Shown here piece by piece: positions 1 through 25,317 of a DNA stretch of 25,317 bases. The stretch is from a virus: the IMG/VR virus record IMGVR_UViG_3300023249_000007, positions 1-25,317 of that record; one strand, given 5' to 3'. A program made the translations under genes and the position numbers. How positions within the stretch are numbered: position 1 is the first letter of the stretch; each line of letters starts with the position of its first letter. The notes under the pieces were generated by a model. It made no database searches and was not told the origin of the DNA. It saw only the letters and a list, made by a program, of their open reading frames with translations.

Positions 1-719
1 CTGTTGTATTAGGAGATGTATATCAACTAGGAGAGCATAGATTAGTATGTGGAGATAGCACCAAGATAGAAGATGTAGAAAAACTAATGAATGGAGAGAA
101 AGCAGATATGGTGTTTACTGACCCTCCTTATGGAATGAATCTTGATGTCTCTAGTAGCGATAATTTAGTTGGAAAGGGTAAGTGGAAGAATAAAGCAAAG
201 CATTATACTCCAGTGATAGGAGACGATGAGGACTATGACCCTACTCACCTGTTTGAAATGTTTCCTGATACAAAAGAGCTGTTTCTATGGGGTTTTGATT
301 ACTTTGCAGAGTTTATACCCAATAGAAAAGAAGGGAGTGTTATTGTATGGGACAAAAGGAAGGGTGTTGAAGATACGAAATTGACATTCAGTGAATTTGA
401 ACTTTGCTGGAGTAGAGAGAAACATCTAAGAGAAATAGTTAGAATAACTTGGAGTGGGTTGCTGGGAACAGAACAAGAGTTTGACCATAAAAGACACCAT
501 CCGACACAGAAACCAATAAAATTATCCTCTTGGTTTATAGAAAAATATAGTGAAGAAAGTAATCTAGTTGTAGATTTATTCGGTGGCTCGGGTTCAACAC
601 TAATTGCTTGTGAACAAACTAACAGGAAGTGTTATATGATGGAACTTGACCCTCACTATTGCCAAGTAATCATTGATAGGTGGGAGAAATTAACTAATAT
701 GGAGGCAAAGAAGTTATGA
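1..719 (+). CDS. DNA adenine/cytosine-N methyltransferase, beta class, 5' truncated
   Basis: The reading frame is open from base 3 at the window edge, so the gene starts upstream; the ATG at 87 is internal. Before it the frame reads GDVYQLGEHRLVCGDST, the usual lead-in to this family, often preceded by a ParB-like domain that would lie outside the window. The catalytic motif DPPY is at 120-131, a HPTQKP segment follows, and the SAM-binding motif FGGSGST is at 579-599. The order DPPY before FxGxG defines the beta class of amino-methyltransferases (N6-adenine or N4-cytosine). It probably methylates phage DNA, for example against host restriction; no restriction partner is visible. The gene ends with an ATGA overlap with the next gene. 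Family assignment is firm; target base and site cannot be read from the sequence. Confidence 0.93.
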   Translation, partial: VVLGDVYQLGEHRLVCGDSTKIEDVEKLMNGEKADMVFTDPPYGMNLDVSSSDNLVGKGKWKNKAKHYTPVIGDDEDYDPTHLFEMFPDTKELFLWGFDYFAEFIPNRKEGSVIVWDKRKGVEDTKLTFSEFELCWSREKHLREIVRITWSGLLGTEQEFDHKRHHPTQKPIKLSSWFIEKYSEESNLVVDLFGGSGSTLIACEQTNRKCYMMELDPHYCQVIIDRWEKLTNMEAKKL

Positions 720-1174
720 GTAATAACGGGAATAAAATCGGGAAGGGTAATCCTCCTGTAGATAAGCAGTTTACTTCGGAAAATCAACCTAGTCCAGAAG
801 CAAAGAGTAAGGGTTGGGAGAGGCGTAGAGAAGCACAGAAGATACTTGATGAGTTTATGTCTAAGGGGGAGATGTCTTATAAAGAAATTAAAGACCTATT
901 AGCTGATGTTAAGGTACACCCAGAGAAGCACACTCTAAGGGAGGTTAAGATAGCCAACTACTTAATGAGTACTAAGTACACTTTGGATTGGTTAGATAGA
1001 CATATAAGCAAAGCACCTCAGGAAATAGACATGACCAGTAAGGGGGAGAAGATAAACACTATAGAAGTTAAGTTTGTAGGGGGATTAGAAGATGATACAA
1101 CAGAAGAAAGCCCTGCAAATAGTGGGGACACAAGTTCTCAAAAAGACACTTCTGAGGGAGAAACAAGGATATAA
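716..1174 (+). CDS. Probable terminase small subunit
   Basis: A 152-residue protein whose ATG overlaps the methyltransferase stop (ATGA). GGAGG lies at 701-705, 10 bases upstream. The N-terminus has a glycine/proline-rich stretch (GKGNPPVDKQFTSENQPS) like those at the start of many phage small-terminase or DUF5681-type proteins. A charged, helical middle (about residues 30-100) and a segment around KAPQEIDMTSKGEKI resemble the end of small subunits. The last 30 residues are acidic, Ser/Thr-rich and probably disordered. The position immediately before the large terminase supports a role in recognising phage DNA for packaging. Its final 83 bases also encode the start of the large subunit in another frame. 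Assigned mainly on position; I see no clear helix-turn-helix. Confidence 0.66.
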   Translation: MSNNGNKIGKGNPPVDKQFTSENQPSPEAKSKGWERRREAQKILDEFMSKGEMSYKEIKDLLADVKVHPEKHTLREVKIANYLMSTKYTLDWLDRHISKAPQEIDMTSKGEKINTIEVKFVGGLEDDTTEESPANSGDTSSQKDTSEGETRI

Positions 1175-2324
1175 AGTAATATGTCATGAGGGCGGCAGTC
1201 GTAGCTCAAAAACTTGGAGTATCTTTCAATTCCTTATTCTTAAAGCTCAGGCAGGAGAGAAACTTACTATTACGATTGTTAGAGATAAGATGACTTGGAT
1301 CAAGTCTACTTTACTTTTAGATTTTAGAGATTTGGTTGAAAGGTATGGGATAGAAATATCGCCAGAGATAAATGTAAACAGAGCTGAACAGGTGTATAAC
1401 ATCAATGGGACTGAGATAGCTTTCTTTGGGTTGGACTACGCGGAGAAATTACACGGAAGAACGCAGGACTGGTTTTGGATTAACGAAACAATGGAAGTTG
1501 CTAAGAAGCATTTTGACCAGTTGGAAATGAGAACTAAGCAGGGTGCGATATTAGACTACAATCCTTACGACGATTCTCACTGGGTGTTTGACCTACAAAA
1601 AAGAGACGATGTCTGTATGATTCATTCTACTATGTTGGATAATCCCTTTCTGCCTTTGAGTATTATTAACAAGATAAAGAGTTATGAGCCGACATTAGAG
1701 AACATAGAGCAGGGAACAGCCGATAATTATATGTGGGAAGTGTACGGGTTAGGTAAGAAGGCAAGATTACAGGGTGCTATATTTGAAAACTGGGATGTTG
1801 TAGAAGAGATACCGTCAAACGCAAAGTTTATTGGATACGGGCTTGATTTTGGTTACACCAACGATCCAAGTGCTTTAGTTTCACTTTATACTATGAATAA
1901 TGAGCTGTATTGGGACGAGTTATTATATGAAACGGGACTCTTAAATGAGGACATAGCCAATAAGATGGAGTTTCTAGTTCCTGATAAGAACTTGTTTATA
2001 TACGCAGACAGTAGTGAGCCAAAGAGCATAGAAGTAATTAAAAGAAAAGGATTTAACATAAAGCCCGCACAAAAGGGTACAGACAGTATTAGGTTCGGGA
2101 TTGATTTTCTAAGACAGTACAAAATGCATATTACAAAAAGGAGCATACACTTAGAGAACGAATTGCGAAAATATAAGTGGGCTGAAGATAGAGCAGGTAA
2201 GACTCTTAACGTTCCTATAGACGCTAATAATCATCTCTGTGATTCAATGAGGTATGTAGCTACGATGACTTTAAGTAGAGGAAAGCCAAGAGTGTTTACA
2301 AGCAAACCTCAAGCGTTTCGGTAA
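1092..2324 (+). CDS. terL: Terminase large subunit (packaging ATPase/nuclease)
   Basis: The motor that pumps DNA into the procapsid and cuts concatemers. The ATPase half has a Walker A loop GGSRSSKT at residues 34-41 and WINE at 129-132 in the Walker B position, typical of the Terminase_3/PBSX group. The nuclease half has the expected acidic residues: D252 in GLDFGY, D306 in YADSSEP and D384 in NHLCDSMRY. At 410 residues it is full length. The start at 1092 overlaps the previous gene by 83 bases. I keep it because the first residues (LQIVGTQVLKKT) match the usual lead-in before the Walker loop in this family, and GGGGGA-type purines lie about 10 bases upstream. Confidence 0.95.
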   Translation: MIQQKKALQIVGTQVLKKTLLREKQGYKVICHEGGSRSSKTWSIFQFLILKAQAGEKLTITIVRDKMTWIKSTLLLDFRDLVERYGIEISPEINVNRAEQVYNINGTEIAFFGLDYAEKLHGRTQDWFWINETMEVAKKHFDQLEMRTKQGAILDYNPYDDSHWVFDLQKRDDVCMIHSTMLDNPFLPLSIINKIKSYEPTLENIEQGTADNYMWEVYGLGKKARLQGAIFENWDVVEEIPSNAKFIGYGLDFGYTNDPSALVSLYTMNNELYWDELLYETGLLNEDIANKMEFLVPDKNLFIYADSSEPKSIEVIKRKGFNIKPAQKGTDSIRFGIDFLRQYKMHITKRSIHLENELRKYKWAEDRAGKTLNVPIDANNHLCDSMRYVATMTLSRGKPRVFTSKPQAFR

Positions 2325-2326
2325 TA

Positions 2327-2335
2327 TGGTAAAAT
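2327..2335 (+). promoter_or_regulatory. Possible extended -10 element before portal gene
   Basis: TGGTAAAAT begins 2 bases after the terminase stop codon, in a 38-base AT-rich gap without a Shine-Dalgarno sequence. It fits a TGn-TAnAAT extended -10. No good -35 is visible. Similar boxes follow other stop codons in this window. Function is inferred from sequence only. Confidence 0.35.
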
Positions 2336-2362
2336 ATATAAGATAATTTAGAATTTAGAATT

Positions 2363-3823
2363 ATGCTAAAAAAGAAATTTCCGAGCGAAGATTCTGTAGG
2401 ACGATTAAGACAATACGGTACTTATGAGCGACTACTAGAAGGTAATCATTATTCTGCGTACATGGGTGAGATAGGAGACAAATTTTCTGATAAGTATAAA
2501 GCTCTGCGATACATGACTTGCAATTTTGCAGGTTTAATTTCTAAGGTCATGGCGGATGTTTTATTTGGTGAGAAGGCAATCATAGAGTCTAGTGAAAACA
2601 ACACTAAGGAGCAGGACTTCATAGATGCACTTGTTTATGAGAACAATTTGAATACTCAGTTATACGAATCCTCTTTAATGAATTCTGCTAGAGGAGACGC
2701 AGTACTTAGAATTAGAGTTGAGGACAAGCAGATTAAAATAGAAGATATCAATCCTGCTATGTACTTCCCTACGATTGGTAAAAACTTTAGAGACGATCCT
2801 AGCGAGAAGAAATTGGTGTGGAAGGAGTATCTTAATAATGACAAGGGAAAGCAAACGACTTACTTGATAGAAGAAACATACACTAAAGGTGTGATAGAAA
2901 CTAATATTTATGAAATGAAAGGTAAGGACGAACAAGAAGTAGTTAAAAGAATAACAGTTAAAGATTACAATGCTTTAGCGGGTACAACGTATGAAGAAAA
3001 GGTAGACACAGGAATAGAGGAGATACCAATAGTTCATATTCCAAACTTTAGAGTGAATAATAATTATTTTGGTATGTCGGACTATCACGATTTAGAGTCC
3101 TTGTTTTTTGCTATTAACAACCGAATGACTAGCATAGACAATATTTTAGACAAGCACTCAGACCCTATACTAGCAGTACCAGAGGGAGTGTTAGACGAGA
3201 AAGGGAATGTAAGGAAGGAAGCATTACAAATGTTTGAGTTTAGAGAGGGAGAAGATAAGCCAGAGTATATTGTATGGAATGCTAATTTAGATATGGCGTT
3301 TCAACAGATAGACGAGATTATTAAAACAATATTTCTTATAGGAGAAGTGTCTCCTGATGTTGTAGGACTTGATTCAGGTAAAACATCAGCCGAGAGTGGT
3401 AGGGCTTTGAAACTAAGAATGCTTAGAACGTTAGCCAAGAAGAACAGAAAAGGGTTGTATTATGAATTGGGTATACAAAAAGCCATTGAAATAGCGAGTA
3501 TGTTTGCTAAAGCAGGAAACGTAGTAGGAGATATTACGTACAAGGGCGACCCTATTATTCCTAATGTAATGTTTGCTGACGGTGTTGTAGATGATAAGGT
3601 AGAAGAAATACAAAACGAAATGCTTAAACTTGAGTCGGGACTATCCTCACAAAAGAGTTCTATTAAAGTTGTAGAAGATTTTAATGATGAACAAGCAATG
3701 GCACGTATTAAAGAGATTAAAGAAGATAAAGCCGATAGAGCCGATTTTAATTCTGACAACCTTTTTCATCAGTATCAGGCGGAGGTAAATAAAAAAGATA
3801 AGGGTATAAATAATGAAGAATAG
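2363..3823 (+). CDS. Portal protein, SPP1 gp6-like
   Basis: A 486-residue protein directly after the large terminase. It would form the dodecameric ring at one capsid vertex through which DNA enters and leaves. The sequence has the features of the SPP1-type portal family: an N-terminal region with YERLLEGNHYSAYMG and a conserved NFAGLISKVMADVLFGE, a middle with PIVHIPNFRVNNNYFGMSDYHDLESL, and a long-helix region with SPDVVGLDSGKTSAESGRALKLRMLRTLAKK. The C-terminus is charged. It overlaps the next gene by 11 bases. No Shine-Dalgarno sequence is seen before the ATG; translation may depend on the AT-rich leader. Identification is strong from motifs and order. Confidence 0.93.
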   Translation: MLKKKFPSEDSVGRLRQYGTYERLLEGNHYSAYMGEIGDKFSDKYKALRYMTCNFAGLISKVMADVLFGEKAIIESSENNTKEQDFIDALVYENNLNTQLYESSLMNSARGDAVLRIRVEDKQIKIEDINPAMYFPTIGKNFRDDPSEKKLVWKEYLNNDKGKQTTYLIEETYTKGVIETNIYEMKGKDEQEVVKRITVKDYNALAGTTYEEKVDTGIEEIPIVHIPNFRVNNNYFGMSDYHDLESLFFAINNRMTSIDNILDKHSDPILAVPEGVLDEKGNVRKEALQMFEFREGEDKPEYIVWNANLDMAFQQIDEIIKTIFLIGEVSPDVVGLDSGKTSAESGRALKLRMLRTLAKKNRKGLYYELGIQKAIEIASMFAKAGNVVGDITYKGDPIIPNVMFADGVVDDKVEEIQNEMLKLESGLSSQKSSIKVVEDFNDEQAMARIKEIKEDKADRADFNSDNLFHQYQAEVNKKDKGINNEE

Positions 3824-4619
3824 TGATGTAAAGAAATTGGCAAAAAAGTATGCCAAGATTTTTGGTGTACATCAGGATGAAATTGTAAGGTTATTACTCT
3901 CAGGAGACACGTATTCTTTAACGGAAAGAGAGGAGATTTTACAAGCGATAGCATACGAGTTAGACAAGTTAGAGAGACAGTCAGATCAGTTCATAGATAA
4001 GACTGTAGATAAGATGTACAAAATGGGTGCTATGGAAGCAGCAATGGGCTTAGCAGCTGTAGGTGTGGCTTCTATGATTTTTAACAATACTCATAGGGAA
4101 GTAATATACAATATAGCAAACACAGCAAAGGTATCGGTCAATGAAGCGATTTCGGGAATATTCAAATCATCTAGTAGAATTCTTGGAGAAGCAACAGAGC
4201 AAAGATTAAAAAGCATTATTTCTGAGGGAAAGATTAGCTCTGCAACTAGAAAGGAAATGGCTTATAGGGTTACAGAAGCATTAAAAGAACAGAGAGTCTT
4301 TATATTAGATTCTTCAGGAAGGAGATGGGATATTGAGAAGTATGCAGAAATGTTTATTGATACGAACTCTATGAAAGCATATAACGAAGGGGTGGTTAAT
4401 CAGGTTTTAGAAAGAGGGCAAGACCTAGTTTATGTTACCAGTTATTCAAGCTGTAAGTGTGATATATGTCTAGCATGGGAAGGGAAGGTGCTAAGTATTA
4501 GTGGGGACAATCCTAACGTTCCTAGTGTACAGGACGCAAAAGACGATGGACTTTTTCATCCTCGATGTAGACACCGTACAAGACCATTACCTAGTAGTGA
4601 AGCAATAAAGTATGAGTAA
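3813..4619 (+). CDS. Phage minor capsid protein 2 (minor head protein)
   Basis: A 268-residue head protein following the portal, as in SPP1-like head modules. The N-terminal two thirds are helical, with a small hydrophobic stretch near residues 70-90 (AAMGLAAVGVASMIF). The C-terminal quarter is the recognisable part: CKCDIC at 214-219, WEGKV, then GLFHPRCRH with H249, C252 and H254. This Cys/His set is characteristic of Phage_min_cap2 proteins and may bind metal. Such proteins enter the procapsid with the portal. AAGGG lies about 10 bases before the ATG, and the 11-base overlap with the portal gene suggests coupled translation. Confidence 0.9.
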   Translation: MKNSDVKKLAKKYAKIFGVHQDEIVRLLLSGDTYSLTEREEILQAIAYELDKLERQSDQFIDKTVDKMYKMGAMEAAMGLAAVGVASMIFNNTHREVIYNIANTAKVSVNEAISGIFKSSSRILGEATEQRLKSIISEGKISSATRKEMAYRVTEALKEQRVFILDSSGRRWDIEKYAEMFIDTNSMKAYNEGVVNQVLERGQDLVYVTSYSSCKCDICLAWEGKVLSISGDNPNVPSVQDAKDDGLFHPRCRHRTRPLPSSEAIKYE

Positions 4620-4650
4620 TTAAATGTAAGAAATGCTAGTTTGCTTAATA

Positions 4651-4670
4651 TGTTATAATTATGTTATATT
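4651..4670 (+). promoter_or_regulatory. Candidate promoter for the scaffold-capsid unit
   Basis: The 125-base gap after the minor capsid gene contains a perfect extended -10, TGTTATAAT, at 4651-4659. An alternative is TTGCTT at 4641-4646 with TATATT at 4665-4670 at 18-base spacing. Either would start transcription near 4666-4677, just before the folded leader and the strong ribosome site of the scaffold gene. The placement ahead of the most highly needed virion proteins makes biological sense. It has not been tested. Confidence 0.5.
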
Positions 4671-4690
4671 AAATAGTTAATTTAATTATC

Positions 4691-4732
4691 TATTGTGAGC
4701 GAGTACGAACTCGGTAAAAACGAATCACAATG
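4691..4732 (+). promoter_or_regulatory. Structured 5' leader of the scaffold gene
   Basis: Two nested inverted repeats. The outer stem pairs ATTGTGA (4692-4698) with TCACAAT (4725-4731), extendable by a U-G pair at 4691/4732. Inside it, CGAGT (4700-4704) pairs with ACTCG (4709-4713) around an ACGA tetraloop, leaving an A-rich single-stranded arm at 4714-4724. The outer stem ends 3 bases before the GGAAGGAG ribosome site. It may control translation of the scaffold, as a protein- or ligand-binding RNA or as a simple stabilising 5' hairpin. I do not recognise it as a known riboswitch. A GTG at 4695 could extend the coding frame into this element, but I consider that start unlikely. Confidence 0.5.
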
Positions 4733-4745
4733 GGAAGGAGTTAAA

Positions 4746-5432
4746 ATGGCGAAACAATCCAAGAATGCGACTTCTGGGGAAACTCAGGAAACAGAGTCCA
4801 AATCTAAGGACACTTCTGCGGAGAAGAAAACTACCGAGAGTTCTAAAGAGGAAGGATTTAATTTATCTGAGGAGCAATGGTCTGAGGTGTTTAAGCACCC
4901 TCGTTTTACAGAATTAAACGAGAAAGCCAAGAAAGCAGAGAGTGAATTGGCTAGGATAGAAAAAGATAAAGACCAAGAGCTTCAGAAGAAGTTGAAAGAG
5001 GAAGGTAAGCTAGAAGAACTTCTTGAGGAGAAGGAAAAGGAAATAGAACGACTTACATCCAACCTTCAGGAAAAGCAACTTAACAACGAGGTCATGTCTG
5101 TGGCGTCAAAACTCAAAGTAGTGGACACTGACGCTGTGGTCAAACTTCTTGATAAGAGCAAACTTGAAACTGGTAAGGATGGAAACTATCTTAATGTAGA
5201 GAGTGTTGTTCAGGATCTTATTTCTGATAAACCTTATTTGGCAAATGCTCAATCTAATGTCCGCTCAGACATTGGGGGAAGTGCAAATGCGTCTACCGAC
5301 TCTCAGAGTGGAGATATCATAATGACTAAGTCAGAACTTAGAGCTAAACTGCAAGACCATAAATGGTATACAGAACACAAAGATGAAATCGAAACTTGGA
5401 GGAAAGAAGGTAGAATAGATAACAGTAGATAA
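4746..5432 (+). CDS. Capsid scaffolding protein
   Basis: A 228-residue protein from the ATG at 4746, chosen because GGAAGGAG ends 5 bases upstream; a longer 245-residue version from a GTG at 4695 would read through the leader hairpin. The first 40 residues are Ser/Thr/Lys/Glu-rich. Residues about 55-120 are a highly charged coiled coil (KKAESELARIEKDKDQELQK and following). A Gly/Ser linker leads to a compact basic/acidic C-terminus (KSELRAKLQDHKWYTEHKDE). This composition and the place just before the major capsid gene are those of a phage scaffold, which guides procapsid assembly and then leaves; the C-terminal helix usually contacts the coat protein. No protease domain is visible. Confidence 0.86.
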   Translation: MAKQSKNATSGETQETESKSKDTSAEKKTTESSKEEGFNLSEEQWSEVFKHPRFTELNEKAKKAESELARIEKDKDQELQKKLKEEGKLEELLEEKEKEIERLTSNLQEKQLNNEVMSVASKLKVVDTDAVVKLLDKSKLETGKDGNYLNVESVVQDLISDKPYLANAQSNVRSDIGGSANASTDSQSGDIIMTKSELRAKLQDHKWYTEHKDEIETWRKEGRIDNSR

Positions 5433-5450
5433 TTTTAATGTTAAAAGAAA

Positions 5451-6368
5451 ATGACAGATTATAGTTCAATAAACACGACTCAAGCCGACTCTTTTATCCC
5501 TGAAATATGGCTAAATGAAGCAATTACTGCTTTAAGAAGCAATCTTAATCTCGCAAAAACAGTTCGTAGAGATTTAGATTCAGCCGTAGCAAAGTATGGA
5601 GATACAATCCATATTCCTATGACAGGAGCTTTATCAGTAAATGATAAAACTACAAATGAGAATGTTACAAGACAAGCACCTGCTGATGATGAGGTGAGTG
5701 TAGTTCTTGACAGTCATAAGGAAGTAACTTTCATGGTAGAGGACCCAGCAAGAGCACAAGCAAATCAGGACCTTAGAGGTCTTTACATAAAGGATGCAGT
5801 CATCGGATTAGCCGAAGAGCTAGAAGGTGATATAGTAGCAGAATATGCTAACGCAGGAGATGATATTACTTTTGATGATACATCTGATGCGACAATAGAA
5901 GCTTCAATGTTACTCATAAGGAAAGCATTCGTTGATGCGAAAGCACCTATGTTGGACCCTAAATACTTTTATGCTAGTCCTTCAGTTGTAAATGACTTGC
6001 TAGGAGTTGACAAGTTCACTAAAGCAAATGAGTATGGTTCAAGAGCACCTCTCGTTGAGGGAGCAATCGGAGATATATTTGGGATTAATGTATTTGAATC
6101 TCAATTAGTTCCTTCCGCAGGTTCTCCAGCAGTAGAGCATTGCCTTGCCTATACAAAAGATGCTATCGCTTTGGTAATGAGAAGTTTACCAACAGATGGA
6201 AATGGTGAAGGAGTAACCCAGTCAGTAGTAACAGACCCTATAAGTGGAATCTCAATGAGATTAACTTCTAGTTATGATGCTAATGCACTAGGCAGACAGG
6301 TAACACTAGATATGCTATATGGTATACAGACAGTAAGAGATGGATTCTTATTTGATGTAAATGCCTAA
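5451..6368 (+). CDS. Major capsid protein
   Basis: A 305-residue coat protein, probably with the HK97 fold, forming the icosahedral shell. It starts with a conserved NTTQADSFIPEIWLNEA segment and continues with KYGDTIHIPMTG, a typical P-loop region of coat proteins of the P22/HK97-fold group. The C-terminal half has the repeated pattern of the A-domain (DPKYFYASPSVVNDLLG, GAIGDIFGINVFES) and ends in a beta-rich tail. It lies 18 bases after the scaffold and is followed by a terminator. There is no evident Shine-Dalgarno sequence at its ATG, which is odd for the most abundant virion protein; re-initiation after the scaffold may compensate. Confidence 0.9.
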   Translation: MTDYSSINTTQADSFIPEIWLNEAITALRSNLNLAKTVRRDLDSAVAKYGDTIHIPMTGALSVNDKTTNENVTRQAPADDEVSVVLDSHKEVTFMVEDPARAQANQDLRGLYIKDAVIGLAEELEGDIVAEYANAGDDITFDDTSDATIEASMLLIRKAFVDAKAPMLDPKYFYASPSVVNDLLGVDKFTKANEYGSRAPLVEGAIGDIFGINVFESQLVPSAGSPAVEHCLAYTKDAIALVMRSLPTDGNGEGVTQSVVTDPISGISMRLTSSYDANALGRQVTLDMLYGIQTVRDGFLFDVNA

Positions 6369-6392
6369 TAGTTTATAGATGTTAAGAGGCAT

Positions 6393-6424
6393 AACGGGGG
6401 CTTAATCGCCCCTGTTGTGTTTTA
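6393..6424 (+). terminator. Intrinsic terminator after the capsid gene
   Basis: AACGGGGGC (6393-6401) pairs with GCCCCTGTT (6408-6416) around a TTAATC loop: nine pairs including one G-U. It is followed by GTGTTTTAT. This is the most GC-rich hairpin I see in the window and lies 24 bases after the capsid stop. It would end or attenuate scaffold-capsid transcripts before the glycosyltransferase cassette. The T-run is short and interrupted, so partial read-through is likely. Confidence 0.7.
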
Positions 6425-6448
6425 TAGATAATATGTGTAGTATAAATT

Positions 6449-8635
6449 ATGGCATTATTAGTGAACCCCAGAGGGAGGGTCGTTGAAATAGATGACCAAC
6501 GACATATAGAAAAGAGAATTAAGGAAGGATTTCGGTTCGCCAATAAAACTGAAAAAAGAACGTACTACAGAGAAAGAAGAAGAGTAGAACCCACACAAGA
6601 AGGATGTGGGATTTTTTTTAGAAAGAATAATGACAATCCACACGGTTACGGGCAGTCTACTGCACCTTTAATTAGGGCTTTAGAGGATACTGGGCTTAGT
6701 GTAACAAGTGATTATTCAGGACAAGAGGTTGGAGTGGTGTATTCGTACCCACACCCGTTAGAGAGCTTACAGACAGAAAAGAAAGTTTTATATTCTATGT
6801 TTGAATCTACAAAAATAGATCCTGCTTGGAAACCTTATTTAGAAATGGCGGACAAGATATTTGTACCCAGTAAGTTTTGTCAAGATGCGTTTGCTAGTAG
6901 AGGAGTTTCTAGTGAGGTTATTGCGTTGGGATATAATCCTGACAATTTTTATTATCAAGAGAAAAAGAATGACGGGGTGTTTACTTTCACTATGTACAAT
7001 GCGTTTGACCAGAGAAAAGGTTGGGACATTGTGTTTGGTGCGTTTGTTGAGGAGTTTGGTAAGCAGGAAGATGTAAAACTAATTCTTAAAAGTGTCCAAA
7101 GGAAATTACCGTTTCCTATTTTAAGAAGCCAGTATCCAAACGTAGAAGTAATTTTAGAAAAAGTAGACCAAAGGGAGTTAAGAGAATTGTTGTGGGAGAC
7201 CGATTGTTTTGTATTCCCTAGTAGGGGGGAGGGGTTCGGACTGCCTCCTTTGGAAGCGTTGGCGTGTGGTACTGCTTCTATTATTCCAAACGGTAGTGGT
7301 ATGAGTGAGTATTTTAATGACGAATATTTCATAGAATTAGAAATAGAAGGACTAAGACCCGCTATTTATGAAAACTTTGATATTAAAGTAGTCGGCGAAA
7401 TGATTGAGCCAAGTAAAGAAGATCTAAAAAAGAAAATGCGATGGGCGTATGAGAATAGAAACAAGGTGTGGCAAATGGGATACGAGGGTTCTAAATGGGT
7501 CAAGGATAATTACACTATACAAAAGACGGGTATAAAACTAGCTAATGAATTAAGGAAATTAGGAGTTAGAAGACCAGAAGCGAGGAGTGTTGTTATGAAT
7601 CCTAAAAAGAATAGAAAATCGGTAGCTTTCTTCTTAAAGAACAGAGATATGTATTCAGGGGGGAGGATATTTGTGTATCAGATAATTCAGGCGTTATGTG
7701 AACTAAATTATGATGTTACTATGTATACTAATATGCGACCACCTTGGGAAGACGATTTGAAATGGAATAGAGATTACAAAACAGAAATTATGTCTGTAGA
7801 AGAGTTGTTAGAATTGGAAGTTGACGCAGATATTTATATGGGGGCTGTAGTAGAAGGCAATGTAGCGTGTGCTAGAAACGGTATAAGAACAGGCAAGCCA
7901 GCGTATTGTTTTATGTTTGACCCTATTCCTATGGTGGAGAAGTACGATGCTGATAGATTAGAGGGCGAAAAGCAAGGGTATTTTGAAGTGGATAATTTAA
8001 TAGCTATGGGAGAGAGTATAAAGCCAGTATTTTTAACTAAGTTTGCTCAGGATTTGTGTCGGGACTATTACGAAAAAGAGGGTAGTGTTTTGCAACCTTG
8101 TGTGAACGATAAAATAGCGGATAAGTATAAAAGTAAAAGAGAAAACATAGTTATTGCTTCAGCTACTACAGGAGAGAGAGACAAAGGATTTGAACAAGCG
8201 TTAAAGGTGTTTTCATTAGCACCAGACGATTGGAAGTTTCATATTTTCACAAGTTCAATGAGTTCTCAATTGAATGAATGGGTATCTAGGTATGGATTAG
8301 GGGATAGAGTCGTAGCTCATTATGACAGACCAGATTCAGAGAAGTATGAAATGTATTCTAAAGCAAAAGTAATGTTTTGTCCTAGTCCTTACGAAGGGTA
8401 CGGTATGTGGTTAGCAGAAGGAAGGTATATGGGGCTTGAGTGTGTCATTATTGATTCAGGGGCATTGAGGGAAGTCGCAGGTACTGATAAGCATATACAT
8501 ATAGCCAATAGGGACGATGATTTGGATCTAGCAAAGAAATTGGAGAAAGCAATGAAGGTAAACAAGTTTATTGCTAGAAAGAAAGAGTTTAAGTTTGATA
8601 ATTTAGTAGATAATTTAAGAAACCTGCTCAAATGA
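6449..8635 (+). CDS. Two-domain GT4-type glycosyltransferase
   Basis: A 728-residue fusion of two GT-B glycosyltransferases of the GT4 type, which move sugars from nucleotide-sugar donors to an acceptor. Domain 1 spans about residues 48-385 and carries the donor-site E-x7-E motif from E261 to E269 (EGFGLPPLE). Domain 2 begins near residue 389 and carries a second one from E649 to E657 (EGYGMWLAE). The first 45 residues (LLVNPRGRVVEI, then KRIKEGFRFA) are not glycosyltransferase-like and resemble short N-terminal modules of some phage structural proteins, possibly a virion-targeting tag; this is inference. It is the first gene of a five-gene cassette and overlaps the next by an ATGA. The acceptor is unknown: capsid, tail, phage DNA and host surface glycan are all possible. 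Confidence 0.9.
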   Translation: MALLVNPRGRVVEIDDQRHIEKRIKEGFRFANKTEKRTYYRERRRVEPTQEGCGIFFRKNNDNPHGYGQSTAPLIRALEDTGLSVTSDYSGQEVGVVYSYPHPLESLQTEKKVLYSMFESTKIDPAWKPYLEMADKIFVPSKFCQDAFASRGVSSEVIALGYNPDNFYYQEKKNDGVFTFTMYNAFDQRKGWDIVFGAFVEEFGKQEDVKLILKSVQRKLPFPILRSQYPNVEVILEKVDQRELRELLWETDCFVFPSRGEGFGLPPLEALACGTASIIPNGSGMSEYFNDEYFIELEIEGLRPAIYENFDIKVVGEMIEPSKEDLKKKMRWAYENRNKVWQMGYEGSKWVKDNYTIQKTGIKLANELRKLGVRRPEARSVVMNPKKNRKSVAFFLKNRDMYSGGRIFVYQIIQALCELNYDVTMYTNMRPPWEDDLKWNRDYKTEIMSVEELLELEVDADIYMGAVVEGNVACARNGIRTGKPAYCFMFDPIPMVEKYDADRLEGEKQGYFEVDNLIAMGESIKPVFLTKFAQDLCRDYYEKEGSVLQPCVNDKIADKYKSKRENIVIASATTGERDKGFEQALKVFSLAPDDWKFHIFTSSMSSQLNEWVSRYGLGDRVVAHYDRPDSEKYEMYSKAKVMFCPSPYEGYGMWLAEGRYMGLECVIIDSGALREVAGTDKHIHIANRDDDLDLAKKLEKAMKVNKFIARKKEFKFDNLVDNLRNLLK

Positions 8636-9537
8636 AAATAGGATATGTTTTGTACGATTATCCACTACCTAGTGAAACGTGGATACCACTTGAAATAGAA
8701 GAGTTTATTATTAGAGGTTACGATGTTAAAGTACACCGACTTCAATATCCTTATGTAGATATAAGTGATTGTGATTTCATTCTATCTCATTTTGCTCATA
8801 TAGCACTTAAAGCTGCGAAGTTTAACAAGCCGTTTGGATTCGTTGCACACGCTTGGGATATTTGGACTGATAAGGGTAAGAAGTTCAGAGAAGTAACAAA
8901 AGACCCTAATTGTAAGTTTGTAGGATATATAACGAGCTATCATAAAGAGAAGTTCATGGAATGGGGAGTTCCTGAAGATAAGTTGGTATTCTGGGGTGCT
9001 AGTGTGGACGTTGATAGATTGAAAAGGACAAGAACTATGGGTGGTCAAGTTATATGTGGAGGTAGGTTTGTAGAAAAGAAAGGTTTAGACACAGCAATTA
9101 AAGCAGTACCCGACATAATGGTATTTGGGGACGGGGAATTAGCTCCTAAATTAAAAGCCATATCTAACAGGGCGAAGTTTCTAGGTTGGGTGGATAGAGA
9201 GGGTGTGTTTGATTTGTTTCAGAAGTCGTGGTTATTAGTAGCACCCTCAAGAGTGGCAGGAGACGGGGATACAGAGGGCATATCAACATTAGTATTAGAA
9301 GCGTTGTGTATGGGACTACAAGTAATAACTACTAAGGTAGGTGGACAAAGGGATTTAGAAAAGTTTGGGGATAGAGTACATTTTGTTAAGCCAAACGATG
9401 TTGAAGCCATAAGAGAATTAGTAAAGACGTTACCTCATAATTACGATTTAAGTGCTAGAAATATAATAGCTCAAGAAAGAAGCCCTAAGGCAATAGTGGA
9501 TAGTGTGGAACATAAAATATTAGAGGTAATGAAATGA
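8632..9537 (+). CDS. GT4-type glycosyltransferase
   Basis: A 301-residue GT-B enzyme. The C-terminal half has the family's donor-binding pattern: CGGRFVEKKGLDTAIKAV, then VFGDGEL, then E-x7-E from E215 to E223 (EGISTLVLE). The N-terminal half, starting MKIGYVLYDYPLPSETWIP, is the acceptor-side Rossmann domain; the phrase SETWI is common in enzymes of polysaccharide synthesis. There is no signal peptide or membrane segment, so it is cytoplasmic. It is joined to both neighbours by ATGA overlaps, which points to translation as a set. It probably adds a second sugar to the chain built by this cassette; sugar and acceptor cannot be deduced. Confidence 0.9.
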   Translation: MKIGYVLYDYPLPSETWIPLEIEEFIIRGYDVKVHRLQYPYVDISDCDFILSHFAHIALKAAKFNKPFGFVAHAWDIWTDKGKKFREVTKDPNCKFVGYITSYHKEKFMEWGVPEDKLVFWGASVDVDRLKRTRTMGGQVICGGRFVEKKGLDTAIKAVPDIMVFGDGELAPKLKAISNRAKFLGWVDREGVFDLFQKSWLLVAPSRVAGDGDTEGISTLVLEALCMGLQVITTKVGGQRDLEKFGDRVHFVKPNDVEAIRELVKTLPHNYDLSARNIIAQERSPKAIVDSVEHKILEVMK

Positions 9538-10376
9538 AGGTACTTTGGATCGCAGACTTTTTATTAAAAGATAATAAGGGGGGTGCACAACAGACTAATA
9601 GTGTAATGATAAAAGCAGGAAGGAAAAGAGGTCATTCTATTCGGGTGGTAAGTGGGGGCTCTCTGCCCGATTCTAAGGGTAGCTATGATGTCATTGTGAT
9701 TAACAACGTAACTAAGTATACAAAAGAGCAGATAGAGGGACTGGTAGCCACAGGGAGGGTAATTAGGTATGAACATGACCACTGGGTAGCAGAAAATTAC
9801 CCAGAATTATATAAAGAGGTCAAACACACGATATTTTTAAGTCCTTTTCATAAAGAAAGCATAGAAAAGCAAATAGGATACAAAATTAAAAACTCAAGTT
9901 TAGTGCCTTCTCCAATAGATACAAAAAGATTTACACTAGGAAAAGAGAAAGAAGATAATACCGTAATTTATACAGGGAATATTTGTAAAGAAAAGGGTAT
10001 TGAAGGACTGATAGAATACGCTTTAGAGAATAAACACTTGAAGTTTTATGTTATAGGTTGGGGTGCTATGGTAGAAGATGTTAAAAAAATTGATAACATA
10101 CAATACCTAGAAGGAATGGAACAAGAAAAGTTAGTAGAGTATTACCAGAAGTGTGAGTATTTTTACCATAGACCGACATTGAAAGAGCCGTTTGGAAGAA
10201 CAGTTGTAGAAGCGTATTTATGTGGGTGTAATTTATTACTCAATAATAACGTAGGTGCTATATCTTGGGATTGGGATTATAGCGATTATAATTTAATTCA
10301 AAAGAAGGTTCAATCTCAATCTAATTTTTGGAACATAATAGAAAATGAAATACAAACATCAGGGAATATGGAGTGA
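9534..10376 (+). CDS. GT4-type glycosyltransferase, short
   Basis: A 280-residue GT-B enzyme. The N-terminus MKVLWIADFLLKDNKGGAQQTN has the acceptor-domain loop. TVIYTGNICKEKGIEGLIEYA opens the donor domain, and E-x7-E begins at E218 (EPFGRTVVE). It is shorter than usual GT4 enzymes, mostly at the C-terminal helix. Its ATG overlaps the previous stop, and AGAGGT upstream is one of the few purine-rich ribosome sites in this cassette. The last 32 bases overlap the following methyltransferase in another frame. With the preceding two genes, the cassette encodes four GT domains, enough for a short oligosaccharide. Confidence 0.88.
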   Translation: MKVLWIADFLLKDNKGGAQQTNSVMIKAGRKRGHSIRVVSGGSLPDSKGSYDVIVINNVTKYTKEQIEGLVATGRVIRYEHDHWVAENYPELYKEVKHTIFLSPFHKESIEKQIGYKIKNSSLVPSPIDTKRFTLGKEKEDNTVIYTGNICKEKGIEGLIEYALENKHLKFYVIGWGAMVEDVKKIDNIQYLEGMEQEKLVEYYQKCEYFYHRPTLKEPFGRTVVEAYLCGCNLLLNNNVGAISWDWDYSDYNLIQKKVQSQSNFWNIIENEIQTSGNME

Positions 10377-10881
10377 GTTGCTTCCTAGTTTAAGTTGGAG
10401 TAGAAATTGGCACGAAAAAGAAGACAACGAAATCCTTTGTAAGTATGCTGAAAAAATAAGCGGGCATATTTTAGAAATTGGCAGTGCAGAGGGACAATCG
10501 GGAATATCAATGTTACTAGCAAACGATAGCGTGTATTGTGCTATGGTAGAGCCGTTTGTTACTACTAACTTACTTGTGAACATAAAGGCAATGGAGTTAG
10601 GGGACAGGACAATTATTTTACCTACTACATCAGAAAAGGTGTTTCTACCACCACTAGGATATGAGTTAATATTTATAGACGGCGTTCATACTTACAATAT
10701 GGTCAAGCACGATTTAGAGAAGTTTTCTCAAACGGGTGCTAAGTGGATTATACTTCACGATGTGAATAAGCCAGAGATAGCCAAAGCAGTTGGAGAGTTT
10801 ATATTAAAAGGGGATTATGAGACTGAATATTTAGGAGAGAACATTCAGGTATTATCTAAAATTAAAATAGACCGAAAATGA
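10345..10881 (+). CDS. Class I SAM methyltransferase, small
   Basis: A 178-residue Rossmann-fold methyltransferase of the Methyltransf_24 type. The SAM-binding motif LEIGSAEGQSG is at residues 43-53, an acidic second strand is MVEPF, and IFIDGVHTYNMVKHDLEKF followed by LHDVN carries the acidic/His residues that bind metal in sugar O-methyltransferases of this group. Lying among glycosyltransferases and a nucleotide-sugar dehydratase, it probably O-methylates a sugar, perhaps the terminal unit or the deoxyhexose made by the next gene. A role on protein or DNA is less likely from context. It overlaps the previous gene by 32 bases and the next by ATGA. Confidence 0.8.
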   Translation: MKYKHQGIWSELLPSLSWSRNWHEKEDNEILCKYAEKISGHILEIGSAEGQSGISMLLANDSVYCAMVEPFVTTNLLVNIKAMELGDRTIILPTTSEKVFLPPLGYELIFIDGVHTYNMVKHDLEKFSQTGAKWIILHDVNKPEIAKAVGEFILKGDYETEYLGENIQVLSKIKIDRK

Positions 10882-11885
10882 AGAAAGCATTTATTACGGG
10901 CTGTACTGGACAAGATTCTGCTCATTTGTCTAAGTTATTATTAGAAAAGGGCTATGAAGTGGTCGGTGGGGTTAGAAGAAGTGCAGAGAGAAGTTATTGG
11001 AGGTTAGAAAAACTGGGAATCAAGGATAGGATAAAGTTTGTAGATTTTGATCTACTTGATTATCACAATATGGTAGAAGTAATTAGGGAAGGTCAATTTG
11101 ACGAGATTTATAATTTAGCGGCTCAATCGTTTGTGGGGACTTCTTTTAGACAGCCGTTTTATTCTCTTAAATGTAATGGACTAGCAGTATGTGAGTTAGT
11201 AGATATTATTCATCAATTTAGTCCTCAATCTAGGTTTTATCAAGCTAGTACGAGTGAGATGTTTGGCAAGGTAAGAGAAACACCACAGAGCGAATGGACA
11301 CCGTTTAATCCTAGTAGTCCTTATGGAATAGCTAAACTAATGGCTCATAACTTTGTGGAAATGTATAGAGATAGTTACGACTTCCACGGGTGTTGTGGAA
11401 TACTTTTCAATCACGAAGGAGAATTAAGAGGTAACGAGTTTGTTACGAAAAAGATTACTAATTATGTAGCTGATTATAAGAATGGTAAGGTAAAGGATAC
11501 TTTGAAGTTAGGGAATATCAATGCTAAAAGGGATTGGGGATACGCAGGGGATTATGTGGAAGCCATGTGGATAATGATGCAATTAGACAAGCCAGACACT
11601 TATGTTGTGGGGACAGGTAAGCAATATTCTGTGAAAGACTTGGTTAAAACTGCGTTTAAGTGTGTAGGAATAGATATCAAATGGAAGGGGAAAGGAGTAG
11701 ATATAAAAGGAGTAGACAAGGAAACAGGCAAGGTCTTAGTAGAAATAAGCGAAGAGTTTTACCGACCTAATGATGTAGAAACTTTATTAGCAGACAATAG
11801 AAAGATAAGAAACAGATTAAAATGGCAACCTAGAACGTCTTTTGAGAAGATGATAGGGAAAATGGTTGAAGATAGGTTAGATTGA
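10878..11885 (+). CDS. gmd: GDP-mannose 4,6-dehydratase
   Basis: A 335-residue short-chain dehydratase. The NAD(P)-binding loop is TGCTGQD at residues 7-13. The catalytic set is complete: T125 and E127 in ASTSEMFG, then Y149-x3-K153 in SPYGIAK. NHEGELRG is the family's NHE loop. It converts GDP-mannose to GDP-4-keto-6-deoxy-mannose, precursor of rhamnose-, fucose- and perosamine-type sugars. No reductase, epimerase or aminotransferase follows in this window, so the product would have to be finished by host enzymes. It closes the cassette, ATGA-linked to the methyltransferase, and fits a phage that supplies its own donor for glycosylation. The close family relative is GDP-6-deoxy-mannose reductase, but the motifs favour the dehydratase. 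Confidence 0.93.
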   Translation: MKKAFITGCTGQDSAHLSKLLLEKGYEVVGGVRRSAERSYWRLEKLGIKDRIKFVDFDLLDYHNMVEVIREGQFDEIYNLAAQSFVGTSFRQPFYSLKCNGLAVCELVDIIHQFSPQSRFYQASTSEMFGKVRETPQSEWTPFNPSSPYGIAKLMAHNFVEMYRDSYDFHGCCGILFNHEGELRGNEFVTKKITNYVADYKNGKVKDTLKLGNINAKRDWGYAGDYVEAMWIMMQLDKPDTYVVGTGKQYSVKDLVKTAFKCVGIDIKWKGKGVDIKGVDKETGKVLVEISEEFYRPNDVETLLADNRKIRNRLKWQPRTSFEKMIGKMVEDRLD

Positions 11886-11889
11886 AAAA

Positions 11890-11898
11890 TGGTATAAT
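11890..11898 (+). promoter_or_regulatory. Extended -10 element after the sugar cassette
   Basis: TGGTATAAT, a perfect TGn-TATAAT, starts 5 bases after the dehydratase stop. Transcription would begin near 11905, leaving a leader of about 25 bases without a Shine-Dalgarno sequence before the ATG at 11930. No clear -35 is seen at 17-base spacing, which extended -10 promoters can lack. The 11-base string GGTATAATAGA recurs at 14591-14601. Confidence 0.5.
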
Positions 11899-11929
11899 AG
11901 ATAGTAAATAAATTAATAAATAATATAAA

Positions 11930-12481
11930 ATGGCATTAACACAAACTTGGGCGTTGCAAGGAACAACACCAACAACCATAGAAGCAACTGATTTGATTCA
12001 GTTCTCTGATGGTACATTTGACAATCCCATTACTGTGGCGTCTTACAATGACGGTACACACGTAAGGGCATCAGGTGGAACAGACGATTCTGATGGGAAT
12101 ACACCTAACAACGTAAAGTATGTTGCTAGTGGTACAGGAGACTGGGGAGACGGTACAGAGTCCTTAGCAAGTATTACAGACGGGGAGTGTACTTTGAAGA
12201 TAACAATATCGGAAGCTGTAGAGATAACAGTAACAGATATTACAATGTATGCTTACGACGGTACTACTACTACTAACGCACCTACAGGAATGGATGTTTA
12301 TTTAGCAGAATCAGGGGACGCAGCTTGGACTAATGCAGACGGTAGTGCAGCAGCTTTGACAATAGCAGACAGCGACACACCTGCAACAGACCATTATTTT
12401 TATGTAGCATTAAGTGCAAGTCCTTCAAGTGTGGGAGTAAAGAGTGCAAATAAGGTTAGAGTACAATTCACATATCAATAG
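11930..12481 (+). CDS. Hypothetical beta-rich protein, possibly virion surface
   Basis: A 183-residue protein that I do not recognise. It is acidic, very rich in Thr, Ala, Asp and Gly, almost without Lys/Arg, and alternates short hydrophobic strands with polar turns, as in a beta-sandwich. It has no signal peptide and no membrane segment. A strand-rich C-terminus (HYFYVALSASPSS, VRVQFTYQ) ends the protein cleanly. Composition and position between the capsid/sugar block and the fiber genes suggest a capsid decoration or fiber component, which is inference only. It has its own probable -10 element. It would also be a reasonable target of glycosylation, given its Thr/Ser content. Confidence 0.7.
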   Translation: MALTQTWALQGTTPTTIEATDLIQFSDGTFDNPITVASYNDGTHVRASGGTDDSDGNTPNNVKYVASGTGDWGDGTESLASITDGECTLKITISEAVEITVTDITMYAYDGTTTTNAPTGMDVYLAESGDAAWTNADGSAAALTIADSDTPATDHYFYVALSASPSSVGVKSANKVRVQFTYQ

Positions 12482-12520
12482 AATAGTTTAATTAAGAATA
12501 CTCGTAAAGGAGGATTACAA

Positions 12521-12940
12521 ATGACATTACCAGAGCCAAACGCATTATTTGTTGCAGGGCTTTCTAATGGGGAGACCCTAGTAGAGGGTAGAGGGAAGTT
12601 AGAAAAAAAGGATACTTCTCCTTGGCATAAACTACAGAGTTATATTAAGGAGAATGATCTTGAGATTAAGTCGTTTGGGATTTGGATAGGTGATAGGCAT
12701 TTTAATTTACCAGCGATGGGGCGATTCGGAGGGGAAATCCCACTAGAGTATAATTGCTTTAGGAAGTTTTCTGCCGATGCTGCTATTGGTAAATCCAGTG
12801 TTGAACACCACGCTTGTTATACATACGCAGAAGCGATTTACAAGGACTATACAGTCCAGTTGATTGTGGACGAGTTTGATATTAACAAGTGCTGGATAAA
12901 TTATGTTCAACATAAAGATGACAAAAAGAAACTTCAATAA
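12521..12940 (+). CDS. Hypothetical phage protein with strong ribosome site
   Basis: A 139-residue protein of unknown function. AAAGGAGG lies 7 bases before the ATG, the best Shine-Dalgarno match in the window besides that of the scaffold, suggesting high expression. Visible features are a charged helix (PWHKLQSYIKENDLEIKS), two aromatic-rich stretches (FGIWIGDRHFNLPAMGRFGG, CFRKFSADAAIG) and a C-terminal strand/helix region (DYTVQLIVDEFDINKCWINY). There is no transmembrane segment. It is predicted to be a globular cytoplasmic or virion protein. Its last 23 bases overlap a possible 31-residue ORF. Confidence 0.72.
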   Translation: MTLPEPNALFVAGLSNGETLVEGRGKLEKKDTSPWHKLQSYIKENDLEIKSFGIWIGDRHFNLPAMGRFGGEIPLEYNCFRKFSADAAIGKSSVEHHACYTYAEAIYKDYTVQLIVDEFDINKCWINYVQHKDDKKKLQ

Positions 12941-13013
12941 AATATTAGTATTGGGTATTGATTACCTTTGTTTTATCCCTATTTTAGGGTTAGATAAGTT
13001 TATTTATTTTTAG
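12918..13013 (+). CDS. Possible 31-residue hydrophobic peptide
   Basis: A short ORF starting MTKRNFNKILVLGID and ending GLDKFIYF. It has a basic N-terminus followed by a hydrophobic stretch long enough for one membrane span (ILVLGIDYLCFIPILGL). It overlaps the upstream gene by 23 bases and stops 2 bases before the fiber start, so it fills the gap exactly. There is no Shine-Dalgarno sequence. The region can also fold as a weak hairpin (CCCTA 12977-12981 with TAGGG 12985-12989) followed by a T-rich tract, so it might instead be a weak terminator. Coding status is uncertain. Confidence 0.3.
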   Translation: MTKRNFNKILVLGIDYLCFIPILGLDKFIYF

Positions 13014-13015
13014 AA

Positions 13016-14590
13016 ATGGCAGATTTTCCAACAGCTAAAACAGAAGCAGTTGACAATGTAACAGACGTTTTAGCTAAGCATGTAAATAATTTAGAGGATA
13101 AAGTTGGTATTGATGGAAGTGTTGACACGGACTCTTTGGATTACAAAGTAAATCATTTTTCCGAAACAGACCCAGTATATACGGCTTGGGACAAAGATTA
13201 CGATGATTTAACTAATACACCTACTATACCAACTAGGGATAGTTTAGGTTTAGATACAGATGATACAGTAACTTTCGCTAACTTATCGGGAACAAATACA
13301 GGAGATAATGCCACAAATAGTAATTATAGTGGTTTAGATACAGCCAAATTGAATATAGACCAAACCACCCCACAAACCACAGTAGGTACTTTTACTTTTC
13401 CCGTTCTCCACACCCCAACCATAAATGGCGGAATATTAGCTAATGACGATATAACCATTCAAAGTACAACCCACGCCACAAAGACAACAAGTTATGTGAT
13501 TTTACAGCCAACAAGTGGCAACGTCGGCATCGGCACCACCTCCCCTAATAATTTACTTCAAGTTAATGATTTAATCTCTTTTACCAATGCTGACTGGCGA
13601 ACTCAAATTGGTTACCAAGCTGGTAAGTATGATTTAGGGCAATACAATACTTGGATTGGTTATCAAGCTGGCTCGGCTAATAATTCTACAGGTAAAACTG
13701 ACGCTGCCGATTATAATACCGCAGTTGGCTATCAGGCTCTCTACTCCAACACCACAGGTAGCAGAAACTCTGCTCAGGGATATGCTGCTCTTCACTCCAA
13801 CACCACAGGTAGCTACAACTCTGCTCAGGGATATGCTGCTCTCCGCTACAACACCACAGGTAGCTACAACTCTGCTCAGGGAATGTATGCTCTCTACTCC
13901 AACACCACAGGTAGCTACAACTCTGCTCAGGGATATGCTGCTCTTCACTCCAACACCACAGGTAGCCAAAACTCTGCTCAGGGAATGTATGCTCTCTACT
14001 CCAACACCACAGGTAGCTACAACTCTGCTCAGGGAGTGTATGCTCTCTACTCCAACACCACAGGTATCAGAAACTCTGCTCAGGGATATGCTGCTCTTCA
14101 CTCCAACACCATTGGTTCTTCTAATACAGGGGTTGGTTACAATACAGGCAGAGGTATAACTTATGGTTCAGGTAATACTATTTTAGGAGCAAATGTTACT
14201 GGACTTGCTGCTGGTTTGACTAATAATATTATTCTGGCAAATGGTACTGGGGCAATAAAAGCACAAAATGATGGAACAGATTGGAACTTTACAGGCAACG
14301 TCGGCATCGAGATAACAGCTCCAACAGCTAAACTTCATATAGTAGGTTCAGCAGATACCCAACAACTCATTGTCAAAGGTAACGCTACCCAGACAGCTAA
14401 CCTTGTAGAAATTCAAAACTCAAGTGCTACAGTTTTAGTAAAAGTTTCTGGTACTGGTGTATTCTTTCCCTTACAGGCAGCAACTGCCTCTGCTCCAGCT
14501 TATGTTAAAGGTGGATTGTATTTTGACCTAACATTAAATAAGTTGATGGTTGGAGGTGCAACTGGGTGGGAGGCTCTCAGTAGTGCTTAA
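13016..14590 (+). CDS. Repeat-containing trimeric fiber/adhesin-like protein
   Basis: A 524-residue protein. The N-terminus (residues 1-40, with VTDVLAKHVNNLEDKVGI) is a coiled-coil start seen in many phage fiber proteins. Next come Thr/Asn-rich strands and an NVGIGTTSPNN motif near residue 170. Eight 17-residue units of the form NSAQGYAALHSNTTGSY follow (residues 234-369), related in pattern to YadA/Hep_Hag head repeats, which form trimeric beta-rolls. NTG/GSGN repeats follow, then a second NVGI motif and a C-terminal GLYFD..LNKLMVGG..GWEAL segment. No intramolecular chaperone peptidase is visible. It is probably a head or tail fiber that binds a surface. The repeat part is C-rich and T-rich on the coding strand, unlike the purine-rich neighbours, which suggests recent acquisition or expansion. 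Confidence 0.78.
   Translation: MADFPTAKTEAVDNVTDVLAKHVNNLEDKVGIDGSVDTDSLDYKVNHFSETDPVYTAWDKDYDDLTNTPTIPTRDSLGLDTDDTVTFANLSGTNTGDNATNSNYSGLDTAKLNIDQTTPQTTVGTFTFPVLHTPTINGGILANDDITIQSTTHATKTTSYVILQPTSGNVGIGTTSPNNLLQVNDLISFTNADWRTQIGYQAGKYDLGQYNTWIGYQAGSANNSTGKTDAADYNTAVGYQALYSNTTGSRNSAQGYAALHSNTTGSYNSAQGYAALRYNTTGSYNSAQGMYALYSNTTGSYNSAQGYAALHSNTTGSQNSAQGMYALYSNTTGSYNSAQGVYALYSNTTGIRNSAQGYAALHSNTIGSSNTGVGYNTGRGITYGSGNTILGANVTGLAAGLTNNIILANGTGAIKAQNDGTDWNFTGNVGIEITAPTAKLHIVGSADTQQLIVKGNATQTANLVEIQNSSATVLVKVSGTGVFFPLQAATASAPAYVKGGLYFDLTLNKLMVGGATGWEALSSA
13715..14122 (+). repeat. Tandem 51-base repeat, eight units, in-frame
   Basis: Eight consecutive 51-base units encode 17 residues each. The first (NTAVGYQALYSNTTGSR) is divergent and seven begin NSAQG. 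Within the array, stretches such as CTCTACTCCAACACCACAGG are identical between units, and two unit types (GYAALHS and GMYALYS) alternate. Near-identity at DNA level implies recent duplication or homogenisation. Because 51 is a multiple of 3, copy number can change without losing the frame. Confidence 0.92.
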
Positions 14591-14592
14591 GG

Positions 14593-14598
14593 TATAAT
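14593..14598 (+). promoter_or_regulatory. TATAAT box after the fiber gene
   Basis: TATAAT lies 3 bases after the fiber stop within GGTATAATAGA, the same 11 bases as at 11891-11901. If it is a -10, transcription would start at about 14605, which is the A of an ATG opening a 22-codon ORF, and 31 bases before the ATG of the next recognised gene. No -35 or TG extension is present. Confidence 0.4.
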
Positions 14599-14635
14599 AG
14601 AGTTATGAGTTTAGTTAAATTTAGTTTAGAGTATT

Positions 14636-14995
14636 ATGGCAATTATAAAGAAAACACAAAGAAAAGGGTCTGAGTGTGAGTATTGGCGAATTTTACAGAT
14701 TGATTGTAATGCAGACAGAGCAGACGCAGTTGCTACATTCGGTCTATATAAGGATAGAGAAACAAGGTTAGCAGACCTTACAGCAGTCATAGACCAGTTT
14801 CAAATAGATTTGGGTAGTGAGTTCAATGATAAAATATTGAAGGACGATACTAAAATTAAAGACAAAGTTAAGAAGACAGCTTACGAAGCGTTAAAGGAAA
14901 AAGCGATAGCAGAAGCTAGTAAAGAAGTCTCCGAAGAAGGAGAGTCTAGGGATGAATCATTAGCATTCTTTGCAGATGCAGTTAGCGATATATAA
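14636..14995 (+). CDS. Hypothetical phage protein
   Basis: A 119-residue protein of unknown function. The first half looks like a small alpha/beta domain (EYWRILQIDCNADRADAVATFGLYKDRETR). The rest is highly charged helix (residues about 70-105, Lys/Glu-rich) ending in an acidic tail with LAFFADAVSDI. It has no membrane segment or signal. Small proteins of this kind often sit among fiber and connector genes of siphoviruses, so a virion or assembly role is plausible but unsupported. There is no Shine-Dalgarno sequence; a TATAAT box is 38 bases upstream. Confidence 0.68.
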   Translation: MAIIKKTQRKGSECEYWRILQIDCNADRADAVATFGLYKDRETRLADLTAVIDQFQIDLGSEFNDKILKDDTKIKDKVKKTAYEALKEKAIAEASKEVSEEGESRDESLAFFADAVSDI

Positions 14996-15013
14996 TTTTA
15001 GTAGGGCATTACA

Positions 15014-15214
15014 ATGCAGACTAAACAACAAACAACTGTAGAGCCAGTTGAAAATAAAACTCAAGAGTTTATTTCTAAATATAATGAGCTAGTACAAGAG
15101 TATGGCTATCAACTGTTAGCAGTTCCAGCGTATAAGATGCGTGACGACAACACATACAGTTTGGTCATACAAATGCAGGTAGCAGAATTACCTAAAGAGC
15201 AAGATAAAGAATAA
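15014..15214 (+). CDS. Hypothetical small phage protein
   Basis: A 66-residue protein 18 bases downstream of the previous gene, with a weak GTAGGG ribosome site. A Gln/Thr/Glu-rich start is followed by a helix (TQEFISKYNELVQEYGYQLL) and two strands (VPAYKMRDDNTYSLVIQMQV). The pattern of helix, YGYQL, then RDD.TYS resembles small proteins often found in phage structural clusters, but I cannot name a family. There is no membrane span or cysteine. Confidence 0.62.
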   Translation: MQTKQQTTVEPVENKTQEFISKYNELVQEYGYQLLAVPAYKMRDDNTYSLVIQMQVAELPKEQDKE

Positions 15215-15284
15215 TGATATTATGAGTAACTACTGGCTTGAAAGAACAAAAGCAAGGTTTATAATTTAAGAGAAACTAAAAAGT

Positions 15285-16067
15285 GTGGCTAAGTTTGGAA
15301 CAATCAAATATGGAGAAGGGAGGTATGGAGTTCAATCGGAGAGGACTCTTTATATTCAGGGTAAGTTAGCAGGAGGTTCAGAGAGAAGCATTTACATTTG
15401 GGGGACTACTGATGATGGTTCAGAGAGGGCATTATGGGTATACGGACAATCCAGTTCTAATAGCGAGAGAGCATTATATCTTGAGGGTGAATCTGTAATA
15501 AGTGAAAGAGCCATTTACCTAGAGGGAATTGACATCGAAAACAGTTCTGAAAGGATATTGTATATACAGGGTTCTAGTAGTTCTTATTCTGAGAGAGGAT
15601 TTTACATAATAGGAGGACTGGGAGGTTCGAGTGTAAGGACACTATATATCTCTGGAATTGGTACAAGTAGTTCAGAAAGAACTATTTACATAGGAGCAGG
15701 GTCTAGTGATACTTCCGAAATTGGACTCTGGATTGAGGGTTGCTTAACTGATTACGAGGAGAGGGAGATATATGCCTCTGGGGTCGCTACAAGCGATTCT
15801 AACAGGAACTTATATATCTGGGGGTATATTGATACCTATTCGGAAAGAGGTATATATATAGATGCGAATATGGGTAGTGAGAGAGGGTTGTATATTATTG
15901 GACTGGGTTGTCCGTGGTATTCAGACACTAAGGAAGATTGGAAAACTAAAGATACAAAGGATTGGTATGATAAGGAGGGTTCTTTGTGGCAACAGGATAA
16001 TAGCTCAAAATGGTATAATATAGAAGAAAAATCCTACAAGGTTAAGACACGAAAACCTAAATGTTAA
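15285..16067 (+). CDS. SER-repeat virion protein (about fourteen 14-residue repeats)
   Basis: A 260-residue protein from a GTG start. The first 17 residues (MAKFGTIKYGEGRYGVQ) resemble the openings of some phage tail proteins. Residues 18-206 are about fourteen copies of a 14-residue unit with consensus SER.LYI.G plus a variable, Ser/Gly/Asp-rich pentapeptide; examples are SERTLYIQG, SERALYLEG and SERGLYIIG. Some copies are degenerate (SEIGLWIEG, SNRNLYIWG). The last 50 residues are Trp/Lys/Asp-rich (EDWKTKDTKDWYDKEGSLWQ) and look like a separate binding domain. The units should each form one strand and turn, suggesting a repetitive beta structure. The same repeat recurs in the tail hub ORF at 21646. 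It is probably a virion fiber or adhesin; the exact place on the particle is unknown. Confidence 0.8.
   Translation: MAKFGTIKYGEGRYGVQSERTLYIQGKLAGGSERSIYIWGTTDDGSERALWVYGQSSSNSERALYLEGESVISERAIYLEGIDIENSSERILYIQGSSSSYSERGFYIIGGLGGSSVRTLYISGIGTSSSERTIYIGAGSSDTSEIGLWIEGCLTDYEEREIYASGVATSDSNRNLYIWGYIDTYSERGIYIDANMGSERGLYIIGLGCPWYSDTKEDWKTKDTKDWYDKEGSLWQQDNSSKWYNIEEKSYKVKTRKPKC
15336..15902 (+). repeat. SER repeat array (42-base period), upstream copy
   Basis: Coding repeat with a period of about 42 bases and roughly 13.5-14 units. The SER codons are flanked by variable codons, so amino-acid conservation is higher than DNA conservation. A segment at 15831-15851 (GATACCTATTCGGAAAGAGGT) closely matches 22438-22458 in the hub array, indicating common descent or exchange. 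Confidence 0.85.
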
Positions 16068-16084
16068 TTTAATTCAAAGTAAAT

Positions 16085-16750
16085 ATGATAGAAACAAAAA
16101 GAGGTTACGCAACGAAATCTGAGGTTGAAGATTATTGTGATATTGCGATAACCGATGAAAGTGAAGCAATAGAGCGAATAGAATTAGCAGAAGAAATAAT
16201 TGACAAGTACATAGGTTTTCAAAATGCTTTTATGAAGTACGAAAGGTCTGGTGTCGCTACAGGAGGGACTACAACTACCTTAGAAGATACACGTTCAGGT
16301 TCTCAGGTTAATTCGGTAACGGAGAACATACTTAGTTATTGTCTTTTAGAGATTATAAGTGGTACTAATTCAGGAGAATCCAAAGTGATAATTAGCAATA
16401 ATACAGAGGGTGTGCTAACAGTACAGAGTGCTTTTACAAGTGCTATAGACACAACTTCGGTGTATAGAATATATCAATTAGCAAAGTTTCCTAGAGGTAT
16501 AGATTACAAGTTAATAGACAATGTTTATTACAAGTATATTCCTGAGCAAGTTAAAAAGGCAACATTAGCACAAGTTCAGTATATGATAGAAATGGGGGAC
16601 GACTTCTTTATTAGTGGAGTTGATAAGACCTCAGAGAATATAGACGGTTACGATTATGAAACTGTTAAAGGTACTAGAAGAGAAATAGCACCTAAAGCTC
16701 GGGAGTATTTAAGAGGGTTAGTTAATAGAAGGGGTAAATTGATAGTATAA
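16085..16750 (+). CDS. Head-tail connector protein (gp6/gp15-like) with inserted beta domain
   Basis: A 221-residue protein at the start of the connector block. Residues 1-54 (TKSEVEDYCDIAITDESEAIERIELAEEIIDKYIG) and 131-221 (PEQVKKATLAQVQYMIEMGD, then EIAPKAREYLRGLV) are the helical bundle of adaptor proteins that form a ring under the portal. Residues 55-130 (SGVATGGTTTTLED through TTSVYRIYQ) are a beta-rich insert, not part of the usual 100-120 residue connector. The insert resembles a strand module seen in phage surface proteins and may decorate the neck. No Shine-Dalgarno sequence is seen. A TGGTATAAT box lies at 16011-16019 inside the upstream gene. Confidence 0.8.
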   Translation: MIETKRGYATKSEVEDYCDIAITDESEAIERIELAEEIIDKYIGFQNAFMKYERSGVATGGTTTTLEDTRSGSQVNSVTENILSYCLLEIISGTNSGESKVIISNNTEGVLTVQSAFTSAIDTTSVYRIYQLAKFPRGIDYKLIDNVYYKYIPEQVKKATLAQVQYMIEMGDDFFISGVDKTSENIDGYDYETVKGTRREIAPKAREYLRGLVNRRGKLIV

Positions 16751-16781
16751 AATTATGGTAGATAAAATATAGTTTAATACA

Positions 16782-17093
16782 ATGGTATATAACGATGCAG
16801 TAACAATTTATGACTCGGAAGCTAGAAACGACTATGGAGAAAAAACATGGGAAAGTGGATCAACTATTAAAGCCCGTGTTATAGAAAAATCCTCGGAAGT
16901 ATTAGACCCTAGAGGAAACAGAGTTATGAGCGATTTAATAGTTCATTTGCCAATAGATGAAGACGCAGAAATAGGACAGAAATTGGGGTATAACGATATA
17001 GATTATTTAGTATTAGCAGTAGCGAAGCCAAAGAATGAAGTAGGGCATACGAGGGATATTAAATTGATTTGCAAACGGTATGGCGAAGGTTAA
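16782..17093 (+). CDS. Head-tail adaptor / head closure protein (SPP1 gp16-like)
   Basis: A 103-residue protein of the head-tail joining family. It has the usual beta-barrel pattern: DAVTIYDSEARNDYGEKTW near the start, a middle strand region with VHLPIDEDAEIGQKLGYNDIDYLVLAVAKPKN, and a short basic end. It would sit between the adaptor ring and the tail and close the DNA channel. It overlaps the next gene by 14 bases, so the connector genes are translated together. No ribosome site is apparent. Confidence 0.85.
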   Translation: MVYNDAVTIYDSEARNDYGEKTWESGSTIKARVIEKSSEVLDPRGNRVMSDLIVHLPIDEDAEIGQKLGYNDIDYLVLAVAKPKNEVGHTRDIKLICKRYGEG

Positions 17094-17445
17094 TATAGAG
17101 TGGGAACACGATATTCCTAAAAGAGCCAAAGAACTGGTAAAGAAAGCAGTTACAGGACTGTGGGAAGCCAGTGAGGAGGCGGTAATAGTAATAGGAAACG
17201 AATCGGAGCGACAAGTTCCTTTGGATGTAGGAACGCTTAGAGACAGTTGGAGGACAGAGCCGTTAAAAGGAGAAATAGGTTTTAGTATGGGATATTACAC
17301 AGATTACGCAGCGAGATTACACGAACACCCTGAATATCATTTTCAAAATGGTAGGAAAGCAAAGTATTTAGAGCAACCGATTGAGCAGAACATGGGAAAT
17401 TGGCAAGGTCATTTTCTTAATAAATTAAAACAGGTTATGAAATGA
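17080..17445 (+). CDS. HK97 gp10-like tail completion protein
   Basis: A 121-residue protein with the signature of the HK97 gp10 family: an amphipathic helix (AKELVKKAVTGLWEASEEAV), then VPLDVGTLRDSW, then a glycine/aromatic stretch YYTDYAARLHEHPEYHFQNG followed by KAKYLEQPI. Members join the tail tube to the head connector. It overlaps both neighbours (14 bases and ATGA), in the standard order connector, closure, completion, tail terminator. Confidence 0.88.
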   Translation: MAKVNIEWEHDIPKRAKELVKKAVTGLWEASEEAVIVIGNESERQVPLDVGTLRDSWRTEPLKGEIGFSMGYYTDYAARLHEHPEYHFQNGRKAKYLEQPIEQNMGNWQGHFLNKLKQVMK

Positions 17446-17831
17446 ATCAAGTAGCATTAGAAATAGCACAGTATTTAGAAGATGAAGGTCATGGTACTTT
17501 GGGTACAGATTTGTTTGTTGATATGCTTCCTGATGTAAGTTCAAACGTGATAGCTATATTTACTACTGGGGGTTCAGTACCTGACATAGATTTACCTATA
17601 GGAAGTCCTAGTTTTGAGATTTTAGTTAGAGGAGAAAGTGCTAGTGTAGTTTACGACAAGTTAAAGGGTATGGTGGACGATCTACACCAGAAGTACAACG
17701 AGGTCTTAGTTACAGACGGTAATCATTATTATTCTATTCTCTTAAACGGGGAAATTAACACTCTGGGTAGAGACGATAAAGAAAGGATAGAATATAGTGC
17801 GAACTTTAGTTGTAAAATAAGGGGTCGCTAA
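17442..17831 (+). CDS. Tail terminator / minor capsid protein
   Basis: A 129-residue protein matching the size and pattern of tail terminators: an N-terminal helix (NQVALEIAQYLEDEGHGTLG), a strand pair with VIAIFTTGG, a central FEILVRGESASVVYDKLKGM and a C-terminal beta region with RIEYSANFSCKI. It would form the hexameric ring that stops tail-tube growth. It is translationally coupled to the preceding gene (ATGA). The CGC TAA ending is immediately followed by a small zinc-finger gene. Confidence 0.85.
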   Translation: MNQVALEIAQYLEDEGHGTLGTDLFVDMLPDVSSNVIAIFTTGGSVPDIDLPIGSPSFEILVRGESASVVYDKLKGMVDDLHQKYNEVLVTDGNHYYSILLNGEINTLGRDDKERIEYSANFSCKIRGR

Positions 17832-17833
17832 AT

Positions 17834-17998
17834 ATGATAAAATATGATGGTGAAGTATACAGAGAGTTGAGGTGTCCAAAATGTAGAGCTTTACTACTAG
17901 AGGAGTATGTTTACAACGGAAGGATTAGGATAAAATGTCCTAGATGTAAGGAGATTGTAACTATTCGTTTCAAGAGTCCTCTGGGAAAAAAGAAGTAA
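17834..17998 (+). CDS. Com-like zinc-finger protein, 54 residues
   Basis: A short gene starting MIKYDGEVYRELRCPKCRAL, then GRIRIKCPRCKEIVTIRF, and ending in a basic tail (KSPLGKKK). Two CPxC knuckles (CPKC and CPRC) spaced by 17 residues form a zinc-ribbon pattern like phage Mu Com, an RNA-binding protein that opens the mom mRNA for translation. The tail after the second knuckle is basic, as expected for nucleic-acid binding. It starts 2 bases after the tail terminator stop and ends 22 bases before the major tail gene, so it fits between them without conflict. A role in translation control of tail genes is inference. Com-type ribbons also occur as uncharacterised small phage proteins. Confidence 0.85.
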   Translation: MIKYDGEVYRELRCPKCRALLLEEYVYNGRIRIKCPRCKEIVTIRFKSPLGKKK

Positions 17999-18020
17999 TT
18001 AAGTTTTAATTTATATATTT

Positions 18021-18530
18021 ATGAGCAGCGATATAGCCAATGTAAAATTAGGAGTATGTTCTGTATCCTTCAATAGTACTGACTTAGGTCATACTAAAGG
18101 TGGTGTTACAGTATCATACGAGCCAACCTACCATGATGTTACGGTAGACGCTTATGGGGAGACCGTAGTGGATAAAAGGTTACTGGGAGAGAAGCTAATA
18201 GCTACAGTACCATTAGCAGAGGCAACCTTAGCTAATCTACAAATAGCAATACCAGAGGGTACTACGAGTGGTAGTAAACTAACAATAGGTTCTTCAGTAG
18301 GAGACTCGCTGTTAGATGAAGCACAGCAGTTGGTACTACACCCTGTTGAGAACGCTTCAGACAACTTAGATGATGATGTGGTATTTTACAAAGCAGTAGT
18401 AAGCAATAGTATTGAATTACCTTACGCTAATGATGGTGAGAGAGTAATAGAAGTAGAATTCACAGCCCTATTAGACGAGAGTCAAAGTGATGGAGGATAT
18501 CTCGGTTTCGTGGGTGATAGCACCAGTTAA
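18021..18530 (+). CDS. Major tail protein (tail tube)
   Basis: A 169-residue beta-rich protein after the tail terminator. It begins with an NVKLGVCSVSFNSTDLGHTKGGVTV-type segment, common in siphovirus tube proteins, where the early strands pack into the tube wall. VSYEPTYHDVTVDAYGE and a C-terminal strand region (ERVIEVEFTALLDES) complete the fold. It would polymerise as stacked hexamers around the tape measure. The length is at the short end for tube proteins, and no Ig-like addition is present. Absence of any sheath gene indicates a non-contractile tail. Confidence 0.88.
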   Translation: MSSDIANVKLGVCSVSFNSTDLGHTKGGVTVSYEPTYHDVTVDAYGETVVDKRLLGEKLIATVPLAEATLANLQIAIPEGTTSGSKLTIGSSVGDSLLDEAQQLVLHPVENASDNLDDDVVFYKAVVSNSIELPYANDGERVIEVEFTALLDESQSDGGYLGFVGDSTS

Positions 18531-18571
18531 GGATTTAATTTTAGCAGAGAACTCTTAAAGAGTCGCTAAGT

Positions 18572-18931
18572 ATGAAAAAACAAAAGGTTAAGTTAAGTGG
18601 TAAAGAAGTTGAAATACAGTCAGTCCCTTTAAGGGAATTATTGGCTGTATTAGAGGTTTTTGACACTATACCAGATAAAATTAAAGATATAGATGTTGAT
18701 GGTTCTGATAGTTCAAGTAATGTTAGGATATTTGTAAAACTATTAACAAGTTCAAGTGATGAGATATTCACTATTTTATCAAGGTTAAGTAAAATACCTA
18801 AAAAGGAAGTAGAGGAATTAGAGTTAGCAGAAGCAATTAGGTTGTTCAAAGTTCTTTTAGAAGTTAATGATATAGAGTTAGTAAAAAAAGAGTTCGGGGA
18901 AATCAGCAAGATATTCAAGACAGCCAAGTAG
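18572..18931 (+). CDS. Tail assembly chaperone, short form (gpG-like)
   Basis: A 119-residue acidic/helical protein between major tail protein and tape measure, the fixed place of tail chaperones. It starts with a lysine-rich strand (KKQKVKLSGKEVEIQSVPLRELL) and continues as mixed helix with a Ser/Asp loop around residue 50. A 5-bp hairpin, ACTCT (18551-18555) with AGAGT (18559-18563), precedes the ATG and covers AAAGAG, a possible ribosome site. Near its end, an A7 run allows a -1 shift into a longer form (next two entries). It would coat the tape measure during tail assembly and leave the finished virion. Confidence 0.85.
   Translation: MKKQKVKLSGKEVEIQSVPLRELLAVLEVFDTIPDKIKDIDVDGSDSSSNVRIFVKLLTSSSDEIFTILSRLSKIPKKEVEELELAEAIRLFKVLLEVNDIELVKKEFGEISKIFKTAK
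18883..18889 (+). promoter_or_regulatory. Programmed -1 frameshift site (A AAA AAA G)
   Basis: In the short-form frame the codons read GTA AAA AAA GAG, so the heptamer is an X XXY YYZ slippery site with all A. A one-base slip backwards continues as AGA GTT CGG GGA and stays open to 19254. The zero-frame stop is TAG at 18929-18931, about 40 bases downstream. This is the usual arrangement of siphovirus tail chaperones. I did not find a compelling downstream pseudoknot by eye. Confidence 0.82.
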
Positions 18932-19254
18932 AGAAAGGTTGGCTTTATAGTATCATTGATGTACTTTCTTCGGAATATAGTTGGACTCTTGACTACATAT
19001 TAGATTATTTACACTTGGGAGATTTATTAGGTTTTCTAAATGTTATAGAGAAACGAAAGAAAAGAGAGGCACTCTTATCATTAGCAATAATTCATAATCC
19101 TTTCTCAAAAGACCCTAACACGTTATTTAGGGAGTTAAGGGAAGATACAGAACCTTATAAAAACGGTATAGATAGAGTAGGAATTGATGATTTAAAGAAC
19201 AAATTGAATGATAAATCTAAGTTTATAAAAGTAAAAAATGGCAAGTCTAGGTGA
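18889..19254 (+). CDS. Tail assembly chaperone, frameshift extension (gpGT T-part)
   Basis: The -1 frame is open from 18871 to 19254 and has no good start: the only candidate is a TTG at 19015 without a ribosome site. Joined to the short form through the A7 site it gives a 227-residue fusion. The extension contains GWLYSIIDVLSSEYSWTLDY, then YLHLGDLLGFLNVIEKRKKREALLSLAI, matching the T-domain pattern of helical proteins that bind the tape measure. The extension overlaps the tape measure start by 17 bases. Coordinates here cover the part after the slip only; the protein is made as one chain with the upstream gene. Confidence 0.82.
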   Translation, partial: RVRGNQQDIQDSQVEKGWLYSIIDVLSSEYSWTLDYILDYLHLGDLLGFLNVIEKRKKREALLSLAIIHNPFSKDPNTLFRELREDTEPYKNGIDRVGIDDLKNKLNDKSKFIKVKNGKSR

Positions 19255-21091
19255 TATAACAGCAACACTTGTGGCTGATATTAAAGATTTTGAGGCGAAA
19301 ATGGATAAAGCCAAAAGTACTCTTGACGGGATTCAGAACACAGGTAAAAAAACAGGGAAATCACTAACAACAGCGTTCAAAGATGCAGAGAGAGGATCTA
19401 AAATGTTCCTAGGTACTATGACTGCTTTGGGTACTGCTATTGGTGTTTATATTGGGAAGGCAACCCTAACTGCGGCAAGAACAGAAACAATGGGTATTGC
19501 TATGGAGGCAGTTGCTAAATCAACAGGAGTTTCTACAAAGGTGTTAAAAGAGCAAGAGGAAATATTGAAAAAGCAAGGTATTACTACTCAAGAGTCGAGG
19601 AATATCCTAACAAGATTTATGCAATCTCAGTTAGATGTAGCAGATGCCAGTAAAATTGCTCGTGTTGCACAGGACTTAGCAGTTGTGGCAGGAGAGGATT
19701 CTAGTGCAATGACAGGGAGGTTGACAGACGCAATTGCTACTATGAACCCTATGTTGCTTAGACAGGCAGGTATTGTAATGAATCAGGGAGAATTGTTTGA
19801 TACTTATGCAGAAACTCTTGGGAAAAGTGGTGATGAATTGACACAGGTGGAGAAGAAACAGGCAATGGTTAATATAATAATGGAGGAAGGTAAAAAGGTA
19901 GCAGGTTCGTATGATATGGCGATGGAAACAGCAGGTAAGAAAATGGGTTCACTAAAGAGATATTTTGAAGAAGCAGAAAATACTATTGGAAATGTTTTTC
20001 TACCTACTTTTGGTCTACTGATAGATAAGGTTACGGAGTTTATGAAACAGGTTACACCAGAAAAAGTTGAAGCAGTATTTGCTAAACTTAATGAGTGGTT
20101 TCCAGTTATAGTTGCTTTAATATTAGGTGCTGCACTTCCTGCGATAGTTGCAATGGGGGGTGCATTATGGACTGCATTCGCACCATTATTACCTTTTATT
20201 GCTGCGGGAGTTGCTCTTGGGTTGATACTAAAATCTCTTGGTGTGGATTTTACTGATGTAAGTGCTTTTATTCAAGACAAGTTTGTACCTGCGATAATTA
20301 AAATATGGGAGTGGATTCAAAAGACATGGTTAGTCATTAAAGATAAATGGGAAGAGTACGGGCAACCTATCTTTGATATGATAGTTGATTTTATAGAAGT
20401 AACAATAATACCTGCTTGGGAAAAGTTAAAAGAGAGTATAAAAATTGCTATGGAAGAGTCGGGTATGGAAATGGAGGATTTTAAGAAAATTCTTAAAATT
20501 GTAGCCATAGTCATTGGTGGAGTTTTACTTGGAGCTGTATTAGGAATTATAGCTGCGTTAAGTGGGCTTATGACTGTTCTGGCTAAAGTGATTGAGTGGA
20601 GTGGAGAATTAAGAAACAAAACAGTTGAGAATTTTAAGGAGATTAAGGAGAAGATACAATGGCACGTGGATAAGATAAAGGCAATATTTAAAGCAGATAG
20701 TTTTAAGCAAGGCATACTGAAAGCAATGAAGTATCCGTTTGAGGCATTTTGGCATTATATAACAGGATTATTTGATAAGATAAAAAACAAGATCCAAGAC
20801 GCATTAGATTTAACTAAGAGGCACAGTCCGTCTGTAATTGACAGGTTGAAATTTGGGATTAAGAAAGCAGAGAAAGAAATCAACAAATTAGGAAGTATAG
20901 AACTTGCCCCTATAGGTAGAGTTTTAACAGAGAATTATACAGGAATGTCTGGTGGTACGGGTGCTATGAATTTAAGTATCAATATGTCAGGTGCTAACAT
21001 AAGCTCACCAGAAGTGGCTCAGGAGTATGCAGAACAAATAGGAGACGCTATTATTGGTAAATTAAGAACTAACAGGAGAAGTTATGGCTAG
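19238..21091 (+). CDS. Tail tape measure protein
   Basis: A 617-residue, mostly helical protein in the standard position after the tail chaperones. Residues 1-60 open with SLGDITATLVADIKDFEAKMDKAKSTLDGI, typical of tape measures of phages with small genomes. Residues about 60-230 form a helical domain rich in Ala/Met. Two hydrophobic stretches (about 290-335 and 420-450) could act in membrane passage on DNA entry. The C-terminus has QDALDLTKRHSPSVIDRLKFG, a conserved tape-measure end motif, and a hydrophilic tail. Its length suggests a rather short tail of the order of 90-100 nm by the usual 0.15 nm per residue. No lysozyme or peptidase domain is visible. Confidence 0.94.
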   Translation: MASLGDITATLVADIKDFEAKMDKAKSTLDGIQNTGKKTGKSLTTAFKDAERGSKMFLGTMTALGTAIGVYIGKATLTAARTETMGIAMEAVAKSTGVSTKVLKEQEEILKKQGITTQESRNILTRFMQSQLDVADASKIARVAQDLAVVAGEDSSAMTGRLTDAIATMNPMLLRQAGIVMNQGELFDTYAETLGKSGDELTQVEKKQAMVNIIMEEGKKVAGSYDMAMETAGKKMGSLKRYFEEAENTIGNVFLPTFGLLIDKVTEFMKQVTPEKVEAVFAKLNEWFPVIVALILGAALPAIVAMGGALWTAFAPLLPFIAAGVALGLILKSLGVDFTDVSAFIQDKFVPAIIKIWEWIQKTWLVIKDKWEEYGQPIFDMIVDFIEVTIIPAWEKLKESIKIAMEESGMEMEDFKKILKIVAIVIGGVLLGAVLGIIAALSGLMTVLAKVIEWSGELRNKTVENFKEIKEKIQWHVDKIKAIFKADSFKQGILKAMKYPFEAFWHYITGLFDKIKNKIQDALDLTKRHSPSVIDRLKFGIKKAEKEINKLGSIELAPIGRVLTENYTGMSGGTGAMNLSINMSGANISSPEVAQEYAEQIGDAIIGKLRTNRRSYG

Positions 21092-21638
21092 TTATTCGTT
21101 AACAATAGACGGTACAGACAGAACCCTAAATGTTTCTAATAGGGCTATAGAGATTACGGATGAAATGGGTTCAGACGCCTCTGTAATGAGTTTTACGATG
21201 GTTATTAGGGATTCAGGGGTATTACCAGAGTGCGATCAGGAGGTGGTTATTACAGATGGTGATGATGTAAAGTTGTTTGGAGGGAGGATATTAAAACTAA
21301 ACCCAATTAAGAGGGGTTCTCTTATTGAGTGGAGAATAGATTGTGTTGATTACACTAGAGATTTAGATAGAAACTTAGTAGTAGAAGGGTACGAAGATAA
21401 GACCGATAAGGAAATAATCGTTGATATTGTTGATAACTACTGTGGTGGTACTGGGATTACTTATGACAATGTTACAGAAGGTATTTCAATATCAAATATG
21501 ACTTTCAGTTATATGCCACCATCAGAGTGTTTTAGTAAAATCTGTAAGATGACAGGTAGGGCTTGGTATATTGATTATGACAAAGATATTCATTATGGTA
21601 CAAAGTTTAGAGACCATGCACCATTTAATATAATATAG
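21084..21638 (+). CDS. Tail hub protein, N-terminal half (split gene)
   Basis: A 184-residue protein overlapping the tape measure stop by 8 bases, with AGGAG 6 bases upstream. It starts with an immunoglobulin-like/beta-barrel region (SYSLTIDGTDRTLNVSNRAIEITDEMGSD), continues GGRILKLNPIKRGSLIEWRIDCVDYTRDLDR, then NMTFSYMPPSECFSKICKMTGRAWYIDYDKDIHY, which are hub motifs. It stops at HAPFNII, where the full-length family continues toward LRNRVYVRGG. That C-terminal half is found in the next ORF. The hub therefore appears split by an inserted cassette; see findings. Alternatives are a real two-chain hub, a shifted reading frame, or a one-base sequence error. Confidence 0.82.
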   Translation: MASYSLTIDGTDRTLNVSNRAIEITDEMGSDASVMSFTMVIRDSGVLPECDQEVVITDGDDVKLFGGRILKLNPIKRGSLIEWRIDCVDYTRDLDRNLVVEGYEDKTDKEIIVDIVDNYCGGTGITYDNVTEGISISNMTFSYMPPSECFSKICKMTGRAWYIDYDKDIHYGTKFRDHAPFNII

Positions 21639-21645
21639 AAGAGAT

Positions 21646-23373
21646 ATGGCATCTGTAGATACTAATAGTGAGAGGGGTTTATACATAAATGACACTACTG
21701 AGAATTTAATAAGGAAAACAGTTATTGAAGATTTCACAGGAGTAACACTTCCTTCAGGGTGGAGTACTTGGACTGTTGGTAGTGGTAATTCTTACTCCGT
21801 CAATGGCTATTTACAAGAGAATACAGGATCTAGTGGTAGATGTGATATTGGTGCATATAAGGATACCAATGTTGATTTTGGAGTAAGTGGAGCTATTTAT
21901 ACAAAAATTACTGATATTAGTTTAGATAGTGGATTTGCTAATTTGGAGTTAATATTTGAAGATAATACATATCCAGATGTTCATTCGTTAAATGTAGGTG
22001 TTAATAGTGAATATGTAACATCTGGGGCAAATACAGGTTCAGGTTGGGATACTGTAGATTTCATTGTCAATACTGGATATTCGTACTTTAGGATTAGGGT
22101 TCAAAATAAGACAGCATACTTTGAAGCATCTACTGATGCTGAGAATTGGGTTGAGATTGCAAATACATCGTTTGATGTTGATGTTGCTGACTGTAGACTT
22201 CACGTATGGACTTGGGATGAAGACAATGCAGGTACATCAAGATTTGACGATATTACTTATCAATGGATTGGAATATCTGATGAAAGAAAGTTGTATCTAC
22301 AAGGTTCTTCAGTTAGCAATAGTGAAAGAGATTTATATATTCAAGGTATTGCAACGACAAGTAGTGAAAGGGATTTATATATATCAGGAGGTGGAGTATT
22401 AAACTCTGAAAGAGGATTATATACAAGAGGGGTTGAAGATACCTATTCAGAAAGGGGTTTGTGGATTGACGGAACTCTTGTGAGTAGCTCTAATAGGGGA
22501 TTTTATATAGAGGGAATAGTTAATGGGAGTGCTTTGTATAAAAACTTTACGATTGGATTAGACAATTCTGCGTTAAGAAATCGTGTTTATGTGAGAGGTG
22601 GTACATATCTTTCAGATGAAGTTACGATTAAACAGGTAGCTGATGGTGAACAAACGGTGTTTTATTTGCCAGAGAAACCACATGATATTAGTATTCTTGA
22701 GGGGGTTACTTCCAAGACGGTAGGAATAAAGAACATAGACACATATACTGATTATGATTACCTTTTGAATTATCAGGAAAAGTATATTGAGAAAGATAAT
22801 GCCCCTACTGTTGATACGGTTTTATCAATTAGTTACAAGTATGATGTCCCTGTATTAGTCGCAGTTGAAGACTCTACTTCCATAGAGAAGTACGGACAAT
22901 TAGAATACATTATCTTTGACAACAAAATAACCAGTATTGAACAAGCAAGAGATAGGGCAAGTGCTGAACTAACTGATTACGCAGAATCAATAACAAGTGG
23001 TCATTTTGAGACCCACACAGCAGGATTCAAAGCAGGGCAGTTCCTAAAGGTTGACCTTCCTGACCTAGATATTGATGAAAGGTTTATGGTAAAGAGTGTG
23101 AGGGCAAAGTCGTTCGGAGGTGGAAGTTTTACTTATGACATACAGATAGTTTCCACAGAAATGTTGGGAATTATAGGGTTCTTAATAAGGATACTGGAAG
23201 ACAATAAGAATACACTTAGTATATCTTCAGACGAGGTAGTAGATGAAATTACTTCCATTACAGCAGAGTCATTTAGTTTAGTCGCAGACACTCCTGTGCT
23301 AACTACTCACGAAGGGGCATTTAAGTATGATAGTGATGCTGATTGGGATATTGCCGAGTGGGACGAGGTCTAA
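21646..23373 (+). CDS. Tail hub C-terminal half with lectin-like domain and SER repeats
   Basis: A 575-residue protein starting 7 bases after the first hub half. Order: one SER repeat at residues 7-15 (NSERGLYIN); a beta-sandwich at about 20-205 starting EDFTGVTLPSGW and ending RFDDITYQW, resembling DUF1349/concanavalin-like lectin folds; six SER repeats at 211-290; then from residue 300 FTIGLDNSALRNRVYVRGG, EQTVFYLPEKPHDISI and KTVGIKNIDTYTDYDYLLNY. The last part is the C-terminal half of the hub. A helix/acidic tail follows. The lectin domain and SER array probably project from the tail tip and could bind glycans. There is only a weak GAAGAG ribosome site. No catalytic residues are obvious. 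Confidence 0.82.
   Translation: MASVDTNSERGLYINDTTENLIRKTVIEDFTGVTLPSGWSTWTVGSGNSYSVNGYLQENTGSSGRCDIGAYKDTNVDFGVSGAIYTKITDISLDSGFANLELIFEDNTYPDVHSLNVGVNSEYVTSGANTGSGWDTVDFIVNTGYSYFRIRVQNKTAYFEASTDAENWVEIANTSFDVDVADCRLHVWTWDEDNAGTSRFDDITYQWIGISDERKLYLQGSSVSNSERDLYIQGIATTSSERDLYISGGGVLNSERGLYTRGVEDTYSERGLWIDGTLVSSSNRGFYIEGIVNGSALYKNFTIGLDNSALRNRVYVRGGTYLSDEVTIKQVADGEQTVFYLPEKPHDISILEGVTSKTVGIKNIDTYTDYDYLLNYQEKYIEKDNAPTVDTVLSISYKYDVPVLVAVEDSTSIEKYGQLEYIIFDNKITSIEQARDRASAELTDYAESITSGHFETHTAGFKAGQFLKVDLPDLDIDERFMVKSVRAKSFGGGSFTYDIQIVSTEMLGIIGFLIRILEDNKNTLSISSDEVVDEITSITAESFSLVADTPVLTTHEGAFKYDSDADWDIAEWDEV
22276..22515 (+). repeat. SER repeat array, hub copy
   Basis: Six units of about 42 bases encoding SDERKLYLQG, SERDLYIQG, SERDLYISG, SERGLYTRG, SERGLWIDG and SNRGFYIEG with variable linkers. 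A seventh, separate unit lies at 21664-21690. DNA around 22438-22458 nearly matches 15831-15851 in the other array. Confidence 0.85.
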
Positions 23374-23375
23374 TT

Positions 23376-23384
23376 TGATATAAT
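23376..23384 (+). promoter_or_regulatory. Extended -10 element abutting the next start
   Basis: TGATATAAT starts 2 bases after the hub stop. With a usual distance of 7 bases, transcription would begin at 23391, directly at the ATG at 23392, giving a leaderless or nearly leaderless mRNA. No Shine-Dalgarno sequence is present. A chance AT-rich match cannot be excluded. Confidence 0.45.
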
Positions 23385-23391
23385 ATATACA

Positions 23392-23829
23392 ATGAAAATA
23401 AGAACCAATGTTAAAATAATTAGTGAGAATGTAGAAACAGGAAAGATGGGGGTGATAGAAACTCATAATGTATCTTGTAATGCAGGTATGGAATCTTTAG
23501 CGAGTAGGTTGGTAGGTGCTACTAGGGGACAGGTTACTTATATCGCAGTTGGGACTGGTACTGATGCCCCTAATGCGACTGACACAGATTTACAAACCGA
23601 ATTGGCAAGAAAACAAATTAGTGTTAGAAGTGCTTTAGGGGACACTGCCAGTTTCAGAATATTCTTTAATACTTCTGAAGCGAACGGAACTTTGAAGGAG
23701 ATAGGATTGTTTGGAGATGATGCAACAGTAACAGCAGATAGTGGGGTATTATTTGCAAGAGCAGCGATTGATAAGGAAAAGACCACAAGTGAAACCCTAA
23801 CGATTGACTGGGATTTAAGTATAGAATAA
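23392..23829 (+). CDS. Phage tail fiber-type protein, N-terminal-domain family
   Basis: A 145-residue protein. The core contains GMESLASRLVGATRGQVTYIAVGTGTDAPNATDTDLQTELARK and later GTLKEIGLFGDDA, GVLFARAAIDKEKT, LTIDWDLSIE. This set is typical of small beta-rich phage proteins that occur free or at the N-terminus of tail fibers, where they help attach the fiber to the baseplate. It follows the hub and precedes the collar fiber, consistent with a fiber adaptor. There is no signal or membrane segment. Confidence 0.78.
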   Translation: MKIRTNVKIISENVETGKMGVIETHNVSCNAGMESLASRLVGATRGQVTYIAVGTGTDAPNATDTDLQTELARKQISVRSALGDTASFRIFFNTSEANGTLKEIGLFGDDATVTADSGVLFARAAIDKEKTTSETLTIDWDLSIE

Positions 23830-23846
23830 ATTAAGTAGATAAAATT

Positions 23847-24620
23847 ATGACATGGCAATCAAGTGATGTAAGTGCAGGAGACGAGGTTCTTGCTGCTCAA
23901 TATAATGATTTAAGGGCAGACACTCAGGAAGTTTTCAATAGTGCCGTGCCATTAGGTTCGGTTACTATGTGGGCTGGTGCTGATACAGACGTTCCTGATG
24001 GTTGGGATTTATGCGATGGTGGTGCTATTGATAGGACTACTTACTCTGATTTGTTTACTTTACTTGGTACTACGTTTGGTTCTGGGGACGGTTCAACTAC
24101 ATTTAATGTTCCTGATATGAGAGACAGATTTGTAGTCGGAGCAGGTAGTTCTTACTCAAGGAATGCACAGGGTGGTTCTAATACGGTAAACAGTGCTCAT
24201 AGTCATACGGTCAATTCTCATTCACACTCAATATCTACCCACTATCATACGGTTAATTCTCACAGGCATTATACTGGTGCTCACTCGCACGGGGCTGGTT
24301 CATACAGAGCTCAGTGGTATAGGAATTCTACTTATAGCTCCTATGCCAATTTTGCTTCAAGTGATGGTTGGACTTCTGACACTTTAATTAACTTATACAA
24401 CAGTTCTAGTAGTTCAACTGGACAGAGTCATGGATTAGTTGTATCTGGTTCTTCAAGCTCTGCTAACGCAGGATATACGGACTATCAAGCACCAACGACT
24501 AACTACGCAGGAGCGACAAATACAGGGTCTACATCGCCTAGTACAAACAGTGCAGGGTCAAGTACCTTAGAAAACAGACCTCCTTACATAGGATTGTTTT
24601 ATATAATAAAGATATCTTAA
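23847..24620 (+). CDS. Tail collar-domain fiber protein
   Basis: A 257-residue receptor-side protein. Residues 30-110 are the collar fold: PLGSVTMWAGADTDVPDGW, CDGGAIDRTTYSDLFTLLGT, FNVPDMRDRFVVGAG. A His-rich stretch with HSHTVNSHSHSIS, HYHTVNSHRHY and GAHSHGAG follows, like the HxH metal sites of T4 gp12-type short tail fibers, where histidines from three chains bind metal along the fiber axis. The rest is Ser/Gly/Thr/Tyr-rich, ending in RPPYIGLFYIIKIS, the usual C-terminal cap. It probably forms a trimeric tip at the tail end. It lies 17 bases after the previous gene without an evident ribosome site. Confidence 0.9.
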   Translation: MTWQSSDVSAGDEVLAAQYNDLRADTQEVFNSAVPLGSVTMWAGADTDVPDGWDLCDGGAIDRTTYSDLFTLLGTTFGSGDGSTTFNVPDMRDRFVVGAGSSYSRNAQGGSNTVNSAHSHTVNSHSHSISTHYHTVNSHRHYTGAHSHGAGSYRAQWYRNSTYSSYANFASSDGWTSDTLINLYNSSSSSTGQSHGLVVSGSSSSANAGYTDYQAPTTNYAGATNTGSTSPSTNSAGSSTLENRPPYIGLFYIIKIS

Positions 24621-24637
24621 ATTAAGTTATAAATAAT

Positions 24638-24808
24638 ATGCCAAAAAGAGTATTAACAAAACAAGGGATAAGAATAAGAAAGGGACAGAAAGTTGTAATT
24701 ACTAGAGAAACTTTTATAAAAAGCCCTAGACCTAAAAAAGAGGTGGCTAAAAGAGATAAGATAGAAAAGGATCTAAAAAAGAAGAAGGTAACTAAAAAGA
24801 AAAAGTAA
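24638..24808 (+). CDS. Small basic protein, 56 residues
   Basis: A short ORF starting MPKRVLTKQGIRIRKGQKVV and ending in a Lys-rich tail (DLKKKKVTKKKK). It has about twenty Lys/Arg more than acidic residues would balance, no cysteines and no hydrophobic core apart from VLTKQGIRI..QKVVITRETFI. It starts 17 bases after the collar fiber and ends 30 bases before the next gene, so the spacing supports a real gene. It might bind nucleic acid or an acidic partner. I see no family; the coding status is supported by position and continuous frame only. Confidence 0.5.
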   Translation: MPKRVLTKQGIRIRKGQKVVITRETFIKSPRPKKEVAKRDKIEKDLKKKKVTKKKK

Positions 24809-24838
24809 TTTATTTGAAGATGAGATTAGAATGCCAAC

Positions 24839-25294
24839 ATGCAACCAGTAATAACAGAAAGTAAAGTAAAAGAAATCGCAAGGAAAGAAGATGCTATAGT
24901 AGAAAAGAAACTTACTAAGAAAATAGACCAATTAGAGTGTTCTATTGCTAAAAACACAGAGATACTTAAAAGACTTGAGAGATTGTTACTTGGAGAAGAG
25001 GGAGTTAATGATGACGATACCATAAAGGGTAGAAACAACTTTGCTTATTTGTATGCTAGACACAATACCGATATGAAACTTGTAGAAAGGAGTCTACCTG
25101 CACTAGAGTGGTATGAGGATATGGATCATAAAGAGAGAGGAGATAAGGAAAGCAAGTTGGAAACACTTGGTAAGGTGATTACCTTTTACAGTAATATAAG
25201 ATGGATACTTGGTATCATAGGAGTAACAACGATAATAAATGCTATTCCCATAATACAAGGTATAATCGTTTGGATAGGGAAACTTAGTAATTAA
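24839..25294 (+). CDS. Coiled-coil protein with C-terminal membrane span (XhlA/holin-associated-like?)
   Basis: A 151-residue protein. Residues 1-50 are a charged coiled coil (KVKEIARKEDAIVEKKLTKK, ECSIAKNTEILKRLERLL). An acidic loop and a helix follow, and residues about 118-148 are hydrophobic (IRWILGIIGVTTIINAIPII, GIIVWIG), one or two membrane passes. Coiled coil plus C-terminal span at the end of a tail module resembles XhlA-type proteins next to holin and lysin genes. No lysin is inside the window, so the lysis role is a suggestion. A new ATG begins at 25312 after TTATAACTAA, probably the next gene, cut off by the window end. Confidence 0.68.
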   Translation: MQPVITESKVKEIARKEDAIVEKKLTKKIDQLECSIAKNTEILKRLERLLLGEEGVNDDDTIKGRNNFAYLYARHNTDMKLVERSLPALEWYEDMDHKERGDKESKLETLGKVITFYSNIRWILGIIGVTTIINAIPIIQGIIVWIGKLSN

Positions 25295-25317
25295 GTTTAT
25301 TTATAACTAAAATGAAA

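Follow-up and report, generated by a model that had tools for sequence, protein, structure and literature searches.

The 25,317-nucleotide stretch of viral DNA analysed here (the window) carries arrays of one 14-residue repeat in two distant genes, and these arrays undergo block changes between near-identical phages. We consider it an even call that the array, named SER after its first three residues, is a portable, recombining and length-variable β-solenoid adhesion stalk with exchangeable heads. Such a stalk, its solenoid fold being that of structural models, would belong to putative virion proteins and probably bind cell-surface glycans.

The unit has the form S-E-R-x-L-Y-I-x-G-x5 and is common to gene A (15285–16067) and to an ORF of the tail hub (21646–23373). 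The sequence-only reading had proposed about 14 units in the former and seven in the latter, and both counts are borne out: gene A contains 14 units when its 14-residue register is followed (a strict regular expression finds 13 and a profile cut-off leaves 12), while the hub ORF contains one isolated unit at 21667 and six tandem units at 22279–22530. The 14-residue spacing that it described is exact in 10 of the 13 gene A intervals (the remaining three are 13, 15 and 12) and in 5/5 hub tandem intervals. It was also right that the frame is kept while the linkers vary, as S1-E2-R3-L5-Y6-I7-G9 are constrained and positions 4, 8 and 10–14 are variable. When composition-shuffled gene A and hub proteins (300 shuffles each) were scored with a unit profile whose training set included these two arrays among others, at most one unit per shuffle was found, with means of 0.003 and 0.017, respectively. 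The exact two-unit DNA pattern is present three times in the window compared to a mean of 0 in 100 shuffles, and it matches 16 IMG/VR contigs. The assignment of the two arrays to a single repeat family is supported.

Gene A lies on the + strand, as do all gene segments given below, and encodes 260 amino acids from a GTG start. Its product begins with the KFGTIKYGEGRYGVQ N-terminal motif (15285–15335), which is similar in the relatives L006, L010 and L014 despite the differing arrays that follow it. Array A (15336–15917; 14 units with spacings of 14 ten times, 13, 15 and 12) leads into a C-terminal segment (15915–16064) that displays tryptophans with a period of eight (residues 211, 219, 227, 235 and 243) and has cysteine as its last residue. 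Its ending KPKC also closes the translations of L006 and L022, and those of L010, L014 and L023 end similarly. Gene A follows coat-protein and fibre-like genes and directly precedes head-tail adaptor genes, the first of which (16085–16750) matches phrog_541. Of 11 adaptor loci found, two start within the adaptor gene; in all nine relatives whose sequence extends further (9/9), an array gene is immediately upstream. From its place between the coat-protein and fibre-like genes and the adaptor genes, the gene A product is a putative virion protein.

The repeat has no accepted match in Pfam, PHROGs, NCBIfam or the PDB sequences. Array A had no match at E ≤ 0.01 in Pfam, PHROGs or NCBIfam; the L006, L014, L020 and L022 arrays gave sub-threshold scraps or nothing in the same libraries, and the SER profile had no match at E ≤ 1 among PDB sequences. 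Matches of long arrays, such as those to MAX_effector (E 8e-4), phrog_25508 (E 6e-5) and phrog_1541 (E 3e-6), were rejected as scraps that fell under the curated cut-off or covered short stretches lacking a passing domain. Annotated phage records showed no match to array A, array B of the hub or the regular L014 array, and a plasmid match at E 0.7 was disregarded. A scan of cellular genome contigs returned three stretches, two of which look like chance; the third, in a Bacteroidales MAG (L025), consists of near-identical 42-nt tandem copies that translate as GERMLYLRGASTLT and is probably a coincidence. A text search of the papers available found no occurrence of SERGLYI, SERGLYL, SERDLYI or SERNLYI, and further literature searches turned up no description of the repeat among the results listed. 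All 1183 terminase matches (1183/1183) fall below 60% identity, the best among the matches listed being 37.6%, to Parabacteroides phages. With regard to a diversity-generating retroelement, which would have a reverse transcriptase and a template repeat near its target, no reverse transcriptase was found among the proteins scanned of this genome fragment, a set without the terminase and without the products of the ORFs at 18572 and 19015.

Two arrays were modelled with AlphaFold2 (pLDDT 61 and 75), and both models show a β-solenoid with one strand per unit, the strand recurring every 14 residues at about residues 5–11 (LYIxGxx). The model of array A is of low confidence (pLDDT 60.6, pTM 0.57) and that of the regular array reaches a pTM of 0.74. 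VIA-align superimposed these models, of moderate confidence, onto chains of SufB-SufC-SufD complexes with Z scores of 17.0 (199 residues, rmsd 2.7) and 15.7 (188 residues, rmsd 2.8). Foldseek returned nothing at E ≤ 0.001 from PDB or BFVD, its best PDB matches having E values of 0.17 and 0.30. On these models, the predicted β-solenoid would have its nearest structural counterpart in the flattened helix of SufB/SufD. Trimers are common among phage fibres, and a competing possibility, which we hold to be unlikely, is that the array is not a single-chain solenoid but an intertwined trimeric β fibre akin to T4 gp5 or the adenovirus shaft. A unit of one strand plus a glycine would also fit such a fibre, and the monomer model of array A has modest confidence; however, both predictions yielded a monomeric solenoid, that of the regular array with a pTM of 0.74, and the structures they match best are helices formed by one chain.

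As judged from strand alternation in the models, L5, I7 and G9 would point inward, and Y6, positions 8 and 10 and the polar loop outward. This arrangement would also allow the units themselves to be the binding surface, with a ladder of Tyr6 on the outer face and the variable positions 8 and 10 tuning glycan recognition. Position 6 is Y, W or F in 99% of 250 units, variability is highest at positions 8, 10 and 11, and no accepted domain match was obtained for the gene A arrays of the window, L006 and L014. We nevertheless regard this explanation as improbable, since the variable positions bear no sign of positive selection and the assignment of sides depends on strand alternation in a model.

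The evidence for a recombining stalk comes from relatives of the window. From 15889 on, L006 is identical to the window at 875 of 880 positions, and just before this boundary (15888–15889), which is located within the last unit of array A, 32 of 50 positions agree. The L006 array gene contains 48 units compared to 14 in the window, and the gene upstream is also different. L010, L014 and contig 3300005916_000012 have flanks that are 99.4–99.9% identical; one difference between their arrays is a gain or loss of 28 amino acids (two units), and another is the absence of 432 amino acids (about 31 units). A DUF2341+Laminin_G_3 region is present in L010 and absent from L014. L017 and L019 have the C-terminal halves of their arrays in common and different N-terminal regions, with Laminin_G_3 in L017. 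The comparison among relatives that the sequence-only reading had called for thus reveals segments gained, lost and exchanged (L006, L010, L014). Array A is not constantly changing, as L003, L004 and L005 carry it with 0 nucleotide differences. As the relatives differ mainly in the number of repeats and in the parts joined to them, a mix-and-match attachment stalk is suggested.

All loci come from metagenome-derived contigs (IMG/VR), and repeats are prone to collapse, so the array differences might be ascribed to errors of assembly. We consider this very improbable: exact internal repeats reach no more than 11 nt in array A, 15 nt in L006 and 25 nt in L010 and L014, which short reads should therefore resolve, the indels preserve the reading frame, and L006 also has a different gene upstream.

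Movement of units between the window's own two arrays, which had been envisaged from the sequence, is unsupported by shared words, nearest units or array-specific profiles. The DNA at 15831–15851, thought to agree with that at 22438–22458, is similar to it (19 of 21 positions) rather than identical; the longest exact word shared by gene A and the hub ORF is 12 nt and lies outside these segments, and hub units are no nearer to gene A than to arrays of other phages. The sole hint of exchange or co-evolution between two arrays is a shared consensus in L022, where position 7 is S or T in 23 of 30 and 6 of 7 units of its arrays; the corresponding numbers for the window are 0 of 12 and 1 of 7. Tandem duplication of neighbours was rejected as the recent mode of change: unit identity is flat over lags 1–10, and in 10 of the 11 arrays analysed the synonymous codons of neighbouring units differ as much as randomly drawn ones (the exception is L011, z 2.4).

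Nonsynonymous excess at the linkers, proposed earlier as a check, is present relative to the core: the nonsynonymous to synonymous counts are 19/7 at variable positions and 5/19 in the core (Fisher p 2.8e-4). Positive selection is not supported, since the ratio near 2.7 is about what we estimate for relaxed constraint, and the linkers look relaxed. This relaxation, together with the independence of unit identity from the distance between units and the lack of a recognisable head domain attached to gene A of the window, is what would be expected of a passive spacer, whose changes in length and units are neutral by-products of recombination and in which binding, if any, is left to other proteins. 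We nonetheless find a mere spacer unlikely. The core residues persist despite saturation at synonymous sites, and the units are therefore individually selected; Laminin_G_3 domains lie at the ends of arrays in phages of two different types; and the linkers of one 8-unit segment are conserved in register in part of the family. A spacing pattern of 1 then 8 units recurs, and some pairs among L014, L011 and L017 have it in register; the spacing of array A is similar, yet out of register with these three.

A turn of two units was considered and not retained. Even and odd unit lags show no difference, although two units per turn might give one; the 2-unit indel fits such a turn and the 31-unit deletion does not need it. 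The large deletion comprises about 31 units, an odd number, which was counted against the two-unit turn.

In the tail hub, an array-bearing module is inserted at one site and splits the gene, which 8 of 11 hub loci carry undivided and without an array. The three split hubs (two of the window's type and L022) share the split point HAPFNI. In the window, the N-terminal half is a separate ORF (21084–21638; phrog_400, phrog_196) that stops at 21636–21638, and a new ATG at 21646 opens, in another frame, the ORF in which the module precedes the C-terminal half (21646–23373; PF24032, YQBQ-like); in L022, the halves are separated by TGA TAA. The module consists of the isolated first unit (21667–21708), a possible concanavalin A-like (lectin-like) domain (21709–22278; PF17851 GH43_C2, E 0.038, below cut-off) and the six tandem units of array B (22279–22530). 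It is followed by the hub C-terminal domain (22531–23370), which is 62% identical to that of L009 and 70% to that of L022. Within the window, no lectin domain passes a curated cut-off, and the domain search of the L022 module gave no match at all. The products of the two hub ORFs presumably reassemble.

We propose the following model for the adhesion stalk. Each 14-residue unit would supply one strand. In gene A, the stalk would stand between the N-terminal motif and the tryptophan-octad C-terminal segment, and in some relatives its N-terminal end carries a lectin-type domain (DUF2341/Laminin_G_3). In the hub, six units together with a domain that may be lectin-like would have been inserted at one site, with the gene split into two ORFs. 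Because every unit encodes the same frame, crossovers within any unit would preserve the register, and phages could thereby vary the length of the stalk and exchange its head domain and the genes upstream, with the C-terminal end held constant.

Phage receptor-binding genes are mosaic, but their joints can, to our knowledge, rarely be seen. In the present case, the boundary maps to the interior of a repeat unit of a family unmatched in the libraries searched, and the same module recurs in the tail hub and in a gene close to the head genes. We put forward, tentatively and with somewhat less than even expectation, that the SER β-solenoid is a previously undescribed adhesion element, a stalk with a built-in recombination joint, at whose interchangeable units phages of different lineages would cross over to exchange heads, lengths and upstream genes; it would occupy two virion sites, one of them via a hub split, and its two arrays would co-evolve in L022. 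It offers a concrete system for asking whether repeat stalks have evolved as recombination joints and in what way a divided tail hub is put together.

Among known solenoids, the iron-sulphur assembly proteins SufB and SufD have a flattened β-helix that the array may resemble, as predicted from models of moderate confidence (Z 14.4–17.0); no sequence relation or Pfam match to them was found. Curli CsgA and the YadA-type head are, like the SER array as predicted, β-solenoids of short repeats. The curli repeat has about 22 residues with conserved Gln/Asn/Gly positions, whereas the SER period is 14 and its consensus SERxLYIxG, which sets it apart from curli; a CsgA fibril ranks eighth among the VIA-align matches listed for the first model (Z 12.3, rmsd 8.2). 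YadA head motifs have about 14 residues and the head (Hep_Hag) is a trimeric left-handed β-roll, but the conserved residues differ (SER.LYI.G) and Pfam gave no match to curli or to the YadA head. One head domain (7o23) aligned at Z 5.8 and rmsd 6.8, with monomeric models compared to a trimeric head.

The BACON arrays of crAss-like phages are also tandem repeats in tail-associated proteins, some having grown by duplication and others by horizontal transfer (PMC6949934). In contrast to these, the SER unit is a 14-residue strand and not a folded domain, and its neighbours lack signs of recent duplication; no BACON domain was matched by Pfam in the arrays scanned. A precedent is the insertion of carbohydrate-binding modules into Dit and into Tal proteins of the gp27-like kind (PMC7291167). 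These evolved Dit and Tal proteins differ from the window's hub in that the module here brings a repeat array with it and divides the hub between two ORFs, so that neither the window hub nor that of L022 is a single polypeptide, in that the lectin-like domain of the window is only a candidate, and in that the same array is present in a head-proximal gene. What they share is an extra module in a gp27/YQBQ-like hub that is present in some relatives only, the insert being found in 3/11 hubs beside plain homologues in 8/11.

Two genes of the window encode the same 14-residue repeat, SERxLYIxGxxxxx (the SER unit): gene A (15285-16067, + strand) has 14 units and the second of the two tail hub ORFs (21646-23373) has seven. 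Shuffled versions of these proteins contain at most one unit, which bears out the sequence-only reading of a common repeat. The two 21-base stretches in which that reading saw agreeing DNA are similar (19 of 21 bases identical) but not exact, and the longest exact word common to the two genes is 12 nt.

The main genes of this 25,317-base IMG/VR virus record all run in a single direction, from methyltransferase, terminase, portal, minor head and scaffold to a P22-type coat protein, then through three glycosyltransferases, a methyltransferase, a GDP-mannose dehydratase and fibre-like genes to gene A, and on through head-tail adaptors, major tail protein, tape measure and hub to a collar-domain protein. 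The three glycosyltransferases, methyltransferase and GDP-mannose 4,6-dehydratase (6449-11885), flanked by the coat protein and fibre/array genes, make glycosylation of virion proteins possible. A second repeat protein (13016-14590) is encoded by a 51-nt tandem repeat in 7.4 copies that specifies NTTGS-type units; its PHROG matches are virion structural and tail spike proteins, and an antisense frame (13634-14101) is open throughout its repeats. The C-terminal segment of gene A (15915-16064) carries tryptophan five times at an exact 8-residue period and a terminal cysteine, and similar ends occur in five related loci (L006, L010, L014, L022, L023).

Across 250 units of exact 14-residue spacing from 12 arrays (near-duplicates L010 and L019 omitted), the core consists of R3 (91%), L, I or V at position 5 (about 99%), Y6 (90%) and G9 (practically always), frequencies that are inflated because a profile was used to pick the units; positions 8 and 10-14 are variable. 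In 10 of 11 arrays, the synonymous codons that neighbouring units use for identical core residues agree no more often than shuffled codons do, so the units are old and each is under constraint of its own. No decay of unit similarity with distance along the array was seen.

The repeats of window A (the gene A array), L006, L014, L020 and L022 had no accepted match in Pfam, PHROGs or NCBIfam, each against the libraries run, and a profile of 33 array segments, built like the structural models from few sequences, matched no PDB sequence. As far as these resources and literature text searches show, the SER repeat appears to be undescribed. A two-unit DNA pattern found 17 stretches on 16 IMG/VR contigs. 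Four of these contigs are nearly the same as the window (98.7-99.9%), three belong to the L010 type, and the others are L006, L011, L015, L017, L019, L020, L021, L022 and L023. The same pattern gave three stretches, none convincing, in genome_contigs (84,980 species); both counts are lower bounds because an exact pattern overlooks diverged arrays. A 42-nt tandem repeat of near-identical copies in a Bacteroidales MAG (L025, 3641-4054), reading GERMLYLRGASTLT, probably resembles the SER unit by coincidence.

AlphaFold2 models of window A (19 array rows; pLDDT 60.6, pTM 0.57) and of a regular 14-unit stretch of L014 (16 rows; pLDDT 74.9, pTM 0.74) both place one strand of about seven residues in each unit. 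Foldseek returned no significant match to the array models in PDB or BFVD. VIA-align ranked SufB/SufD β-helices first for window A (Z 17.0, 199 residues, rmsd 2.7) and for L014 (Z 15.7, 188 residues, rmsd 2.8), the best-ranked matches of another kind being a CsgA fibril (Z 12.3) and one at Z 9.8, respectively. On these models, the array reads as a flattened solenoid in which each turn takes two units, a number on which the sequence tests are neutral.

The arrays change between close relatives, as seen among metagenome contigs of which several break off within arrays. From position 15889 onward, 875 of 880 bases of L006 agree with the window, against 32 of 50 immediately before it, a boundary that falls within the last unit of array A; upstream of this boundary, the sole match is one 52-base stretch (83%), and L006 has 48 units and a different upstream gene. 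Array A of L003, L004 and L005 shows zero differences from the window. The members of a second group (L010, L014 and contig 3300005916_000012) have flanks that are 99.4-99.9% identical, while the L014 array is longer by 28 residues (two units) than the other two, and 432 residues (about 31 units) of the L014 array are missing from contig 3300005916_000012. Assembly collapse is an unlikely source of these differences, as the longest exact internal repeats in the compared arrays span only 11-25 nt. In the stretch that separates its N-terminal motif from the array, L010 also carries DUF2341 (under cut-off; over it in L017) and Laminin_G_3 (over cut-off in both); L014 has neither there. In the compared tracts, with codons outside units omitted, the ratio of nonsynonymous to synonymous substitutions is 5:19 in the core and 19:7 at variable positions (Fisher p 2.8e-4). 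The differences are clustered and therefore resemble imported tracts rather than scattered mutations.

L017 and L019 share the C-terminal halves of their arrays, preceded by DUF2341/Laminin_G_3 in L017 and by another region, with no domain assignment, in L019. A segment of irregular (short) spacing followed by eight regular units recurs in L014 (two copies, ~1969-2390 and ~3637-4060), L011 (~569-990), L017 and L019, with linkers kept in register for some phage pairs. All 10 pairings of five copies, one of them from window A, together give a linker identity of 0.25 in register versus 0.08-0.19 at other shifts. The pairs with a clear signal, whose values include position 8, are the two L014 copies (0.48), L014b-L017 (0.38) and L011-L017 (0.35), and the remaining pairs, among them every window A pair, do not stand out. 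As L017 matches none of the window's non-array genes and L014 matches eight, transfer of array segments from one phage lineage to another is probable. The arrays of L015 (ORF to 709) and L020 (to 1689) finish in QPRPPVETINISL together with another short repeat, of NIxLSQR type, and precede portal, scaffold or capsid-region genes.

Exchange of units between the window's own two arrays, also proposed from the sequence, was not borne out: the hub units are no closer to gene A than to the arrays of other phages. Both arrays of L022 (2-2002 and 7326-8966) mostly have S or T, not I/L, at unit position 7 (23 of 30 units in the large array, 6 of 7 in the hub array), as opposed to 0/12 and 1/7 in the window and at most 7/36 in every other counted array; their longest common word is 17 nt. 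This one case fits past exchange or common selection within one phage.

Eight of the 11 hub loci (L029 and L031-L034, of one type; L035; L009; L036) have the hub as a single continuous, unit-free frame, and in the other three (L007 and L008, of the window's type, and L022) its C-terminal half forms a frame of its own, preceded by units; contig ends truncate L008 and L029. The N-terminal halves of the window (21084-21638) and L022 end in the same residues, HAPFNI, where the frame stops before a new start. The module ahead of the hub units may be a concanavalin-like domain in the window (PF17851, with an E of 0.038 that misses the cut-off); in L022 it is a different domain without family match. 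Continuous and split hubs, the common end and the differing modules together suggest that array-bearing modules probably split a plain hub at one site, once or twice.

The array gene of L017 is immediately preceded by a LAGLIDADG endonuclease gene (1156-1617), and an HNH endonuclease gene (4350-5159) belongs to the fibre/array gene cluster of L021. Such homing endonucleases could promote exchange at these two loci; the scanned proteins of the window included none.

We favour a model in which the SER array serves as an adhesion stalk, with recombination as the source of its variation. The array proteins would be located in the virion, the stalk apparatus would bind a receptor, and the halves of a split hub would reassemble. 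Precedents are the BACON arrays of crAss-like phages (PMC6949934) and the carbohydrate-binding modules inserted in Dit and gp27-like Tal proteins (PMC7291167).

Follow-up and report, generated by a model that had tools for sequence, protein, structure and literature searches.

Two-chain organization predicted for the tail hub of an uncultivated tailed virus, with a probable adhesin head and a SER-repeat stalk on the second chain

The closest described counterpart of the locus presented here is the tail hub of the gp27/gp44 type (YqbQ-like, PF24032). Components of such structures may occur fused or separate: the hub and the spike are two chains in T4, gp27 and gp5, and one chain in VgrG. The junction there lies between hub and spike, whereas the one considered below lies inside the hub. 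Display of sugar-binding domains by structural proteins of the tail tip is also familiar, namely from evolved Dit and other tail proteins with inserted carbohydrate-binding modules, described for lactococcal 936 phages and others (PMC6669499, PMC9128512, PMC10688798). Such modules are placed within a single chain, and in Dit, while in our case it is the hub that is interrupted, one end of the module being left free. A search for a split hub in the literature, limited to open-licence papers, returned nothing relevant, which is weak evidence. We regard the hub described here as a probable further case of a tail-tip protein decorated with adhesion domains; in nearly all relatives that we examined the hub is one chain.

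The analysed stretch of DNA, hereafter the window, is a 25.3-kb fragment from an uncultivated tailed virus. The features relevant to its tail tip are as follows.

15285..16067, + strand: separate SER-array gene with 14 repeats, beside a head-tail adaptor gene
19238..21091, + strand: tape measure protein (phrog_991, E = 1.8e-16), overlapping the start of ORF1 by 8 bases
21084..21638, + strand: ORF1, predicted N-terminal half of the hub, 184 aa, ending in HAPFNII and TAG (hub profile positions 2-183, E = 4e-73)
21639..21645, + strand: 7-base gap between the ORF1 stop and the ORF2 ATG, read from the sequence and the same in assemblies L007, L010 and L011
21646..23373, + strand: ORF2, 575 aa, composed of a SER repeat, a probable ConA-like head, six SER repeats and the predicted C-terminal half of the hub
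21667..21690, + strand: first SER repeat, SERGLYIN, at ORF2 residue 8, the earliest recognisable element of ORF2
21721..22260, + strand: head domain, ORF2 residues about 26-205 (about 180 residues), with weak ConA-like matches
22279..22530, + strand: stalk of six tandem 14-residue SER repeats, recognised by motif count against shuffled sequence
22525..23373, + strand: predicted hub C-terminal half, from the native link GSALYKN onward and then NRVYVRGG (hub profile positions 183-464, E = 7e-108)

The tape measure gene directly before ORF1, and its overlap with it, place ORF1 in the hub position, and a gene following that of the tape measure protein is what the hub family would lead one to expect. 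The layout proposed in the first-pass annotation was recovered in full, with the HAPFNII end, the SER repeat, the domain, the six SER repeats and NRVYVRGG about 310 residues into ORF2 (ALRNRVYVRGG begins at about residue 308). The stalk repeats start at ORF2 residues 212, 226, 240, 254, 268 and 282, and the strict SER motif was observed 6 times in ORF2 against 0.0004 expected in shuffled sequence.

When both ORFs were aligned to a profile built from 60 intact hubs (466 positions), ORF1 and the end of ORF2 met at position 183 with no residues missing between them. ORF2 also matched PF24032 (YQBQ) above the cut-off (E = 3.6e-7), and ORF1 matched a tail protein family (phrog_400, 1.8e-4) and a baseplate hub family (phrog_196, 0.0015). 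These alignments identify ORF1 and the end of ORF2, at the level of sequence, as the complementary parts of a single tail hub of the gp27/gp44 type. Relatives of each half were collected by IMG/VR scans, and in about 128 distinct ORFs of related hubs the two halves share a frame; among the hub relatives examined, a split at the hub loop was found only in the lineage of the window and in L012. The closest intact hubs are those of L079-L082 (halves 70% and 73% identical), L009 and L013, each a single protein of about 465-470 residues that lacks the insert, and such single ORFs span the junction point when the boundaries are aligned. Complementary profile halves and uninterrupted relatives thus bear out the claim that an adhesin-like cassette interrupts a hub gene, and a look for homologues in which the two parts are unrelated separate proteins left the split hub standing. 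A single chain is usual in the family, though not known to be required, and the window hub departs from it in being encoded as two chains, cut at one loop, with the head and stalk on the N-terminus of the second.

The fold can be judged from the intact relative L081 (halves 70 and 72% identical), for which AlphaFold gave a model with pLDDT of 81.7. Over its whole ordered length this model resembles known hubs, namely the MuSo2 tail protein 3cdd (Z 22.2), Mu gp44 1wru (Z 20.6) and T4 gp27 (Z 17.9). The gp27/gp44 hub fold is therefore indicated for the intact relative and, through it, predicted for the split hub. In the L081 model the cut position falls in a loop at about residues 183-189, between strands 167-172 and 190-197, and the order of secondary-structure elements suggests that this is the border of the alpha/beta region and the second beta-barrel. 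The link across this loop reads FNIS-GTEDYRR or FNIT-GTQAYKN in intact relatives (pattern FNIS-GTxxYKN). In the window both sides of this link are accounted for: ORF1 closes with FNII, and GSALYKN begins within the last SER repeat, the final stalk residues GS doubling as the first residues of the native link. Hence the suggestion that NDTTENLIRKT, next to the first SER repeat, is what remains of the native link, flanked by two insertions, finds no support; no such remnant is needed, because the hubs of both the window and L012 are cut at the same residue without loss.

L012 carries a diverged split hub, whose halves are 67 and 71% identical to those of the window. Its first ORF ends in HAPFNIS and is followed by TGA, TAA, three bases and the ATG of the second, both ORFs being in the same frame and the second having no clear ribosome-binding site. 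The second chain consists of an unrelated 168-aa head, seven SER repeats and the hub C-terminal half from GTALYKN. From residue 1, this head matches the start of the head-SER protein of L191 (33%, E = 1e-19) and also that of a podovirus tail tubular protein (32%). Alignment of Met1 to Met1 makes it plausible that the start codon arrived with the module.

The head of the window is probably a ConA-like beta-sandwich, a candidate sugar-binding domain. Of the concanavalin-like sandwich named in the first-pass annotation, the domain at residues 26-205 stands, and the fold is putative: matches to Pfam GH43_C2 (E = 0.046) and to phrog_15454 (E = 0.003) are weak, and the AlphaFold model of ORF2 is poor (mean pLDDT 46.5), the head (pLDDT about 30) and the stalk being unusable. 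As a carbohydrate-binding domain in a tail-tip protein, the window head offers a weak likeness to GH43_C2, such domains being clearer in relatives. In viral contigs and phage records the head has relatives in its own lineage only and none beyond it; none were found in 192 genomes of one phylum, in a search that had no positive control, and Megablast of the tail region against phage records gave no match.

Free-standing head-SER genes occur elsewhere (L180, L191, L188, L198 and L195) and share with ORF2 the order of an N-terminal head, 14-residue SER repeats and a C-terminal part. In contrast to ORF2, their C-terminal part is not the hub C-terminal half, and they adjoin head or other structural genes. 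The heads include LamG in L180 (E = 2e-16), DUF2341 with LamG in L191 (E = 1e-14) and, by appearance, a LamG-like domain in L188; L195 and L198 carry other heads. SER arrays as genes of their own reach about 67 repeats in relatives (L180); besides the one in the window they were seen, likewise beside the head-tail adaptor gene, at L177:2-2017, L178:2-2005 and L180:1187-4990, the last beginning with LamG. The array gene of the window is a possible source of the stalk, and comparison of its repeats with those of the stalk is ambiguous both on this point and on the history of the split.

As for the junction, we reject a one-base sequencing or assembly error as unlikely, since other samples yielded assemblies with the same sequence there. 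L007 agrees with the window throughout ORF1, ORF2 and the junction, and L010/L011 agree in ORF1 and the junction, although elsewhere 36 and 49 mismatches set these assemblies apart. The possibility that the two ORFs are one continuous frame was examined as well and does not refute the split. It could still be argued that the junction yields a single chain, either through a programmed +1 frameshift or by readthrough of the stop codon, as the frames in the window are exactly +1 apart and that of ORF2 is open for four codons before its ATG. We consider this very unlikely. The TAA at 21631-21633 closes the ORF2 frame upstream and leaves two codons only at which the shift could take place, and the frames are related differently in the window and in L012, so that frameshifting is not a feature that the two have in common. 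Stop recoding or readthrough can be rejected as well, since reading through the ORF1 TAG meets another stop after eight codons and L012 has the tandem TGA TAA. Moreover, alignment of the L012 head to other proteins from Met1 indicates a true start. Between the two routes offered in the first-pass annotation, a +1 change of frame loses ground and reinitiation becomes the likely one: termination-reinitiation over 7 bases would be the simplest way to produce the ORF2 chain in the window and its counterpart in L012, and AGAAGAG (21637-21643) before the ORF2 ATG is a possible ribosome-binding site. The clean position of the insert between two halves of a conserved gene might also bring to mind a self-splicing element, an intein or an intron, removed from the protein or the RNA. 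This is extremely improbable, as no Rfam intron match and no Pfam or NCBIfam splicing or homing domain was found in the insert, its adhesin-like content is wholly different between the two lineages, and stops separate the halves.

Another reading is that the hub is broken, either as a pseudogene or as a rare defective variant, with another protein or gene copy acting as the hub. The contigs are fragments, and a plain in-frame stop does occur in the hub of L030. However, in comparison of the window with L012 the N-terminal half shows dN of 0.24 and dS of 1.44 and the C-terminal half dN of 0.23 with saturated dS, within the range of neighbouring tail genes, and in the trees the branches of the split hubs are not elongated (0.25 against 0.21 for the intact L081, 0.12 against 0.17 for the intact L013). 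Both halves thus appear to be under purifying selection and look functional, as the first-pass annotation had supposed, evolving no faster than intact hubs. In addition, the split is constant across several assemblies and reappears in L012 together with an unrelated head, and no second hub copy was found in the window or in the L012 contig, both of which are fragments; a broken hub is, in our view, quite unlikely. The halves might alternatively have separate roles, with ORF1 forming a smaller hub ring and ORF2 being an independent adhesin anchored by its hub-like end. Judged by secondary structure, the halves seem to part at a domain boundary and each could fold alone, but they are exactly complementary, no residue has been lost or duplicated, and their conservation pattern is that of intact hubs, which makes this division of roles unlikely.

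In the trees, L012 is placed beside the intact L013 (99/95 support), and the window beside the intact L081 and L009. A single origin with vertical descent, under which the split hubs would be sisters, was rejected by the AU test (p = 0.0006 for the joined halves, 0.003 for the N-terminal and 0.007 for the C-terminal half). To judge from these phylogenies, the split would have arisen twice, been laterally transferred, or undergone repeated loss. Mosaicism is evident among the tail genes: in the tube and collar genes that flank the hub, the window is nearer to L012 than to L081, which makes lateral transfer possible.

The explanation that we favour, and hold to be probable, is fusion of a head-SER gene to the C-terminal half of the hub, so that the hub comes in two chains and its display arm has a free end. 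An adhesin gene encoding a head and a SER stalk would have been joined, own start codon included, to the hub C-terminal half in the loop that separates the alpha/beta region from the second beta-barrel, the cut in the hub being a by-product of keeping the N-terminus of the adhesin. Such a fusion is plausible because free-standing head-SER genes exist and the L012 head aligns from residue 1. The hub would then be made as ORF1, supplying the N-terminal half, and ORF2, supplying head, stalk and C-terminal half, the latter probably translated by termination-reinitiation across the 7 bases. At the tail tip the two chains may come together to fill a single hub position, presumably with the stoichiometry of a trimer. 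The arm that bears the head would be free at one end, in contrast to a loop insertion, which is tethered twice, and the head might bind a surface glycan.

The same cut with a different head in L012 suggests a workable means of mounting adhesins that can be exchanged, and if the hub does work as two chains with swappable heads, phages could alter how they adhere while keeping the rest of the tail tip as it is. A broader proposal, which we put forward tentatively and with somewhat less than even confidence, is that splitting is a reusable route, in which the extra hub N-terminus takes whole head-SER genes, start codon included and exchanged between phages, at a loop that also accepts lectin insertions within a single chain. 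Insertions of the latter kind, in frame, about 190 aa long and with weak legume-lectin similarity, were found at the same loop in the one-chain hubs of L217, L220 and L222, which suggests that the cut loop is a preferred site for display.

Decorated hubs in L217, L069, L165 and L074 show the same family serving as a platform for adhesion domains, though all are one chain. The lectin-like single-chain hubs lie at L217:958-2964 and L222:2243-4249. The hub at L069:4977-7754 is a single chain of 925 aa that holds a beta-propeller and a further inserted domain, and that of L074 bears SER-like repeats, also in a single chain. In a hub relative from a PVC-group MAG (L165:1459-4125), two LamG domains replace or precede the N-terminal part. 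Together with relatives in Patescibacteria genomes (L166, L167), L165 offers hints only as to the host. The stop in the L030 hub (L030:4980-5645) is one in-frame TAA at a site that is open in L029, probably a nonsense change or an error. In genome G039 (contig C12; L269, L272), from the phylum of a Gottesmanbacteria MAG, a SER array lies about 7 kb from a distant hub, probably in a prophage.

Elsewhere in the window, the head gene block includes, at 6449-11885, three glycosyltransferase-like genes, one methyltransferase-like gene and one GDP-mannose dehydratase-like gene, as judged by sequence appearance. The gene at 13016-14590 encodes a virion protein that contains a YadA-like repeat (NTTGSYNSAQGYAALHS) and matches phrog_6002 and phrog_23837.
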